A DNA stretch of 64,000 nt from Candidatus Methanosuratincola subterraneus (GCA_004028775.1 RXGA01000002.1:186001-250000), one strand, 5' to 3'; numbered from the stretch's first letter, positions 1-64,000 are shown. A program made the numbers and translations. The notes: generated by a model not told the origin, from the sequence alone.

Positions 1-1192
1 CCACGAAGAAAAGCAGTGTGAATGAAAGGAAGAGATATGCCAAGTCGATTATGAGGCCGAATTGGAGCAGGAGGGGCCACATCAGGTAGACGCGGGTCAA
101 GTATTCAATCGTCGCCAAGGTGAGGAGCACCAGGGGGTCCCTTGCCTTGATGTGGCTGAATTCGTGAGCCAGAACGGCCCTGATCTCAGGCTCCTCCATC
201 GTGGCTATTAGCCCTGTTGTTATGAGCACGGTGGCTCGCCTCGGCGAGACTCCAGTGGCGGCAGCATTGGGAGGCAGGACATTCAGCAGTGTGGTTCGGG
301 GCTCTTGGAACCCGAAGCGGCGTGAGAGATCCCTGATCATATTGTAGACGTTAACGGTCTTTATCCTGACGAACTGGGGGGTACAGACAGTGCCGTATTC
401 GTTGAGCGCCCTGACCACGACATTTTCGTCGAGGGGCATTCCGACTGCCAGTGTTGAATCATAAATCTTCTTCTTGATTTCAGAGATTCTTGGGAGGCAG
501 ATCTTCATCACCTGGTCGAACTCCGTCCGCTTCATCCGGAGCTCTGCAATGTGGATCGAGTGGTTCTCAGGGGTGATCTCGAATTCCCCCCTGGCGGCAA
601 TCAGGCTGTTTGCAAAGAAGACTATAATGAACTGCATTGCAACCAGCAGGAGAGGAGTGTACTCCAGAAAGAACTGGTAGAGCACAATGCCAAACAGGAG
701 AATTATCATGAACAGGTAGAGCATATTCCCGAAGACTACAGACGCGAGTATTTTCTTGATGCCCCTTTCCTTTGCGCCTGGGAGTATGTTCATCTTAGGG
801 GAGAAGACGAGATAGAGGGAGGAACTGCTCTGTTCCTGGAAGTAGTTGCGCACTATTGTCTCGAACTCCATGTCAAGGCCGAGGAGATCCTTTTCGGTAA
901 CGGAGCCGGGCGGGTAAGGGGCATAGAACAAGCATATCCTCTCAGGGGTGAACCTGGCAGCAACGTCAAGGATGCTCCCGTCATTTGCAATGAGCCTGTA
1001 CTGCAGCAGCACGCCGTTCGGCTCAGGCGACTTTGTAAGCTGGCTCAGGTAGGGATTCCGCTCCAGAACCCCCATTACGTAAGAGACCACGGGATCGAGC
1101 TGGGCAGGATCAATACTGATCTCGATTGTGGAGGTCCTGCTCCAAGTGTGGGCGGCTGTGCCGCTCGCGTTAGGGTATTCCAAAAGGTCCAT
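1..1192 (-). CDS. HtpX-like M48 membrane metalloprotease, 3' end cut by window edge
   Basis: Minus-strand gene running off the left edge; 397 codons are visible and the C-terminus is missing. Starting at the ATG at 1190-1192 (preceded by GGAG), the zinc motif HEFSH falls in frame near residue 343, followed by IKARDP, the usual M48B context. Hydrophobic segments follow the motif (rich in Leu, Phe and Ile), as expected for a membrane-embedded protease degrading misfolded membrane proteins. About 340 residues precede the motif, far more than in classical HtpX (about 280-300 in total), so this is an extended archaeal version whose N-terminal half I do not recognise. It is transcribed away from the Lrp gene and is a separate unit. 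Family assignment is secure; substrate is unknown. Confidence 0.82.
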   Translation of the reverse strand, partial: MDLLEYPNASGTAAHTWSRTSTIEISIDPAQLDPVVSYVMGVLERNPYLSQLTKSPEPNGVLLQYRLIANDGSILDVAARFTPERICLFYAPYPPGSVTEKDLLGLDMEFETIVRNYFQEQSSSSLYLVFSPKMNILPGAKERGIKKILASVVFGNMLYLFMIILLFGIVLYQFFLEYTPLLLVAMQFIIVFFANSLIAARGEFEITPENHSIHIAELRMKRTEFDQVMKICLPRISEIKKKIYDSTLAVGMPLDENVVVRALNEYGTVCTPQFVRIKTVNVYNMIRDLSRRFGFQEPRTTLLNVLPPNAAATGVSPRRATVLITTGLIATMEEPEIRAVLAHEFSHIKARDPLVLLTLATIEYLTRVYLMWPLLLQFGLIIDLAYLFLSFTLLFFV

Positions 1193-1387
1193 CTCCAAAC
1201 AGAATCAGGCAGCGTAGCCCGATGAATCTATTGTCTTAAGTATATTTGTTTTTTGCCGTTTCATTAACGCCATCCATCTCTGGATCCCTTATCAAAAAAG
1301 AGATATTTGGAGATGCACATATTGAAGACATCCCAAGCCCGAAGACAAGCGATGGGAACAAAAATGGGATAGAAGGAAGGGGAAACG

Positions 1388-1810
1388 ATGTACCAGACGG
1401 ACGAAGTTGACAAGAAGATACTTGCCCTCCTGAAGGAGAACTCCAGGCTGGCATTCACGAAGATCGCAGAGGAGGTGGGCCTCTCTGAGGCGGCCGTCAG
1501 GAAGAGGGTGGAGAGGCTCCAGCAAGAAGGCGTGATAAAGAGATTCACAGTAGAGGTTGAGGCTGGCGAGAAGGTCAAGGCGATAATACTGGTATCAGTC
1601 CAGCCTTCTAGACCAAATCCCCTCGTGGCGCAGCAGATCAAGAAGATCGAAGGGGTAGACCTTGTCCTGGAGGTTGCTGGCGAGGTAGACATAGTTGCAC
1701 TCATATCTGGAGCCTCAATGCAGGAGGTCAACAAGAACATAGATGAGGTAAGGAAGATAGAAGGGCTGACGAAGACAAACTCGATGATAGTACTCCGATC
1801 ATGGGTTTGA
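1388..1810 (+). CDS. Lrp/AsnC-family regulator, probably of the lys operon
   Basis: 140 residues, the normal Lrp/AsnC length. An N-terminal winged helix-turn-helix (about 6-50, with a typical LSEAAVRKRVERL recognition helix) is followed by a C-terminal RAM/ACT-like effector domain (about 65-138). It lies 108 bases upstream of lysX and in the same direction. In Sulfolobales the Lrp protein LysM is encoded beside the LysW-pathway genes and responds to lysine, so the position suggests the same role; that is inference. A GGAAGGGGAAACG stretch just before the ATG supplies the ribosome binding site. The effector could equally be another amino acid. Confidence 0.85.
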   Translation: MYQTDEVDKKILALLKENSRLAFTKIAEEVGLSEAAVRKRVERLQQEGVIKRFTVEVEAGEKVKAIILVSVQPSRPNPLVAQQIKKIEGVDLVLEVAGEVDIVALISGASMQEVNKNIDEVRKIEGLTKTNSMIVLRSWV

Positions 1811-1868
1811 TTTTCGAATCATTAAGTTCTAAAAACGAAATTTCTTCACGGAAAAAGATTATCGAAAT

Positions 1869-1877
1869 GCTTAAATA
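1869..1877 (+). promoter_or_regulatory. TATA-like element of the lysX operon
   Basis: The sequence GCTTAAATA lies about 45 bases ahead of the lysX ATG at 1919, in an AT-rich 108-base gap after the Lrp gene. Position and composition fit an archaeal TATA box. A GAGGTT ribosome binding site follows at 1903-1908. No start site can be read directly. Confidence 0.5.
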
Positions 1878-1918
1878 ACTTCGCCTTTCGAATCTACTCG
1901 TCTGAGGTTACGATAGAG

Positions 1919-2773
1919 ATGGCTAAGATCAACATACTATACGACCACATGCGCTGGGAAGAAAAGGCGCTCCACGAAGCTTGCGTTAAGAAAGGGGTAG
2001 ACTTCAGCCTAGTAAGCGCTGAGAAGGTCTACTTCGACCTCACATCAAAGGACAAGCCATCATGGCTTGGAGACGTCGTTCTCCAGAGGTGCGTCAGCCA
2101 CTTCCGCGGGCTCCACGCGACTGCGGCCCTTGAGAGCTACGGCGTCAGGGTGATAAACAGGTACCAGACCGCTGAGCTCTGCGGCAACAAGGTGCTTAAC
2201 ACCATCACTTTCAAGAAGGCTGGGATACCGACTCCTAGGACATACTTGGCGTTCACTCCGGATGCCACAATCGAGGCGCTTGACAGGCTCGGCTACCCCG
2301 CGATCCTAAAGCCGGTCGTGGGGAGCTGGGGGAGGCTGGTCTCCCTCCTGAAGGACAAGACTGCGGCGATGGTTGCGCTGGAACACCGGGAGATGATGTT
2401 CCCCCTGTACCAGATATACTATGCGCAAGAGATGGTGAAGAGACCGCCAAGGGATCTCAGGGTCTTTGTGATAGGAGATGACGTCCCTGTTGCGATATAC
2501 AGGGTGAACAACACGGACGACTGGAGGACAAACACAGCCCGGGGCGGGAAGGTCGAGAACTGCCCGATCACCCCCGAAATAAGGGAGCTCGCGCTCAAGG
2601 CCGCAGCGGCAGTTGGTGGAGGCGTATTCGGCGTCGACATGATGGAAGACAACGGGAGGCTAGTCGTGCACGAGATAAACAGCACCGTCGAGTTTAAGAA
2701 CACTGTCCCGGCTACAGGTATCGACATACCCGGAATGATTGTGGATTACGCACTTAGGGAGGCTAAGAGATGA
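1919..2773 (+). CDS. lysX: LysW-alpha-aminoadipate (or glutamate) ligase LysX/ArgX, ATP-grasp
   Basis: 284 residues, the family length. It ligates the amino group of alpha-aminoadipate (or glutamate) to the C-terminal Glu of the carrier protein LysW, the first committed step of the carrier-protected lysine/arginine route. ATP-grasp features are visible: a central domain with LKPVVGSWGR, a GVDMM segment and the metal-binding HEINSTVEFKN near the C-terminus. Its stop overlaps the next start (ATGA at 2770-2773), the first of four such overlaps, so the whole set is one translationally coupled operon. LysX and ArgX are close paralogues and some archaea use one enzyme for both substrates; I cannot decide which from sequence. 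The carrier gene lysW is not in the window. Confidence 0.9.
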   Translation: MAKINILYDHMRWEEKALHEACVKKGVDFSLVSAEKVYFDLTSKDKPSWLGDVVLQRCVSHFRGLHATAALESYGVRVINRYQTAELCGNKVLNTITFKKAGIPTPRTYLAFTPDATIEALDRLGYPAILKPVVGSWGRLVSLLKDKTAAMVALEHREMMFPLYQIYYAQEMVKRPPRDLRVFVIGDDVPVAIYRVNNTDDWRTNTARGGKVENCPITPEIRELALKAAAAVGGGVFGVDMMEDNGRLVVHEINSTVEFKNTVPATGIDIPGMIVDYALREAKR

Positions 2774-3822
2774 GAACGGTAGGAATAGTTGGGGCTTCAG
2801 GCTACACCGGAGGGGAGCTGCTCAGGCTGCTCGTCGACCATCCGGAGGCCGAGATAAAGATCGCGACATCGAGGGAGAATGCGGGCGAACCTGTCTTCAG
2901 GGTGCACCCCCAGCTCAGGAAGAAGACTGACTTGAAATTCGTGGAGCCGGATCTTGAAAAGGTCGCATCCGAGTGCGAGTTCGTGTTCCTTGCATTGCCA
3001 CACGGCTCATCTGCCCCAGCGGCTAAGAGGCTGCTCGAGGCTGGCGTGAGGGTGATCGACCTCAGCGCAGACTTCAGGCTGAAGAAGGAAGACTATCCAA
3101 AGTGGTACGGCTGGGAGCACCCGTTCCCTGATCTCCTCGACCTTGCTGTCTACGGCCTTCCAGAATTCCACCGCGAGGAGATCAAGGGGGCTAAGCTGGT
3201 CGCAAACCCAGGGTGCATAGCGACTGCCAGCATACTGAGCGTCGCGCCGGCGATAAAGACCGGGGCGGTGGAGAAGAACAGGGTGGTCGTGGATGCCAAG
3301 ATAGGCTCCTCAGGTGCAGGGACCTCCGTGAGCATCGCAAGCCACCACCCTGAGCACTCGGGATTGGTGAGAGCCTACAAGCCATCGATGCACAGGCATA
3401 CGGCAGAGATTGAGCAGGAGCTGGCTCCCTTGGCGGGCGGCGAGGTGAAGGTGGCTCTCACCCCGCATGCAGTGGACATGGTAAGGGGAATTATGGCGAC
3501 AGGGCACTCTTTCCTAACCAGGCAGGTCACTAACCAGGAGCTCTGGAAGATATACAGGGAGATGTACCAGAACGAGCCCTTCGTGAGGATAGTCAAGGAC
3601 CTGCGCGGTCTGCACATGCTGCCGGACCCCAAGAATGTGGTGGGATCGAACTTCTGCGATGTTGGCTTCGAGATCGACCCCCACACCAACAGGATGATAA
3701 CCTTCGGGGCTATAGACAACCTGATCAAGGGTGCGGCAGGGCAGGCGATCCAGAACTTCAACATCATGATAGGCATAGACGAGCGGACCGGCATCGACCA
3801 AGCAGGGGTGAGGCCAATATGA
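2770..3822 (+). CDS. lysY: LysW-aminoadipyl/glutamyl phosphate reductase (ArgC/LysY)
   Basis: 350 residues. NADPH-dependent reduction of the carrier-bound acyl phosphate to the semialdehyde. An N-terminal Rossmann motif (GASGYTGGELLRL, residues 8-20) and the catalytic cysteine in NPGCIATA place it in the ArgC/LysY family. Its ATG overlaps the lysX stop by four bases and its own stop overlaps lysZ the same way. In Thermoproteota the protein often serves both lysine and arginine synthesis; no separate argC-type gene is in the window. Confidence 0.93.
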   Translation: MRTVGIVGASGYTGGELLRLLVDHPEAEIKIATSRENAGEPVFRVHPQLRKKTDLKFVEPDLEKVASECEFVFLALPHGSSAPAAKRLLEAGVRVIDLSADFRLKKEDYPKWYGWEHPFPDLLDLAVYGLPEFHREEIKGAKLVANPGCIATASILSVAPAIKTGAVEKNRVVVDAKIGSSGAGTSVSIASHHPEHSGLVRAYKPSMHRHTAEIEQELAPLAGGEVKVALTPHAVDMVRGIMATGHSFLTRQVTNQELWKIYREMYQNEPFVRIVKDLRGLHMLPDPKNVVGSNFCDVGFEIDPHTNRMITFGAIDNLIKGAAGQAIQNFNIMIGIDERTGIDQAGVRPI

Positions 3823-4640
3823 GCCCCAGCAGCAAGGTCGCAGTGAAGATCGGAGGGGACCTGATAAAAGGCGAGGAGCTGAACAAGCCCCTTCTCGAGG
3901 ATCTCTGCTCGCTGGCCAAGCAAGGCGGGCTAGTAGTCGTCCATGGAGGGGGAGACATAGTCACCGAGTTCGCAAAGAGGCTGGGCAAGGAGCAGGTCTT
4001 CGTTGTCTCGCCAGAGGGATTCAAGAGCAGGTACACCGACAGGGAGACCGCAGAGATCTATGCAATGGTCATGGCTGGCATGATAAACACCAAGATTGTC
4101 GGCGTCTTCCAGCAGTTTGGGATCAACGCTGTCGGGCTATCCGGGTTCGACGGCGGGCTCCTCAGGGCTGAGAGGAAGAAGAGGCTCGTCATAGTCGACG
4201 AGCAGGGGAGGAAGAGGGCTATCGAGGGAGGGTATACCGGAAAGATCTCGTCGGTAAACAGCGCGCTGATAGAGACGCTTCTCTCCGGCGGCTATGTCCC
4301 TGTGATATCACCTCTTGCAATGGGCCTCGAGTTCGAGCCTCTGAATGTCGACGGAGACAGGACCACAGCGAGCGTAGCTAAGTCCATCCAAGCCGACGCG
4401 GTGGTATACCTCACCGATGTCGAGGGCGTAATGGACGGGGGCAAAGTGATCAGGAAGATCGCAGCCCTTGAAGTCGAGGGGCTGCTCGAGAAGATAGGCC
4501 CAGGGATGAGCACCAAGATCCATGCGGCGGTGGAAGCGGTGAAGGGCGGGGTCAAGAGAGCAATAATAACCTCAGGATTTGCCGAGAAACCAATTTCCTC
4601 GGCCTTGGAAGGGAATAAAGGCACAGTGATCTCGCTATGA
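3819..4640 (+). CDS. lysZ: LysW-aminoadipate/glutamate kinase LysZ
   Basis: 273 residues, amino-acid kinase (ArgB-like) fold. It phosphorylates the side-chain carboxylate of carrier-bound aminoadipate or glutamate. Visible signatures are the N-terminal lysine and glycines (VKIGGD), the HGGGDIV loop that holds the phosphates, and a C-terminal GPGMSTKI segment with a lysine that contacts ATP. It begins with an ATG in the four-base overlap with lysY and ends in a four-base overlap with lysJ. It acts before LysY in the pathway although the gene comes after it. Confidence 0.92.
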   Translation: MSPSSKVAVKIGGDLIKGEELNKPLLEDLCSLAKQGGLVVVHGGGDIVTEFAKRLGKEQVFVVSPEGFKSRYTDRETAEIYAMVMAGMINTKIVGVFQQFGINAVGLSGFDGGLLRAERKKRLVIVDEQGRKRAIEGGYTGKISSVNSALIETLLSGGYVPVISPLAMGLEFEPLNVDGDRTTASVAKSIQADAVVYLTDVEGVMDGGKVIRKIAALEVEGLLEKIGPGMSTKIHAAVEAVKGGVKRAIITSGFAEKPISSALEGNKGTVISL

Positions 4641-5812
4641 ACTTCGAAGACACATTCCTTGCGGATACATTCTGGAAGAGGCCTGTCCAGCTTGTCAGGG
4701 GCAAGGGGGCCAGGGTTTGGGACAGCAACGGGAAGGAGTACATAGACTGCAGCTGCGGATACGGAGTTGCCCTCCTCGGTCACTGCCACCCTAAGGTTGT
4801 CGAGGCGATCAACAGGCAGGCGTCTCGGCTCCTGACCTGCCATGGATCATTTTACAATGATGCCAGGGAGGAGTGCCTCTCAAAGCTCTACAAGATAAGG
4901 CCGGAGGGTACGGAGAGGGTTTTCCTCTCTAGCACCGGGGCCGAGGCGGTAGAGACAGCCATAAAGCTCTCAAGGAAGTTCACCAGGAAGAAGGGATTCA
5001 TTGCTGCAGTCAATGCATACCATGGGAAGACTATGGGCGCGCTCTCACTCACATGGGCATCGAAGTACAGGGAGCCGTTCATGCCGCTTTTGGATGGCGT
5101 GAAGTTTGCCCCGTACGGGAAAGCCGAGAAGGTGAGGGACCTAATCGATCAGGACACTGCAGCCGTCTTCGTCGAGCCAGTCCAAGGCGAGGGCGGCATC
5201 AACGTGCCGCCCAAGGAGTACCTCAAGGAGCTGAGGGAGATATGCGATGAGAAGGGAGTCCTCCTTGTACTCGACGAGGTGCAGAGCGGATTCGGGAGGA
5301 CCGGGAAGATCTGGGCGCACCAGCACTTTGGGGTCAAGCCGGACATACTCTGCTCCAGCAAGGCGCTGGGGGGCGGCGTACCCATAGCCGCGACATTCGC
5401 AAGGGAAGACGTAATGGCATCGCTCAAGAGGGGCGAACATTCAAACACGTTCGGAGGCAATCCTCTTGCCTGCGCAGCCTGTGCAGCAGCGGTTGACGCG
5501 CTCATGGAAGAGGGGCTCGTCGAGAACGCAAGGGATGTGGGGGAGGAGCTGAAGAGAGGCCTCTCCAGCATTGGGAGCCCCATGGTCAGGGAGGTGAGAG
5601 GGCTAGGGCTGATGATTGGGGTCGATATGCGGTTCGAGACCATGGGAATGATACTGCGCTGCCTTGATGGAGGGGTAATCTGCCTCGAGGCAGGAAAGAC
5701 CGTCCTGAGGCTCCTACCTCCGCTTGTCTTGAGCAAGGAGGAAGCCAAGACCGTGGTCGAGACGGTGGGCAATGCGGTGATGGAGGAAGAGAAGAAGAGA
5801 AAGGGTGCCTGA
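4637..5812 (+). CDS. lysJ: LysW-lysine/ornithine aminotransferase LysJ
   Basis: 391 residues, class III PLP aminotransferase. It transaminates the carrier-bound semialdehyde to give LysW-lysine (or LysW-ornithine). Typical class III features are an early WDSNGKEYID segment, LVLDEVQSGFGRTG (PLP contacts) and the SSKALGGGVP loop with the Schiff-base lysine, then NTFGGNPLACAA. It overlaps lysZ by four bases and lysK by eight. The same family includes ArgD and GabT, but the operon fixes the assignment. Confidence 0.93.
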   Translation: MNFEDTFLADTFWKRPVQLVRGKGARVWDSNGKEYIDCSCGYGVALLGHCHPKVVEAINRQASRLLTCHGSFYNDAREECLSKLYKIRPEGTERVFLSSTGAEAVETAIKLSRKFTRKKGFIAAVNAYHGKTMGALSLTWASKYREPFMPLLDGVKFAPYGKAEKVRDLIDQDTAAVFVEPVQGEGGINVPPKEYLKELREICDEKGVLLVLDEVQSGFGRTGKIWAHQHFGVKPDILCSSKALGGGVPIAATFAREDVMASLKRGEHSNTFGGNPLACAACAAAVDALMEEGLVENARDVGEELKRGLSSIGSPMVREVRGLGLMIGVDMRFETMGMILRCLDGGVICLEAGKTVLRLLPPLVLSKEEAKTVVETVGNAVMEEEKKRKGA

Positions 5813-6917
5813 GATGGAGGAAGGATACCCAGAGAGGCTCCTCCTTCGGATGCTCGAGATCTACAGCCCGAGCGGCCAGGAAGGGGAGATCGGCAGGTTC
5901 CTAGCCGAGGAGATGGGGAGGCTAGGCTACAGGGTGAAGATCGACAGCGTAGGGAATGTAGAAGGCAGGATAGGGTCCGGGAGGCCGAAGTTCCTACTTT
6001 GCGGGCATATGGACACTGTGGAAGGATTCTTGGAGGTCAAGAGGAGGGGCAAGGTGGTATTCGGCAGGGGGGCGGTCGACGCAAAGTCACCCTTGGCAGC
6101 CCTCATATGCGCAGGAAAGCGCTATGTGGAGGAAGGCGGCAAAGGGACGGTGGTTGTGCTCGCAGTAGTGGACGAGGAGGGGAAGAGCAGGGGGATGAGG
6201 CATTTCATCTCCAATCTCGATGAAGAGTTCGATTTTGCTATTTTCGGGGAGCCGAGCAGCGCTTACGGGGTGACAGTCGGATACAAAGGGAGGCTCGTCT
6301 TCACCGTCACCATCCGGACCTCTCCTGGGCACGCAAGTGCCCCGAGGTTCTTTGAGAATGCAATTTACATAGGAGCAGACCTCGTGGGCAAGCTGAGGGG
6401 TCTTGACGAGGAATGGGAGGGCGGAGGGGAGGACCTTTTCAAGTCGCCTTCCCTGTGCGTTACGCTCTTCCGCGGAGGGACGCAGGACAACACCGTCCCG
6501 GGCATATGCGAGGTCACTGCAGACGTCCGGATCCCGCCAGGCATGTCCTCCAAGATGCTCAAGGAAAGGGTCCAGCAGCTCCTGGAAGATTTCAAGAAGG
6601 GGAGAGAGAAGGCGGAGATATCTGTAGAGTTCAAGGATGAGAACGAGCCATTCGAAGAGGATCCTGGATCGCCGCTTGTCCTTTTCTTCCTCGAGGCGAT
6701 TAGGGAAGTGGGCAGGAGGGAGGGCAAGATCCTCAGGAAGAGCGGCACGAGTGATGTCAATGACTTCGTAAGGGCATCAGGCACGCACTCCGTGGTGTAT
6801 GGGCCAGGAAACTCCAAGCTGGATCATACGCCAATGGAGAACGTCTCTATTGAGGAGTTCTACGACAGCATTGAGATAATAAAGTGCGCAATGAAACGCC
6901 TGGACAGCCTCTTTTGA
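5805..6917 (+). CDS. lysK: LysW-lysine/ornithine hydrolase LysK (M20 metallopeptidase)
   Basis: 370 residues, M20 zinc hydrolase. It releases lysine or ornithine from the LysW carrier, the last step of the pathway. Metal ligands are visible: GHMDTV (His, Asp), a GAVDAKSP segment with the bridging Asp, VDEEG (catalytic and metal Glu) and a late GPGNSKLDHTP with the last His. It is the terminal gene of the lysX-Y-Z-J-K operon and its stop lies five bases from the convergent Hsp20 gene. Confidence 0.92.
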   Translation: MPEMEEGYPERLLLRMLEIYSPSGQEGEIGRFLAEEMGRLGYRVKIDSVGNVEGRIGSGRPKFLLCGHMDTVEGFLEVKRRGKVVFGRGAVDAKSPLAALICAGKRYVEEGGKGTVVVLAVVDEEGKSRGMRHFISNLDEEFDFAIFGEPSSAYGVTVGYKGRLVFTVTIRTSPGHASAPRFFENAIYIGADLVGKLRGLDEEWEGGGEDLFKSPSLCVTLFRGGTQDNTVPGICEVTADVRIPPGMSSKMLKERVQQLLEDFKKGREKAEISVEFKDENEPFEEDPGSPLVLFFLEAIREVGRREGKILRKSGTSDVNDFVRASGTHSVVYGPGNSKLDHTPMENVSIEEFYDSIEIIKCAMKRLDSLF

Positions 6918-6922
6918 GGCGC

Positions 6923-7300
6923 CTACTGGATCTCTATTTTGAAGACCTTTCCCTTCTTTGGAAGGCGCAGCTCCAGGACGTTCTTGACGAACCTGGCCTT
7001 GGCTCGCTCAGGATCTATTTTTGTGGGCAGCGTGAAGGTCTTCGAGTACTTGAAGAACCGCACGCCCCTCTGGAACGTCCCCCACCGCTCGTACTGGACC
7101 GCCTTCTCCATCTTCGCCTCTATGCTTACCGTATCCTCAGTCACATTGACGGTGATCTCGTCCTTGCTCCTGACACAGGGCATGTCTACCCTCACTATCA
7201 GCTCGTTGTCGGTTTCCTGTATCTCAGTCAGGGGTTCGAGGCAACCCTCCATGTATCCGCGAAGACGCGCCTGGATGTCGAAATAATCTGCAGGGAACAT
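6923..7300 (-). CDS. Hsp20/alpha-crystallin small heat-shock protein
   Basis: 125 residues. Small chaperone that binds unfolding proteins. The alpha-crystallin domain spans about residues 22-112, with a VRVDMPCV strand near the start and RFVKNVLELRLPKK at the end; this replaces the usual G-V-L motif with N-V-L. The C-terminal IEI could serve as the I-X-I oligomer anchor. Short N-terminal arm. It is the last gene of a leftward run (stomatin, NfeD, PAC2, Hsp20) connected with protein and membrane quality control, 12 bases after the PAC2 gene. Confidence 0.85.
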   Translation of the reverse strand: MFPADYFDIQARLRGYMEGCLEPLTEIQETDNELIVRVDMPCVRSKDEITVNVTEDTVSIEAKMEKAVQYERWGTFQRGVRFFKYSKTFTLPTKIDPERAKARFVKNVLELRLPKKGKVFKIEIQ

Positions 7301-7312
7301 CTCTATGCACCC

Positions 7313-8092
7313 CTACACATACATGAGCGGCAGCTCATATTCCTGGGACTTGCCCATCCTCTGCATATTCTCCGCGGTCTTGCGCATGAGCTCCCTCGCA
7401 TTCATCCGTATCTCGTCAGAACGATCTTTCAGAGACTTTATGTCCACAGAGATCGGCACGAATTTCTTCAGTGCCTCTAATGCGCTTGCAGCTGCACCTG
7501 GGTCAGGGTAGTTCGGGAAGGATTCTGCAAGGAGTATCAAGTTCTGGACGCCCAGGGACTTGGAGTGCTTGGCTATCAGGCCGTAAGGCCCCACCAAGAA
7601 TCCCTCCTCCATCAGGCTAATCCCGTTCTGCAGGATCAGATCCCTCAGCTTCTGGGACGAGGAAGCGCCGTAAACTTTAGGCTCGTCGATGTCTATCCGG
7701 TTTGGAACGCCGATCCCGCCCAGCGAGACGACCATTGAAACATTCTTCTCCTTGGACCAGCCCACAATGAGCCGGGTGAGGGGGTAAAGCGATTCCGGCG
7801 GGAGGGCGGTCTCCGAGAATACTGCCAACAGATTCTCCTTCCGGAATAGCCTGATAGGGTAAGTCGGCTCACCCTGGTGGAAGACGACAAGCGGGGGGAA
7901 GAGCTCTGAATCGATATACCCCACCTCCTTCATGCCAAGTTCCTTGATTATGTGCGAGACTGAGATGATCCCTACTAGCCCGACATCTGGGAGGCCGCAC
8001 AGCAGTGATAAATTCTCTCCATCAATCCTCTCAAGCTCATATATTGAGACTTCATTTGGCTTCAAAAAGCATCCCTGATCTATTAGCCCCAT
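7313..8092 (-). CDS. PAC2-family protein (proteasome-assembly-chaperone-like)
   Basis: 259 residues. It matches the archaeal PAC2 family, related to the eukaryotic proteasome assembly chaperone 2: an N-terminal GLPDVGLVGIISVSHII segment, a middle SLGGIGVPNR and a GPYGLIAKHSKS loop. The biochemical role in archaea is not settled. It lies between NfeD and Hsp20 on the same strand, which fits a protein quality-control role, but this is context only. Confidence 0.82.
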   Translation of the reverse strand: MGLIDQGCFLKPNEVSIYELERIDGENLSLLCGLPDVGLVGIISVSHIIKELGMKEVGYIDSELFPPLVVFHQGEPTYPIRLFRKENLLAVFSETALPPESLYPLTRLIVGWSKEKNVSMVVSLGGIGVPNRIDIDEPKVYGASSSQKLRDLILQNGISLMEEGFLVGPYGLIAKHSKSLGVQNLILLAESFPNYPDPGAAASALEALKKFVPISVDIKSLKDRSDEIRMNARELMRKTAENMQRMGKSQEYELPLMYV

Positions 8093-8168
8093 CCGATTTT
8101 TTAACCCTGTCGGAGGCGTAGCTCGTGAAAGGTGGGCAAGATCGTGGCGATGGAGGTGAGGAAGGGCG

Positions 8169-9494
8169 TCAAGGACGGGACTCTTCGAGGACTAGCACGA
8201 CCCCTTCCTTCCCCGATATCCTGTACTTCTTGCCCGCAACTATCCCTTCGGCGGATTTAGCCTGCCAGTATTCGCCTCTGTAAACCACAAAGATCACTTC
8301 ACCCGGACGTGCGTTCTCAGTGGGTATGACAATATCGCCTATCATGGTCCCGACGATCGGCGGCCTGCGCCTGACTTGCAAGACCTTTATCGCTGCAAAG
8401 AGGAAGAGCGCGGCGACGCAGATCCCTACGGCGACGATCATGTAAGTGAACGTGGAATACCAATCACCTGAGACCGCCCATTTCTCTGGGCTGAATGGCA
8501 CAAGGAATAATGCGCCGAATGTAAGTATCACCACCCCGCTGATTCCAAAAATGCCGAATCCCGGGGTTGCGAGCTCGTATATCAGTAGTATCGCCCCGAT
8601 GACCATCATCACCGCGGATACAACATTGATGTCGAAGCCCATCCCGATGAGGGCAAGGAGGATTGCTATTCCGCCAAGTATCTCGCCCCCATGACCTGGG
8701 GCAGAGAAGCCGTATATCAGCGCGAACAGCCCCACGAGGAAGAGGATGCTCGAGACTGTCGGGTCGGAAATTGCGTTGAGTATCGCCTCCCTAGGCCGCA
8801 TCGAATAGACATCCACTGCAGCCCCGCGGGTGTTTAAGGTAACCACGCCGGATGCCAACAGGACTGCCCTCCCGTCAATCGCCTCGAGTAGCCTGGCTAC
8901 GCTATCCGCTCGGTACTCTATTGCGCCATATTCGTATGCCTCGATGTCGTCAACATTGGCGTTCTTTACGACAAAATCCCGGGCGAGAGTCAGGTTCCTG
9001 TTCCTGGACTCGGCGTGGGTCGACATCACGGCGACCAATGCGTTTATGATCTTGTCATCCTCGACAGGGGCGCTGCCCAGAGGCGAATATGAAATCGGTT
9101 GGCAAGACCCGATTACCGTGTTCGGGGCCATCGCTGCGACATGGGAAGCCATCAGGATGTAGGTGCCAGCTGACCAGGCAGTCGTCCCCGCAGGGTAAAC
9201 ATATGCGACAACTGGGACCGGCGAGTTGTCTATGCGCTCAATTATCCTCAGCATTGCGTCAACGCTACCACCAGGGGTCGATATCACAACCAGCACTGCG
9301 CTATACCCCTCCCTGGATGCAACCTCTAGCGCATCAGCGAAAGCATCAGCATGCGCCATTGTAATTGTCCCCGTTATAGGCACCTGGAGCACCTTCGGCG
9401 CAGCAGAGACCGTGCTTGCAGAAAGAGCGCCTAGGATAAACAGAAAAAGGAAAAATGTCAGTGTTCGGGTTCTAAGACGGCTTATTTGGACCAC
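8169..9494 (-). CDS. NfeD-family membrane-bound serine protease (ClpP-like)
   Basis: 441 residues. A signal peptide or N-terminal membrane segment (about 10-31) precedes a ClpP/SppA-like domain (35-230) with the serine in WSAGTY (Ser108) and a lysine at 148. The Ser-Lys spacing resembles the catalytic pair described for the Pyrococcus enzyme PH1510. Four or five membrane helices follow (about 245-385), then an NfeD/OB-fold domain (about 390-438). Members cleave the C-terminus of partner stomatins, and the stomatin gene is directly upstream here (10-base gap), the classic stomatin-NfeD operon. Confidence 0.9.
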   Translation of the reverse strand: MVQISRLRTRTLTFFLFLFILGALSASTVSAAPKVLQVPITGTITMAHADAFADALEVASREGYSAVLVVISTPGGSVDAMLRIIERIDNSPVPVVAYVYPAGTTAWSAGTYILMASHVAAMAPNTVIGSCQPISYSPLGSAPVEDDKIINALVAVMSTHAESRNRNLTLARDFVVKNANVDDIEAYEYGAIEYRADSVARLLEAIDGRAVLLASGVVTLNTRGAAVDVYSMRPREAILNAISDPTVSSILFLVGLFALIYGFSAPGHGGEILGGIAILLALIGMGFDINVVSAVMMVIGAILLIYELATPGFGIFGISGVVILTFGALFLVPFSPEKWAVSGDWYSTFTYMIVAVGICVAALFLFAAIKVLQVRRRPPIVGTMIGDIVIPTENARPGEVIFVVYRGEYWQAKSAEGIVAGKKYRISGKEGVVLVLEESRP

Positions 9495-9504
9495 CCACTA
9501 AGGA

Positions 9505-10359
9505 TCATTTCCTCTCCTGGACAGCCTTGGCAATACCAGCGATGCTGCCGATGTCTGTCGATCCAGAGCTCGAGATGACTATCAGGTTCTTCTCCCTTGC
9601 GACCTCAGTAATCATCTGGAACTCCCTGAGCTTCATTGCCAATGGAGCCCTGTTGTAGAACTCAGCAGCCTCGAACATCTTCTGCGCAGCCTGCTGCTCG
9701 CCCTCGGCTATGATTATCCTCGACCGCCTCTCGCGCTCCGCCTCCGCCTGCTTGGCGATTGCCCTTTGGAGGCTCTCTGGGATCGTGACATCCTTTATCA
9801 CGACTGCGGTGACCTTGATGCCCCACGGGTCTGTTGCCAGATCCAGGGACTGCTGAAGCCTCCTGTTCAATTCCTCACGCCTGGCCAAAATCTCATCAAG
9901 CTCGACCTGCCCGAGCACATCCCTCAGCATCGTCTGGGCCAGGAGGTTGGTCGAGAGGACGTAGTTCTCCACCTGGGTAATCGCCTTGTTCGGATCGAAG
10001 ACCCTGTAATAGACTACAGCATCTACGCTTATCGTGATGTTGTCCCTTGTGATGACAACCTGCTTAGGCACGTCAAATGTCAGCACCCTAAGGTCGACTT
10101 TCCTGAAAGCGTCGACGAACGGGATGATCAGGAATAGCCCTGGACCCTTCGCGCCCAAGAGCCTCCCCAGCCTGAATATCACTGCCCGCTCGTACTCCTT
10201 GACGATTTTGATCGATGATGAAAGTATCCAGACAACTATCACCAGGACTACGAATGCGACTATCAGAGTATTTATGGACTCGAATATACCGCCTATCTGC
10301 AATGCCAAATTCAAAAAATATACCCCCTTAATATTAAAGGGGATCTTGGATATTAGCAT
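9505..10359 (-). CDS. Stomatin/SPFH (band 7) membrane protein
   Basis: 284 residues as given. One N-terminal membrane helix (about 29-50) is followed by the SPFH domain (RAVIFRLGR, GPGLFLIIPFVDAFRKVDLR) and a charged coiled segment (AEAERERRSRIIIAEGEQQAAQ), all standard for p-stomatins that assemble rings in the membrane. It is probably the substrate and partner of the NfeD protease encoded next. The first 15 codons are uncertain: a TATA-like GGGTATATTTTTT sits inside them on this strand, so translation may begin at one of the TTG codons soon after. Confidence 0.9.
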   Translation of the reverse strand: MLISKIPFNIKGVYFLNLALQIGGIFESINTLIVAFVVLVIVVWILSSSIKIVKEYERAVIFRLGRLLGAKGPGLFLIIPFVDAFRKVDLRVLTFDVPKQVVITRDNITISVDAVVYYRVFDPNKAITQVENYVLSTNLLAQTMLRDVLGQVELDEILARREELNRRLQQSLDLATDPWGIKVTAVVIKDVTIPESLQRAIAKQAEAERERRSRIIIAEGEQQAAQKMFEAAEFYNRAPLAMKLREFQMITEVAREKNLIVISSSGSTDIGSIAGIAKAVQERK

Positions 10360-10372
10360 AACTATAGGCGAA

Positions 10373-11416
10373 TTAGGGCTGCTGCCACAGGAGGCGCTTC
10401 ATGGCTTCCGCGGCTATCTGGTAAGTCCTGTCTGCCTTGCCAGACCGTTCGCTCCCTGCATTGTATATGTCAAATTCCATGAAGTCCAGTCCCACGAGCT
10501 TCGATGTTTTGAGTGACTTCTTTATGGAGGCGACGAGCCCATAGAGGTCTGAATGGTCTACGCCATAGTAATCCAAGAATCGTGCACCTTTGATCGAAGT
10601 GTTAGAGCATACGTCCACATCAACAGAGACGTAGGTATACGGGAAGGCAGTGCTCGAGAGAGCCTCCCTGACACTCCCGATGTCCCGCTGTATTCTCTCC
10701 TTTGTGATTACGTGAACGCCCGACTCCTCAAGATCCTTGTAGAACTCGACATACCGCCTCACACGGTCATCTTCTATCTCTTGGGCGACCTGTGGGGGGT
10801 AATCCGAGACGCCGACAACGAATATGTTTTCTTTGGGGATTTTGTCAAGGACATAATAGAGGAACGAGTCCGCATTGTAGCTGTCAGGCCTGTTGAATAT
10901 GAATGGGTCAGTGGGCGAGAACTTTGTCTCTGGGTTAGTCTCCAAGTCGTACTGTATCAGCCCACACCTGATGCTAGGGAGTATGAAGTCGAAGTGGCTG
11001 TCGAATACGATCAGCCGGATCGACTCTCCGCCCAATTCCCTAGAAAGGGCCTCGAGAGCCCCACCTGTGAGCGAGTGATCAACCCCAACCATAACCGGGA
11101 CGGACGGGAGGCCTCCCTCCACCAGTCCGCCTACCTTCTTCGCATATTCGAGGCAGCCGTTGGAGTCAATGAATGCCACGAAATTCTCCACGGTCAGCAT
11201 GAAGGACATCGACTTTGGGGGCGCCGGCAGCAGCCAAGGCTCCACATCCAGCCTTGACTCTGGGCCAGGGATATTGCCGAGCTCCCTAGCCATACCATCG
11301 TAAGGGTCTTTGAACAAGATGCCCTCATATCCCTTCTCCAGCATCTCGATCTTTCGAAGGACGCTGGATTCCCGCTCGTCCGGGTCCAGAGGACCGCTGA
11401 TGAAGAACAGATCCAT
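10373..11416 (-). CDS. Divergent ureohydrolase (arginase/agmatinase-fold) protein
   Basis: 347 residues from the ATG at 11414-11416; an upstream in-frame extension is low-complexity and unlikely to be translated. The binuclear-manganese motifs of the ureohydrolase fold are recognisable but altered: GVDHSLTGG (usually GGDHS), FDSHFDF (usually DAHxD), SVDVDV and GLDFMEFD. The canonical agmatinase of this genome is at 23900-24790, so this is a second, divergent member with an N-terminal region of about 120 residues I do not recognise. It ends 13 bases before the stomatin gene and may be cotranscribed with it. Substrate unknown. Confidence 0.72.
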   Translation of the reverse strand: MDLFFISGPLDPDERESSVLRKIEMLEKGYEGILFKDPYDGMARELGNIPGPESRLDVEPWLLPAPPKSMSFMLTVENFVAFIDSNGCLEYAKKVGGLVEGGLPSVPVMVGVDHSLTGGALEALSRELGGESIRLIVFDSHFDFILPSIRCGLIQYDLETNPETKFSPTDPFIFNRPDSYNADSFLYYVLDKIPKENIFVVGVSDYPPQVAQEIEDDRVRRYVEFYKDLEESGVHVITKERIQRDIGSVREALSSTAFPYTYVSVDVDVCSNTSIKGARFLDYYGVDHSDLYGLVASIKKSLKTSKLVGLDFMEFDIYNAGSERSGKADRTYQIAAEAMKRLLWQQP

Positions 11417-11526
11417 ACTACGGAAAAGGCAAATCGGACCTTTTTTCTCTATCGGTGAATCCCAACTATCCGGCAAAGTCGGCTTGGCGACAATAAAGCA
11501 ATGGAATGCAGAAGTTAGACGGAGGC

Positions 11527-11568
11527 AAAGAAAGAAAGACAAAGATAAAAATAAAAAAACGGAAAAAA
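11527..11568 (-). terminator. Long T-rich terminator after the GlcD-HdrD genes
   Basis: On the minus strand this stretch reads as repeated T runs (TTTTTT, TTTTTTT, TTTTT, TCTTTCTTT) starting about 15 bases after the HdrD-like stop. Archaeal RNA polymerase terminates at such T tracts without a hairpin. It separates the HdrD-like gene from the ureohydrolase gene. Confidence 0.6.
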
Positions 11569-11583
11569 GGAAGCGGGTTTCTC

Positions 11584-12825
11584 CTACTTCCTTTTCACTA
11601 TTGGCTCGATGATTTCTACGATGTCCTCCATCTTCAATGGGGACTTGTTCAGTTCTATTGCGTCCGCAAGGTTGGTGTAGCAGAACGGGCATGCGCTCGT
11701 CACAAGCTCTGCGCCAGTAGCCTCGGCTTCCTTGACGCGCTTGCCTGCGGTCTCCAGCGAGTAGTCAGCGAATCCACCCCTCACACCGCCGCCTGCGCCG
11801 CAGCAGAACGAGAACTTCCGGTTCCGGTACATCTCAACAAGCTGCAGACCTGGAACGGCCTTCAGCACATTCCTCGGGGTCTCGTAGACCTCTGCGTGCC
11901 TTCCGAGGTGGCATGGGTCGTGGTAGGTCACCTTCTTGTTGAAGCTGCCCGTGAACTCGATCTCGCCCTTGTTCAGCATCTCCTCCAGCAGGTGCGTGGT
12001 GTGCAGGACCTTCACGCCGGTCATCTTGCCGTACTTGTCTGCGTAGCCTTCTGGGGCGTCCATTGTGTAGTCCCTGCCGAGTGTCCTGTAGCAGCCCGAG
12101 CAGGTAGTTATGAATGCGGATGCGCCGTACTTCTCCGGGAGGGCTTTGTTGTGCTCAACGAATTTGGCGGCTAGGTCATACTGACCAGTCCTGAGCAGAG
12201 GCGAAGCGCAGCACCACTCGTCCGCTACCACTGTGAAGTCGACCTTCAGCTTCTTCAGCAGGCTGACAGTCGCCCTTGCGAGCTGCTTCCTCCTGTAGGA
12301 TGCTGTGCACCCTGCGAAGTAGATGTACTCTGCCTTCTTTGGAAGGGATGCCTTGACGTCGCTCGGAAGCCAGTCGAGCCTCTTCTCGTGCGGCTCCTTG
12401 TACGGGTTGTAGAGCGTGCCGATTGTCGAGCTCCAGGCCTTGATGTTCTCTGGGATTGCTACGTTCTGCTTCCAAGCTTCATACCTGAGCGTCTCGAACA
12501 TCCTCAGGATCCACGGCTTGATGTCTGTCTCGCACATCTGCTGGCAAGCGCCGCACGAGGTGCAGGTGAAGAGCACGTGCGCGACCTTGTCGGACCAGCC
12601 GATGCGGTTGTGCAGCAATGACCTGGCAAGCGAGACCTTGCCCCTGCTGCCCCTGTAGGAGTCGAAGTTGAATTTGTCTCCTTGTACGCACAGCATTGCG
12701 GCGAAGTTTGAAGTCGGACCATATTCGTAGCCGTACTTGCAGTTGCCGCAGTGCGTGCACATCGAGACCCAGTCATATATCTTCGCAAGTTCTTTCAGTT
12801 CCTTGTTCTTTAGTAGGTGGGACAT
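11584..12825 (-). CDS. HdrD/GlpC-like iron-sulfur heterodisulfide reductase subunit
   Basis: 413 residues. Two N-terminal [4Fe-4S] motifs: an unusually spaced one with Cys23, 26, 29 and probably Cys46, and a canonical one with Cys88, 91, 94, 98. Two CCG domains follow: CTASY...WCCASPLLRTG...CSGC and HDPCHLGRH...FCCGAGGG...CPFC. In HdrD these domains hold the active-site clusters that reduce CoM-S-S-CoB. It is cotranscribed with, and 13 bases downstream of, a GlcD-like flavoprotein gene. Such glcD-hdrD pairs have been described in methyl-reducing Thermoproteota methanogens. There is no membrane anchor. It could be a heterodisulfide reductase taking electrons from the flavoprotein, or the iron-sulfur half of a lactate or glycolate dehydrogenase. 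Confidence 0.85.
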   Translation of the reverse strand: MSHLLKNKELKELAKIYDWVSMCTHCGNCKYGYEYGPTSNFAAMLCVQGDKFNFDSYRGSRGKVSLARSLLHNRIGWSDKVAHVLFTCTSCGACQQMCETDIKPWILRMFETLRYEAWKQNVAIPENIKAWSSTIGTLYNPYKEPHEKRLDWLPSDVKASLPKKAEYIYFAGCTASYRRKQLARATVSLLKKLKVDFTVVADEWCCASPLLRTGQYDLAAKFVEHNKALPEKYGASAFITTCSGCYRTLGRDYTMDAPEGYADKYGKMTGVKVLHTTHLLEEMLNKGEIEFTGSFNKKVTYHDPCHLGRHAEVYETPRNVLKAVPGLQLVEMYRNRKFSFCCGAGGGVRGGFADYSLETAGKRVKEAEATGAELVTSACPFCYTNLADAIELNKSPLKMEDIVEIIEPIVKRK

Positions 12826-12838
12826 CTCTTTCGCCTCC

Positions 12839-14299
12839 TTAACGGATACCCAGCTTACCCGGGTTCATTATGTTGTTTGGATCAAGCATGTCCTTTATCT
12901 TGGTCATCAGGTACAGGTAACCAGCGTCCGCGACTGCGTTGAGCTCGTTCTGGTACTCAACTGGCGGCTTGTACGGTAGCATTCCCTCCGGTAGACCAGC
13001 CCTGACGCACTCGACCATTGCATCCCTAGCAGCCTGGACTGATGCCGGGTCGCGCTTGTTGAATGGTGTCATGCACCTGAGCATGCCGTAGTGTGCACCC
13101 TGGTAGTCGGTGAACCTTGTCGCAGGCGACAGGCCGTGCCTGATGTAGATCTCCTTCCACTTCTCGTAGAGGATAGGCCAGCTCTTGCACGGTGCGAAGG
13201 TGCCTGGCCACGCAATTCCTCCTCCGCAGGACTTGGAGTAGTTCTTGGTTGACCCCACGATCCTGCTCGGTAGCTCGGTCCTTCCCTTCTTCGCCTCCGG
13301 CGGGTACTCGAAGTCGATGAGCTTCGTTCCCTTAGCCCTCTCCTTCGCGACCACTTCCTTCCACATCTTCCTCTTGTAGTCGAGCTCCTCCTGGCTCCAA
13401 CCGGATATAACGGTGTAGCTGAAGAACTCTGGCGCATCAGCAGGCTTCGGGCTGTACGGGAATACGATCGGTATCTGAGCGAGCCACCAGCTGACTGCGG
13501 TCACTTCGTCGCAGAGCGAGTAGTGGCGCCATCTGACCATGTACTTGGTGATGTCCTCTGCGCTGGCAGCAGCGATTGTAAGGACGTCCTTGTACGGGCG
13601 GATCGGGAAGATCCAGACTCCCAGCTTCGTCACAATGCCGGTTGTCCCGAGCCATCCAGTGAAGAGTCCATCCATGCGGGGCAGCGGCAAGAACGAGTGC
13701 CATGAGTCGGAGTAGGCACAGGATCCAATCTTTGCCACTTCGCCAGTCGGCAGGACTACTTCCATGCTGCTCATCAGCTGGCTGTTAATACCCAACCTAC
13801 CGTTGAGGTGACCAATCCCATGGTTGATTGCCATCGCGAGCACGGATGCCGACGGAGGATGAACGCCCCACCCGAACTCGAATCCCTTGCTGAATTCCTC
13901 CCCCTTCCACTGTGGGTTTGTAGCCTTAAGTGCAGCCGAGAATGCAGCGTGGCTTACACCGGGCTCTATCACAGCATAGCATGTCTCAGGGTCGATCTTG
14001 AGGATCCTGTCCATCTTCTTGAGATCCATTATGATTCCGCCTTCCTCTGGTACGCAGAGGCCACCGATGTTAGTGCCGTTGCAGTACGGAATCACCGGAA
14101 TCTTGCGGTGGTTCGCGAGTCTCAAGACGCGCTGGACTTCGGTCACTGTCTTCGGCATGACGACATAGTCAGGCATCCTTGGTTCGGCCCAAGTCATGTC
14201 CCAAGTGTATGGCTGCAGGTCGGCTTCTTCATTGCTCACATACTCTGGACCAACTATCTGTTCCAGATTTGCAAGTATTTCCTTGTTTCCTCTAGCCAT
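12839..14299 (-). CDS. GlcD-like FAD-linked oxidase (2-hydroxyacid dehydrogenase-type subunit)
   Basis: 486 residues. An N-terminal FAD-binding PCMH domain (about 40-225, with the pyrophosphate loop around CNGTNIGGLCVPEEGG) and a C-terminal FAD-oxidase domain ending in the typical LDPNNIMNPGKLG. Relatives oxidise glycolate or D-lactate, but in a methanogen with the HdrD-like partner directly downstream the physiological electron donor is open. It is the first gene of a two-gene operon whose promoter lies just upstream. Family certain; substrate not determined. Confidence 0.85.
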   Translation of the reverse strand: MARGNKEILANLEQIVGPEYVSNEEADLQPYTWDMTWAEPRMPDYVVMPKTVTEVQRVLRLANHRKIPVIPYCNGTNIGGLCVPEEGGIIMDLKKMDRILKIDPETCYAVIEPGVSHAAFSAALKATNPQWKGEEFSKGFEFGWGVHPPSASVLAMAINHGIGHLNGRLGINSQLMSSMEVVLPTGEVAKIGSCAYSDSWHSFLPLPRMDGLFTGWLGTTGIVTKLGVWIFPIRPYKDVLTIAAASAEDITKYMVRWRHYSLCDEVTAVSWWLAQIPIVFPYSPKPADAPEFFSYTVISGWSQEELDYKRKMWKEVVAKERAKGTKLIDFEYPPEAKKGRTELPSRIVGSTKNYSKSCGGGIAWPGTFAPCKSWPILYEKWKEIYIRHGLSPATRFTDYQGAHYGMLRCMTPFNKRDPASVQAARDAMVECVRAGLPEGMLPYKPPVEYQNELNAVADAGYLYLMTKIKDMLDPNNIMNPGKLGIR

Positions 14300-14337
14300 T
14301 TTTCCACCTTCGAAAACTGCTAAAAGAATGGATGCGG

Positions 14338-14347
14338 TGATATATAA
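14338..14347 (-). promoter_or_regulatory. TATA box of the glcD-hdrD operon
   Basis: On the minus strand CTTATATATC lies about 40 bases ahead of the GlcD-like ATG (14299). The segment is inside a 200-base AT-rich gap between divergent genes. A second TATA-like TGTATATATAG at 14394-14404 could serve either strand. Confidence 0.55.
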
Positions 14348-14463
14348 GATTTAACTCATTTCTAAAAGAGGGATATATACAGATTAATACATGATGTATA
14401 TATAGAAAAGGGCACTAAATCCCCTTGGTTTAATTTTAACAACTTTACAAAGTTAAGCAATAC

Positions 14464-14473
14464 CTTTTTAAAT
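14464..14473 (+). promoter_or_regulatory. TATA-like element of the carboxyltransferase-subunit gene
   Basis: CTTTTTAAAT lies about 40-50 bases ahead of the candidate starts at 14503-14512. It shares the divergent 200-base region with the glcD promoter. Confidence 0.45.
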
Positions 14474-14511
14474 GGAAATATGTGCCTTAATTGTAGTTTT
14501 AGGTGTTGGTA

Positions 14512-15921
14512 TTGCTCAACGTGATCGACACTACCCTCCGCGACGCACAGCAGTCACTCTTCGCCACCCGGCTGAGGATCGAGGACATTGTCCCGGTGGT
14601 GGAGAAGATGGACGAGATAGGCTTCTACGGACTTGAGGCTTGGGGGGGCGCGACATTCGACTCTTGCATAAGGTACCTGAACGAGGACCCCTGGGAAAGG
14701 CTCCGAAGGATAAAGAGGGGGCTCAAGAAGACCAATGTGGTTATGCTCCTGAGGGGCAAGAACCTTGTGGGTTACAGGCACTACTCGGATGATGTCATAG
14801 AGGCATTTGTGAAGAAGGCATATGAGAATGGGGTAGATGTGTTCAGGATATTCGACGCCCTGAACGATGTCGAGAACCTCAGGGTAGCCGTGAAAGTAGC
14901 CAAGCAGATAGGCGCCACGGTCCACGGGGATGTCGTATACACTACGAGCCCCATACATACTGTGGATTACTTCATCGACGTGGCGAAACGGATAAGCGAG
15001 CTTGGCGTCGATGCAATCAGGATAAAGGACATGGCAGGGCTGCTGGCCCCGAGACCGGCATACGACATAGTCAAGGGGATCAGGAAGGAGACAGGGCTCC
15101 CTGTCGCCCTCCACTGCCATTACACTTGCGGGCTCGCCTCACTCGCATACCTGAAGGGCATTGAGGCTGGCGCAGAGTACATCGACACTGCGCTATTCCC
15201 ATTCGCTTTCGGGGCATCCCAGCCGGCGATAGAGACGATATACGAGGTCTTCCGCGGCACGAACATGCTATCGCACCTAAATATAGAGCTCATAAACGAA
15301 TGCGCGGATTACTTCGAGAAGATTCGAGAGAACTACAAGGGGTATTGCTCGGAGATGACCGAGAGGATCGACCCGAGGGCGCTCAGGCACCAGATCCCGG
15401 GCGGGATGATATCAAACCTAGTTTACCAGCTCAGGGAGTACAATGCGCTCTCGAAGATGGAAGCCGTCCTGAGCGAGGTTCCTGCGGTCAGGAGGGACCT
15501 CGGCTACCCTCCGCTCGTGACCCCGATGAGCCAGATCGTGGGCACCCAGGCGGTGATGAATGTCATTACTGGCAAGAGGTACGAGCCAGTGATAAAGGAG
15601 CTGGAGGATTATGTGAGGGGATTTTATGGCAGACCCCCTGGGGAGATAAGCAGGCAACTTTTGGAGCTGGTGAAAAAGGTTGATCCGCCAAAGATCCCAA
15701 CCCTGAAGGATATCCCTGAGGATGTCAAGCGCCTAGCAAAGAAGGAAGAAGACCTGCTGACATACTTGCTCTTCCCTCAGCTTGCGCTCGCGTTCTTCAG
15801 AGGTGAGCTCAAGTCCTTCGCTTCCAATGAGCAGGCTAAGAGGAAAGAAGTCAAGTGGTTCAGGATAAAGATCGGTGATGAAGAGATCGAGGTCAAGATT
15901 GAAGGGCAAGAAGGGGCGTGA
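14512..15921 (+). CDS. pycB: Pyruvate carboxylase subunit B / oxaloacetate decarboxylase alpha-type carboxyltransferase
   Basis: About 469 residues. An HMGL-like TIM barrel with the DTTLRDAQQS opening, the RIFDALNDVENL segment, a catalytic lysine in IRIKDMAGLL and the metal ligands HCHYTCGLA, followed by the PYC/OADA conserved region to about residue 440. The C-terminal biotinyl domain found in many OadA proteins is missing; the protein ends soon after the conserved region. In archaeal two-subunit pyruvate carboxylase, subunit B usually carries biotin, so the carrier must be a separate protein here. No partner carboxylase gene is nearby. TTG at 14512 is preferred because AGGTG at 14501 fits it as a binding site; GTG 14503 is possible. 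Confidence 0.82.
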   Translation: MLNVIDTTLRDAQQSLFATRLRIEDIVPVVEKMDEIGFYGLEAWGGATFDSCIRYLNEDPWERLRRIKRGLKKTNVVMLLRGKNLVGYRHYSDDVIEAFVKKAYENGVDVFRIFDALNDVENLRVAVKVAKQIGATVHGDVVYTTSPIHTVDYFIDVAKRISELGVDAIRIKDMAGLLAPRPAYDIVKGIRKETGLPVALHCHYTCGLASLAYLKGIEAGAEYIDTALFPFAFGASQPAIETIYEVFRGTNMLSHLNIELINECADYFEKIRENYKGYCSEMTERIDPRALRHQIPGGMISNLVYQLREYNALSKMEAVLSEVPAVRRDLGYPPLVTPMSQIVGTQAVMNVITGKRYEPVIKELEDYVRGFYGRPPGEISRQLLELVKKVDPPKIPTLKDIPEDVKRLAKKEEDLLTYLLFPQLALAFFRGELKSFASNEQAKRKEVKWFRIKIGDEEIEVKIEGQEGA

Positions 15922-16043
15922 AGTTGGCTGAAGATGGTTTAATTTGAATCTCTTTTGCTTCTTCCTGCCGGAACGGGGTTCCTGACGGCAAAGTTAAAAA
16001 CGAAGGGCGGGATCAGGAGTTAAGGCAAGGGAAGGGGAGATAA

Positions 16044-17090
16044 TTGAATCTAGAATTGTTGCGCAGGTTGAGTGAGACTCACGGGGTTACAGGTTCAGAG
16101 TATGGAGTGGCCGCCGTGATCAAGGAAGAGCTCAAAGGGTGTGGGGTCATTACTCGCGAGGACAAGTTCGGGAACCTCTTCGCAGAGAAGGGGAGCGGAG
16201 ATCGGACTATGATGGCAGCAGCCCACACGGACGAGATCGGGCTGATCGTGAAGCATATTGATGAAAAGGGTTTCATCAGGTTCGCCAAGCTTGGCGGCAT
16301 AGCCGATCAGATCCTGCCTGCCCAGAGGGTGCTAATACACGGCATGAAGAAGAAAGTGCACGGGGTGATTGGCTGCAAGGCAATCCATGTGATGAAGGAC
16401 GAAGAGAGGAAGCAGCTCGTTACATACGACAAGATGTTCATCGACACGGGCGCGACCAAGGAACAGCTTGAAGGCTATGGGATCAGGGTAGGTACGCCGA
16501 TCACTTTCGTGAGGGGAGTGATGGAACTTGAGAACGACCTTGTCGTTGGGAAGGCCATGGACGACAGGGCAGGCTGCTACGCACTCATCGAAGCCCTGAA
16601 GAAGGCAAACCCGAAGAACAAGATCGTTGCAGTCTTCACAGTCCAGGAAGAGGTGGGACTAAGAGGGGCCACAATGAGCGCCAACGCAGTAAAGCCGGAC
16701 ATCGGAATTGCGATCGACACCACAATCGCGGGGGATCACCCCGAGCTCTCTGAACAGGACGCCCCCGTGAAGCTGGGGAATGGCCCTACCATAGTAGTAG
16801 CAGACGGGCGGAAAGACTCGCTCGGCGGGGGGATGATCGCAAACCCGCTGGTCAGAGGATGGCTGATGGAGCTGGCAGAGAAAAACGGCATACAGTACCA
16901 GCTCGAAGTGCTGGAGGGCGGCACAACAGATGCAGCCGCAATCCAGATGTCACAGTCAGGGATACCTTCCGCTTGCATATCGATCCCCTCAAGGTATGTG
17001 CACAGCTTCAGCGAGGTAATATCAAAGAGAGACCTTGACGGCTGCGTTGAGCTTCTTGTCAAGGCAATGGAAAGCAGAATTCCATTTTAG
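16044..17090 (+). CDS. M42-family aminopeptidase (TET-type)
   Basis: 348 residues. Cobalt/zinc M42 metallopeptidase that removes N-terminal residues from peptides in large TET assemblies. Ligands and catalytic residues are all visible: AAAHTDEIGL, MDDRAGC, QEEVGLRGA, IDTTIAGD and the late VHSFSEV. TTG start preceded by GGGGAGAT. Several M42 proteins were formerly annotated as endoglucanases; the motifs here support a peptidase. The next gene follows after 9 bases and looks like a zincin, so the two may form an operon. Confidence 0.9.
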   Translation: MNLELLRRLSETHGVTGSEYGVAAVIKEELKGCGVITREDKFGNLFAEKGSGDRTMMAAAHTDEIGLIVKHIDEKGFIRFAKLGGIADQILPAQRVLIHGMKKKVHGVIGCKAIHVMKDEERKQLVTYDKMFIDTGATKEQLEGYGIRVGTPITFVRGVMELENDLVVGKAMDDRAGCYALIEALKKANPKNKIVAVFTVQEEVGLRGATMSANAVKPDIGIAIDTTIAGDHPELSEQDAPVKLGNGPTIVVADGRKDSLGGGMIANPLVRGWLMELAEKNGIQYQLEVLEGGTTDAAAIQMSQSGIPSACISIPSRYVHSFSEVISKRDLDGCVELLVKAMESRIPF

Positions 17091-17099
17091 TGCCCCAAA

Positions 17100-17786
17100 A
17101 TGTCTCTCGAGAGGAGGATTAACTTCGACAAGGTCTACGAGTACGGGGAGAAGGGGATAATAGGCAAAGAGGTTTTCACATCCTTCTTCGAGAGAATCCC
17201 TCTCCTTGAGAAGGCCCTACGGGAGACAGAAGAGGCATCGGGCCTGCAATACCCGCCAGTATTTTTCGAGCCTGCCCTCACTATAATCAGGTACCCATCG
17301 TCGACATTCTCAGGCGCTGTGATATATGCGGCCTGCAAGCTGATGGAATACATGGGGGAGCTCATGCCATGCGTTGTTTTCTCCGTGCCCTTTGTGATAC
17401 TCTCGCGCGAGGATGTCCTAAGGGCTTGCGCGGCACACGAGTTCCTGCACTACATTTACATAACAAAAGCCCTTTCGAAGGGGAACTACATGGACCTGGC
17501 TGGCGAGAGGTTGGACTCTGTCGAGGTGCACCAGGCATACGACGACACCCACACAGTCCCCCCTGACGAATGGATCCGAAACTCAGAGCTTGTCGGGCTT
17601 GTGAAAAGGGTGTTCAGCCCGAACATTAACGATCCGGAGCTTGAGGCGGCGATAAGGGAGAAGTGGATAGACAAGGGCTTGCCCGTCAAATATACGACTG
17701 CTGAGGAAGCCAAGCTGAGGATCCCACTCGCAGAGATACAGAGAGTCAGGCTTGACACGAAGGTCCTGCAGAGGCTTTCGCCTTGA
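17100..17786 (+). CDS. Uncharacterised protein with HEFLH zincin-like motif
   Basis: 228 residues; I do not recognise the family. The notable element is HEFLH near residue 120 in a predicted helix (ACAAHEFLHYIY), the pattern of a zinc metallopeptidase. A possible third ligand is Glu in the following VEVHQAYDD segment. There is no signal peptide or clear membrane helix, though about residues 75-105 are hydrophobic. It directly follows the M42 peptidase gene (9-base gap), consistent with a peptide-degrading pair. Catalytic activity is not proven by the motif. Confidence 0.6.
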   Translation: MSLERRINFDKVYEYGEKGIIGKEVFTSFFERIPLLEKALRETEEASGLQYPPVFFEPALTIIRYPSSTFSGAVIYAACKLMEYMGELMPCVVFSVPFVILSREDVLRACAAHEFLHYIYITKALSKGNYMDLAGERLDSVEVHQAYDDTHTVPPDEWIRNSELVGLVKRVFSPNINDPELEAAIREKWIDKGLPVKYTTAEEAKLRIPLAEIQRVRLDTKVLQRLSP

Positions 17787-17799
17787 GCCGTGCTGATTC

Positions 17800-17809
17800 T
17801 TTTTATATG
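17800..17809 (+). promoter_or_regulatory. TATA box of the adenosylhomocysteinase gene
   Basis: TTTTTATATG lies about 45 bases before the TTG start at 17850, in the 63-base gap after the HEFLH protein. It suggests the hydrolase gene is transcribed on its own. Confidence 0.5.
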
Positions 17810-17849
17810 TCTGGAGACATTATTGCCCTCAGTCTGGGCGGTGTAAATA

Positions 17850-19109
17850 TTGGCATTGAATTCTAAGGTCAAGGATTTAGGTCTTGCTGGGAGCGGCAAG
17901 AGCCTACTCAGGTGGGCTGAGGACCACATGCCGGTCCTTATGAGCATAAGGAAGAGGTTCGCTGAAGAGGGCCCGCTAAGAGGGGTGACGATCGCCGCTT
18001 GCTTGCATGTCACGAAGGAAACCGGCGTCCTCATCAGGACTCTCATGGACGGGGGCGCCAAGGTTGCACTCGCTGGATCCAACCCGCTCTCCACACAGGA
18101 CGAGGTGGCCGCAGCGCTTGCAGAGGAAGGGGCCAGCGTCTTCGCCTGGAGGGGGCAGACCAAAGAAGATTACTACAGTTGCTTGAAGGAGGTGCTCAAA
18201 AAGGAGCCCATGATAACGATGGACGACGGGGCGGACCTGATCACAACCCTTCACTCTGGAGAAGGGAAGATATCGAGGGTAGTTGGGGGGACTGAAGAGA
18301 CCACTACTGGGGTCGTCAGGCTAAAGGCCATGGCTGCGAAAGGGGTGCTGAAGTACCCAGTTATAGCGGTCAACAACGCCGAGACAAAGTGGGACTTTGA
18401 CAATGTATATGGGACGGGGCAAAGCACCCTAGACGGGATCATGAGGGCCACCAACATCCTGCTGGCAGGAAAGAATTTTGTGGTAGCAGGATACGGACAC
18501 TGCGGCAGGGGGCTTGCTAACAGGGCAAGGGGCATGGGTGCCAGGGTAATAGTCACAGAGGTCGACCCTATGAAGGCGCTCAAGGCGGTGATGGACGGAT
18601 TTGCCGTCATGCCCATGGACGAAGCCGCCAAGATAGGGGACGTGTTCGTCACTGCCACTGGCAATAAGGGCGTGATCAGGAGGGAGCACTTCAGCATGAT
18701 GAAGGGCGGCGCGATCTTGGCAAACACAGGTCACTTCAATGTTGAGATTGACATTAATGCTCTTTTGGAAGAGGCTGCCGAGAGAAGACGCCTCAGGCAG
18801 AATGTCGACGAGTACCTGATGAAAGACGGGAGGAAGATCTACCTTCTGGCGGAGGGGAGGCTTGTCAACCTTGCCGCTGCAGAGGGGCACCCGAGCGAGG
18901 TGATGGACATGAGCTTTGCCAACCAGGCACTCTCGGTGGAATACATAATCAGAGAAGGCAAAAACCTCAGGCCAGATGTGTATGACGTTCCCAAGGAGAT
19001 CGACAGGTCGGTAGCCAAACTGAAGCTGGATACAATGGAAGTAAGAATCGACACCATGACGGAGGAGCAGGAGGCTTATGTAAGGGGATGGAGCGAAGGC
19101 ACAGAGTGA
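17850..19109 (+). CDS. ahcY: S-adenosylhomocysteine hydrolase
   Basis: 419 residues, the archaeal length. NAD-dependent reversible hydrolysis of S-adenosylhomocysteine to adenosine and homocysteine, clearing the product of methyltransferases. Visible motifs are [10 protein letters not shown], the NAD-binding [18 protein letters not shown] and [11 protein letters not shown] start. The large load of SAM-dependent steps in Mcr maturation and archaeal lipid or tRNA modification makes it a housekeeping enzyme here. It ends 27 bases from the convergent endA. Confidence 0.94.
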
Positions 19110-19136
19110 CCCGGATTCAGCCTCCTAGAAGTACCG

Positions 19137-19694
19137 CTAAGCCTTCCACCACATGAACATGAAGTAAAGCACCTTGTTCCGGGACCTGTCAAGGGTGGCG
19201 AGTATGAACTTCTTCCTCACGGTATGTGAGAGGCGCCCTGCCCTCACTATCTCTATTGGGTCTACCTCTGCCGAGCTTGGGAGCACATGTATGACGAACG
19301 GGGCATGGTCGATGCCTGGGCCATATTCGTAAACCGCGAAATCAGATCCGAATTTCATCCCTGGCCTAACGACATACCCCTTCTCGCGAAGGTCTTTGTA
19401 AACCGCATAGAGCTCGTCAAAAAGCCTGAAATTCTCCCTCGAGAACTTCGCCAGTTCCTCTAGTGAAATAGCACGGCCCCCCGACTCGACGGATATCCGC
19501 CTTTGCTCTAGGAGGTAGTTTGCTTCGAAGAGCGATAGCTCGAGCGGGGCATCGACCTCTGTGTCCTTTGGCTTGTGGATGTTGACCGGTTTGCCGAAAA
19601 AGCCCTCCTTGTAGAGCTTTGCCCCTTGAGTTTTTGAGAGTACGATGATCCGGGATCCGATTATTGTTGCCACTGGCAGGGAGGATGCCATCAT
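19137..19694 (-). CDS. endA: tRNA-splicing endonuclease EndA
   Basis: 185 residues, the short homotetramer or homodimer-forming type. It cuts bulge-helix-bulge motifs in pre-tRNAs. The catalytic triad is present: Tyr in VYEYGPG, His in DHAPFVIH and Lys in RLSHTVRKK. N-terminal domain about 1-95. An upstream TATA-like stretch near 19718-19727 and a palindrome at 19699-19712 lie ahead of the start. Confidence 0.92.
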   Translation of the reverse strand: MMASSLPVATIIGSRIIVLSKTQGAKLYKEGFFGKPVNIHKPKDTEVDAPLELSLFEANYLLEQRRISVESGGRAISLEELAKFSRENFRLFDELYAVYKDLREKGYVVRPGMKFGSDFAVYEYGPGIDHAPFVIHVLPSSAEVDPIEIVRAGRLSHTVRKKFILATLDRSRNKVLYFMFMWWKA

Positions 19695-19698
19695 AACG

Positions 19699-19712
19699 CA
19701 CCAGAACTGGTG
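19699..19712. promoter_or_regulatory. Perfect palindrome just upstream of endA
   Basis: CACCAG-AA-CTGGTG, six-base arms with a two-base centre, begins five bases before the endA start codon and lies between it and a TATA-like sequence. The position would cover the transcription start, as an operator or leader hairpin would. No regulator is known to me for endA; it may be chance. Confidence 0.35.
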
Positions 19713-19896
19713 AATAACTTTTTAGAGTATATCAGGCAGGCAATTAAAGTTTGTCAGGCAAGTGGGGCCTTAAGCTACAATTATTGCCACTCACCATAGG
19801 AGAGGGTGCGACAGTATTCATGGCCCACCTTGCTTGGCAGACGCCTTTTAAACCGCAAGTCCCCCGTTCCCAAAAAGTGTCGAAGGCCTGATTGGC

Positions 19897-20568
19897 TCAG
19901 AGCACGCGGTGCAGTGCGAGCACCCTGACGTCGTCTGAGGCGTCCCTCATGGTGTCCACCATATGCTCAAGGTTTGCCACAAGGTCCCTGCAGATCAGAA
20001 CGCAGCCCTGATCCTTCACGTCCATTATGATCCGGAGATCGAGATCCTGCTGCATCAGATCGATCTTGTTCTCTGCAGAATGGACATCGCCAACTTGTTT
20101 CAATGCATAAATCGGATTCATCGCCAAAGCCATAACGCAACTCCTTAGCTTTTCATAAGCAGACAAGGATTCGCTTGCGAGTGAGGTCAGACCCTCAGCA
20201 ATCGTCGGATCTACCCTGATGTTCCTCTTAGAGAGCTTGAGTAAGAGCCTAGAAATTGTCTGGGCAATCTCGGCAATCTTCTCAACATTGAACATTAGCC
20301 TCAGGAAGTCCTCCCTGTACAGGAGTCCAGGGGCCGACTTTGTCAGCGTGTCGATCAACTCTATCTTTATCTCGTCTGCCTCCTCCTCAAGCCTGGAGAC
20401 TGTATCGTAGTGCTCCTCCATATTGCCCCTCGATGAAGCATAATCGTCAATCATCAGCACCAACGATCTCACAACTTCCTGCACTTTCCTTGCGTGGTCG
20501 GCGAGTAGATCAAGAGACTTTCGGTATGCTTTGTTTTCAAGATCGCTCAGCTCTTTCTGAAAGGTCAA
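19897..20568 (-). CDS. DUF47/PhoU-like protein
   Basis: 223 residues, all-helical, with the repeated acidic helices of the DUF47 family (LEEEADEIKIELIDTL and a second HSAENKIDLMQQDLDLRIIMD). These proteins are PhoU-related metal-binding helical bundles often paired with Pit-type phosphate transporters. No transporter gene is adjacent here, so the partner is unknown. It is divergent from trxB across 237 bases. Confidence 0.78.
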   Translation of the reverse strand: MTFQKELSDLENKAYRKSLDLLADHARKVQEVVRSLVLMIDDYASSRGNMEEHYDTVSRLEEEADEIKIELIDTLTKSAPGLLYREDFLRLMFNVEKIAEIAQTISRLLLKLSKRNIRVDPTIAEGLTSLASESLSAYEKLRSCVMALAMNPIYALKQVGDVHSAENKIDLMQQDLDLRIIMDVKDQGCVLICRDLVANLEHMVDTMRDASDDVRVLALHRVL

Positions 20569-20652
20569 ACCAAACCTCCCCTGAAGGACGCGCTAAAAGA
20601 AGGTTAAGTCTTTAATAAAGTTTTAGTTATAAAAGCATCTAATTAAATAAAA

Positions 20653-20683
20653 ATGCCAAAAAGGCATGGAAAAATAATTTTCC
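20653..20683. repeat. Two adjacent inverted repeats in the DUF47-trxB gap
   Basis: ATGCC-AAAAA-GGCAT (20653-20667) is directly followed by GGAAAA-ATAA-TTTTCC (20668-20683). They sit in the AT-rich part of the 237-base divergent region, nearer to the DUF47 gene. They could be operator sites or small hairpins. The remainder of the gap holds no open frame I can support. Confidence 0.35.
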
Positions 20684-20805
20684 AATGACATTATCTAATG
20701 AAACTGAGCGGGGAATTCTTGAAACAGGAAGTCGAATCGGGAAGAGATTTTAGGGTAAAGGCACAATCTATAGTTCGGGACTCAGTCACTGCAAAGGTGT
20801 GAAAA

Positions 20806-21729
20806 ATGGAGTGCGACGTGCTAATCATAGGCGCAGGCCCTGCGGGGCTTGCTGCCGCGATCTATTCCTCAAGGCAGGGCCTTAGGACGGTCGTTCTGGA
20901 GGAGGCGGTAATAGGTGGCAGGGCCACTTACGCCCACGTGATCGACAATTATCCAGGGTTCCCGGAAGGGATCTCTGGAACAGAACTGATATCAAGGTTC
21001 GCAAAGCAGGCAGAGAAGTTTGGCGCAATCATAAAGCCAGGAGAAGGCGCCAAAGAGATAAAGGTCTCAGGGGATGCCAAGGAAGTGATTACCGCAAACG
21101 AACGCTATTCCTCCAAGGCGCTTGTGATCGCCACAGGGCTTAGACAGAAGAAATTGCAGATACCAGGGGAGGAGAGGCTGCTCGGCAGGGGAGTTTCGTA
21201 CTGTGCCACCTGTGACGGGTTCTTCTTCAGGAACAGGAAGGTTGCTGTAATCGGGGGCGGTAACGAGGCTGCAAGCGACCTGCTATACCTCTCGTCACTT
21301 GCAGGGAAGGTAGTTTGGGTAGTCGGTGAAGACGGGATCACTGCCGATGAGAGCTATTTGGAAAAGATCAGGGAGATCGGGATTGAGCAAATCACCGGTG
21401 CAAGGGTGGTGGAATTGCTTGGCGGGGAGAGGCTGGAAGGGATCGTGATTGAGAAAGGGGGATCCCAGGAAAAGCTGGCGGTGGACGGGGCGTTCATAGC
21501 TATAGGATCAGTCCCCACGGTCGAGATACTGAAGAAGGCTGGGATCGAGGTAGACGAAAAGGGATTCATAAAAACTAACGAAGAAATGGAGACAAACATG
21601 GCAGGCGTCTTTGCCGCTGGCGACTGTACCGGCAAGAGCCACCAAGTGATCTTGGCTGCAGGGCAGGGTGCCATGGCAGGGATAAGGGCTTCAGCTTTTG
21701 CAAAAATGAAGGGACGAATGACTGGCTAG
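20806..21729 (+). CDS. trxB: Thioredoxin-disulfide reductase (TrxB-like)
   Basis: 307 residues. FAD/NAD(P)H flavoprotein reducing thioredoxin-like proteins. FAD motif IIGAGPAGLAAAIYSS (residues 6-21), redox-active CATC in SYCATCDGFFF, a second dinucleotide motif VIGGGNEAASD and the C-terminal FAAGDCTG all fit TrxB. An AAGGTG site precedes the ATG. No thioredoxin gene is close. Its last four bases overlap the convergent small gene. Confidence 0.92.
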   Translation: MECDVLIIGAGPAGLAAAIYSSRQGLRTVVLEEAVIGGRATYAHVIDNYPGFPEGISGTELISRFAKQAEKFGAIIKPGEGAKEIKVSGDAKEVITANERYSSKALVIATGLRQKKLQIPGEERLLGRGVSYCATCDGFFFRNRKVAVIGGGNEAASDLLYLSSLAGKVVWVVGEDGITADESYLEKIREIGIEQITGARVVELLGGERLEGIVIEKGGSQEKLAVDGAFIAIGSVPTVEILKKAGIEVDEKGFIKTNEEMETNMAGVFAAGDCTGKSHQVILAAGQGAMAGIRASAFAKMKGRMTG

Positions 21730-22019
21730 ATCTTCCTTATGGTTGCTATCGAGTTGTCTGCCAAACCCTGGACACGCATCTCTTCTGCGTTTGCCCATAC
21801 TTCGTTTTCTGGTATGTCAGGCAAGGGGAAGGCCCTGAGCTCCAATTTCTTTTTCCCAGCAACAACAACCTCGAACTTCTCGTTTATCTGGAGGTATTTC
21901 ATGGTTGACGGGTTCAGCTTACCTATTCCCTTGTCTGTGTCTTCCTTTCTCCTCAGACGCAGGCGCTTTTCAGGAGGCTTTGACATGCTCGCCATCACCA
22001 CTTGAAGGATATCGCTCAA
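21726..22019 (-). CDS. Small uncharacterised protein downstream of glyS
   Basis: 97 residues; not recognised. A basic N-terminal stretch (about 13-30) is followed by a compact alternating region rich in Val, Leu and Lys (VVVAGKKKLELRAFPL) that looks like a small beta-domain. It is 13 bases after the glyS stop on the same strand and so probably cotranscribed with it. The true start may be a later Met (residue 9 or 12). Confidence 0.6.
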   Translation of the reverse strand: MSDILQVVMASMSKPPEKRLRLRRKEDTDKGIGKLNPSTMKYLQINEKFEVVVAGKKKLELRAFPLPDIPENEVWANAEEMRVQGLADNSIATIRKI

Positions 22020-22032
22020 TACTGTTTTAAGG

Positions 22033-23739
22033 CTAACGCATCGACAGGAAGCCCTGGATTAACCCCTTGAGCTCGCCGACAGGAACCCTCCGCTGCTCCC
22101 AAGTATCACGGAAACGGATGGTGACGGAATCGTCTTGGAGGCTCTGGTAATCAACAGTGACTGCCAATGGGCAGCCAATCTCGTCTGCCCTAGCGTAGCG
22201 CCTCCCGATCGAACCGGAGTCGTCAAATTCGGCTATGAGACCAGCATCCTTCAGGTCACGGTATATCATGTAGGCCTTCTCCCTCAATCCGTCACGGTTG
22301 ACAAGCGGGAAGACCGAAACAGAGACTGGCGCAATAGACGGTGGCAGCCTCAGCACGACCCTGTCCTCGCGCTCAGAGTATGCGCATTCAAGTGCCAAGT
22401 AAGTGAGCCTGTCAGCGCCGAAGGAAGGCTCTGCAACGTGCGGAATGAAGCGCTCGCCGGCTTGCGTCTCCTCCTTCTCGTAGAACTCGACATATTCCGG
22501 CTTGATGATTATGCCATCGATCTCGACAGGGCCGGAGGAGAGCCTGGCCCGGAGCGCCGAAGCGTCAGTGCACTTTATCAGAGAGAGCACCTTGCCCGTG
22601 TTCTTACCGTGGTCCGCGCTTATTGCATCTGCCCTGGGCTTGGCGGCAAGCACCTTCACTTTCCTGGGGGCTTCGAATTTCCTGAAGACCGACATGTCCT
22701 GACCGCTATACTGCATATGGCGCGAGAGGTCGTAGTCGGTACGGTAAGCGTGACCAGAGACCTCTACCCAGCCCCATCGCTCAAGCTTGACCAGCTGGTC
22801 AAAGGTCTGAGCGGAGTAGTGTGCCCTCTCCTCTGGCGGCTTCCCGATGAACATCTGCGACTCGACAGGGGCCCCGAGCTCAGAGATGAACTTCGTTGAG
22901 AGGGCCATGAAATAGGCGAGCCATTCAGTCTTGATGTAGCCCTCCCTCAGTGCCTCGGAGACCGAGACCTGTATTGGTTCAGACGCCTTGGACTTGACCA
23001 TTTCCTCGGTCAGGAGCCTAAGCTTCACATCCCCTACATCATCTATCAAAGTGCATTCAGGGGATCTAGGATCGAAGAAGAACTCGACTTCCATAATCGT
23101 GAACTCCCTTAGCCTGATAGGGCCTTGCCTTGGAGAGATTTCGTTGCGTGCGACCTTCCCTATCTGAGCCAGACCCATGGGGAGGCGCTCCCTCATCGAG
23201 TTGAAAATGCTCTTGAAATTGACGAACATGCCCTGGGCGGCCTCTGGCCTCAGGTAGGCGACATTCTCCGAATAAGGCCCAATATTTGTCCTGAACAGGA
23301 GGTTGAACCTTGAGATCTTGCTAAGTTGACCTTGGCATTCAGAGCACTTGACGCCTTTTTCAAGGATAAGCGCATCTAGCTCCTCAGGCGTCATTCCCTC
23401 TATGCCTTTTACTTCCCCGACCTGCTCCACTATCAGGTGGTCCGCCCTGAACCGCTTGTGGCACTGCATGCACTCTACGATTACGTCAGTAAAATTCTCC
23501 ACATGCCCCGACGCCTCGAAAACTTTGGCGGGCATTATCACAGGGGTCTCTATCTCATACACCAGCCCATGGTGCCGGTGTATGAACACCTCTCTCCAGC
23601 GCCGCTCTATATTCCGCTTGAGCATCGCACCCATGGGGCCGAAGTCAAGAAAACCTGCGACCCCTCCATATATCTCTGAAGAAGGCCAGAAGAAGCCCCT
23701 TCTTCTGCCAAGCTCGACTATCTTATCGTATTTGTCCAT
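22033..23739 (-). CDS. glyS: Glycyl-tRNA synthetase (class II, dimeric type)
   Basis: 568 residues from the ATG at 23737-23739. Charges tRNA-Gly. The N-terminus begins MDKYDKIVELGRRRGF as in archaeal/eukaryotic GlyRS; an in-frame upstream extension is rejected because a TATA box at 23781-23790 places the transcript start near 23760. Class II motif 2 (around GLAQIGKVARNEISPRQGPIRLREF, in part), motif 3 (PSFGADRL-type) and the C-terminal anticodon-binding domain (about 460-565) are present. Two CxxC pairs in an insertion suggest a zinc site. Confidence 0.94.
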   Translation of the reverse strand: MDKYDKIVELGRRRGFFWPSSEIYGGVAGFLDFGPMGAMLKRNIERRWREVFIHRHHGLVYEIETPVIMPAKVFEASGHVENFTDVIVECMQCHKRFRADHLIVEQVGEVKGIEGMTPEELDALILEKGVKCSECQGQLSKISRFNLLFRTNIGPYSENVAYLRPEAAQGMFVNFKSIFNSMRERLPMGLAQIGKVARNEISPRQGPIRLREFTIMEVEFFFDPRSPECTLIDDVGDVKLRLLTEEMVKSKASEPIQVSVSEALREGYIKTEWLAYFMALSTKFISELGAPVESQMFIGKPPEERAHYSAQTFDQLVKLERWGWVEVSGHAYRTDYDLSRHMQYSGQDMSVFRKFEAPRKVKVLAAKPRADAISADHGKNTGKVLSLIKCTDASALRARLSSGPVEIDGIIIKPEYVEFYEKEETQAGERFIPHVAEPSFGADRLTYLALECAYSEREDRVVLRLPPSIAPVSVSVFPLVNRDGLREKAYMIYRDLKDAGLIAEFDDSGSIGRRYARADEIGCPLAVTVDYQSLQDDSVTIRFRDTWEQRRVPVGELKGLIQGFLSMR

Positions 23740-23780
23740 TGGAACGCCCTCGCGAGTCAGTCCAGATTGATTATCTACAA

Positions 23781-23790
23781 GGATATATGA
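23781..23790 (-). promoter_or_regulatory. TATA box of glyS
   Basis: On the minus strand TCATATATCC lies 42 bases ahead of the chosen glyS ATG. It decides between the two possible starts in favour of the downstream one. Confidence 0.5.
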
Positions 23791-23834
23791 ATATTCGTGT
23801 TCCCATAAGGGAGTTTTTCCCACGTTCCCAGTTG

Positions 23835-23846
23835 GATATATATAAG
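23835..23846 (+). promoter_or_regulatory. TATA box of the agmatinase gene
   Basis: GATATATATAAG lies about 55-60 bases before the speB ATG at 23900, which is itself preceded by GAGGTAGGTGA as ribosome binding site. Confidence 0.55.
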
Positions 23847-23899
23847 ACCCCAATAAGGCATAGAGTAGTTGCTTTAGACAAATAAGAGGTAGGTGAAGA

Positions 23900-24790
23900 A
23901 TGCCAAATACCCCCTTTTACCTCGACCCGCAGCCAATCTATTTCGGGGGATTCAAGAGGGAATACGCAGACTCCGATTTTGCGCTTTTTGGAGTCCCCTT
24001 CGACTGTACATCGAGCTATAGACCAGGCTCAAGGTTCGGTCCAGATGCAATAAGGGAAGCATCAGCTAACATCGAAACCTGGTCTTGGAGGACTGGCATG
24101 GATTTTGAAGACTTGAAGGTCCATGACTTAGGAAATGTTGCAGTCGTTTATGGCGATGCTGCTGAGACAATCAGGAGAGTCGCGGACACAGTTGAAGACA
24201 TAAACTCGACGAGGAAAGTCCCCATCATGCTAGGAGGGGAGCACCTGATTACGCTTGGTTCGGCTAAGGCCATAAAGGACTGCGCATTCGTCTCCTTTGA
24301 CGCGCACTTCGACCTGAGGGATGAATACCTCTCAAACAAGCTGTCCCATGCCTGCGTAATGAGGCGCATCATGGAAGAGGAAGGAAAGGAGAGGGTGCTC
24401 CTCTGCGGGGTGAGGGCAACCTTCGGGGAGGAGGTCAGATGGGTCAAGGAGAATGGCATAAGGTACATGACCTCAAGGGACTTGTTGAGGGAAGGTGTGG
24501 GCTCATCGTCTTCGTGGCTCAAGGAACAGCTCAAGGATGCCGGAAAGATTTACATTAGCATCGACATGGATGTGGTTGACCCAGCTTATGCACCAGGAGT
24601 CGGCAACCCAGAGCCAGAAGGGATCGCCCCGAGCCTGCTCCTCGATATCCTAGGGGAGATCATAGATGAGAGGGTCGTGGGATTCGATCTGGTAGAAGTC
24701 GCTCCGCACTATGACAACGGAAGGACGGCCGTACTGGCATCTAAGATGATCTTCGAGATCTGCACGATGATAGAACAGGCGCGGAAATAA
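23900..24790 (+). CDS. speB: Agmatinase (ureohydrolase family)
   Basis: 296 residues. Hydrolyses agmatine to putrescine and urea in polyamine synthesis. Full manganese-site motifs: GGEHLITLG, SFDAHFDLRDEY, SIDMDVVDPAYAPG and GFDLVEVAPHYD. The SIDMDVVDPA form is diagnostic for agmatinase/arginase enzymes. It is divergent from glyS and convergent with rpoP one base later. Some archaeal members act on other guanidino compounds, so exact substrate is slightly open. Confidence 0.9.
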   Translation: MPNTPFYLDPQPIYFGGFKREYADSDFALFGVPFDCTSSYRPGSRFGPDAIREASANIETWSWRTGMDFEDLKVHDLGNVAVVYGDAAETIRRVADTVEDINSTRKVPIMLGGEHLITLGSAKAIKDCAFVSFDAHFDLRDEYLSNKLSHACVMRRIMEEEGKERVLLCGVRATFGEEVRWVKENGIRYMTSRDLLREGVGSSSSWLKEQLKDAGKIYISIDMDVVDPAYAPGVGNPEPEGIAPSLLLDILGEIIDERVVGFDLVEVAPHYDNGRTAVLASKMIFEICTMIEQARK

Positions 24791-24791
24791 G

Positions 24792-24938
24792 TCAGCGCGC
24801 CTTTATTTCCCTTATAATCGGAGACCTGGACTTGTAGAGGATCCTGTAACCGCAAACTGGGCACCTGATCCCTGGCAGACCCATGAGCTCGTTGCTGTCA
24901 ATGGTTTTTCCACATTTCTCGCAAAGGTAGGTTGCCAT
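24792..24938 (-). CDS. rpo12: RNA polymerase subunit P (Rpo12)
   Basis: 48 residues from the ATG at 24936-24938. Zinc-ribbon subunit of archaeal RNA polymerase: CEKCG...RCPVCGYRILYKSRSP, the standard Rpo12/Rpb12 pattern. A longer in-frame start is unlikely because a TATA-like CTTTTAAAC at about 24973-24981 sits inside it. Considered as LysW because of size and zinc pattern, but the C-terminal YKSRSP is an Rpo12 hallmark and no LysW-type Glu terminus is present. Confidence 0.9.
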   Translation of the reverse strand: MATYLCEKCGKTIDSNELMGLPGIRCPVCGYRILYKSRSPIIREIKAR

Positions 24939-25046
24939 ACCCAAATACCCAGGCAATAGAGAATGCTCCTTGTTTAAAAGTGTTGCGTAAAGAGAAGCGA
25001 TCAAACCGAAAAAAATCTCGTTTCAGCGTGTGGAGTTTTTACGTGA

Positions 25047-25154
25047 GCCGTTCAATCCGGGCCCCACCCTTGCACAGGAGGGGTTGCGTTGCGCATGGCG
25101 GTGAGGGCTGCCTCTTGGTCAAAGGGATGGGAAAGCAGGCATTTCCGGAATGGC
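25047..25154. ncRNA. Candidate structured RNA in the rpo12-coiled-coil gap
   Basis: A GC-rich block of 108 bases inside a 289-base gap. GCCGTTC (25047-25053) can pair with GAATGGC (25148-25154) as a seven-base closing helix; GGAAA/TTTCC (25130-25146) forms a hairpin with a seven-base loop; and CCCC...GGGG around 25062-25083 forms another. The acceptor-like closing helix recalls a tRNA, but the T loop and D arm do not match. Strand is unknown. The rest of the gap contains promoter-like AT-rich sequence for the flanking genes. Confidence 0.3.
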
Positions 25155-25227
25155 TACTTCTCAGGAGTCCCCGATGTCACTAGTTAGAAATAAAAAGATG
25201 GCGCCAAAGAGGTAAATACCATCCGGG

Positions 25228-26871
25228 GTGAAGGCAATCCTAACGATGAATTTTGCATATGTAAGATCCAGAGATGGAACGATCAGGGCGCTTTCTCAAG
25301 ATCAGTGCGATGTAATAGCCATACTTGAAGCCTCGGACACCCTGAGAAAGAGGTGGAGGAGTGCACTAAAGCTATTCAGGGAGGAGAGGAAGAAGGTAGA
25401 CTTCATTTTCAAGATTTACCACCCGGTCTATCTGGTCAGGCTGGAGGGCAAAATAATAGCGGTCGATGGAATGGGGGTTCAGGAGAGGTGCATCAACCAA
25501 GACAGTATTGGAGACGATATGGCACTGAGCACGAAATCGGTCTTCCGGCCTGTTTTCGGAGTCGATTTGTGCAAATGGCTCGCAGAGTGGGAGGAGACGA
25601 CTTCAGAAACCGAAGAGATAAGGGGCGGATTCGCGCTACCCCCCGTGATTACTAAGGAAGATGCCAAGAGGATAGCTAGAGAAGTGAAAAGCATCCATGA
25701 CTTGAACTTGGAAACGGTCCAAAAGCTTGAGAACAGAATCTCTGTGATGAACGAAGAATACAACAAAGCTCTGCTTGGACTTGTCGAGGAAGAAAAGTCG
25801 CTTCTCGAGAACTATGACAAAAAAATTTCGTTGAAGAGCGCTGAGATAGAGGGCCTTGAAACATACAGCGAGATGAAGATGATCAGTGAGCTGAAGGCGA
25901 ACTTCGACAAGAAGCTCGAATCAATCAAAAAACAGAAGGCAGAGATCGAGCAGGCAAGGCATAAGACTTTGAAGAGCATATCTGGGCTTGAAAGCGAGAA
26001 GGCGAAGTTGATCTTGCTGAAGAATTCGCTTTCCAGCAAGATATCATCATTGAACCTAAAGCTTGAAAAGATACATGAGGAGATGCAGAGGCTGAAACCA
26101 AACGGGAACGATCCCAAGGCTGTCAGCCAGCACCTAGTCGATTCGGAGAAGACCAGGAGGGAGATTGACAATCTCAATAGAGAGCTCGAGAGCTGCGTCT
26201 CAAGATTCAACCAGATCTCTGGAGAGATCGCCAAGATGACCGATAGTCTGAACGATCTTGACAGGCAGCTAGCAAACCTGAACGAGAAGGAGAGCCTGTT
26301 GCCTTCAAAAATGGAGGAAGAGGTGAACAAAGTTCGCAACTGCTTTGCGGGGAGGCGCGAGAACCTCGTAAAAGAGCTGATGGGATTGACTGAGGAGAAG
26401 GAGCGGGCGCTGGCTGAGATAAGGGCCAGAGAGAGGCAGGAAAGGACGAAATACAACAAAGAGCTCTGCAGGCTGCAGTTCTTGATTGCCAAGGCGAAAG
26501 AAGACTTGCGCGCATTGGATTCGCTTATGCTACAAGGCGAGGCTGACGCAGAATGGGAACTGGAGATGATGCTCATACCATTCTACGTCTACTCAATTGA
26601 GGGCGATCTCAGGATCATCGAGCCCCAGATACACTTTGCTGAAGGCGGGAAGGTGGTGAAGTCCGGGGGGGCATGCTTGGTGATGGGAGGTTGCGAACAC
26701 TTGCAGGGGAATTGGGATGCGCTTTCGGTGCTTCTCTTCAAAGCCAGGGAGAGATTCAACCTCATTTCGATCGAAAACAGGAGCAGGATAATCTCGGCTG
26801 CCGAGTCGCTCAGGTCCATGCGGGTTATCAATGATTTCCAGCTGTCATACATAAGGGCGGTGGGAGACTAA
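25228..26871 (+). CDS. Uncharacterised coiled-coil protein
   Basis: 547 residues from a GTG start. An N-terminal globular region (about 1-150, with PVYLVRLEGKIIAVDGMG) is followed by a long heptad-rich coiled coil (about 160-430, full of Glu, Lys and Leu) and a C-terminal globular region (about 440-547). No ATPase motif, signal peptide or membrane helix is seen, so it is not an SMC protein despite the coil. Its stop directly abuts the ATG of the glycosyltransferase gene, and HMG-CoA reductase follows, so the three are probably one operon. Function unknown. Confidence 0.7.
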   Translation: MKAILTMNFAYVRSRDGTIRALSQDQCDVIAILEASDTLRKRWRSALKLFREERKKVDFIFKIYHPVYLVRLEGKIIAVDGMGVQERCINQDSIGDDMALSTKSVFRPVFGVDLCKWLAEWEETTSETEEIRGGFALPPVITKEDAKRIAREVKSIHDLNLETVQKLENRISVMNEEYNKALLGLVEEEKSLLENYDKKISLKSAEIEGLETYSEMKMISELKANFDKKLESIKKQKAEIEQARHKTLKSISGLESEKAKLILLKNSLSSKISSLNLKLEKIHEEMQRLKPNGNDPKAVSQHLVDSEKTRREIDNLNRELESCVSRFNQISGEIAKMTDSLNDLDRQLANLNEKESLLPSKMEEEVNKVRNCFAGRRENLVKELMGLTEEKERALAEIRARERQERTKYNKELCRLQFLIAKAKEDLRALDSLMLQGEADAEWELEMMLIPFYVYSIEGDLRIIEPQIHFAEGGKVVKSGGACLVMGGCEHLQGNWDALSVLLFKARERFNLISIENRSRIISAAESLRSMRVINDFQLSYIRAVGD

Positions 26872-28125
26872 ATGAAGATCCTTTATGCTAGCCAGTCATT
26901 CCTTCCAAGCACAGGAGGGGTCTCATATTACCTCATGTGGCTGGGGAGAAAACTTAAAGATGCCAAACATGAGGTTGTGTTTGTCAACATGAAGCCACCG
27001 AAGGGAAAGGGCAGGGAAGAGATAGCTGGGTTCAAGGTGTTCAGGGTTCCTGCTGAGGGGGAGTTTGACCACGACACCCTAAGTGGCTACTCGAAATTCA
27101 AGGAGCTTGTACTGAAAGTCTTCCACAACAGAGATGTTCCGGTGGACATGCTATACAATAAGCACCTCTATGGTTACAACGAATACTTGAAGGTCAACGA
27201 ATCTTTCCAGAGGGCTATTTCAGAAGCCGCAGACCTGGAGCAGCCAGACGTAGTCCATGTTCACGATTTCCAACTACTCCCCTGCCTGCCTAGCCTCGTG
27301 GATAGCTGGCCGCTCGCCTTCACCTGGCATATCCCATTCACGGAAGAGGTGCACAACTCCTGGAGGGAGGCGATGTTGGAATACATGAAAAACGCCTCAG
27401 CATCCATATTTTCGACAAAGGGGTATGCAAGCGCAGCCATAAAGTCTGGGCTTCCATTCAACAGGGTGGGCGTCATCCCACCGTTCATTGACGTGGAGCA
27501 GCCAAAGGCAAAGTTCAGGGAGAGATTCGGAATTAGTAACGACAAGAAACTGATAATCTGCGTAGCCAGGATGGACAAATTCAAGGGGCAAAAAACACTC
27601 CTCGACGCGGCTGCTGCGCTTGATATCGATTACCAGCTTGTTTTCATAGGCAACGGCTCCTTCAGCAAGGACGTGCTCAAGGTCAAGGAAAAAGAAAGCT
27701 ACGGCAAGGAACTCAAAGAGAAGGCAAAAAACGAAATTTACGGAGGCAGGGTTATCTTCGCAGGGGCGGTCGACAGAGACCTTCTCATGGCTGCCTATAA
27801 TGAATGCGACCTCGTCGTATTGCCGTCTGTGCACGAGGGCTTCGGTCTAGCGATCACCGAGGGAATGGCATTCGGGAAACCCGTGATCGGAACTGCGGTA
27901 GGCGGCATTCCGTCTCAGATCTGGCCAGGAGTGAATGGCTACTTGGTCAGACCCGACGATCCGAGGTCACTCTCGGATGCGATTCGCCATATACTGAAGA
28001 ACAGCGAATTGGCTGAGGAAATGGGGAAGAACAGCAAGGCGATCTTTGAAAGGTACTTCTCCGCTGAGCGAGGGGCTAAAGATCACATAGAACTTTATAG
28101 CAGACTGCTCAAATTCCGAGGTTAA
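26872..28125 (+). CDS. Glycosyltransferase family 4 (GT-B fold)
   Basis: 417 residues. N-terminal donor-independent domain starting ILYASQSFLPSTGGVSYYLMWL, and a C-terminal GT4 domain with ICVARMDKFKGQKTLLDAA and the E-x7-E motif (VLPSVHEGFGLAITEGMAFGKP, in part), all typical of retaining transferases that use nucleotide sugars. Acceptor unknown; cell-surface glycan, glycolipid or trehalose-type synthesis are all possible. ATG starts at the base after the coiled-coil protein's stop. Confidence 0.88.
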   Translation: MKILYASQSFLPSTGGVSYYLMWLGRKLKDAKHEVVFVNMKPPKGKGREEIAGFKVFRVPAEGEFDHDTLSGYSKFKELVLKVFHNRDVPVDMLYNKHLYGYNEYLKVNESFQRAISEAADLEQPDVVHVHDFQLLPCLPSLVDSWPLAFTWHIPFTEEVHNSWREAMLEYMKNASASIFSTKGYASAAIKSGLPFNRVGVIPPFIDVEQPKAKFRERFGISNDKKLIICVARMDKFKGQKTLLDAAAALDIDYQLVFIGNGSFSKDVLKVKEKESYGKELKEKAKNEIYGGRVIFAGAVDRDLLMAAYNECDLVVLPSVHEGFGLAITEGMAFGKPVIGTAVGGIPSQIWPGVNGYLVRPDDPRSLSDAIRHILKNSELAEEMGKNSKAIFERYFSAERGAKDHIELYSRLLKFRG

Positions 28126-28126
28126 G

Positions 28127-29404
28127 GTGGCAGTTTCCTTGAAAGGAAGCAGTAGTTTGAGCGGCTTCTACAAGAAGAGCGTGGATGAGAGGATAGAGAC
28201 GCTTAGGGAAGTTGCAGGCCTGGAAGAGGAGGATATCCAAAGGCTCAAGGAAGGGCTGCCGGTCGAGCTCGCCAACATCATGGTAGAGAACGTAGTAGGG
28301 ACATTCCAGCTCCCGCTCGGGATAGCCACGAACTTCAGGGTGAATGGCAGGGACTACCTCGTGCCAATGGCAACAGAAGAGGCTTCTGTAATTGCGGCTG
28401 CGAGCCACGCAGCCAAGCTTGCCCTCCCGGAGGGGTTCAAGGCAGCCAGCACTAGACCAGTGGTGCGTGGGCAGGTCCAGATCATAGGGCTCGGCGATCT
28501 AGCCACGCCTGCCCAGAGAATCCTGGAAGCCAAGTGTGGGCTTATGGAGGAAGCAAACAGGTTTGCAGGATCGTTGCCCAAGATGGGCGGCGGCGTGGTT
28601 GATCTCAAGGTCAAGGCTTTTGAAGAGCCGAGGAGGATGCTCGTCGCCGAATTTTACGTTGACTGCAGGGACGCTATGGGGGCGAATGTGGTCAACACCA
28701 TATTGGAGGGGATCGCTCCGAGGCTGGAGGAACTCACAGGAGGGAGGAGTCTTCTCAGGATTCTGTCTAACCTAACTACCGAGAGGATGTCCCGATCCAG
28801 CGTGGTCTTCAGGCGCGGGGCTTTAGGGGATGAGATCATTGAAGGAATAATCGCCGCATATGACTTTGCTTGCGCCGATCCGTACCGAGCTGCAACGCAC
28901 AACAAGGGCATAATGAATGGAATAACAGCAGTCACAATAGCCACCGGGAATGACTCGAGGGCAGTAGAGGCAGGGGCTCATGCCTATGCTGCGATCTCCG
29001 GCAAGTATCTCCCGCTATCCAAGTGGTGGAAGGACAAGGAAGGCAACCTCGTGGGAGAGCTTGAGCTTCCGCTGGCGCTGGGCATTGTTGGCGGGGCTAC
29101 AAAGGTCCATCCTGTAGCCCAGACAGTGCTAAAGATAATAGGCGCCAAGAGCGCGAATGAGCTCGCAGAAGTCGTATGCGCGGTAGGGCTCGCCCAAAAT
29201 TTCGCAGCCTTGAGGGCACTAGTGAGCGAGGGCATCCAGAAGGGGCACATGCGGCTCCATTCAAGGAACGTCGCAATCATGGCCGGAGCGACAGGGCAAG
29301 AGGTCGAAAAAGTCGCCAGCGCGATGGTAGCTGAAGGGAATATAAGGGTTTCGAGGGCCAAGGAAATATTGGAGGCATTGAGGGGTAAGAGCTCAGACCA
29401 GTGA
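28127..29404 (+). CDS. hmgA: 3-hydroxy-3-methylglutaryl-CoA reductase (class I)
   Basis: 425 residues, GTG start. NADPH-dependent reduction of HMG-CoA to mevalonate, the entry to archaeal isoprenoid lipid synthesis. Signatures: ENVVGTFQLPLGIATNF, the catalytic Glu context, DAMGANVVN, GTVGGATKVHP-like (here GIVGGATKVHP) and the catalytic His near the C-terminal KGHMRLHSRN. Follows the glycosyltransferase gene by one base. The 3' end overlaps the convergent ferredoxin gene by 12 bases. Confidence 0.95.
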   Translation: MAVSLKGSSSLSGFYKKSVDERIETLREVAGLEEEDIQRLKEGLPVELANIMVENVVGTFQLPLGIATNFRVNGRDYLVPMATEEASVIAAASHAAKLALPEGFKAASTRPVVRGQVQIIGLGDLATPAQRILEAKCGLMEEANRFAGSLPKMGGGVVDLKVKAFEEPRRMLVAEFYVDCRDAMGANVVNTILEGIAPRLEELTGGRSLLRILSNLTTERMSRSSVVFRRGALGDEIIEGIIAAYDFACADPYRAATHNKGIMNGITAVTIATGNDSRAVEAGAHAYAAISGKYLPLSKWWKDKEGNLVGELELPLALGIVGGATKVHPVAQTVLKIIGAKSANELAEVVCAVGLAQNFAALRALVSEGIQKGHMRLHSRNVAIMAGATGQEVEKVASAMVAEGNIRVSRAKEILEALRGKSSDQ

Positions 29405-29584
29405 GATTGCGCCCACGGGGCATGAAGAAACGGCATAATCAAGATCGCATTTACCTGCCTCGTTTATGACTCGGGACTTGCCTTCTTGGTCGAGTTCAAA
29501 GACCTCAGGGCAAACGAGAGTGCAGTTGCCGCATCCGATGCACAGACCCCTGTCAACCCGCGGTACTTTTGCCAAATTTGGCAC
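29393..29584 (-). CDS. Small [4Fe-4S] ferredoxin
   Basis: 63 residues. Cys15, 18, 21 and Cys55 (followed by Pro) can hold one [4Fe-4S] cluster; the additional Cys25 and Cys46 could form a disulfide, as seen in some thermophile single-cluster ferredoxins. The VFELDQEGKSRV strand is typical. Cytoplasmic electron carrier; partner unknown. Convergent with hmgA. Confidence 0.88.
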   Translation of the reverse strand: MPNLAKVPRVDRGLCIGCGNCTLVCPEVFELDQEGKSRVINEAGKCDLDYAVSSCPVGAISLV

Positions 29585-29648
29585 CTACAGAGGGATGATT
29601 GGCGGATTAGTTATATAGAATTGACGTCAAGTATTCGTCGTGGTTTGA

Positions 29649-30215
29649 TTGGGATTCGAGAATCTTGTCAGGGTAGCCTCAGTGCTGAAGAACATGCCTA
29701 GGACGGGCTGGATCCAGAGGGGCGTGCCGAGGGGCGAGGCCGAAACAGTTGCGGAGCACACGTTCATGGTTACGGCAATCTTGGGATACATCTCAGCCAG
29801 TCGCAGCGCATTGCACTTGGATCGAGAGAGGATGATCCTCATGGGGATCATACACGACATGGGGGAGGCCGTTGCAGGGGACATCCCCAGATCACTCACA
29901 GAGAGGCTTGGGAAGGATCTGAAGGAGGGGGTTGAGACCGAAATAATCAGGGGGATCTTTGGCGGGACTGACGGCAGCAGACTAGCCGATCTCTTCATAG
30001 AATACCTGCAGAGGGAGACGACAGAGTCGAAGCTAGTCAAAATCGCAGATCTTCTGGCCACGCTCCGGCAGGCTGAGATATACCTTGGGAGAGGATTCCC
30101 TGTCATCGATATAATCGAATCCTGCACGGAAGAGGCGCAAGGCATGATCGAGGAGATACGGGAAGACGAACTTAGGGTTCAATTGGAGGCGATCCTTGCG
30201 TCGAAAGGCAGATAA
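29649..30215 (+). CDS. HD-domain phosphohydrolase (YfbR/HDDC2-like)
   Basis: 188 residues, TTG start. The HD-type metal site is seen in AEHTFMV, IIHDMGEAVAGD and a later KIADLLATL Asp. This arrangement resembles YfbR/HDDC2 5'-deoxynucleotidases, which hydrolyse dNMPs. It is followed by a small gene after 23 bases. Confidence 0.8.
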   Translation: MGFENLVRVASVLKNMPRTGWIQRGVPRGEAETVAEHTFMVTAILGYISASRSALHLDRERMILMGIIHDMGEAVAGDIPRSLTERLGKDLKEGVETEIIRGIFGGTDGSRLADLFIEYLQRETTESKLVKIADLLATLRQAEIYLGRGFPVIDIIESCTEEAQGMIEEIREDELRVQLEAILASKGR

Positions 30216-30238
30216 ATCAATCGGGGTGTTTGATAACT

Positions 30239-30517
30239 ATGGCAAAAGGTGAAAAAGGGGGAAGGGAAGAGCCCCCTTCAGGGGAAGAAAAGCAATATTA
30301 CATGCCGATTCCGGCAGGGACGCCTTATTCAGTCATTGCGGAGGCCGTCAACCGTTTCGGGATCGAGCTGAGCGAGAAAGAAGTGATCGTCCCAGGGATA
30401 GGGGAAAACGAGGCTGCCCCGCTTTCATGGGTTCTAGTCGGAAGCAGGGACAGGCTTGAGAAAGCGCATGAATTCATTGTCAAAAAAATGACGGAGATGC
30501 TTGAGAAGTTCAGGTAG
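30239..30517 (+). CDS. Small uncharacterised protein
   Basis: 92 residues from the ATG at 30239. Charged N-terminus (about 1-22), then a compact alpha/beta region containing YMPIPAGTPYSVIAEAVNRFGIELSEKEVIVPGIGE. No known motif. Same strand as the HD protein. Its last eight bases overlap the convergent HTH regulator gene. The gene lies at the edge of the Mcr activation locus, so a methanogen-specific role is possible but unsupported. Confidence 0.6.
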   Translation: MAKGEKGGREEPPSGEEKQYYMPIPAGTPYSVIAEAVNRFGIELSEKEVIVPGIGENEAAPLSWVLVGSRDRLEKAHEFIVKKMTEMLEKFR

Positions 30518-31013
30518 GAGTTTCGCCACCAAGGTGAGCGCTCAGACGCCTGTCCTCATCTTGCATCTCGCTCTGGAGGTCCCTCACTATCCTGGCGATC
30601 GCGGTAAGGAACAGCTGCTCGACTGCCCTACCAAGCGAGGCGCCAAGCTCATCGCAGAGATCCGACACCCTTTCGGAATTCCTGTCCAAGAAGGAGTAAA
30701 GCGACTCTGCCATCGCCTGGTATAGGTCTTCCGCAAGCTCAGGGCTATTTTCATCCCCGATCGCGATCGAGAACTCGAGCGCATACAGGTCAGGACCCTT
30801 CCCTATCCCTGGTATCCGCCTGACCAGGTTTCCATTCACTAACTTTTCCAGGCGGTCTGATGCGTCCTTCTTGCTGATCAAGAGCGCTTCGGACATCTGA
30901 TCCATAGTCAAAGGGCCCTTCTGAAGGGACAGAAGGACTTCGCGCGACTTTTCATCAAGCAGTGCGCTGCAGACCTCTGCAAGTTTTTTGTCATGAACCA
31001 CTAGGCATGCCAT
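30510..31013 (-). CDS. HTH transcriptional regulator at the end of the mcrD-mcrC-mmp5 operon
   Basis: 167 residues from the ATG at 31011-31013. ArsR/MarR-like winged helix in the first 80 residues (LTMDQMSEALLISKKDASDRLEKLVNGNLV) and a helical C-terminal half of unknown role. Its start overlaps the end of mmp5 by more than 20 bases, so it is translationally coupled to mcrD-mcrC-mmp5. A regulator of the Mcr genes is the natural guess; nothing in the sequence shows which promoter it binds. Confidence 0.72.
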   Translation of the reverse strand: MACLVVHDKKLAEVCSALLDEKSREVLLSLQKGPLTMDQMSEALLISKKDASDRLEKLVNGNLVRRIPGIGKGPDLYALEFSIAIGDENSPELAEDLYQAMAESLYSFLDRNSERVSDLCDELGASLGRAVEQLFLTAIARIVRDLQSEMQDEDRRLSAHLGGETPT

Positions 31014-31455
31014 TCTTATCACCAAGAGACTTGAGGAATGACCTTATCTTTGAGACCATTACCCTGGCGTCCTCCTCTGTGCGAGGGTAGGGGACTAAAA
31101 CGACCGGAATCCCCCTACGCTTCAGCAGGTAGCGGATGAACTCGTTGGTCCTGCCACAGCTGGCACAGCCGAACAGGGCTTCGGGATCCTCCACCACGAT
31201 TGCTGCATCAGCATCCTCTATGAGCGGCCCGATGAGAGCCAGGCGACCCCTCACACCCGACGGGACTTCTATAGCAGCATACTTCAGCCCTCTCCTGGGG
31301 AACTCTGGAGTGATGTTCATCGGAGGCGAGTCTATCTCCGGCTTCGAGAGGTTCTTGGCGACCTCCTCGCCGAGACCGAGTGGAATATGACCTTCTCGCG
31401 TCACGAGGTCGTACAGGATAAGACTGTTGGGCGGGAAGATGAAAACTTTAGCCAA
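30991..31455 (-). CDS. mmp5: Methanogenesis marker protein 5
   Basis: 154 residues. It matches the methanogenesis marker 5 family, which is found only in organisms with Mcr: IFPPNSLILYDLV opening, IDSPPMNITPE, GLKYAAIEVPSGVRGRLALIGPLIEDADAAIVV and GCASCGRTNEFI with a CxxC. Biochemical function is unknown; the family often lies with mcrC and mmp6. It overlaps mcrC by eight bases and the HTH gene by over 20. Confidence 0.88.
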   Translation of the reverse strand: MAKVFIFPPNSLILYDLVTREGHIPLGLGEEVAKNLSKPEIDSPPMNITPEFPRRGLKYAAIEVPSGVRGRLALIGPLIEDADAAIVVEDPEALFGCASCGRTNEFIRYLLKRRGIPVVLVPYPRTEEDARVMVSKIRSFLKSLGDKNGMPSGS

Positions 31456-32107
31456 CGTTATTCCTCCCTAGGATCACTTCTTTGCTATCTACCTTGCTCA
31501 ACCAGAACTTCACTTTTATCACTATCTCATTCAGCTTGTCCCTTGGGCAGCTCACTCCCCTGACGACGCCTGTGACCAGATCCACAATTACACCAGCGCA
31601 TTCGACCTTGCCAGGAGGCGGCCGGACCAAGCGAGTGATTATGCCGACCTTTGCAAAGTCCTCGTAGTCAACAGGGGCCTCGCATACTACTATCGCCGGG
31701 ATGTCGACATACCTGAGGAACGACTTTGCCTTGTGGACCACGTGACCGCTGATGCCACCAAGGTGGATGAGCGCAAGCTTGAAACGCCTTATCTGGAATA
31801 CCTCCTTTTCGTTCATGCCAGCCATCGATCCGCCAGGGGCGCCACCGTAAGGCGAGTCAGGAGGGACCCCGGCACCGGACTCGAGCACGAGCACGCTGGT
31901 GCGTATCCCCTGTTCCCTGAGGCCATAAGTGATCTCGCAGATCGGCTTGGTAATGTGCCGCTTAGAGGGCGACATTGCGATTGCAACTACCTCGAAGCTC
32001 TCTGATTCCGAGATTGTCCCGCGCTGGGCAAGGCCGCCGCCCTCTCCAATGCCCATCGACTCCCTGCAGTCGACAATCTGCACGTCTCTGCCAATTGAAT
32101 CCTGCAA
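31448..32107 (-). CDS. mcrC: Mcr activation protein McrC
   Basis: 219 residues from the TTG at 32105-32107, chosen because GGTGA lies six bases ahead; GTG 32116 is possible. McrC hallmarks: QIVDCRESMGIGEGGGLAQRGT, SPSKRHITKPICEITYGLRE, HLGGISGHVVHKAKSFLRYVDIPAIVVC and APVDYEDFAKVG. McrC is a component of the ATP-dependent complex that reduces Ni-F430 in apo-inactive Mcr. In many methanogens it lies within mcrBDCGA; here it is about 25 kb from mcrBGA, in an operon mcrD-mcrC-mmp5-HTH. Confidence 0.94.
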   Translation of the reverse strand: MQDSIGRDVQIVDCRESMGIGEGGGLAQRGTISESESFEVVAIAMSPSKRHITKPICEITYGLREQGIRTSVLVLESGAGVPPDSPYGGAPGGSMAGMNEKEVFQIRRFKLALIHLGGISGHVVHKAKSFLRYVDIPAIVVCEAPVDYEDFAKVGIITRLVRPPPGKVECAGVIVDLVTGVVRGVSCPRDKLNEIVIKVKFWLSKVDSKEVILGRNNVG

Positions 32108-32108
32108 C

Positions 32109-32438
32109 CTATTCACCTTTCAGTCCGCGTAGGTAGTCCTTAACAGTCGGCCTTGGCTTTGTGAATTGACCTACTCTGACATCGTAGCCATAAGGCATTG
32201 ACTGGTCGCATACGGGCTTCAGCTTTGCTATTACATCTTCAGGCGTGAAGCCGCTTTTCACCACAATTATGAACCTGCCCGTTAGGCGCCCGCCGCCTGA
32301 AAACCTTGGGCCGTGGGTCAGAACCTCTTCGACACCCTCGGTATCGCGCATTATCGCGGCCAAATCCATTGCCTTCTTGTCGCTCATCAGTCGCCTCGGC
32401 ATGACCTCGATTTCCCTGAAATGAGCTTGCTGGGACAT
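32109..32438 (-). CDS. mcrD: Mcr operon protein McrD (short)
   Basis: 109 residues, shorter than the usual 140-170. Conserved parts are the opening IEVMPRRLMS, the VLTHGPR segment and the ending FGYDVRVGQFTKPRPTVKDYL-type block (here PYGYDVRVGQFTKPRPTV). McrD binds immature Mcr and is thought to help assembly or cofactor delivery. ATG start with GTGATCC just ahead. First gene of the leftward operon; the next gene starts within its last codons. Confidence 0.88.
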   Translation of the reverse strand: MSQQAHFREIEVMPRRLMSDKKAMDLAAIMRDTEGVEEVLTHGPRFSGGGRLTGRFIIVVKSGFTPEDVIAKLKPVCDQSMPYGYDVRVGQFTKPRPTVKDYLRGLKGE

Positions 32439-32506
32439 CCTGGATCACTAACCTATAAATTAATCAGGGATTTAATAATGTAGTGCTACCGCAGGAGTGT
32501 CCCCCT
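32439..32506. promoter_or_regulatory. Compact divergent promoter between mcrD and mmp3
   Basis: Only about 70 bases separate the two start codons. Rightward, GATTTAATAATG (about 32467-32478) can act as TATA for mmp3; leftward, TTTATAGG (complement of CCTATAAA near 32451-32458) can act for mcrD. The two transcription complexes would overlap, which would couple expression of the two arms of the Mcr activation locus. Confidence 0.5.
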
Positions 32507-34042
32507 TTGAGAATAATTATCGACGGAAAAGAGTACGAGGCAGGCGAAAGAGAGAGCCTTGGCGGGATGCTGGAAAGGGCTGGCATCCCTGTCAAAGAGG
32601 GGTGCATAATCGCAGTCAAGAAGAAGGTAAAGGAAGAGAGCGTTGAGACAGACCTCTTTGAGATTGAAACGACTAGGGGCCGGATGATACTGAGGGTAGA
32701 ATGCGGCGATCTCCTCGAGCGATGGAGAAAATCCTGCCACGGCTACAAGGGGGCAGGTGTGAGGTGGACCACGAAGGATGCGGTAGTTTTCGGTTCCACC
32801 GTATTCGACGCTCAGCCCTCGATGGAACCGGTGAGCCTCGGGAGGTACGAGGTGACGCTCAGCCTTTCAGGGCTAAGCAAGGAGAACACGCTGCTGGTCT
32901 TCTCAAAGCGGCCGCACTCGGCTTCCTATTACCCGCCCAAGGGATGCGCTGTCCTGGGCAGGATAGTCTATGGAAGGCACTTGGTCGGGCTGCTCAGGAT
33001 GGGGGACAGGATCATTTCCATCAGGCCAGTACTCGAGACAAAGGAGCTTGCAAAGTCGCTGCTCAAGGGCGAAGCAGGGATGCCACTTGAGGAAGGTGAC
33101 AAGATCTTCACCAAAGTCGAGGTAGAGCTCGACTTTGACTCGCCAGTCTGCGGGGAGCAGGCATACAACGTGCTTAACGACGGCGTCATCAAGGTCTCGT
33201 CAGAGACCAGCAGTTACATCTGCAACAGCGAGAAGAAGGTCATTGCCCTCCCGGTGGAGAAGCTGGGGGAAAGGAAGAGGGGCAGCCTCACGATACGGAA
33301 TTCTGGTGAGAATGTGGGGGCAGCATACATCTACAAGAGGGAGGCTCCGCTGGCTCAGTCGCATACCATAGTCGGCAGAGTCAACGGAGGGATCGAGCTA
33401 GTGGACTTGGCAAAAGAAGGGGATTGCCTTGAGGTGTCGGTCAGTCCTCCGAGGATCGACCTGCTCGGGAAGAATGTTTCTGAGGCTAGATCCGCACTCG
33501 ACTCAATAGGTGTTGAGTTGGAGACCGAAGGATCGCCTGCGGATAACGATTCGGGCGTAATTGTGGAGCATGAGCCGCAGAACTCGCTAGAGATTTACAA
33601 GAAGCGGACTGTCAAGTGCAAGGCGATAAGACCGGAGAGCATCCTTAAAATCAGGCTTTATGAGGACAAAGCGCCAAACTCAGTCAGGTACTTCAGGGCG
33701 GTCACTGGGCTCGAGCGGAAGGCATTCGGGAAATTGAGGGTTTACTTTGCGACCCCGAAGATGGAGATGATCCTATTCAAGGGAAATGAAGAGATCGCAA
33801 AAGGGCTCACGCCGGAGAATACGCCCAGCGATAAGGTATTCGCCGGGTCGATAGGGGTCACTAACACTGTGAAGAAGTTTGCAGGGATGATAGGGATCAG
33901 GATGACGGACAGCGAGAAGTTCGGCCCAACTGCCGAGAGCTTCGACGGGACGAATCTGATCGGAGAGGTGCAAGGAGGGCTGGACCTGCTCAGGAGGCTT
34001 AAGGAGGACAGCGAGCTGTATATCCAGGAGCTGAGAGGATGA
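32507..34042 (+). CDS. mmp3: Methanogenesis marker protein 3 (Mcr activation complex)
   Basis: 511 residues from the TTG at 32507 (GGAG ahead); a GTG at 32483 is in frame. An N-terminal ubiquitin-like or beta-grasp segment (IIIDGKEYEAGERESL) and a C-terminal part resembling cyclophilin-type folds (SVRYFRAVTGL, GSIGVTNTV, VQGGLDLLRRLK). Matches methanogenesis marker 3, reported as a subunit of the Mcr activation complex. First gene of the rightward activation operon; four-base overlap with mmp6. Confidence 0.88.
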   Translation: MRIIIDGKEYEAGERESLGGMLERAGIPVKEGCIIAVKKKVKEESVETDLFEIETTRGRMILRVECGDLLERWRKSCHGYKGAGVRWTTKDAVVFGSTVFDAQPSMEPVSLGRYEVTLSLSGLSKENTLLVFSKRPHSASYYPPKGCAVLGRIVYGRHLVGLLRMGDRIISIRPVLETKELAKSLLKGEAGMPLEEGDKIFTKVEVELDFDSPVCGEQAYNVLNDGVIKVSSETSSYICNSEKKVIALPVEKLGERKRGSLTIRNSGENVGAAYIYKREAPLAQSHTIVGRVNGGIELVDLAKEGDCLEVSVSPPRIDLLGKNVSEARSALDSIGVELETEGSPADNDSGVIVEHEPQNSLEIYKKRTVKCKAIRPESILKIRLYEDKAPNSVRYFRAVTGLERKAFGKLRVYFATPKMEMILFKGNEEIAKGLTPENTPSDKVFAGSIGVTNTVKKFAGMIGIRMTDSEKFGPTAESFDGTNLIGEVQGGLDLLRRLKEDSELYIQELRG

Positions 34043-34458
34043 TCAAGACATTCCTTGTCGTCCTTTCTCCGGACTCTAATCTGACCCCCTCAATGCTCGC
34101 CGAGAAGGCTGCCCAGATAGGGGGGATAGACTACAAGGAGACCTGCTATGGCCTGCTCGTGGAGGGGGAGGAGGAGAAGGTCAGGTCCGTCCTTGAGGAC
34201 TTGAGGGCGCTAGACCCGAAAAAGGTATTCTACAAGCAGCGGGGTTACAGGATCGGCGACGAGAGGATCTGCAGGGCAAAGAGGGGCGGGGGCCCAAGGC
34301 CAGGCTACCACATGCTGAGCTCCGAGCGCGAGGTTTTGAAGAATGTTTCGAAGGCGCTGGAGGAGGAGGGAAAGAAGGTCCCCTCCGAGAGGCCGAAGAC
34401 CAAGCTCGACGTGGAGACGCTGAAGAGGGTTATCAAAGAAGAGGGTGGGAAAGATTAG
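34039..34458 (+). CDS. mmp6: Methanogenesis marker protein 6
   Basis: 139 residues. The marker 6 family signature is clear: an ACT-like N-terminus and the run RGYRIGDERICRAKRGGGPRPG with its cysteine and glycine-rich turn. Only found in Mcr-containing archaea; biochemical role unknown. It overlaps mmp3 by four bases and mmp17 by 14, so translation is coupled. Confidence 0.88.
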   Translation: MIKTFLVVLSPDSNLTPSMLAEKAAQIGGIDYKETCYGLLVEGEEEKVRSVLEDLRALDPKKVFYKQRGYRIGDERICRAKRGGGPRPGYHMLSSEREVLKNVSKALEEEGKKVPSERPKTKLDVETLKRVIKEEGGKD

Positions 34459-35011
34459 GATATTCGTGGATTCATCAGACGAGCTGGGCGGGCAGCAGTA
34501 CAAGTACATCGCAGAGAAGAGCGTTGAGGACTTGGGGCTCGGAGGGAGCATAGATTCGATTGACATGCTGATAAGGGTGGAGGAGCCCGTCTTCATAATA
34601 GTCATAAGGTACAAGGAGGTAACTGGCAAGAGCACGCTCGGCGATGCGTCCTACATAGACTCGAGAAAGAACGGCATCAGGATAACCCTGAGCAGCGAGA
34701 TCTTCCTTGGGGACGCCCTCAAGGCGCTCTGGTCGAAGTATGGGAGAGACAGGGTTGAGCAGATAGGCAGGCTTGAGATCTTTGTTTCGGGCGCAGATCC
34801 AGAGGAGGTCAAGGGCATAAGGCTCAGCGAGAAGGGCTACGACCTCGAGTCAAGAATAAACGAGCTCGCGACCAGGATTATTCCGGAAGGGTTCAGGGTA
34901 AGGAATTCGCTGAAAAAGAGAGGAATGATAACAATAATCGCCTCGGAGGATCCGATAAAGGAAAGCTGGAGAGAGCTTGCGGCAAGGCTGGAGGGGGATT
35001 CGCATGCTTAA
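34445..35011 (+). CDS. mmp17: Methanogenesis marker protein 17 (Mcr activation complex)
   Basis: 188 residues, GTG start inside the end of mmp6. It matches methanogenesis marker 17 in length and pattern (IFVDSSDELGGQQYKYIAEK near the start; IIPEGFRVRNSLKKRGM and a C-terminal helix). Mmp17 has been reported as a component of the Mcr activation complex with McrC, Mmp3, Mmp7 and AtwA; all five are in this window. Overlaps mmp7 by eight bases. Confidence 0.87.
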   Translation: MGKIRIFVDSSDELGGQQYKYIAEKSVEDLGLGGSIDSIDMLIRVEEPVFIIVIRYKEVTGKSTLGDASYIDSRKNGIRITLSSEIFLGDALKALWSKYGRDRVEQIGRLEIFVSGADPEEVKGIRLSEKGYDLESRINELATRIIPEGFRVRNSLKKRGMITIIASEDPIKESWRELAARLEGDSHA

Positions 35012-35906
35012 GTACCTGCTCTTCGAGGGGGGCCTTTACAAGCACGAAAGGATACTCGAGTTCCTTGAGGATGTAGGTGGCTTTCTAGTCCAGAAGACCG
35101 TGGTAGGGCTCGATCTCATCATGAACTTGGCCGTCCCAGAGGAAGAGAACGAACGCCTCTCAGCGATCGTCTCAGAATTGAAGGGCAAGCTGACCCCTGC
35201 GCCGCTCATCGGCACCGAGATTGGGGTCGTTGCGCCAACACTCTCCAGGCACCACCTCCCGCACCCGGCCTGCGACATCGCGGAGAACCTGAGGAGGCAC
35301 GGGGCGAAGACGAACATAATCGGTCTCTCGAGGGGTGTCGGGCAGAAGATAGTGCACACCACCATGAAGGAAAAGGAGCTCATAGAGGAGCACGACATTG
35401 CGGTATTCACACTTGGGAACTTTGAAAAGTGCCTTATGAAAAAGACCAAGCTCTTCTCGGAGATCGAGGTGCCAGTCATTGTCACTGGCGGGCCACTCAT
35501 GAAAAGCATCCCCGGGGCAGAGGCTTATGTCGGCGGCATAGGCAGGTACCCTGAGAGGGCTAGGACGGGCGAGTCGATCGAGAAACTCAGGGAGGTCTCC
35601 AGGGTCGCTGGCGAGGTAGTCGAGCAAAGGAGGAGGGAGATGGATCTGGACCCGCTCATCGTGGACCCGATCATCGTGAAGGCAGAGATTGAGAGGCAGG
35701 TTCCTGAGTCCACAGAAGCCCTCTCCCCGAACCCGGTCACGCTCAAAATAGACGGTGTCAGGGTGAAGCTGCCTTACGACGATTATAAGGATAAGATTGG
35801 CGGCATAATCATCGGGGACAAGAAACTGTCCGACTTCGCGTTGATAAAGAGATCGCTTATGAGAAACTACATCCTGGTGAAAGTGCTTCCGAAGTCGATG
35901 TTTTGA
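35004..35906 (+). CDS. mmp7: Methanogenesis marker protein 7 (Mcr activation complex)
   Basis: 300 residues from the ATG at 35004 (an upstream in-frame Met gives nine more). Matches methanogenesis marker 7: LKYLLFEGGLYKHE opening, GTEIGVVAPTLSRHHLPHPACDIAENLRR, GLSRGVGQKIVHTTMKEKELIEEHDIAV (shown in parts), GNFEKCL. The cysteines in HPACD and EKCL are candidates for metal-cluster ligands; that is inference. Reported subunit of the Mcr activation complex. 13 bases upstream of the AtwA paralogue. Confidence 0.88.
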   Translation: MLKYLLFEGGLYKHERILEFLEDVGGFLVQKTVVGLDLIMNLAVPEEENERLSAIVSELKGKLTPAPLIGTEIGVVAPTLSRHHLPHPACDIAENLRRHGAKTNIIGLSRGVGQKIVHTTMKEKELIEEHDIAVFTLGNFEKCLMKKTKLFSEIEVPVIVTGGPLMKSIPGAEAYVGGIGRYPERARTGESIEKLREVSRVAGEVVEQRRREMDLDPLIVDPIIVKAEIERQVPESTEALSPNPVTLKIDGVRVKLPYDDYKDKIGGIIIGDKKLSDFALIKRSLMRNYILVKVLPKSMF

Positions 35907-35919
35907 AGGGGGATGTTTT

Positions 35920-37599
35920 TTGCTGCTTGAAGTAGTTGACCTCACAAAGAGATACCCCGAGAGGGGCATCGTCGCCCTTGACGGAATCTCTTTTTCAGTA
36001 AGGGAAGGAGAAGTGGTCGGAATTGTGGGCAGGAGCGGCGCGGGCAAGAGCACACTCTTGAGGATACTCAGGGGAGTCGAGAGCTTTGACGAAGGATCGG
36101 TGAGCTTCGATGGGATCAGAATAACGCCATCATCCCCGAAGGGGGATATGCTGGAGCTTCAGCGGAAGACTGCCATACAACTCCAGAGGAGCTTCGGGCT
36201 TTGGCCCGACAGTGCATTGGACAACGTGGTTAGGGCGCTGAGGTATTCCGACGGCTTCGACGAGACTATTCCAGAGGCTGAAGGGGAGTACAGGGAGTAC
36301 CGGGAGAGGGCGATGGAGATACTCAGGGTGGTCGGGCTGGACAAGAGGGCAGACCTATGGTCTGAGGTCCTTAGCGGGGGCGAGAAGCAGAGGCTGATCA
36401 TCGCGAGGCAGATAGCAAGAAAGCCGAAGCTTCTGCTGCTGGACGAGCCTGGCACAATGACTTGCCCAGCAACAAGGGAAGCGCTCTTGGATGCCCTCAA
36501 GCGAGCAAACAGGGAGCTCGGTATTGCGATCCTCTTCGCGTCCCACAACCCCCAGACGCACAGATCGCTCTCGGACAGGACGATCCTCATCGACAAGGGC
36601 AAGCTCAAAGAGGACGGGAACACGGAATCCGTGCTCGCCAAGTTCCTATCCGGGATCGAGGATCCGCTCGAGAAGACCAGGATAGATGGTCCCGTAGTGT
36701 TGAAGATAGAGGGGGCATGCAAGACATACAAGCTCATACCTTATGGCCTGGTCTTCGAGATGGCTGAGACCAACCTAGAGTTCAGGAGGGGAGAGATAAC
36801 AGGCATAGTCGGCCCTTCCGGAGCCGGCAAGACAGTAGTCCTGAGGATGCTCGCCGGTCTCGAGCTTCCTGACAAGGGCGAGGTGAAGATAACCTACAAG
36901 GGCGAATGGGTTGTGCTCGGAAAGCTCGGGAGGAAAAACATGCTAGCGAGGAGGCGCATAGGCATACTCCACCAGGAGTTCGACTTGCCATACTTCGCAA
37001 GGGTGCTAGACCTCTTCGCGGCAAAGCTTGGGCTCAAGGACTATGATCTGCTCGAGGCCGCGCTGAGGAGGGGAAAAAGAGCTGGACTCTCTGAGGAGGT
37101 AGTTGATGCGCTAAGCAGGGTTTCGGAGCTCCCCGAAGGCGAGATGAAGGCAAAGCTGGGCGAGATGGGGATAAGCAACGATCTGCTGAGGGAACTTTTC
37201 AAATCCAAAGACCCAGAAAAGGCAAGGGACGTAGCTCTCACGGTGCTTGAGGCAGTGGGCCTGAGCCCAGGGATCTTGGACCGCAACGTCTACGAGCTGA
37301 GCGGGGGCGAGAAGATAAGGGTGGCCCTTGCGCTTTCGCTGGTCTCTAACCCAAAGGTGCTCATCCTCGACGAGCCCTTCGGCGACCTGGATCCGATAAC
37401 CCTGAGGCTAGTCGCGAATTCACTCAAGATGGTCAAGAAGAAGCTCAGGCCTGCCATTGTGCTTGTGAGCCACCAGCTTGACCTCCTTGAAGAGGTTTCT
37501 GACAGGGCAGTGCTGATGCTTAACGGGAAAGTTGTGATGGACGGTGACCCGTCCTCAGTTGTGAGCAAGTTCTTGGAGGAGATAGAACATGGAATTTGA
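35920..37599 (+). CDS. AtwA-like double ABC ATPase lacking the Cys-rich insert
   Basis: 559 residues, TTG start after GGGGG. Two ABC ATPase domains: Walker A GRSGAGKST (37-45) and GPSGAGKT; signature LSGGEK (151-156) and a second; Walker B LLLLDEPGTM and LILDEPFGDLDP. The architecture is that of Mcr component A2 (AtwA). Unlike the canonical copy at 53102, there is no cysteine-rich zinc-ribbon insert after residue 60; the region reads SVSFDGIRITPSSP instead. The second domain has an unusual helical insert (about 375-430). It lies inside the mmp3-6-17-7 operon and overlaps the next gene by 11 bases, so it is probably the ATPase of a specialised activation complex or of an alternative electron input. 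Confidence 0.85.
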   Translation: MLLEVVDLTKRYPERGIVALDGISFSVREGEVVGIVGRSGAGKSTLLRILRGVESFDEGSVSFDGIRITPSSPKGDMLELQRKTAIQLQRSFGLWPDSALDNVVRALRYSDGFDETIPEAEGEYREYRERAMEILRVVGLDKRADLWSEVLSGGEKQRLIIARQIARKPKLLLLDEPGTMTCPATREALLDALKRANRELGIAILFASHNPQTHRSLSDRTILIDKGKLKEDGNTESVLAKFLSGIEDPLEKTRIDGPVVLKIEGACKTYKLIPYGLVFEMAETNLEFRRGEITGIVGPSGAGKTVVLRMLAGLELPDKGEVKITYKGEWVVLGKLGRKNMLARRRIGILHQEFDLPYFARVLDLFAAKLGLKDYDLLEAALRRGKRAGLSEEVVDALSRVSELPEGEMKAKLGEMGISNDLLRELFKSKDPEKARDVALTVLEAVGLSPGILDRNVYELSGGEKIRVALALSLVSNPKVLILDEPFGDLDPITLRLVANSLKMVKKKLRPAIVLVSHQLDLLEEVSDRAVLMLNGKVVMDGDPSSVVSKFLEEIEHGI

Positions 37600-39487
37600 A
37601 GTGGTATTCCTGCCCGAAGGCAAGAGGTGCAAAGTGCCTGAGAAGACAACCCTATTGTCGGCAGCCCTCAAGGCAGAGGTGGACCTTGCGGCGATTTGCG
37701 GGGGCAAGGGCTACTGCGGGAAGTGCCTTGTTGAGGTGATAGACGGGAAGGTCTCGCCGCTGACGGATCATGAGAAGAAGAGGGTGCCCAAGGAGAAGCT
37801 GGAAAAGAACTACAGGCTCGCCTGCCAGACGTACATTGAGGGCGAAGTCACGATAAGGGTGCCTGATCAGAGCAGGGTGGGCAAACAGAGGCTCGTCATC
37901 ATGGGGAAGGAGCCGCCTGTGCGGATCATGAGCAACGTCGAGAAATTATATCTTGAGCTTAGCCCGCCGTCCCTAGAGGATCCTACAGCGGATGACGAAA
38001 GGCTGTTGGCCGGACTATCGTCGAAAGGATATCCAAATCTCAAAATCGACATGCCTGTTGCCAGGGAGATCCCCAAGATCCTGAGGGAGTCGGGCTGGAA
38101 AGTGACGGCGGTAATCATTGGAAGGAAGGAGATCATTGCCTTAGAAAAGGGGGACACAACTGCCAGGAAGTACGGGCTGGCAGTGGACATAGGCACCACG
38201 AAGCTGGCGGTTTTCATCGTAGACCTCAATGACGGCACAATAGTTTATGCTGACGGGACGATGAACCCTCAGATAAAGTTCGGCGAGGACGTGATCTCCA
38301 GGATCAATTACGCGTCCCAAGGGAAAGGGCAGCTTGAGGAGATACGCAGCGCGATAGTTGAAGGCATAAACAGCCTCATGGACGCAGGGATCGCTGAGGT
38401 CGAGATTGCCAGAGATGAGGTATACGAGGCAGTCCTTGTTGGCAACACTGCCATGCACCACCTATTTGCAGGAGTGGATGTGAAGAGCCTTGGGCTTGCG
38501 CCTTACGCAGCAGGGATCGGCAGGTCCTTCGATTGCAAGGCAAGGGATGCTGGCATTGCAATCAACCCAGCAGGGAATGTGCATCTACTACCGAACGTGG
38601 CAGGCTTTGTGGGAGCAGATGCGATAGCAGACATTCTCGCATCGAGGCTTCACGAGAAGGAGAGGCTTACGCTGCTGATGGATGTAGGCACAAACACAGA
38701 GGTGATGCTAGGAAGCAAGACGGGCATATTGGCGTGCTCGACTGCGTCTGGTCCCGCTTTTGAGGGGGCGCACATAAGGTGCGGTATGAGGGCTGCAAGC
38801 GGCGCCATAGAGAAGGTGTGGATAGACTCCGACTTTAGGGCATCCTATAAGACGATTGATGACAAGAAGCCGCGGGGGATATGCGGCTCGGGCATGATCG
38901 ACGCTGTCGCCGAGATGCTTAAGGTAGGATTGATAGACACATCGGGTAGGATCCAGCAGGCGGGCAATAGTGTCCGGGACGGGGAGGGGGGGAGGGAGTT
39001 CGTCCTCGTCCCCAAGGAGGAGACCGAGACAGGCAAGGAGGACATAGTCATTACCCAGGACGACATCAGGGAGATACAGAAGGCCAAGGCAGCAATCTAT
39101 GCAGGATTCATGACACTGGTCAGGAAAGGGGGGCTAAACAGGGGGGACCTCGCTGAAATAATAATAGCAGGGGCTTTCGGCAACTACATTGACCCTAAGA
39201 ACGCAAGGATAATCGGGATGATACCGGAGCTACCCCTTGAAAAAATATCATTCACCGGCAACACAGCCGGATCGGGTGCGAGGCTCTGCCTTAAGTCGCT
39301 CGAGGTGAGGCACGAAGCCCAGATGGTGGCCTCGAAGGTAAAATATATAGAACTTGCGGCACAGCCGATCTTTGAAGAAGAGTACATCAACGCGATGTAC
39401 ATGCCGAATAGTAAGCTGGAGGACTTCCCTGAGACCATGGAAGAGGTGAGGGCACCGAGGATGGTAAGGCGCTATGTCAGAAGATGA
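37589..39487 (+). CDS. RACo-like [2Fe-2S]/ASKHA ATPase (corrinoid-activator family)
   Basis: 632 residues. N-terminal plant-type [2Fe-2S] ferredoxin domain with Cys37, 43, 46 and 79, a linker/middle domain (about 100-185) and a C-terminal DUF4445/ASKHA ATPase domain beginning YGLAVDIGTTKLAVFIVDL (about 191) with DVGTNTEVMLG and GAFGNYIDP. RACo proteins use ATP to drive an uphill one-electron reduction of Co(II) corrinoid proteins. Two readings: activation of corrinoid proteins for methyl-CoM synthesis from methylated compounds, or delivery of low-potential electrons to Mcr activation, since the gene overlaps the AtwA paralogue by 11 bases and the next gene by 14. Confidence 0.85.
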   Translation: MEFEVVFLPEGKRCKVPEKTTLLSAALKAEVDLAAICGGKGYCGKCLVEVIDGKVSPLTDHEKKRVPKEKLEKNYRLACQTYIEGEVTIRVPDQSRVGKQRLVIMGKEPPVRIMSNVEKLYLELSPPSLEDPTADDERLLAGLSSKGYPNLKIDMPVAREIPKILRESGWKVTAVIIGRKEIIALEKGDTTARKYGLAVDIGTTKLAVFIVDLNDGTIVYADGTMNPQIKFGEDVISRINYASQGKGQLEEIRSAIVEGINSLMDAGIAEVEIARDEVYEAVLVGNTAMHHLFAGVDVKSLGLAPYAAGIGRSFDCKARDAGIAINPAGNVHLLPNVAGFVGADAIADILASRLHEKERLTLLMDVGTNTEVMLGSKTGILACSTASGPAFEGAHIRCGMRAASGAIEKVWIDSDFRASYKTIDDKKPRGICGSGMIDAVAEMLKVGLIDTSGRIQQAGNSVRDGEGGREFVLVPKEETETGKEDIVITQDDIREIQKAKAAIYAGFMTLVRKGGLNRGDLAEIIIAGAFGNYIDPKNARIIGMIPELPLEKISFTGNTAGSGARLCLKSLEVRHEAQMVASKVKYIELAAQPIFEEEYINAMYMPNSKLEDFPETMEEVRAPRMVRRYVRR

Positions 39488-40019
39488 CTTTGTAAGAGCG
39501 CTTAAGGGGATAGAAGGAGTAATTTGCGTAAAGGAGCTGACAGAGGAGGAGAAGTCAGAGGTCTTGAGGCTCGAAGAGCAGGCTGAAAAGGGCGTCCTGA
39601 TGGGCCTTTGTAGGGGGATAAACATAGGCGTAAGGGAGGCGCTCAAGAAGGGGAGGGTCTTTGCCTGTGCCACTGACAGGTGCTTCAAGTGGCCCCAGTC
39701 GTCATACATAAAGATAGTTTGCGGGGAAGAAGTGATAGGAGAGGACGTGAATGAAGAGGCGAGGCTCGAGAGGCTCAAGTGCGAGGGGAACATAGTCGCA
39801 GGGACTCTGGTCTTCTACAGGGACAAGATGAGGCTCTTCAAGGACAGGAGGGACGAGACGATGGTGCAGATATTGCCGCTCGAATTGGGGGAGATCCTCG
39901 GCAAAAAGGCGGTGGTCGGGAGCCCCTCTCCCCCGGCAGACCTCTTCCTGAAAAGCAGGATGGGGATAGACACGGAGTGCCGCGACCTGGGGACTGTCCT
40001 GATTGGTATAGAAGAATAG
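39474..40019 (+). CDS. Cysteine-rich protein at the end of the Mcr activation operon
   Basis: 181 residues; I do not recognise the family. Seven cysteines (18, 46, 65, 70, 83, 103, 169), with C65-ATDR-C70 the closest pair, suggest a metal or Fe-S site. No membrane segment. It overlaps the RACo-like gene by 14 bases and is the last gene of the operon beginning at mmp3; a 175-base gap follows. A role as partner of the RACo-like protein or of the activation complex is inferred from coupling only. Confidence 0.72.
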   Translation: MSEDDFVRALKGIEGVICVKELTEEEKSEVLRLEEQAEKGVLMGLCRGINIGVREALKKGRVFACATDRCFKWPQSSYIKIVCGEEVIGEDVNEEARLERLKCEGNIVAGTLVFYRDKMRLFKDRRDETMVQILPLELGEILGKKAVVGSPSPPADLFLKSRMGIDTECRDLGTVLIGIEE

Positions 40020-40194
40020 AGGCTTCGATCCGCAGGCACTAGTTCATGGGCATTAATCCTTCAGAAACCGCTCTGCTTTTTTCAGCAAATCAACTAAGTG
40101 CGAACTGCATCAGGCAACCATGCAGGAATTGGAGGGCGACAATGCTCTAAACTGATATAAGCATTCATGATCATAATTATACAGAGTGATCCTA

Positions 40195-40698
40195 TTGTGG
40201 AAGTCGATCACAAATTTCTTTGAAGGCGCACCTGCGAAACTGAAGGTAGCCAGGCTCATGGTCGAACTCGGATTCAGCATCAATGAGGCCGGCAGAATCG
40301 TCTGCGGCAATGTGGAGATCTCAGACGCTGACCTTTCGAGGGCTGCTGGCGTGGACAGGAGGGTTGTCAGGCAGACTGTGGAGGAGATAATGAAGGATCC
40401 GCTGATGAAGAGGATCTTTTCAGGAATAAAGCCAGCAGGAAGCTTTCTGAAAGAGATAGCCCCTGCCCTAGGATACGGGGTTGTCGAAGTCAGGGCAAAG
40501 TCAGATGCTGTCGGTGTGATATTCCATGTCACAAAATACATCTCAGAGGCAGGAATATCGATCAGGCAGATACTTGCAGAGGATCCGGAGCTCAACCCGG
40601 ATCCGAAGTTGATGATAATCACCGACACCAAGGTTCCGGGCGAGGTCATCTCGAAGCTGCTAACCATCCCGACTGTCACGAAAGTCAGCGTGAGCTGA
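40195..40698 (+). CDS. HTH/ACT-domain predicted amino-acid regulator (COG2150-like)
   Basis: 167 residues from the TTG at 40195, preceded by GTGATC; a GTG at 40186 is in frame. N-terminal helical DNA-binding-like part (ISDADLSRAAGVDRRVVRQTVEEI) and a C-terminal ACT domain (about 90-167: VEVRAKSDAVGVIFHVTKYISEAGISIRQI and IITDTKVPGEVISKL, in parts). Predicted regulators of this type bind amino acids. It faces the trpB2 gene tail-to-tail, so a tryptophan or general amino-acid role is possible. Confidence 0.75.
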   Translation: MWKSITNFFEGAPAKLKVARLMVELGFSINEAGRIVCGNVEISDADLSRAAGVDRRVVRQTVEEIMKDPLMKRIFSGIKPAGSFLKEIAPALGYGVVEVRAKSDAVGVIFHVTKYISEAGISIRQILAEDPELNPDPKLMIITDTKVPGEVISKLLTIPTVTKVSVS

Positions 40699-40771
40699 GA
40701 AAAGTACCCCCGAACGCGTTTGTTTTTTCGCGCGCTGACGTCCATCTCCTTATATCTGTACACAACTACAA

Positions 40772-40825
40772 ATGCGTGAGGAGATCCTTGAAAAAACAGA
40801 CATTTGCGTTTGGGGGATAACCTAA
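40772..40825 (+). other. Possible 17-codon open frame with its own TATA-like box
   Basis: ATG at 40772 opens 17 codons ending in TAA at 40823; the peptide would contain one Trp and one Cys. A TATA-like CTTATATC is at 40749-40756, about 20 bases upstream. It lies antisense to the trpB2 3' end region, in a 143-base gap. It may be a short leaderless gene, the start of a non-coding RNA or chance. Confidence 0.2.
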
Positions 40826-40841
40826 AAAAAGATAAAATAAG
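40823..40841 (-). terminator. T-rich terminator of trpB2
   Basis: Directly after the trpB2 stop the minus strand reads AACTTATTTTATCTTTTTTTAGG, two T tracts suited to archaeal termination. Confidence 0.5.
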
Positions 40842-42194
40842 TTAAGAGATTTTCATAGGAATGGTGTCGTAGTTTATAGAGACAGCGTCGCAGTTGATGA
40901 TCCTGCCGCTGAGGTATTCTGCATAGCCGCCCAGGTCCAAAAGGCCGTGACCGCTCATGTTGAAGAGTATTACCTTCCTCTCCTTACATGTCTTTGCGAT
41001 CTTTATTGCCTGCAGGAGTGCATGGGCGCTCTCGGGTGCAGGAACTATGCCCTCACATCTGGAGAAGATCTTCGCAGCATCAAAGACTTCGCGTTGCTTG
41101 ACGGCTACAGGTTTTATTATCGAGTTCTTCACGAGGACGCTCATCGAATATGCCTTCCCGTGGTATCTCAACCCACCCGCGTGGATTGGTGGCGTCACGA
41201 AGGTGTGCCCCACGGTGTACATAGGGAAGAGCGGCGTCATGCCCGCGGTGTCGCCGTAGTCATAGGCGTAAACCCCACGTGTGAAGGACGGTACTGCTTC
41301 AGGTTCAACAGCGAAGAACGCTGCGTCGAGCTTGCCTGCGAACTTTTCCCTCACAAACGGGTAGGCGAGGCCAGCATAATTGCTGCCTCCGCCGACGCAT
41401 CCGATAACATAATCGGGCTTTCGGTCTATGATCTCCAGTTGTTTCATTGCCTCTTGGCCTATGATAGTCTGGTGCAGGAGGACGAAGTTCGTCACTGAGC
41501 CCAACGAGTACTTGGATTTCGGGTCATTCCTCACAGTTTCGATCGCTTCGCTGATTGCTACACCAAGGCTTCCCGGATGGTTCGGGGTTTCTGAAAGGAT
41601 CTTGCGCCCGAACTCGGTCATGTTACTCGGCGAGGCATATACTTCCGATCCGTATAGCTCCATCAGAATCCTCCTATACGGCTTCTGATCATGGGACGCC
41701 CTCGTCATGAAGACTGTGCACTTCATGTCGAACATCGCGCACGCCAGCGACAGAGCTGTGCCCCATTGACCAGCCCCAGTCTCTGTGACGAGACGCTCCA
41801 CCCCGTCTTTCTTGTTGTAGTAGGCCTGTGCAATGGCAGTATTACCCTTGTGGCTCCCCACAGGGGAGATCCCCTCGTACTTGTAATAAATCTCCGCGGG
41901 CGTACCAAGGTATTCCTCAAGCCGCTTCGCCCTTATCAACGGCGTCGGCCTAGCCATCCTGACATATGTCTCCCTGACCTCGTCGGGGATTGGAATATAT
42001 CGCTCTTGAGAGATCTCCTGCTCGATCAAGCTCTTGGGGAAGAACCACAATGAGTCCAAACCCGCAGGCTTCATTGTTTTTGGATCGAGCGGGGGCGGAC
42101 ACGGCTCCGGGAGATCCGGGACGATATTGTACCAGTATTTCGGTATTTCATCAACTGGGAGATCTATCCTAAGACTCTCGCCAAAAACGGTCAC
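40842..42194 (-). CDS. trpB2: Tryptophan synthase beta-like TrpB2
   Basis: 450 residues, GTG start. PLP enzyme of the TrpB2 type, which condenses indole and serine without needing TrpA. The PLP lysine is in GSHKGNTA and the phosphate loop is GGGSNYAGL. The long N-terminal region with [14 protein letters not shown] and the total length above 430 distinguish TrpB2 from the 390-400-residue TrpB1. No other trp gene is in the window. Confidence 0.93.
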
Positions 42195-42320
42195 CCATTT
42201 TTTTCACCAATGTTTTTACTTGGATAACAGTAACCATATTTAAGCTTTTATGCATAATTTTATACACAATAATCAGCAAGAAGTTTTATCGGCACCACTA
42301 CAGAAATAGAATGAAGCACT

Positions 42321-42650
42321 ATGCAACAGAATGCGTCTCTCAAGCGTCTCCTCTACTGGCTGATAGCAGGTACACGCGGAGGAGAATCCCGGGGGCGCAT
42401 AATCGAGTCGTTGAAGGAGATGCCCAAGAACGCGAATATGCTTTCCGAAGCGCTAGAGATGGAATACAAGAACGTGAGGCACCACTTGGATGTGCTCTTG
42501 AAGAATGGGCTGCTGGCTGCAGTCGGCGAAGGTTACGGAGTAACCTATTTCCTCAGTTCGGAACTGGAAAACAACTACCAAGTCTTCGAGGAGATCTGGG
42601 AGAAAATTGGGAAAACGGGTAAAAAGAGAAGCGGGAGGATGAAGTATTGA
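42321..42650 (+). CDS. ArsR-like winged-helix regulator
   Basis: 109 residues. A single winged helix-turn-helix (about 8-75: ESRGRIIESLKEMPKNANMLSEALEMEYKNVRHHLDVLLKNGLL, in part), with a basic tail (GKKRSGRMKY). It is first in a likely three-gene unit with a membrane protein (four-base overlap) and a secreted protein. It probably regulates this unit, by context. Confidence 0.8.
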   Translation: MQQNASLKRLLYWLIAGTRGGESRGRIIESLKEMPKNANMLSEALEMEYKNVRHHLDVLLKNGLLAAVGEGYGVTYFLSSELENNYQVFEEIWEKIGKTGKKRSGRMKY

Positions 42651-43087
42651 GTATGAGACTAAGAGAATGCGTATTTGTCATCATTTCATTGTTACTGGCC
42701 TTTGGTATGATCGCGCAGCCATCTTTCTCTGTCGCAGGGGCTTTTGATCCGGCAGGAGACCAGGAAGGAGGGAGCATGCAGATGCGGCACGAGGGCCGGG
42801 ACATGGAGGTATACTACTCAATTCAGGCGGTGCTCTCGTTTGTAAACATGTTCCTCTCGGCTCTGCTGATGGGGATCTACCTTGACACATACAGGAGGAT
42901 CAGGTCCGAGTTTTCCCTCTCGCTCGTCATAGTCTCCCTGGTGCTGTTCTCGTATGCCCTCACTTCAAACCCGCTGCTCCACAGTGCCCTCGGCTTCGGC
43001 GGCTTCGGGCTTGGGCCGTTCGCAATGATACCTGAACTCTTCAGCTGTGCGGCACTCCTGATCCTAGTTTACATCAGCCTGAAGTGA
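42647..43087 (+). CDS. Uncharacterised membrane protein
   Basis: About 146 residues, TTG at 42647 or ATG at 42653. A signal peptide or first membrane helix (about 5-28) is followed by a short Met/His/Asp-rich segment (SMQMRHEGRDMEVYY) and three further membrane helices (about 62-80, 90-108, 122-145). The Met/His segment could bind copper or another metal outside the membrane, as a guess. Coupled to the preceding regulator. Family not recognised. Confidence 0.65.
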   Translation: MSMRLRECVFVIISLLLAFGMIAQPSFSVAGAFDPAGDQEGGSMQMRHEGRDMEVYYSIQAVLSFVNMFLSALLMGIYLDTYRRIRSEFSLSLVIVSLVLFSYALTSNPLLHSALGFGGFGLGPFAMIPELFSCAALLILVYISLK

Positions 43088-43176
43088 GCGGGTTTGGGAT
43101 AAATTTGGTATAAACTCGGTAAACATCTTGGGAAATCAATATGAACCGTGCAGTGGAGGGTCTAACGGTGAATAAA

Positions 43177-43530
43177 ATGAAGAAAACGGCAATATTCTTG
43201 TTGGCGGCGCTGCTGATTGCAGCGATACCGATAGCCTCAACCCTAGCAGCTTCGAATGGAGATCTCTTTGAGAACCAGAAGGCCTTACCCATCCACAACA
43301 CTATACAGAAACAAGACAGAGAACAGCTGAAAGACAGAGAATGCCCAGGGTCCAGTCCTGCCGACTCCGGGGCATGTATGACCCAAGAGAGGGCTCAGCT
43401 CAGAGTCCAGGAAAGAGAGATGATTCATGCGGATGCGGGCTCAAGTGACCCAGAATGCCAGAGCTTTATCTTCCAACTGAGGGAAATGCTTCAACTAAGA
43501 AACCAGAATTGCATCGGATATGGGAAATGA
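43177..43530 (+). CDS. Small secreted protein
   Basis: 117 residues from the ATG at 43177 (GGTGA seven bases ahead). A typical signal peptide (KKTAIFLLAALLIAAIPIAS, cleavage near an AxA) and a charged mature region of about 90 residues with repeated Gln/Arg/Glu stretches and four or five cysteines (REC, GACM, PECQ, NCIG). No hydrolase motif. Third gene of the regulator-membrane-secreted set; possibly extracytoplasmic. A T-rich terminator follows directly. Confidence 0.65.
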   Translation: MKKTAIFLLAALLIAAIPIASTLAASNGDLFENQKALPIHNTIQKQDREQLKDRECPGSSPADSGACMTQERAQLRVQEREMIHADAGSSDPECQSFIFQLREMLQLRNQNCIGYGK

Positions 43531-43543
43531 TAAGGGTATAAAC

Positions 43544-43562
43544 CTTTTCTTTTCTTTTTTTT
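43544..43562 (+). terminator. T-rich terminator after the secreted-protein gene
   Basis: CCTTTTCTTTTCTTTTTTTTA begins about 13 bases after the stop at 43530 and lies just before the convergent tpiA stop. Confidence 0.55.
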
Positions 43563-43584
43563 ATAGCTTAAATCGCCTTTTTAC

Positions 43585-44319
<735 letters not shown>

Positions 44320-44619
44320 TTAGCTTCCTTCCTTCTTCTCTTCGGTAGGCTTTGACTCAGATGTCCCCGCTTCCTTCCCCCCGGTCACATCGGAGAGCTC
44401 GGGTATCTCCTCCAGAGGCTTAGGGGGAGGGGTTGTCGCCATAGTATAGCCGATCCAACCTGCGATGCCGAGGACTGCCAGGACCATCATTAAGACGGGC
44501 AGTACTATTGCCCACCAAGACCACTCTGAGAAGAAAAGCCACCAGAGGTAAACCACAATCAGGATTGCCGATGTTGCCAGTATTCCTGCACCAATTGCCT
44601 GATCCTTTGACATGATCAT
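44320..44619 (-). CDS. Small membrane protein with two helices
   Basis: 99 residues. Two membrane helices (about 9-31 and 36-58, rich in Trp, Val and Ile) separated by a short turn with FFSEWSWW, then a hydrophilic proline- and glutamate-rich C-terminal tail (about 62-99). Function unknown. It lies on the minus strand upstream of tpiA with a 50-base gap. Confidence 0.6.
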   Translation of the reverse strand: MIMSKDQAIGAGILATSAILIVVYLWWLFFSEWSWWAIVLPVLMMVLAVLGIAGWIGYTMATTPPPKPLEEIPELSDVTGGKEAGTSESKPTEEKKEGS

Positions 44620-44704
44620 ACGCCCCTTTGCTTCAATTAAGGAAACCTGCCTCGATTTAAGCTTTTATATATTGAGGCAGAACTATCCCTTGGAATGGTA
44701 AAGT

Positions 44705-45535
44705 ATGTCTTCAGGCTGCATTGCTTATTTTGACGCCGAACTTGTAGCCTCCAAGATATGTGACTTCATAAGGGCCAGGGTCGGCGGGAGGGGCGCTGTG
44801 GTTGGGCTGAGCGGCGGGATCGACTCTGCGGTTACGGCGGCCCTCTCAGCGAGGGGGCTCGGCAGGGAAAAGGTCCTAGGTCTCGTGATGCCTGACTCCG
44901 CGGCCACTCCGGACGAGGATGTCAAGGATGCTAAGGCGATGGCTGAAAGCATTGGTATAAGGTACAGGACCATCGACATCACCCAAGCATCCAAGCTCAT
45001 TACAGAGCTGGCCTCGGCAGGGTGTGAGTTTAAGGACAAGGTGGCAGAGGGGAATGTGAGGGCGAGGCTGAGGATGACGATCCTGTATTACGTGGCAAAT
45101 TCGGAAGGGAGGATTGTGATAGGGAGCGGGGATAAGAGCGAACTCATGATCGGATACTTCACCAAGTACGGCGACGGAGGGGTAGATCTGCTCCCTCTCG
45201 GCTGCCTTTACAAGACCCAGGTCAGGGAGCTGGCGAGGCATTTGGGGATCCCTCGGAAGATCGTAGAGAAGGAGAGTTCCCCGAGGCTCTGGAAGGGGCA
45301 GACAGCGGAAAGTGAACTGGGCATCAGCTACGAAGACATAGACCTGATCCTTTACCGTTTCCTGGATCTGAGAATGAGCAAGGAAGATGTGGCGAGGGAC
45401 CTCGGTCCAAACTACGCGGCAAAGGTAGAGAAGGTTGTAAGGATGGTCAGGGAGAGCGCCCACAAGAGGAGGATGCCCCCTGTGCCAAAGATCACCCCTT
45501 CTTCAACGGGGCGCGGCGGCATTACCAGCGGTTGA
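44705..45535 (+). CDS. nadE: NH3-dependent NAD synthetase
   Basis: 276 residues. Amidates deamido-NAD with ammonia. PP-loop motif GLSGGIDSAVTAAL (34-47) and the later GSGDKSELMIGYFTKYGDGG are diagnostic. No glutaminase domain, so ammonia is used directly. A TATA box (TTTTATATATT, about 44670-44680) precedes it. The nuclease-like gene follows after 13 bases. Confidence 0.95.
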   Translation: MSSGCIAYFDAELVASKICDFIRARVGGRGAVVGLSGGIDSAVTAALSARGLGREKVLGLVMPDSAATPDEDVKDAKAMAESIGIRYRTIDITQASKLITELASAGCEFKDKVAEGNVRARLRMTILYYVANSEGRIVIGSGDKSELMIGYFTKYGDGGVDLLPLGCLYKTQVRELARHLGIPRKIVEKESSPRLWKGQTAESELGISYEDIDLILYRFLDLRMSKEDVARDLGPNYAAKVEKVVRMVRESAHKRRMPPVPKITPSSTGRGGITSG

Positions 45536-45548
45536 GGGCGCGTAACGA

Positions 45549-46070
45549 ATGAGCCTGCTCAAGGCGATCGTAGAAAAATTGGAAAGAGGCGCCCCGGCGG
45601 GGAGTTTAGTTGAGGGACTCTGCTGGAGGGACTTTGAGGGGTTCGCCGCAGAAATATTCTCAGAGAACGGGTTCGCGGTGCGGAGGAATGTCAGGTTCAG
45701 TTCAGAGAAGAAGAGATATGAGATAGACGTCGCCGCATTCCAGAGACCGCGCGTCATGCTTGTGGACTGTAAGCACTGGGGGGTCAGGGCAGGCAAGTCG
45801 AGCAGCATAAGGGATGCGGCTGCAAGGCAGCGCCAAAGGGCAGACCACTTTGATGGACAGCTGACACAGGTTTTCCCCGACGCATCAGGGTGGGGAAGGG
45901 CGTCCATTATCCCGGTGATCGTGACGCTCCACCAGGAAGCGGTCACGGAGCATGCCGGTGTTTTCGTAGTCCCGGTCTTCAAGTTGAATCAGTTTATCGA
46001 GGAGGCGAGGTGCGGCATCTTCGATGCCAAGGAAGTCAAGCTGGCTAGCCTGAGGGAGTTCCAGCACTGA
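45549..46070 (+). CDS. PD-(D/E)XK nuclease-like protein
   Basis: 173 residues. A core of the form RYEIDVAAFQRPRVMLVDCKHWG (in parts) matches the D-x(n)-(D/E)-x-K active-site layout of restriction-endonuclease-like folds: Asp in EIDV and Asp-x-Lys in DCKHW. Flanking helices are typical. No methylase or other defence gene is nearby and it follows nadE, so a repair or nucleic-acid-processing role is as likely as restriction. Its 3' end overlaps the convergent thiDN gene by 26 bases. Confidence 0.7.
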   Translation: MSLLKAIVEKLERGAPAGSLVEGLCWRDFEGFAAEIFSENGFAVRRNVRFSSEKKRYEIDVAAFQRPRVMLVDCKHWGVRAGKSSSIRDAAARQRQRADHFDGQLTQVFPDASGWGRASIIPVIVTLHQEAVTEHAGVFVVPVFKLNQFIEEARCGIFDAKEVKLASLREFQH

Positions 46071-47439
46071 GGGGTTGTGAGAGCCTTCTAGCAATCCGGA
46101 TGGCCTTCGTGGCCACTTCAACCGCATCCCTTCCGAATATCAGCATCATCGGCTCCTTCCCCCAGTCACCTGTGTGGTAGATAACGTCAGGGATCCCCCC
46201 ATGTGCTTTTATTGCCTCCTGGATCCCCCAGGGGACGGAGGCGCCCTCCGATGCCTTGACTTCTGGAGGCTCTTTGGTACGGTCATACGAGGAGTGCGAA
46301 TACCCCAACTCCTTTAGGACTCCCAGCATCTCTTCAGAGTATCGGATATTCATCGCAGACCGCATTTCAGGATCATACCGCATCGCAGAAAGGATTGCAC
46401 TGGCAACATGCCTGGACCCCCCAAAAGCAGGGGAGGAGGCGGGCTTGAGCCGCCCGCCCGCGTTTGAGATCCTGCCAGGGATGCCGCATACGGACTCCAC
46501 CCCTAAAGCATATCTCAAAGGGAGGGACATTGCCAGGTTGATCTGGCATTCTGGCGACAGCAGCGGTGCATATTCAGAGGACTCGAGCAGACATAATGCA
46601 TCAGTAACGGAGGCGACGACTCTGAACTTCTCGGCATCGACCTCGAGGTTTGAGATCGGGTTCACCGGACCGACACCCTTCCCCACCTCTAAGCCATAGA
46701 GTATTGCGTTACGTACGAACCGCTTTGCCATGCCCACTGCGTCCGCAACGGAGTTACCGAGCGCCAAGTAGGATGCGATCGCCGCCGAGAATGTGCATCC
46801 AGTGCCATGCGTGGTCTTCGAGGGGATCCTCTCTCCCATGTAAAACACCGGGGGGCTACCCCTTGAGAAGAGCGTGTCGACCGGCTCACCGGGAAGGTGC
46901 CCGCCCTTGATGACCACATGACGAGCACCCATGTCCAGCAGCAGATCCCCGGCTCTCAACACATCTTCAATAGACGAGATCTCCATTTTTGTGAGGGCTG
47001 ACGCCTCCTCGACATTCGGGGTGAGGACATGAGCCAGAGGTATGAGCTGCTCCTTTAAGGATGCGACTGCTTCTTTCCTGAGGAGGGGGGCACCTGACTT
47101 CGCAACCATCACAGGGTCGACTACTGCCTTCAGCCCATACTCAGCTATAGCTTTGGATACCTCAGAGATTATCGGGGAGCTTGAGAGCATCCCTGTCTTT
47201 GCAAACATCACGCCCATATCCCTGACGACTGCGTCTATCTGCAACCTCACCGTTTCCGGCGGGATCTCGTGTACGGCAGAGACTCCGGTCGTGTCCTGGG
47301 CGGTCACCGTTGTGATTGCTGAAGTGCCGTGAACGCCCAGTGCTGCAAAGGTCTTCAGATCCGCCTGGATTCCTGCACCTCCGCCCGAGTCGGAGCCGGC
47401 AATCGTCAGCACAACAGGGGTTGGACTTATTTTTGTCAT
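46045..47439 (-). CDS. thiDN: Bifunctional HMP/HMP-P kinase ThiD and thiamine-phosphate synthase ThiN
   Basis: 464 residues from the ATG at 47437-47439 (GAGGGT ahead). N-terminal ThiD ribokinase fold (about 1-265: [20 protein letters not shown] and [14 protein letters not shown] with the anion hole) and C-terminal ThiN (about 280-462: [31 protein letters not shown]). It makes HMP-PP and joins it to the thiazole phosphate. A TATA box near 47458-47468 puts the transcript start almost at the ATG. Divergent from thiR. Confidence 0.93.
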
Positions 47440-47488
47440 ACTTACCCTCAATAATTTTATATGAAGGGGTTTATAAGTAGTATATATA

Positions 47489-47515
47489 ATTCATGAATAC
47501 ACCGATTTATGGTGT
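47489..47515. promoter_or_regulatory. Two palindromes in the thiDN-thiR divergent promoter
   Basis: ATTCATGAAT (47489-47498, perfect) adjoins ACACC-GATTTAT-GGTGT (47499-47515, perfect arms). A TATA-like GTATATATAATT is at about 47478-47490 for thiR. The repeats cover the expected thiR start site and lie about 50 bases from the thiDN start, so they are good candidates for ThiR operators. Confidence 0.5.
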
Positions 47516-47520
47516 GAAAC

Positions 47521-48483
47521 TTGAACCCCCCCTGCGAGCTCACTGTGAAGGAGTTGCTCCCGATTCTGAGGACTTTGGTCGCTAAGGAGCTAGCTGAAAA
47601 CCACGCCTACACCCAGACAAAGATAGCGAAGAAGTTAGGCGTTACACAGGCAGCGGTAAGCGGGTACCTGACCCAGCAACTGACGGATGCATCAACAGAG
47701 CCGTTCTCGCTGAAGGAGCTGCGGGAGATAGCCAAGAGCCTCGCTTCCGAGATCACAATGAAGCGGTTCTCGAACGCAGACATGATCAACAACATCTGTG
47801 AGATCTGCCTGAACCTCAGGCGGGGAGGGACCATATGCCACGCTCATAAAACCAGGATCCCGGAACTGGAGGAGGAGAGATGCAACATTTGCATGCAGCT
47901 GCACATGAGCCTAACAGACCTCTCAGACATGAGGAGGGCGACGCTGAGCGACCTAACCGTTGCGGTCTCGATGATCGAGAACACCCCCGAGTTCGTTGAA
48001 CTGGAGCCTCAGGTTCTATCCAACATGGTCATGGCACTGAAGAACGCAAAAGGCATATCCGATGTGGCCGGGATCCCGGGAAGGCTGGTCAAGATAAGGG
48101 GCAAGGTCATGTCCCTGATGGATCCGGAATTCGGTGTCTCGAACCACCTGGCTAAGCTCCTATTGAGGGTAATGAGGGTGAACCCCGAAGTAAGGTCGGT
48201 CATAAACACGGCTTACAACGAGGATGTAGCAGAGGTGATAAATAAGATGGGGTTCGTCTGCGCCCTATTCGATCGGACGCCGCTGCAGAAGGGCGAGGAG
48301 GAGCTCTTTGAATTTGCAGAGAGCGCATTCACTGAAAACAGAGGGTGGGTCGATGTGATTGTTGATATGGGCGGAGTAGGGATCGAGCCGAATGCCTATT
48401 TCTTCGAGAAGAATGCGCTCAGGCTGGCGGACAGGATTGTGAGAGTTGCAAGGCTAGTCGCAGCCAGGAAGGCGCATAAGTGA
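47521..48483 (+). CDS. thiR: ThiR-type thiamine regulator: HTH, Cys-rich linker, ThiN domain
   Basis: 320 residues, TTG start. N-terminal HTH (about 28-60: YTQTKIAKKLGVTQAAVSGYL), a cysteine/histidine cluster (about 94-130: CEIC, TICHAH, CNIC) that may bind zinc or Fe-S, and a C-terminal ThiN domain (about 170-318: VAGIPGRLVKIRG-like and VNPEVRSVINTAYNED). HTH-ThiN fusions are known archaeal regulators of thiamine genes, with ThiN as ligand sensor. It is divergent from thiDN across palindromes, matching that role. Confidence 0.88.
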   Translation: MNPPCELTVKELLPILRTLVAKELAENHAYTQTKIAKKLGVTQAAVSGYLTQQLTDASTEPFSLKELREIAKSLASEITMKRFSNADMINNICEICLNLRRGGTICHAHKTRIPELEEERCNICMQLHMSLTDLSDMRRATLSDLTVAVSMIENTPEFVELEPQVLSNMVMALKNAKGISDVAGIPGRLVKIRGKVMSLMDPEFGVSNHLAKLLLRVMRVNPEVRSVINTAYNEDVAEVINKMGFVCALFDRTPLQKGEEELFEFAESAFTENRGWVDVIVDMGGVGIEPNAYFFEKNALRLADRIVRVARLVAARKAHK

Positions 48484-48542
48484 GGTATACATTTATTATA
48501 TCCAGAAAGGAAAAGGTAGAGTCTTGGGAAACGGTGTAGTAA

Positions 48543-49694
48543 TTGCCCGCAAACCTACCTCCCCAGGCAAGGGCCGCAGAGAGGAGATATATTGAGGCTA
48601 AGACGCTGCCTGAGAAGATAAGGTACCTCCAAGAATTCATCTCATCGATCCCAGAACACAAGGGCAATGAAAAGATGAGGAGGTACCTGAGGAGGCGCCT
48701 TGCTGAACTCAAGGAGGAACTCGAGGAGCAAAAAAAAAGGAAGTCAGGCAGCGGTGGTGGGGGTTTCTCGGTCAAGAAGGAAGGGGCCGCCCAGGTCGTT
48801 CTTGTCGGGACGACTGGCGTTGGCAAGAGCAGCATAATCGCATCCACTACGAATGCGAAGGTCGAAGTTGGCGACCACCAGTTCACCACCAGAGAACCGG
48901 TGCCCGGGATGCTTGGGTTTGAAGACCTCCAGTTCCAGCTGGTTGACACGCCGGCGATTTTTGAGGGGGCGAGCTATGGTCTCTCTTGGGGATCACAGCT
49001 TATGAGCGTGATAAGGAATGCGGATGGACTGGCGATCGTTTTGGACGGGTCGGATCCGGTTAACCAGTACGCCACAATAATCAGAGAGCTTGGGATGGCA
49101 GGGATAACTACCGACAGGGCCGCGAGGAAGATAGAGATCGAGAGGACCACTGGCGGCGGGATACAGATAGCATGCACCGGAAGGATCGCCTGTAGGGTGG
49201 AGGAGATCGACAAGATCCTGAAGGAAGCGGGTGTCAGGAATGCGATCGTCAGGATATGGGGCGACGCAGGGAAGGAGGACATTCTGGGCGCGCTGGAGCA
49301 TACAAAGAGCTACAAGCCCTCAATAATACTCATAAACAAGGTGGATGTTTATCCGGGAGCAGTGCAAGAATTCACAAAGCTGACTGGGAGGGAGGCTATC
49401 GGGGTCTCGGCGCGTACTGGCGCGGGACTAGGTAACCTCGGCGGTGAGATCTTCAGGATGCTCGGAATAATCAGAGTCTACACCAAGGAGGTGGGCGGGG
49501 AGCCCGCGAAGAAACCCATAGTGATGAGGCGGGGCGCGAGGGTCATCGATGTGGCGAAGGTGGTCCATTCACACCTCTACAAAAACTTCAAGATAGCCAG
49601 GATATGGGGCCCGTCGGCAAAGTATGATGCCGAGAAGGTCGGGGCAGACCACGTGCTCGAGGACGGGGACATCGTAGAGATAAGGATAAAGTAG
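48543..49694 (+). CDS. DRG-family GTPase with TGS domain
   Basis: 383 residues, TTG start. N-terminal basic helical region (1-75), G domain with VGTTGVGKSS (G1), DTPAIFEG (G3) and LINKVD (G4), and a C-terminal TGS domain (about 315-383: RVIDVAKVVH, ADHVLEDGDIVEIRIK). DRG/Obg-type GTPases act on ribosomes or translation. The G1 and G3 motifs are slightly non-standard (usually GxPSVGKS and DLPG). Confidence 0.9.
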   Translation: MPANLPPQARAAERRYIEAKTLPEKIRYLQEFISSIPEHKGNEKMRRYLRRRLAELKEELEEQKKRKSGSGGGGFSVKKEGAAQVVLVGTTGVGKSSIIASTTNAKVEVGDHQFTTREPVPGMLGFEDLQFQLVDTPAIFEGASYGLSWGSQLMSVIRNADGLAIVLDGSDPVNQYATIIRELGMAGITTDRAARKIEIERTTGGGIQIACTGRIACRVEEIDKILKEAGVRNAIVRIWGDAGKEDILGALEHTKSYKPSIILINKVDVYPGAVQEFTKLTGREAIGVSARTGAGLGNLGGEIFRMLGIIRVYTKEVGGEPAKKPIVMRRGARVIDVAKVVHSHLYKNFKIARIWGPSAKYDAEKVGADHVLEDGDIVEIRIK

Positions 49695-49796
49695 ACTTCG
49701 GTTTGGTTTGTCGGGTTTGCCCCCTCGAGCAGAAAGTATTATTTTGGACAAGGAAGACGGTATATCGAAGGATGTCTGTAGAGACTGGTGAAGCAG

Positions 49797-51038
49797 ATGG
49801 TCAGGATAGCGCAAATATCATGCGGCTCTGAGTACAGCGGGATTCAGGCAGAGATCGAAAAGGCAGCAAAGATCGTCGGCGGGCAGATATTCGTGCCAGA
49901 GGTGGATGTATCGGAGATCAGGACGGTTGAGGACGAGCTCGGTTTCCATGTGGCAAGCCCGGGCCTGAGGGTCATGATGGCAAGGGCGAAGGCCATAGTG
50001 GAGGGGAGGGTCGACGCAGATGGTGTCTTCATCGCGACCTGCTTCAGGTGTGCTGAGGGCGCACTGGTGAGGAGTGTAGTCAGGAGGTATATCCAGAGCC
50101 AGACAAAGATCCCAGTAGTGACCTATTCATTCACGGAGAGGACGAAAGCAGGGGCGCTGCTACTGCGCATGGAGGCTCTGGTGAACATCATAGACAAGAA
50201 GCCTCTCTTCGCAAGGATGAAGCAGGAGGGGATAACTGCCGGAATCGACTCTGGTTCCACGACGACAAAGGCCGTTGTTATGAAGGACAACGAGATCATA
50301 GGGCACGGATGGGTCCCCACCACCAGTGTCCTCGACTCGGGTATGACGGCACTGAACCAAGCGCTCAAGGAGGCGGGAATAGATGAGAGCAGGATTGAGG
50401 GGATCGGGGTGACCGGCTACGGAAGAACCATACTTAAGGAGAAATACAAGGCACAGCTCGCAATGGAGGAGGTCTCGACATGCTCCAAAGGGGCGCTGTT
50501 CCTGACCGACAAGCAGAGGGGGGACGCCACTGTCATAGACATAGGAGGCATGGACAACAAGGCGGTAACGCTTTATGACAGCATCCCTGACAGCTTCACC
50601 GTCGGAGGGGTCTGCGCAGGCGCCTCAGGGAGGTTCCTCGAAACCACGGCGAAAAGGCTCGGCGTTCCGATAGAGCAGTTCGGGGACCTCGCGATGAAAG
50701 GAGACTGGAAGGCAGTGCCAATGAATGCTTATTGCATTGTCTTCGGGCTTCAAGACCTTGTCGCGGGTCTTGCAGGAGGGGCAAAGCCGGAGGATGCGGC
50801 GGCAGCTGCGTGCCACAGCGTGGCCGAGCAGGTATTTGAGCAGCAGCTCCAGGAGATAGACATCAGGTACCCGATAATTCAGGTCGGATCGACCGCGCTT
50901 GTCAAGGGGCTGGTCAAGGCGCTCTCCGAGATACTCAGCGTGGAGATGATAGTCCCTGAAAAGCCTAATCTGATCGGGTGCGTCGGCGCAGCTGTGATGG
51001 TATCCGGGATGAAAGAGCTCGAGGAGACCAGAAGATAG
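49797..51038 (+). CDS. mmp15: Methanogenesis marker protein 15 (BadF/BcrA-like ATPase)
   Basis: 413 residues from the ATG at 49797 (GGTGA six bases ahead; GTG 49788 in frame). An N-terminal region of about 140 residues with cysteines (ATCFRCAEG) and an ASKHA ATPase of the BadF/BadG/BcrA/HgdC type ([40 protein letters not shown]). HgdC-type activators drive ATP-dependent electron transfer through a [4Fe-4S] held by the GGVCAGASG cysteine. Matches methanogenesis marker 15, restricted to Mcr organisms. Start of the mmp15-ycaO-tfuA-atwA run. Confidence 0.9.
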
Positions 51039-51059
51039 GCATTGTAAGTAAGGACGGGT

Positions 51060-52283
51060 TTGCCGCACATGAACCTGAGATCGGTTCCCAAGGGATACAC
51101 AGCGGGGACGCACAGGGAGGTCCCCCCGATTAAGACGCTGGAGCTGGTCAACAGGGTCAAGGACAAGGCTGGTATAACCAGGGTTGCTGAGATCACAGGG
51201 CTGGACCGAATCGGGATACCAATCTTCACCTCGATAAGGCCGATGGCTTCAGAGGGTGCTGTAACGATCTACACGGGCAAGGGCTACTCCCAAGAGGAGG
51301 CGGAAGTTTCGGCAATAATGGAGGGCATAGAGCGGTTTTCAGCGGAGCCAAGGGGTTTTACGCTGCTGAGGGGTTCATACAGGGATCTCACCTATGAAAG
51401 GGAAGCCCTTGACCCAAACATGCTGATACTGCCCCGCAGGTACCAATTTTCAGAAGAGATAGAGTGGGTTGAAGGGCATTCGCTCACGCGGAACGTACCG
51501 ATACTCGTCCCAGCAGAGGCGGTCTTCCACCCGTACAGCAGGCACAATCAGCTCTTCCGGACCAACACCAACGGACTCGCCGTCGGAAATGCGGTTGAGG
51601 AGGCGATTGTGCACGGGCTTATGGAGGTGATTGAGAGGGACGCATGGTCCCTGTTCGAAGCTGGGAGGCTGCAGGGGAGGGACCTCGACCTTGCCCATTG
51701 CGGCAGTCCGATGGTCAGGTCGATACTTGAAAAGCTCGAGAATGCAGGAATCGGGGTCTTTGCGAAGGACATAACCTCGGATCTAAGGATCCCGACGGTG
51801 GCAGTAGCCGTCGACGACGAGCTGACGAGGGATCCCGCGCTCCTCTCCCTCGGGGTGGGGACACATCTTGTGGCTGAGATAGCAGCGGTGAGGGCTTTGA
51901 CAGAGGCGGTCCAGAGCAGGCTGACCACCATCCACGGGACAAGGGAGGACACCGCCAAGGCCGAGTTCGCGAGGAGGATTGGGTACGATAGAATGAAGAG
52001 GATAAACAGGAAGTGGTTCTCCCCGAGCCCAGAAAGAGTAGGCCTGGACGAGCTGGGGTCATTTTCGGGGGATGATTTCCTAGAGGACATCAGGTATACG
52101 CTAGAGAGGCTGAGGGATGCTGGACTCCGAGAGGTCATAGTCGTCGACCTCACTAGGGGGGAGACAGGAATACCGGCGGTCAGGGTTATAGTCCCCGGAC
52201 TCGAGGTCTACGCGTTGGACAAGGAGAGGGCGGGTAGAAGACTGTCGGCACATTCAGGAACGCAGTACTATAGTGGAGTGTGA
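51060..52283 (+). CDS. ycaO: YcaO-family thioamidation enzyme (methanogenesis marker 1)
   Basis: 407 residues from TTG 51060 (or ATG 51069). YcaO ATP-binding glutamates are in SAIMEGIERFSAEP and GLMEVIERDAW. It activates the peptide backbone of McrA with ATP for conversion of the active-site glycine to thioglycine, together with TfuA, whose gene follows 19-28 bases later. The McrA target context is conserved in this genome (Gly451). Confidence 0.92.
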   Translation: MPHMNLRSVPKGYTAGTHREVPPIKTLELVNRVKDKAGITRVAEITGLDRIGIPIFTSIRPMASEGAVTIYTGKGYSQEEAEVSAIMEGIERFSAEPRGFTLLRGSYRDLTYEREALDPNMLILPRRYQFSEEIEWVEGHSLTRNVPILVPAEAVFHPYSRHNQLFRTNTNGLAVGNAVEEAIVHGLMEVIERDAWSLFEAGRLQGRDLDLAHCGSPMVRSILEKLENAGIGVFAKDITSDLRIPTVAVAVDDELTRDPALLSLGVGTHLVAEIAAVRALTEAVQSRLTTIHGTREDTAKAEFARRIGYDRMKRINRKWFSPSPERVGLDELGSFSGDDFLEDIRYTLERLRDAGLREVIVVDLTRGETGIPAVRVIVPGLEVYALDKERAGRRLSAHSGTQYYSGV

Positions 52284-52311
52284 CTTCCAAGGCTAGTAAA
52301 CGGTGCATGAG

Positions 52312-52962
52312 ATGAGATTGATCGTATTCCTTGGACCGAGCCTGCCATGGGAAGAGGCTCGGAGGGTTCTAAGTGATGCGGAATACCTGCCGCCTGCAGC
52401 CAGGGGAGACATCGCCAGGGCCGCTGGGGCAGGAGCGGAGGCAATAGCCCTCATCGACGGGGTCTTCTACCAGCAGGCTGCCGTGTCTCATCGAGAAATA
52501 CTAAAAGCGTTAGAGGACGGAGTGAAGGTCTTCGGTGGCTCTAGCATGGGCGCGCTCAGGGCATCCGAGCTGGATGTATACGGCATGATCGGGGTCGGTA
52601 CGATTTACGGGTGGTACAAGTCAGGAAAGATAAGGTCTGATGATGAGGTCGCCCTAGCTTTCCACCCCGAGTCCTTCAAGCCGCTCTCTGAGCCTCTCGT
52701 GAACATCAGGGCAACTCTTGCGAAGGCACTTGTTTCAGGCATCATAGCCCAAGAGGAGCATGACTTAATCCTCGCAGCCGCAAAGGAGGTCCCCTTCCAG
52801 CTTAGAAACTACACGAGGATACTCCAGAGCGCGGTTCACAGAGGGCTCAGCAGCAAGAGGGCGGGGGAAATACTCGAACCGATAAAAGGGGTGCGGGTTG
52901 ACCTGAAGAGGGAGGATGCAATCAAAGTCCTAGAACGAGTCGGGAAGTCACAGAACCGATGA
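52312..52962 (+). CDS. tfuA: TfuA-like protein, partner of YcaO
   Basis: 216 residues from the ATG at 52312 (GTG 52303 also possible). Matches TfuA: VFLGPSLPWEEARRVL near the start and GSSMGALRASELDVYGMIGVG in the middle, both typical. TfuA assists YcaO in thioamidation, perhaps by delivering sulfur. It directly follows ycaO; a 139-base AT-rich gap with its own TATA-like sequence precedes atwA. Confidence 0.9.
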   Translation: MRLIVFLGPSLPWEEARRVLSDAEYLPPAARGDIARAAGAGAEAIALIDGVFYQQAAVSHREILKALEDGVKVFGGSSMGALRASELDVYGMIGVGTIYGWYKSGKIRSDDEVALAFHPESFKPLSEPLVNIRATLAKALVSGIIAQEEHDLILAAAKEVPFQLRNYTRILQSAVHRGLSSKRAGEILEPIKGVRVDLKREDAIKVLERVGKSQNR

Positions 52963-53101
52963 TCGGCTCTCGAATTCCACCGCGAGAGGACGTGGCAAGA
53001 AATATCATAGTAAAAACGCTCAGTGAAGCATTACTGCGTAATAGCTACAAAGATAAATACATCGGTTTTCAAAATAAGTTGTCTTCAGGGAGAATGGTAC
53101 A

Positions 53102-54727
53102 ATGGGCGTTCCTTTCATAGAAATCAGGAATGTATCAAAGTCATTCAACGGGAATAAAGTATTGGACAATGTTTCCCTCACCATAGATGAAGGAGAGAGG
53201 GTCGGCGTAATAGGGAAGAGCGGATCGGGGAAGACTGTGCTACTCTCGATGCTGAAGGGCATAAGGGAGTACAAGCCGGAATCTGGTCACGTAATCTTCC
53301 ATGTAGCGGTGTGCGAGCACTGCCAGACTGTAGAGGGACCAAGTTGGGCAAAAAAGAGGTGCCCACACTGCTGTCCCCACTGCCTAAAAGAGATGGAGAT
53401 GGCGGACGTAGACATTTACGGCGAGGATCCCAAGAGCAAATGGCTGAGACAGCGCATAGCGATCATGTTCCAGAGAACATTCGCACTCTACGGCAGCCTT
53501 ACAGTCTACGAGAACCTAGTCGAGGCACTCAGCAAGGTATCCTCAGAGGACGCGACCAAGAAGGCGCTTGAGATAGCCAAAGACATCGGTCTGGCAAACA
53601 GGCTCTTGCATGCCGCAAGGGATCTGAGCGGCGGCGAGAAGCAGAGGGTTGTCCTGGGCAGGCAGTTGGCGATAAAGCCTCTTCTACTGCTGGCTGACGA
53701 GCCCACTGGGACGCTGGATCCCCTCAATGCAGATATGATCCACAGGATCATAAAGAGGGAGACCGGGCCAGGAAAGAGCACACTCATAGTCACCTCGCAC
53801 CTCCCTGGCGCAATAGAAGAACTCTGCGAAAAGGCAGTGCTGCTCGAAGATGGTAAGATTAGTTTGATGGGGAATCCCCATGAAGTCGCCACCAAGTTCC
53901 TGTCTAGGCTCGTACCGGAGGAGATCCCGAAGCCGCCCCAGCTTGGGGATGTAGTGCTGAGGGTGAAAGATCTTAAGAAGTACTACTTCTCCATAGACAA
54001 GGGAGTTGTCAAGGCGCTGGATGGGGTCACTTTCGAGGTGAGGGAGAGGGAGATCTTCGGGATAATAGGGCTGAGCGGCGCAGGCAAGACCACACTCTCC
54101 AGGGCGATAGTCGGCGTGACGCAGCCTACATCAGGCACAATCGAGCTAAAGATCGGCGATGAGTGGGTCAACATGCTGGAGCCCGGACCGACGGGCAGAG
54201 GCAGGGCCACGCCGTTCATCGGGCTTCTGCACCAAGAGTACGCACTTTACCCCCACAGGACGGTGCAGGAGAACCTGACCGATGCAATAGGCCTTGAGCT
54301 TCCGGACGAGTTCGCCAGGTTCAAGGCACAGAGCGTGTTGACAGCTGCGGGGTTCGATGAGGCAACTATTGAAAGGACGCTCTCCAAGTACCCGGATGAG
54401 CTGAGTGAGGGGGAAAGACACAGGGTTGCCCTCGCGCAGGTGCTGATAAAGGAGCCAATAATAGTGCTCCTTGATGAGCCCTCGGGCACGATGGATCCGA
54501 TAACCCAGCAGGACGTTGCAAAGTCGATAAAGAACGCCAGGAACGAGCTCGGTCAGACATTTGTAATAATTTCTCATGATATGGGGTTCGTGGAGAACAC
54601 ATGCGATGATGCCATACTGATGAGGAACGGCAAAGTAGTCGGCAGGGGCAAGCCCTCAGATGTGGCAAAGGAGCTTACCCCGGAGGAGAAAGACGAGCTA
54701 ATGAGTTCCAAAAACGGACTCCCTTGA
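53102..54727 (+). CDS. atwA: Mcr activation ATPase AtwA (component A2), canonical form
   Basis: 541 residues. Two ABC ATPase domains with Walker A GKSGSGKT (38-45) and GLSGAGKTT, signatures LSGGEKQRV and LSEGERHRV, Walker B LLLLADEPTGTLDP and VLLDEPSGTMDP. After strand FHVAV it carries a cysteine-rich zinc-ribbon insert with Cys71, 74, 87, 90, 91 and 94 (tandem CPHC), as in known AtwA proteins. AtwA powers Mcr reductive activation. Its last 30 bases overlap the convergent mmp2 gene. A paralogue without the insert is at 35920. Confidence 0.93.
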   Translation: MGVPFIEIRNVSKSFNGNKVLDNVSLTIDEGERVGVIGKSGSGKTVLLSMLKGIREYKPESGHVIFHVAVCEHCQTVEGPSWAKKRCPHCCPHCLKEMEMADVDIYGEDPKSKWLRQRIAIMFQRTFALYGSLTVYENLVEALSKVSSEDATKKALEIAKDIGLANRLLHAARDLSGGEKQRVVLGRQLAIKPLLLLADEPTGTLDPLNADMIHRIIKRETGPGKSTLIVTSHLPGAIEELCEKAVLLEDGKISLMGNPHEVATKFLSRLVPEEIPKPPQLGDVVLRVKDLKKYYFSIDKGVVKALDGVTFEVREREIFGIIGLSGAGKTTLSRAIVGVTQPTSGTIELKIGDEWVNMLEPGPTGRGRATPFIGLLHQEYALYPHRTVQENLTDAIGLELPDEFARFKAQSVLTAAGFDEATIERTLSKYPDELSEGERHRVALAQVLIKEPIIVLLDEPSGTMDPITQQDVAKSIKNARNELGQTFVIISHDMGFVENTCDDAILMRNGKVVGRGKPSDVAKELTPEEKDELMSSKNGLP

Positions 54728-55627
54728 GAGATCCATGAACAACCTACGGTCTCCACCAAGCCTTACACATATCCTTTTTGTTTCGTTGAATTTCCCCACG
54801 ATCTCTGCTGAAAAGCCTGAGGCGCGGAGCTTCGAGACCAGCGACTCGTCATCAGAGGCAAATATGAATCCCATTGCAGGATAGGAGATGAACCACTCCG
54901 AGATCCCAGTCCCCCCAGGCCGCGGTATCTTGTCTGCGTCGACCTCAGCCCCAACCGAGCTAGCCTCGCACAGCATGGCCAAGCTGCCGAGGATGCCGGG
55001 TGCGCTAATGTCCCTCGATGCCTTGACCGAGCCAGATTCCACAGCAGATATAATTGAGTCGATCATCTTTCTGAGCTCTGAGGTCCCCTTTTTAAGCGTG
55101 CTGTCAAAACACTTCACCCACCCCTTTACACCGAAGGATCCCTCTAGGTCGATCGCCATCACGATGTTGTCGCCTGGACGGGCAGTGTTTCCCTTAGCCA
55201 CGCGCCTGGCAATGCCGACGACAGCCGCATCGATTGCCTCGTAAGAGGAGTCTGGGTGGGTGTGCCCCTTCAAGAGCTTGAGACCGTACTTGTCCAGCCC
55301 CGCCCTTATGCCCTCAGCCATCTTACGCCTGTTCTCCCTGGTCCCAGACATCACATTGACGTAGCCCATCGGCCTAGCCCCTTTTACGACCACGTCGTTG
55401 ACGTTGACAAGAACGGAGTAGTATCCGGCAAACCACGGATCGGACTTTACGAGATCCTCAGTTATTCCGTCCGTCGACACGACGATGCTGACGTCTCCGA
55501 GATCTATGAATCCGGCATCGTCGTATTCGTGCTCCCCAAGTATCGCCGTGATCTCCCCTATCTCGATTTTCCTCTTCAGTCCCTTGAAGTTCTTTGCGAC
55601 ATCGATTATCTCCGAGAGGCTCTCCAA
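54698..55627 (-). CDS. mmp2: Methanogenesis marker protein 2 (AIR-synthase/SelD-like ATPase)
   Basis: 309 residues, TTG start. AIR-synthase-related fold like ThiL, SelD and PurM: an acidic metal/ATP strand (VSTDGITEDLV), VLVNVNDVVVKGARPMGY and MLCEASSVGAEVD. Matches methanogenesis marker 2. Substrate unknown. It is on the minus strand, convergent with atwA (30-base overlap) and divergent from the DUF2098 gene. Confidence 0.85.
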   Translation of the reverse strand: MESLSEIIDVAKNFKGLKRKIEIGEITAILGEHEYDDAGFIDLGDVSIVVSTDGITEDLVKSDPWFAGYYSVLVNVNDVVVKGARPMGYVNVMSGTRENRRKMAEGIRAGLDKYGLKLLKGHTHPDSSYEAIDAAVVGIARRVAKGNTARPGDNIVMAIDLEGSFGVKGWVKCFDSTLKKGTSELRKMIDSIISAVESGSVKASRDISAPGILGSLAMLCEASSVGAEVDADKIPRPGGTGISEWFISYPAMGFIFASDDESLVSKLRASGFSAEIVGKFNETKRICVRLGGDRRLFMDLSRESVFGTH

Positions 55628-55695
55628 TCCGATCCCTCAGGTTAATAGGAAAGAGGAGAGATCAATATATAATAAAGTTTTGCGGGGGAAGGGTG

Positions 55696-55992
55696 TTGAG
55701 ATTCAAGGAAGGGGACGCCGTAGTATACGAGAAGACTGGGACAAGGGGCCACATCACTAAAATTGTCGAGATGGACGGCAAGATTTGGGCTGAGCTGGAC
55801 TCTACGGGCCTTCTTTACGACGAAAATGTCCTTGAGCTAACCGAGGAAGCGGCGGTTGCAGAAGAGCCAAGGAAGATTTTTAAAGAGGAAAGGGCTAGGG
55901 CGAAGGAGGAAGGGGCAGAGGTCAGCGAAGAACAGCTAAAGGGCGGAGACATGACGATAGACACCAGCGGGAGCTGCAGCGGCGCAGGGTGA
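55696..55992 (+). CDS. DUF2098 protein
   Basis: 98 residues from TTG 55696 (or GTG 55693). N-terminal small beta-barrel (about 1-50: FKEGDAVVYEKTGTRGHITKI and WAELDSTGLLYDENVLEL) characteristic of DUF2098, common in methanogens, then an acidic/charged tail (about 55-98) ending in a Gly/Ser/Cys stretch. Function unknown. Next gene starts nine bases later, so it is coupled with the HAD protein. Confidence 0.75.
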   Translation: MRFKEGDAVVYEKTGTRGHITKIVEMDGKIWAELDSTGLLYDENVLELTEEAAVAEEPRKIFKEERARAKEEGAEVSEEQLKGGDMTIDTSGSCSGAG

Positions 55993-56001
55993 TGGCCGCA
56001 T

Positions 56002-56790
56002 TTGAGAAAGGCAGTCGTACTGGACAAGTCGGGCACGATAATAGATCCATGCAGAGTAGTGTACAATATCAAGGAAGGGAAGTGGTTCTACCACATAAGC
56101 ACACTCAACTATGTGGTGGAAAAGGGAGGGGTTCTTGTAAACCTGAGGGGGAAAATCCAAGACATAATCGCTGGGGACATCACCAAAGCGAGGCTGAAAG
56201 TGAGCTGTTGCGCGTTGAAGAGCTATCCTCCTATTGAAAAGTCTAGGCTGCTCGACCAAGCGGTTTTGGAAGGAATACGTGGGACGTATGAGAAGGCACT
56301 GACGCACTGCCCCTCTGAACTTGGGGCATGCGTGGCTGTTGTCCTCGATCAGGAGGGGGAGGTAACGGACATTGTGGGGCTCGGAGGTAAACTCTACCCA
56401 GACGTAAAAGAGTCTGTCAGAAACATGCAGGAAAGCGGTACCGATGTCTACCTCGCCACAGGAAACTGCAAGGAGATGACCGTTAAGTGCGCAGATCTCC
56501 TTAACATACCGAGGCGCGCGGCGATTTTCGACGCATCTCCGGAGGAGAAGAGGGAGCTTGTAAGGAGGCTGCGCGGTTTCTACGGCTCTGTCGTGATGGT
56601 TGGCAACGACATAAACGACCTGATCGCAATGCGAGAGGCGGACGTCTCAGTTCTTATCAGACGGAAGGGCGAATTCCAGAAGGCGAACCTATGCTCTGAG
56701 GTCGATTACTTCGTCGATTCCCTGACGGAGGTCGCTAGGATAGTCCTAGAGATCAGACCGGTGGATCAAAGCGACTTTATCTCAAAGTAG
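56002..56790 (+). CDS. HAD-superfamily (P-type-ATPase-like) phosphatase
   Basis: 262 residues, TTG start. HAD motif I LDKSGT at the N-terminus (P-type ATPase-like phosphorylation loop), motif II in VYLATGNCKE, and motif III/IV MVGNDINDLIAM. No membrane helices, so it resembles the soluble HAD domains related to P-type ATPases. A cysteine pair (SCCAL) lies in the cap region. Substrate unknown. The unit is next to mcr, and its 3' end overlaps the DUF483 gene by 25 bases. Confidence 0.78.
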   Translation: MRKAVVLDKSGTIIDPCRVVYNIKEGKWFYHISTLNYVVEKGGVLVNLRGKIQDIIAGDITKARLKVSCCALKSYPPIEKSRLLDQAVLEGIRGTYEKALTHCPSELGACVAVVLDQEGEVTDIVGLGGKLYPDVKESVRNMQESGTDVYLATGNCKEMTVKCADLLNIPRRAAIFDASPEEKRELVRRLRGFYGSVVMVGNDINDLIAMREADVSVLIRRKGEFQKANLCSEVDYFVDSLTEVARIVLEIRPVDQSDFISK

Positions 56791-57353
56791 TGTTCGCGGT
56801 ATTCGGGGTGGAAGTGCGGTAACTTTGCTGCGGTTTCTTTCTCAATGGCACGCAGGTTAGCGATCTCACTCGGCTCGACAAATGATAAGAGACCCCTGTT
56901 CTGTGCTTCCTTGCAGAATACGCTGCAGGGTATGAAGCCGGCGGTCGTCACAAAGGCCTTCATTCCCGATCTCTCTAGCTCCCGGATGTGATCTCCGTCT
57001 ATGCTGTACCTGATGTCTTCTGCAAAGGATCGCATGCAGCATTCGGGATAACCGAGAAAATGACCGATCTCGTAGTCATCGAAGAGCTTTGAGAAGACCC
57101 CGATCTGGGTCGAGGTGTATGGATCGAGCGCGGGCCTCACTGGCGGGGAGAACCGACGCACTATCTGGAGCTGGGTCTCCAGCCTGGGCAGGATGTCGAA
57201 AAGCCTGTCTTCCCTGAAGAGGCGCGCGACGTGCCTGGCAAAATTTATGGAGGCGGGGAACGCCTCTTCCACCCTCTCCTCAGGGATAGCAGAGAGGGAG
57301 ACAAGCCTGTCTACCAGTCCGGAGAAAGAAAGTGCTCCTTTAGATGAAGGCAT
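56766..57353 (-). CDS. DUF483 protein downstream of mcrA
   Basis: 195 residues. The DUF483 hallmark is GYPECCMRSFAED (about 105-118) with paired cysteines, and a later FIPCSVFCKEA giving two more; four cysteines could form a metal site. Archaeal family of unknown function. It follows mcrA on the same strand but beyond a strong T-rich terminator, so it probably has its own promoter or depends on read-through. Confidence 0.75.
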   Translation of the reverse strand: MPSSKGALSFSGLVDRLVSLSAIPEERVEEAFPASINFARHVARLFREDRLFDILPRLETQLQIVRRFSPPVRPALDPYTSTQIGVFSKLFDDYEIGHFLGYPECCMRSFAEDIRYSIDGDHIRELERSGMKAFVTTAGFIPCSVFCKEAQNRGLLSFVEPSEIANLRAIEKETAAKLPHFHPEYREHYFEIKSL

Positions 57354-57364
57354 TTTGGTCCATG

Positions 57365-57395
57365 AAAAATAGATAAAAAAAAGAAAAAAGGTTTT
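57365..57395 (-). terminator. T-rich terminator of the mcrBGA operon
   Basis: About 8-38 bases after the mcrA stop the minus strand reads CAAAAACCTTTTTTCTTTTTTTTATCTATTTTTC, three long T tracts. The DUF483 ATG follows directly at 57353. Confidence 0.65.
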
Positions 57396-57402
57396 TGGTC
57401 GC

Positions 57403-59073
57403 TTAGTGGCTCGGTATGATGAGGGACCTCTCGCCCGCAGGCATGAACTCCCTCAACGCGCCCTTGCCGAAGCAGAGCCTCGGGTGCGTGAAGTCGAACT
57501 TCAGGTCCTTGTCGGCGAAGGCGATCTTTATCAGCGGGTTGGTCGTCCACGCGTCGCCCCTTCCGCTGTGTGCTGCCTGCACAATGCCCGTGTGCGCCGA
57601 CTGGTGCCCTACGTTCAGTGCATAGTTCGGATAGTTCACACCCCTCAGGTTGAAGGGAAGGCCCTCGTCGCTCCTGTACGAGAAGCTGTTTGCAGAGCCG
57701 CACTGGTCCTGCTGGTCGTAGCCGTAGAAGCCGAGCCTGCCCATCTCCTCCTTGTGGAGAAGCTGGCTCATGTACCAGCCGTTGATACCAGCAGTGCAGT
57801 TTCCTGTCGCCAGCGAGACTGCCACACCAGCGCCCGCAGCCACCACAGCAGCCCTCTGGGAGCCGCCGAAGTGCGTCTCCATCAGTGCTGGGAAGCGCTC
57901 GTATTGCTCGAGCCCGTATAGGGTCACCTCGGTCGCGACGTCCTTTATCAAGTCCCAGCTCGGCTTCGCCTTTCCGAAACCGCCGTACTTCTTCTTCACA
58001 TAGTCTGCGCCGTAGTAGCAGAAGTCGTCGAGGATGTTGTCGGTGTATGTGCAGGTCGCGTACTGCGTGAAGCCTACGCCTCCGGACATGTAGCTACCGA
58101 ACCAGAACTGGTCGTATAGCACTGCACCCATCGAGATGGCTTCAAGCGCCACCCACGTCGGATCCTCGGGCTTCACCCTCGAAGCCTGGCACATGTCTGC
58201 AAGGTATCCGAGCGGCACACCGCCTGGCTCGTTCGGGCCCCTCGCGCGCCTCCACGGCATCAAGGTACCCATTTCGATGACCTCGGCGTGCTTAGCGGCA
58301 AAGGCGAACTCGCCGATTGCGGCCTCTCCAGCCATCAGCTTATAGGCATTGACCATTGACATCGAGATCTGCATTGCAGACCATCTCGACATCGTTCCTC
58401 CGTCGCAGGTCATTGCCACTATCGTTGGCATGCGGAGAACCTGGTAGATCCTCTTGCCCACGGCAGCCTTCAGCTGTGCAGCCTGGTCTGCTGGGAACTC
58501 CTTGTTGATGTCTATGAGGAAGCGCTTGTCGATCTCGTCGGCCAGCTCGTCGTCTCCTGTGAAGACCTTTACGTAAGAGTCGGATACCAGCCCTGGGTGG
58601 GTCTCGACCATGTGCTCCTGGATTACAGCAGCACCGGGCAGCGCGTGGTTCAGGACTTCTAGGTAGTGGTTCACCGTTTCTGGGGTCACTTCCTTCCCAA
58701 GCCGCTTCTGCAGAACCATGTGGGCGGCATCAAGGCCGACTATCACGGTCCTCCTGATGTCGTGCCACATCTGCTGCATTGCGGCGTTGTTTATGAAGTG
58801 CAGGTCGTCACCCTCGCAGTAGATGTCTGTCTGCGATAGCTTGTAAGGCATCAGCACCCTTTGTCCGAGGGGGATACCGCCGAGGTGCATGTCGGGGTTG
58901 TAGAAGGGTATTCCCCTTTCCTTGGCCAGCTTAGCCCCCCACTCGACGAACTCCTGCTTTCTCTTTGACTGTTTCCATCCATCGTATATGTAGAACTTGG
59001 TATACTTCTCTTCAGGCGACTCCTTGAACTTCTTCCGGAGTGCTTCCAAGAACATTCTCTTTTCAGTTGCCAT
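57403..59073 (-). CDS. mcrA: Methyl-coenzyme M reductase alpha subunit McrA
   Basis: 556 residues, full length. Catalytic subunit that binds F430 and forms methane and CoM-S-S-CoB from methyl-CoM and CoB. The axial Ni ligand is Gln152 ([12 protein letters not shown]); active-site Tyr338; modification sites are conserved: His262 (methyl-His), Arg276 (methyl-Arg, [11 protein letters not shown]), Gln406, Gly451 (thioglycine, GYDQQDQC), Asp456 and Cys458. The C-terminus [10 protein letters not shown] is classical, and the sequence is of the methane-forming type, not the divergent alkyl-reductase type. Last gene of mcrBGA, 13 bases after mcrG. Confidence 0.98.
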
Positions 59074-59086
59074 TCATATCTCCTCC

Positions 59087-59863
59087 TTAGATCCCCTTCA
59101 CCTTGTTCGGGTCAAATCCAGCCTCAGTCCTTAGCATGTGCAGTCGCTGTACGAATCCGATCATCTCCTTGTCCTCCCTGAACGGGACGCCATCGACTCT
59201 GTACTCGCTTGTCATCTCCCTGAGCTCCTCTTCCTTTATCGGCTTGCCTACTGAGATCGGCTTGTCCAGAGGCACACCGATCTGATCCTTCACGTAGACG
59301 ACCTCTCCTGTCTTCTTATCGAAGACGAATCTCCTGAGCGCGTCGAACATCATCCCATTCTCGTCGAGCCTCAGAGAGTGACCGTGGACAGTTGCACCCC
59401 TGATCCCACACCTTGCGGGGTCGAATATCTCGGTCTCTACCAAGTCCTTCGCGACCTTCTCAAGGTCACGCTCCCTTGCTTCGAGCGGAACTCTCCCCGA
59501 GAGGACGCCGATGTCGACTCCTCTGTATCTGGTGTGGCCCATCCATGCCCTCATGTACGGAGTCAGCGGGGTGAAGTACACGGAGTCGGTGAACTGGATG
59601 TATCTGATCCTGTCGCCAGCCTTGGCGCCTGGTGTTGGTTCAACGAGCTCCCTGATCGGGCACGCCGGCTCGCCCATCTCCTCAAGTGGCGGGTGAACCG
59701 ACTTGTACGCCTCTCCCGGAACCCTGTGTCCCATCAACTTCACCAAGTCGTCATCGCTGATCGTCCTCAGCTTCCTCAGCTTGTAGGACGGATCCATGTA
59801 CTTCTTCCTGTTCTTAGCGACCTTGGAGCTTCCAGGGTAATACTGTGGTTTGTACTCTACCAT
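59087..59863 (-). CDS. mcrG: Methyl-coenzyme M reductase gamma subunit McrG
   Basis: 258 residues from the ATG at 59861-59863, one base after the mcrB stop. It contributes to the F430 pocket of both active sites. Conserved parts: [45 protein letters not shown] and [22 protein letters not shown]. Length is normal. mcrD and mcrC, which often lie between mcrB and mcrG, are absent here and found at 31.4-32.4 kb. Confidence 0.97.
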
Positions 59864-59864
59864 T

Positions 59865-61199
59865 TTAGATACCTCCATGGATTGAAACTGCTGCCTCATT
59901 CACGTACCTCAGCGGTTCCCTCAGCTCAGGCACCTCGCTCAGCGTCTCTCCGACTACGCCGCTGATCTTCTCAGGTGTGTAGATGACCGTGCCAGCGTCG
60001 AGCGCGACTGCTGCGGCCACGCAGGGTATCGTGAATCCCTTGCTGTGCCTCGTCACGATGTGGTTGCCGTGGAATACCGCGGGGTTTCCTCCGCCGTAAA
60101 TCGAGTGGCTGAAGAAAGCCATTTCAACGCCGGTGCCTGCGACCCTTCCGAAGTCGACGCCAGGCAGACCGGTCTCCCTCTCGATCAGGTCGTTGAAGTA
60201 TATGAACACGGACGGGCAGTGCTGCATCGACCTGGCAGAGCCGCAGGTGATCATTGTGCCTGCAAGCAGGCCTGCTGCCGCGTATGCGTTCCACTTGTTG
60301 AGGTCGTTAGTAGTGTATGCGGTGTAGCCAGAAGGCTTCTTCTCAAGCGGCTTGATGACGCCGTCAGCGATCGCCCTCTTGACGGTGGATACCGCCACAT
60401 CGCCGAGGGTGCCGGTCTTTGAATTCTCCTTCACAATGTCATAGACCAGGTTATTGGCGTTCAGACCCTGGTAGGCAAGCCCTAGGAGGTGAAGCCTCTC
60501 GAAGTTGCCTATCGCATCGCCCATCTCGAACATTGCTGCCTGCTCGAGTATCGAGGAAAGGGCTGCTGCGTTCATCGCATTCTTCTTCGTGATAAGGGCG
60601 ATGTGCGCACATGGAACGTTCCTAAGAGCGTATCCCATACCTTCATTCTGTTGCGGAACCGACAATAGTGACGACACGTTTCCGCCGAGCGGTTCCATCG
60701 TCTGCGGGTACCTGCCCCAGACAGCCGCATGGACCAGATCAGCGTCCCATAGGTTGACCTTGAAGTTTTCTACAATGGTGCAGCAGAGCGCGGCGGCGGT
60801 CGCTGTGAACCCCGTGGTGTACTCGACGCCTGCATTCAGCCTCTTTGCTGGAACCTTCACAAGGAGGTGCTTCCCACCCTTGAGGACCTTGACCTCGGTA
60901 TCGTCGTCCTTGGTCACCTGTAGGCAACTCTTGAGGCTGTCGGCGATGCTATCGGCATTCTTGACCAGGTCCAGCTTCAGGGACCTGCCCCTGATTATGC
61001 ACCATTTGCCACCAATTTCGCCGGTCGCAAGGGCCTTTTCGATTCCCTCAAGATTCACCGAGACGCACTGCTTCACATAGGAGATTATCTTCTGCATTGC
61101 TGGGTTGCGCAGTGGGCTTAGGGCTTCAACGGGAACCTTGGAGGCGAAAACGCGGCCACGATCGTCGTATAGATCTACTTTATCCGGATATTTCGCCAT
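59865..61199 (-). CDS. mcrB: Methyl-coenzyme M reductase beta subunit McrB
   Basis: 444 residues from the ATG at 61197-61199, with GAGAGGAG just ahead; an upstream in-frame Met is inside the promoter region. Binds CoB and forms part of the active-site channel. Hallmarks: [28 protein letters not shown] with the catalytic-site Tyr, and [16 protein letters not shown]. First gene of mcrBGA. Confidence 0.97.
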
Positions 61200-61331
61200 A
61201 GAACTCCTCTCTTTCAGTTTTGTTGCGTGTATTTTAAAGATGTATGGAATATTAAAGCCTTGCCTAAACACAGTAATAATGTTGGCTTAAAAAGGCTACA
61301 ATAACAACAGGTTATATTTGAATCGCTTGTG
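61200..61331 (-). promoter_or_regulatory. Promoter region of mcrBGA
   Basis: 132 bases between the XRE regulator stop and the mcrB ATG. Minus-strand TATA candidates are CTTTAATATT (61249-61258) and TCTTTAAAAT (61231-61240); the first gives a leader that includes the ribosome binding site GAGAGGAG near 61204-61211. The distal part is AT-rich without an open frame. A T tract at the regulator end can stop upstream transcription. Confidence 0.55.
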
Positions 61332-61886
61332 TTACACAGTTTCGGTCGAGAGTATCTTGTCGACAAGCAAGTTCAACGATTCTACTATGTTGGACTCCTC
61401 GACCCTGATGGTGACGATTGGAACCCTCACAAACTTCTCCACCGTTGTGGCAACTATTGAGGCGCAGACTAGCCCCTTCACCCTATCGCGCTCGGCCTTT
61501 ATTGCGCAAATGATAGCTTCTTCGAGATTGTTTGCAGGGTATTCCTTGACGATTACTTTTTTGCCTCTAATTGGGAGCTGGTGCTTTGATAAAGCATTGA
61601 GGGAGGGGCGGGCAGCGATTATCCCAACGGTGATGTCCCCCTCAATCTCCATGCTCTTCGCTACCAGATACTTGATCACTTCTCTAAAGGTGGACAGGCG
61701 GATGTCTCGCTCTTCCGAGAGCATCTTGTTTAGTGTGCTGATCGGGACTCCCGAGCCTGCGCTTAGGTCCCTGACGGTAAGACCTTTCCTTTTCATGACA
61801 GACCTCAGCATCTCTGCAAACTTCTCGTTCGACTCCATTGCCGCTGAGATCAGTGCCTCGTATAGATCGTACCCATCCATTTCCAT
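61332..61886 (-). CDS. XRE-family regulator between the ABC transporter and mcrBGA
   Basis: 184 residues from a Met at 61884-61886 (three residues into the open frame). N-terminal Cro/C1-type HTH (about 25-75: VMKRKGLTVRDLSAGSGVPISTLNKMLSEERD, in parts) and a C-terminal domain of about 95 residues with alternating strands, possibly ligand-binding. It is the last gene of the ABC operon and ends just ahead of the mcr promoter. It may control the transporter, mcr, or both. Confidence 0.78.
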   Translation of the reverse strand: MEMDGYDLYEALISAAMESNEKFAEMLRSVMKRKGLTVRDLSAGSGVPISTLNKMLSEERDIRLSTFREVIKYLVAKSMEIEGDITVGIIAARPSLNALSKHQLPIRGKKVIVKEYPANNLEEAIICAIKAERDRVKGLVCASIVATTVEKFVRVPIVTIRVEESNIVESLNLLVDKILSTETV

Positions 61887-61895
61887 TAGTAACAC

Positions 61896-62654
61896 CTAGA
61901 GCGCAGTGATCTCCTCCTGGAGGTACTTCAAGATCCTCTCCCTGTATGATATGAAGGGAGGGCTCAGCCTCGCCCTCGGGTATTCGAGTTCAACGTTGAC
62001 CGTGGCTTTCACGCTCGCCGGGCGCTTGGTAAGGACTACGATATCCTGCCCTAGGAAGACGGCCTCGTCGACATTATGGGTTATGAAGATCACAGTCTTG
62101 TTAAACCTCGACCAGACGCCGAGTAGTTCTTTTTGGAGTATTTGTCTGGTCTGTGCGTCAAGATCTGCGAATGGCTCGTCCATGAGTATTATCTCAGGAT
62201 CCACAGCCATTGCCCTGGCGATCGCAACGCGCTTCTTCATGCCGCCAGAGATCTGGTGAGGGTAGTAGTCCTCGAACCCCCTCAGACCTACCATTGTAAT
62301 GAACTCTCTGGCGATTGAATCAGTATTGCCTTTGTTACGTGTTACTTCCAAGCCGAATTTCACGTTGTCGAGTACCGTCTTCCATGGCAGCAGCGAGTCT
62401 TCTTGAAATATGACCCCGAAGCGGTTCTTCTTTGGGTCTGGGGGATTCCCTTTGACAAGCACCTTTCCGCTCGTCGGCTGCAGGAGCCCGCACATCATTC
62501 TCAGCAACGTAGTCTTGCCGCAGCCGGATGGACCGACGACGCAAACGAACTTACCTTCGTCAACGCTGAGGGTGATGTCGCTTATCACCTCAATCGTCTC
62601 TTTTCCGGACTCGAAGGACTTTCCAACCGATCTTAGCTCTATTGCAGTTACCAA
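61896..62654 (-). CDS. ABC transporter ATPase, sulfonate/nitrate/taurine type
   Basis: 252 residues from the TTG at 62652-62654, with GGTGATC ahead. Walker A GPSGCGKTT, signature ISGGMKKRVAIARAM, Walker B ILMDEPFADLD and the switch His in FITHNVDEAVFLG. The sequence is of the SsuB/TauB/NrtD kind. Operon order is binding protein, permease, ATPase, XRE regulator. Confidence 0.9.
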   Translation of the reverse strand: MVTAIELRSVGKSFESGKETIEVISDITLSVDEGKFVCVVGPSGCGKTTLLRMMCGLLQPTSGKVLVKGNPPDPKKNRFGVIFQEDSLLPWKTVLDNVKFGLEVTRNKGNTDSIAREFITMVGLRGFEDYYPHQISGGMKKRVAIARAMAVDPEIILMDEPFADLDAQTRQILQKELLGVWSRFNKTVIFITHNVDEAVFLGQDIVVLTKRPASVKATVNVELEYPRARLSPPFISYRERILKYLQEEITAL

Positions 62655-62663
62655 AGTGATCAC

Positions 62664-63446
62664 CTATGCCTTTACTTCGACTCTCCACTTGAAGAGCCGC
62701 TTCTCGACAGTCAGGATGCCATAGTTGAGCACAAGACCGATTATACCGATGGCTATCATCCCGACTATTACCACATCTATCTGTAGTAGGTTTGCGTACT
62801 TGATTATAAGCCGCCCCAGCCCCTCAGGATCTCCTCCGATCATTTCAGCCGCCACTATGCACATCCACCCCACCCCTAGGCCAACCCTCAGCCCGCTCAT
62901 TATCTCCGGGAGTGCACTGGGGAAGACTATTCTGGACGTGATCGTGCTGCTGTCTGCGCCGAATGTCTTCGCCATGTCCACGAGGACTGGTGATGTCCGC
63001 TTCACTCCAGCTATGGTGTTTAGGAGTATGGGGAAGAAGGCACCTATCCAGATCAGGAAGATGTAGCGCCACAAGCCGCTGAGTAGTATGATTGAGAGCG
63101 GGATCCAGGCGATGGGCGGTATGAATCGTATGGGCTCAATAATCGGTGTGGATAGGCTTCTCACCGAAGACTTCAGCCCCATGAAGACTCCGAGCGGAAT
63201 TGCAGTGAGCCCTGCGAAGCCAAAGCCAAGCGCCACCCTGTAGATGCTCGTTAATGAGTGTGAGGGCAGGGTGTACCCGTCAATGTCACCCGTCGTGGAG
63301 ATCCTTCCAAATGCCTGAAGGACTTCGTAAGGCCCCGGAAGGAATGGCGAATTGAGCGACCATGCAATCAGCTGCCATATGAAAAAGAATACTGTCAGGG
63401 AGAGAACCCCTAGCAGAATCCCCTTGACCTGATCGATGCGCTCCAT
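62664..63446 (-). CDS. ABC transporter permease, sulfonate/nitrate/taurine type
   Basis: 260 residues from the ATG at 63444-63446 (GTGAT ahead). Six membrane helices and the EAA-type loop (typically EAA---G; here VDMAKTFGADSSTITSRIVFPSALPEIMSGL, in part) of the SsuC/TauC family. Nine bases separate it from the ATPase gene. Confidence 0.9.
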   Translation of the reverse strand: MERIDQVKGILLGVLSLTVFFFIWQLIAWSLNSPFLPGPYEVLQAFGRISTTGDIDGYTLPSHSLTSIYRVALGFGFAGLTAIPLGVFMGLKSSVRSLSTPIIEPIRFIPPIAWIPLSIILLSGLWRYIFLIWIGAFFPILLNTIAGVKRTSPVLVDMAKTFGADSSTITSRIVFPSALPEIMSGLRVGLGVGWMCIVAAEMIGGDPEGLGRLIIKYANLLQIDVVIVGMIAIGIIGLVLNYGILTVEKRLFKWRVEVKA

Positions 63447-63461
63447 CCAAATCACTCTTCA

Positions 63462-64000
63462 TTAGATGAAGCGCGTGTCTATAAATGCATTTATGAATGC
63501 GTCGACCTGATCGTGCGAGACAGTAGTCACAACGCCCAAGTCTATCATCGAGTGAAGGAAAGTCTTCATGCTCTCCGGGTCAGGGGTCGAAGTGTAGACT
63601 ATATGGGATAGTGCAAGCGTTATGATTTCTGAAGAATGGCCGGTGACGTTCATCGCTATCTGCTTGGCTGATTCGGGGTTGTTGGCGATGTACTGATTCG
63701 CCATTTTATGCACCTGAGCGAACTTCTGAACGACGTCCTGGTGCGCTTCAAGGTACTTGTTCGAGACGACCAGCACGCAGCACTGGTGGTTGGGGAAGAG
63801 ATCGTGTGACGTCAGGAGCACATGGGCTCCAGATTGGACGGTGGCGATTGAAGGGGCAGGCTCCCAGCCAATGAATCCGTCAATTGTACCCTTGCTGAAT
63901 TCGAGGGGCAGCGTAGCAATCGACATCGGGCTCTTAGTGACGGTGATGTTCCTCTCCCTGAGGAAGATGCTGAGCATTATGTCCTGTATGGTTCCCGTCC
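63462..64000 (-). CDS. ABC transporter substrate-binding protein, 5' end outside window
   Basis: C-terminal 179 residues of an SsuA/TauA-type periplasmic-binding fold; the frame is open to the right edge, so the N-terminus and signal peptide are missing. GFIGWEPAPSIATVQSGAHV is typical of the NMT1/SsuA family hinge and ligand region. Ligand class is sulfonate, nitrate or thiamine-precursor-like; proximity to mcr raises the possibility of coenzyme M or another sulfonate. Confidence 0.85.
   Translation of the reverse strand, partial: TGTIQDIMLSIFLRERNITVTKSPMSIATLPLEFSKGTIDGFIGWEPAPSIATVQSGAHVLLTSHDLFPNHQCCVLVVSNKYLEAHQDVVQKFAQVHKMANQYIANNPESAKQIAMNVTGHSSEIITLALSHIVYTSTPDPESMKTFLHSMIDLGVVTTVSHDQVDAFINAFIDTRFI

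What the first reader, a model, noticed from the sequence alone, without database searches (positions are those of the whole stretch)
37589..39487. RACo-like ATP-driven electron injector coupled to the Mcr activation operon
A full [2Fe-2S]-plus-ASKHA protein overlaps the AtwA paralogue by 11 bases. The family performs uphill one-electron reduction with ATP, exactly what Ni(II)-F430 activation needs. It may be a dedicated electron donor to the activation complex, not only a corrinoid activator. That would be a new role for the family.
Basis: partly seen in the sequence, partly recalled or inferred. Interest (0 to 1): 0.75.

Follow-up and report, generated by a model that had tools for sequence, protein, structure and literature searches.

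The report
B12-protein activator in methane-enzyme operon
In a little-studied order of methane-making archaea, a gene for an ATP-driven protein that normally re-reduces vitamin-B12 enzymes is locked into the operon that switches on the methane-forming enzyme; it most likely still serves the B12 enzymes, but a role in switching on the methane enzyme itself is not excluded and can be tested.

Summary
Window 37589-39487 (+) encodes a complete 632-aa RACo-type protein (Fer2, linker, middle and ASKHA domains) that overlaps an AtwA/A2 paralogue by 11 bases inside mmp3-mmp6-mmp17-mmp7-A2p-RACo-p181. This order of genes is present in all 22 Methanomethylicales genomes where it could be checked, and these RACos form one clade.

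The interpretation, a dedicated electron donor to Mcr, is not established and is the less likely reading. Seven RamA-less genomes of at least 90% completeness have this RACo as their only DUF4445 activase. Corrinoid methyl carriers are present in all of them; where inspected they have no activase beside them. In the window's genome the one other activase (RamA) sits beside methanol MtaBC. Mcr-bearing relatives (20 Methanomassiliicoccales loci, a sister order, M. jannaschii) carry the activation genes without a RACo among them. Many outside relatives adjoin corrinoid methyltransferase genes, and the cobalt-contact loop resembles theirs. I favour a housekeeping corrinoid activator, co-expressed with Mcr activation (0.6).

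Unexpected: p181 (39474-40019), overlapping RACo by 14 bases, founds an undescribed family. Its members sit beside RamA, near some corrinoid-linked RACos, and near the Mcr cluster of Methanomassiliicoccales, which has no RACo.

The parts
37589..39487 (+). RACo-type reductive activator: N-terminal [2Fe-2S] (C37, C43, C46, C79), linker, middle and C-terminal ASKHA domains
   Evidence: Pfam, 3zyy alignment, order-wide alignment
39474..40019 (+). p181: undescribed 181-aa family, overlaps RACo by 14 bases; paralogue of p198 divergent to RamA in the same genome
   Evidence: no Pfam/NCBIfam match; 32% identity to p198; confident model without a PDB match
35920..37599 (+). A2p: AtwA/A2 paralogue with two ABC domains, lacks the cysteine-rich insert of canonical A2; overlaps RACo by 11 bases
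34977..35906 (+). Mmp7
   Evidence: TIGR03274, 391 bits, above cut-off
34445..35011 (+). Mmp17
   Evidence: TIGR03291, above cut-off
34039..34458 (+). Mmp6
   Evidence: TIGR03272, above cut-off
32483..34042 (+). Mmp3
   Evidence: TIGR03268, 504 bits, above cut-off
32109..32438 (-). McrD (divergent unit)
   Evidence: PF02505
31448..32116 (-). McrC (divergent unit)
   Evidence: TIGR03264, above cut-off
30991..31455 (-). Mmp5 (divergent unit)
   Evidence: TIGR03271, above cut-off
53102..54727 (+). canonical Mcr component A2, after mmp15, ycaO and tfuA (49788-52962)
   Evidence: TIGR03269, 726.8 bits; TIGR03286; TIGR03266 and NF033432

Best explanation
This is a RACo-type, ATP-dependent reductive activator of corrinoid proteins, fixed in the Mcr activation operon of Methanomethylicales. 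Inferred mechanism, by analogy with RACo and RamA: the N-terminal [2Fe-2S] takes an electron from a ferredoxin-like donor; the ASKHA domain docks on a Co(II) corrinoid methyl carrier (MtmC-type, the carriers paired with URO-D methyltransferases, the carrier paired with a MetE-like protein); ATP binding drives Co(II) to Co(I), so that methyl transfer to CoM can resume. Placing the gene in the Mcr activation operon makes both reductive start-up steps of methyl-reducing methanogenesis (cobalt carrier and nickel F430) come up together. p181 is probably an accessory factor of these activases. Shown: domains, cluster ligands, order-wide synteny, genome inventories. Inferred: the target, the electron donor, and the role of p181.
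For: Seven RamA-less genomes of at least 90% completeness (G001, G003, G004, G016, G020, G021, G022) have the Mcr-operon RACo as their only PF14574 protein but carry PF02607 corrinoid proteins. In the four examined closely (G004, G016, G020, G022) these sit beside MtmB, URO-D or MetE-like/MtrH genes with no activase nearby; G001 has one URO-D/corrinoid pair. No CODH/ACS corrinoid subunit over most of its length is found in the order (one short hit, G010), and MtrA is found in one genome of 23, so methyltransferase carriers are the main corrinoid targets. In the window's genome the other activase is RamA-type, beside MtaB-MtaC. Two of three sister-order RACos lie by corrinoid or MtrH genes, as do Jordarchaeal and other relatives. 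The cobalt-contact loop reads STAS-GPAFEG in the clade; corrinoid-linked relatives read mostly SCAS, some STAS. p181-type genes track DUF4445 and not MCR_C outside the order (14 of 15, p=2e-7). DUF4445 is absent from M. jannaschii, which has MCR_C.
Against: No member of the Mcr-operon clade lies next to a corrinoid gene. The clade is separate from the CoFeSP activator, and its closest relatives there (L210, L228) show no methyltransferase within 6 kb. Order-wide translational coupling to A2p suggests more than loose co-regulation. RACo is kept in all RamA-bearing genomes, evolving about as fast as A2p by pairwise identity, although RamA might cover the carriers. p181-type genes also lie near the RACo-less Mcr cluster of Methanomassiliicoccales.
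Confidence: 0.6

Rival explanations
1. Dedicated Mcr electron donor: RACo docks on the Mmp7/Mmp17 surface and passes electrons, coupled to ATP, into the nitrogenase-like clusters that lead to F430.
For: Fixed position after mmp7-A2p in 22 of 22 checkable genomes with conserved overlap; separate clade; the physiological donor of the Mcr activation complex is unknown and auxiliary factors are thought to be missing (PMC12176620); retained where RamA exists.
Against: The same activation genes occur without a RACo among them in 20 of 20 Methanomassiliicoccales loci and 5 of 5 genomes of the sister order, two of which have no DUF4445 found; it would leave the carriers of RamA-less genomes without a known activator; the RACo cluster, about -340 mV, is more oxidising than F430, about -650 mV (PMC4934906, PMC12176620); the cobalt-contact loop is conserved.
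Confidence: 0.15
2. Shared activase: RACo reduces corrinoid carriers and also feeds the Mcr activation complex, with p181 or A2p as adaptor.
For: p181-type genes lie near Mcr clusters in two phyla and beside RamA or RACo of corrinoid loci; order-wide operon.
Against: p181 occurs near the Methanomassiliicoccales Mcr cluster without RACo, so the two need not act together; no interface evidence; relations deep in the p181 tree are unresolved.
Confidence: 0.15
3. RACo serves a third, unrecognised metal centre and is only co-regulated with the Mcr activation genes.
For: 26 of 46 archaeal RACo loci outside the Mcr operon have none of the marker genes within 6 kb.
Against: Every target reported in the papers read is a corrinoid protein; the marker set was small and some contigs short, so 'none' overstates absence.
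Confidence: 0.1

Closest known systems
RACo of Carboxydothermus hydrogenoformans (PDB 3zyy, 4c1n), activator of CoFeSP
   Same: Full-length domain order and [2Fe-2S] ligands; match over residues 2-615 at 2e-126
   Different: Genome lacks CODH/ACS; cobalt ligand Ser398 aligns to Ala386 with Ser387 beside it; different clade; neighbours are Mcr activation genes
RamA (TIGR04270)
   Same: DUF4445 ASKHA core; a RamA-type homologue is present in the same genome beside MtaBC
   Different: Has N-terminal [2Fe-2S] instead of C-terminal 2x[4Fe-4S]; 151.7 bits against a cut-off of 500
Mcr activation complex of Methanococcus maripaludis (McrC, Mmp3, Mmp7, Mmp17, A2; PMC12176620)
   Same: Same mmp genes in the operon; ATP-dependent reductive activation
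   Different: RACo and p181 are not named among its parts; there the ATPase is A2, and electrons pass through three nitrogenase-like clusters

Membership tests
RACo-type DUF4445 reductive activators | Fer2 + RACo_linker + Raco_middle + RACo_C_ter in order | tested here: met
RACo-type DUF4445 reductive activators | Four cysteine ligands of an N-terminal [2Fe-2S] | tested here: met
   CX5CX2C plus C79, invariant in the order
RACo-type DUF4445 reductive activators | Cobalt-contact loop before GPAFEG as in corrinoid-linked relatives | tested here: met
   STAS in 20 of 20; corrinoid-linked members SCAS 28, STAS 4. The Ser398 position itself is Ala, and the RamA rows also lack Ser there
RACo-type DUF4445 reductive activators | ATP-dependent Co(II) to Co(I) reduction of a partner corrinoid protein | not testable with these tools
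   needs biochemistry; partners are present in trans
AcsV equivalog (NF040756) | Curated cut-off of 800 bits and a CoFeSP partner | tested here: not met
   519 bits; no full PF03599 protein in the order
RamA (TIGR04270) | Cut-off of 500 bits and C-terminal ferredoxin-like clusters | tested here: not met
   151.7 bits; no C-terminal Cys clusters
Mcr activation complex component | Encoded with the activation genes | tested here: met
   22 of 22 checkable Methanomethylicales genomes
Mcr activation complex component | Linked to the activation genes in other Mcr-bearing lineages | tested here: not met
   absent from the cluster in 20 Methanomassiliicoccales loci and the sister order; no DUF4445 in M. 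jannaschii
Mcr activation complex component | Co-purifies with McrC/Mmp7/Mmp17 | not testable with these tools
   needs pull-down

The most novel reading that the evidence does not exclude
In Methanomethylicales, RACo with p181 and the zinc-loop-less A2 paralogue forms an ATP-driven module that supplies electrons to the Mcr activation complex (alone or besides corrinoid carriers): the first nickel-tetrapyrrole target of the DUF4445 family and a physiological donor for F430 activation.
Probability: 0.25. Interest if true: 0.8.

Novelty: new variant of a known kind. Interest (0 to 1): 0.5.

Why it matters
How F430 in Mcr receives its electron in the cell is an open question (PMC12176620). An order-wide operon that joins a known ATP-driven one-electron reductase to the activation genes gives a concrete candidate and a simple decision between two targets. 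Even on the ordinary reading it supplies a candidate for the missing corrinoid activator of RamA-less Methanomethylicales, and it brings out an undescribed companion family (p181) shared by corrinoid activases and Mcr clusters.

Tried and rejected
CODH/ACS CoFeSP as target: rejected, no CdhD in the order apart from one short hit. MtrA as general target: rejected, one genome of 23. Ser398 as a diagnostic residue: rejected, the RamA rows and most corrinoid-linked RACos have Ala at that position too. Fold of p181: confident model (pLDDT 90) but no PDB match at E<=0.001, so no function inferred. p181 beside a B12-binding protein in two genomes (G021, G022): the neighbour is a degenerate corrinoid protein, so only suggestive. 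p181 tree: deep branches unresolved. Linkage of RACo to Mcr genes in Methanomassiliicoccales: none found; their RACo-type genes lie on other contigs than Mmp7. Literature searches found no report of DUF4445 in an Mcr operon, within the open-licence library only.

Full report
Observation. The window carries a complete RACo-type gene at 37589-39487 (+). Pfam finds Fer2, RACo_linker, Raco_middle and RACo_C_ter in order, and the solved RACo 3zyy aligns over residues 2-615. The gene upstream, 35920-37599, is an A2 (AtwA) paralogue: 321.6 bits against a cut-off of 517.1. The canonical A2 (726.8 bits) lies at 53102-54727 behind mmp15, ycaO and tfuA. A2p lacks the cysteine-rich N-terminal insert (C71-C94) that A2 has; in M. 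maripaludis the A2 N-terminal loop binds zinc. A2p and RACo overlap by 11 bases; RACo and the next gene, p181, overlap by 14.

Host and conservation. The window is part of a 1.51-Mb genome. Contigs of its order-mates are named Candidatus Methanomethylicota, Methanomethylicales or Methanomethylicus, with matching contig lengths (for example G005 C24, 114195 bases = Ca. Methanomethylicus mesodigestus V1). All 23 genomes of the order have a RACo-type gene. In 22 of 22 where the contig reaches upstream it follows mmp7 and A2p directly; p181 follows it in 21 of 23. The overlaps are conserved in most, judged on longest-ORF starts. This is a real operon, not chance.

Tree. A 47-row tree puts the Mcr-operon RACos in one clade (bootstrap 95, SH-aLRT 89), sister to two RACos without recognised methyltransferase neighbours (L210 from an Mcr-bearing genome of the same class; L228), and apart from the CoFeSP activator 3zyy. 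A 78-row tree also joins the Mcr-operon RACos in one group (93), but places L210 and L228 unresolved near the root. A single vertically inherited clade says nothing by itself about the target.

Who else can activate the corrinoids? The window's genome has one other DUF4445 protein, RamA-type with C-terminal cysteine clusters, next to MtaB and MtaC. RamA is found in 11 of 23 genomes. It is missing from seven genomes of at least 90% completeness (G001, G003, G004, G016, G020, G021, G022). All 23 carry corrinoid proteins. In the RamA-less genomes examined these are MtmC beside two MtmB genes (G004, G016, G022), carriers beside URO-D methyltransferases, and a carrier beside MetE-like and MtrH genes. 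None has an activase next to it. G001 has a single URO-D/carrier pair. Published Methanomethylicia genomes are likewise described as methyl-reducing without a complete Mtr complex (PMC10033731). CODH/ACS corrinoid subunits are absent apart from one short hit, and MtrA occurs once. In these genomes the Mcr-operon RACo is thus the only recognised activase for carriers that, by established knowledge of the family, need one. This is the main reason for the favoured explanation.

What Mcr needs elsewhere. Of 398 genomes of the phylum, MCR_C/Mmp7 hits at convincing scores lie in this order and in one other family of the same class (f5). There Mmp3, Mmp5, Mmp6, Mmp7, Mmp17, A2, A2p and McrC are present without a RACo among them. 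Three f5 genomes have a RACo elsewhere: two beside corrinoid or MtrH genes, one beside an ABC transporter. In the other two (67% and 72% complete) none was found. In 20 of 20 Methanomassiliicoccales-type loci in Thermoplasmatota the cluster has no RACo; their RACo-type genes lie on other contigs than Mmp7. M. jannaschii has MCR_C and no DUF4445. Mcr activation in general therefore does not depend on RACo; a lineage-specific addition remains possible.

Mechanistic fit. In the CoFeSP-RACo complex, Ser398 of RACo ligates cobalt, the [2Fe-2S] potential is about -340 mV, and ATP binding enables the electron transfer (PMC4934906). The uphill step thus depends on a specific contact with the cobalt. 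F430 as free ligand is at about -650 mV and is approached through three nitrogenase-like clusters in McrC and Mmp7; ferredoxin is only suggested as physiological donor (PMC12176620). In the Mcr-operon clade the loop that carries Ser398 reads S-T-A-S-GPAFEG: the aligned residue is Ala and the next is Ser. Corrinoid-linked relatives read SCAS (28) or STAS (4). The loop looks like that of corrinoid activators, which mildly favours a corrinoid target; no interface was modelled.

p181. This 181-aa protein has no Pfam or NCBIfam match. It is a paralogue (32%) of p198, which is divergent to RamA in the same genome. Relatives lie by the corrinoid-linked RACo of a Jordarchaeal contig and by an MtrH-linked RACo. 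Outside the order, 14 of 15 p181-bearing genomes of the phylum sample also have DUF4445 and none has Mcr (p=2e-7; genomes are related, so the p-value is indicative). Yet all 30 Methanomassiliicoccales-type genomes searched have it, usually near the Mcr cluster; in ten of the loci read it lies directly by McrC, between mcrC and mmp3. p181 is therefore linked to both systems and is the best argument left for a shared module. AlphaFold gives a confident model with no PDB match.

Verdict. The dedicated-donor reading is possible but not favoured (0.15; 0.25 with any electron role for Mcr). The favoured reading is a housekeeping corrinoid activator co-expressed with Mcr activation (0.6). No literature report of DUF4445 in an Mcr operon was found in the open library searched.

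Limits. Genes were called by longest ORF, so start sites and some small genes are uncertain. Corrinoid neighbourhoods were detected with few marker families, so 'none' labels (26 of 46 archaeal loci) overstate absence. Many genomes are incomplete MAGs. The root of the RACo tree is unknown.

Noticed in passing
L264-L283 (Methanomassiliicoccales-type genomes): p181-family gene on the opposite strand between mcrC and mmp3 (ten loci) or near A2; 30 of 30 such genomes carry the family.
   Followed up: partly
window 35920-37599 and 53102-54727: Two A2-type proteins; only the distal one has the cysteine-rich N-terminal insert, and A2p also occurs near McrD in the sister order.
   Followed up: partly
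L206:10288-11655 and 11670-13046 (+): Two tandem MtmB-type methyltransferases in the window's genome read through without any in-frame stop, so without an amber pyrrolysine codon.
   Followed up: no
L194:10035-10616, L205:9241-9825, L204:2717-3358: B12-binding-type protein conserved in the order with EGH in place of the usual DxHxxG motif; p181 lies beside it in G021 and G022.
   Followed up: partly
L032:1265-3190 (+): G002 has a second RACo, beside an MtaC-type gene, which groups with Jordarchaeal RACos and so looks horizontally acquired.
   Followed up: partly
G016 C3:33074-33475: The one MtrA match in the order.
   Followed up: no
window 39474-40698: p181 is followed by a TrpY-family regulator in most members of the order, a possible regulator of the region.
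   Followed up: no
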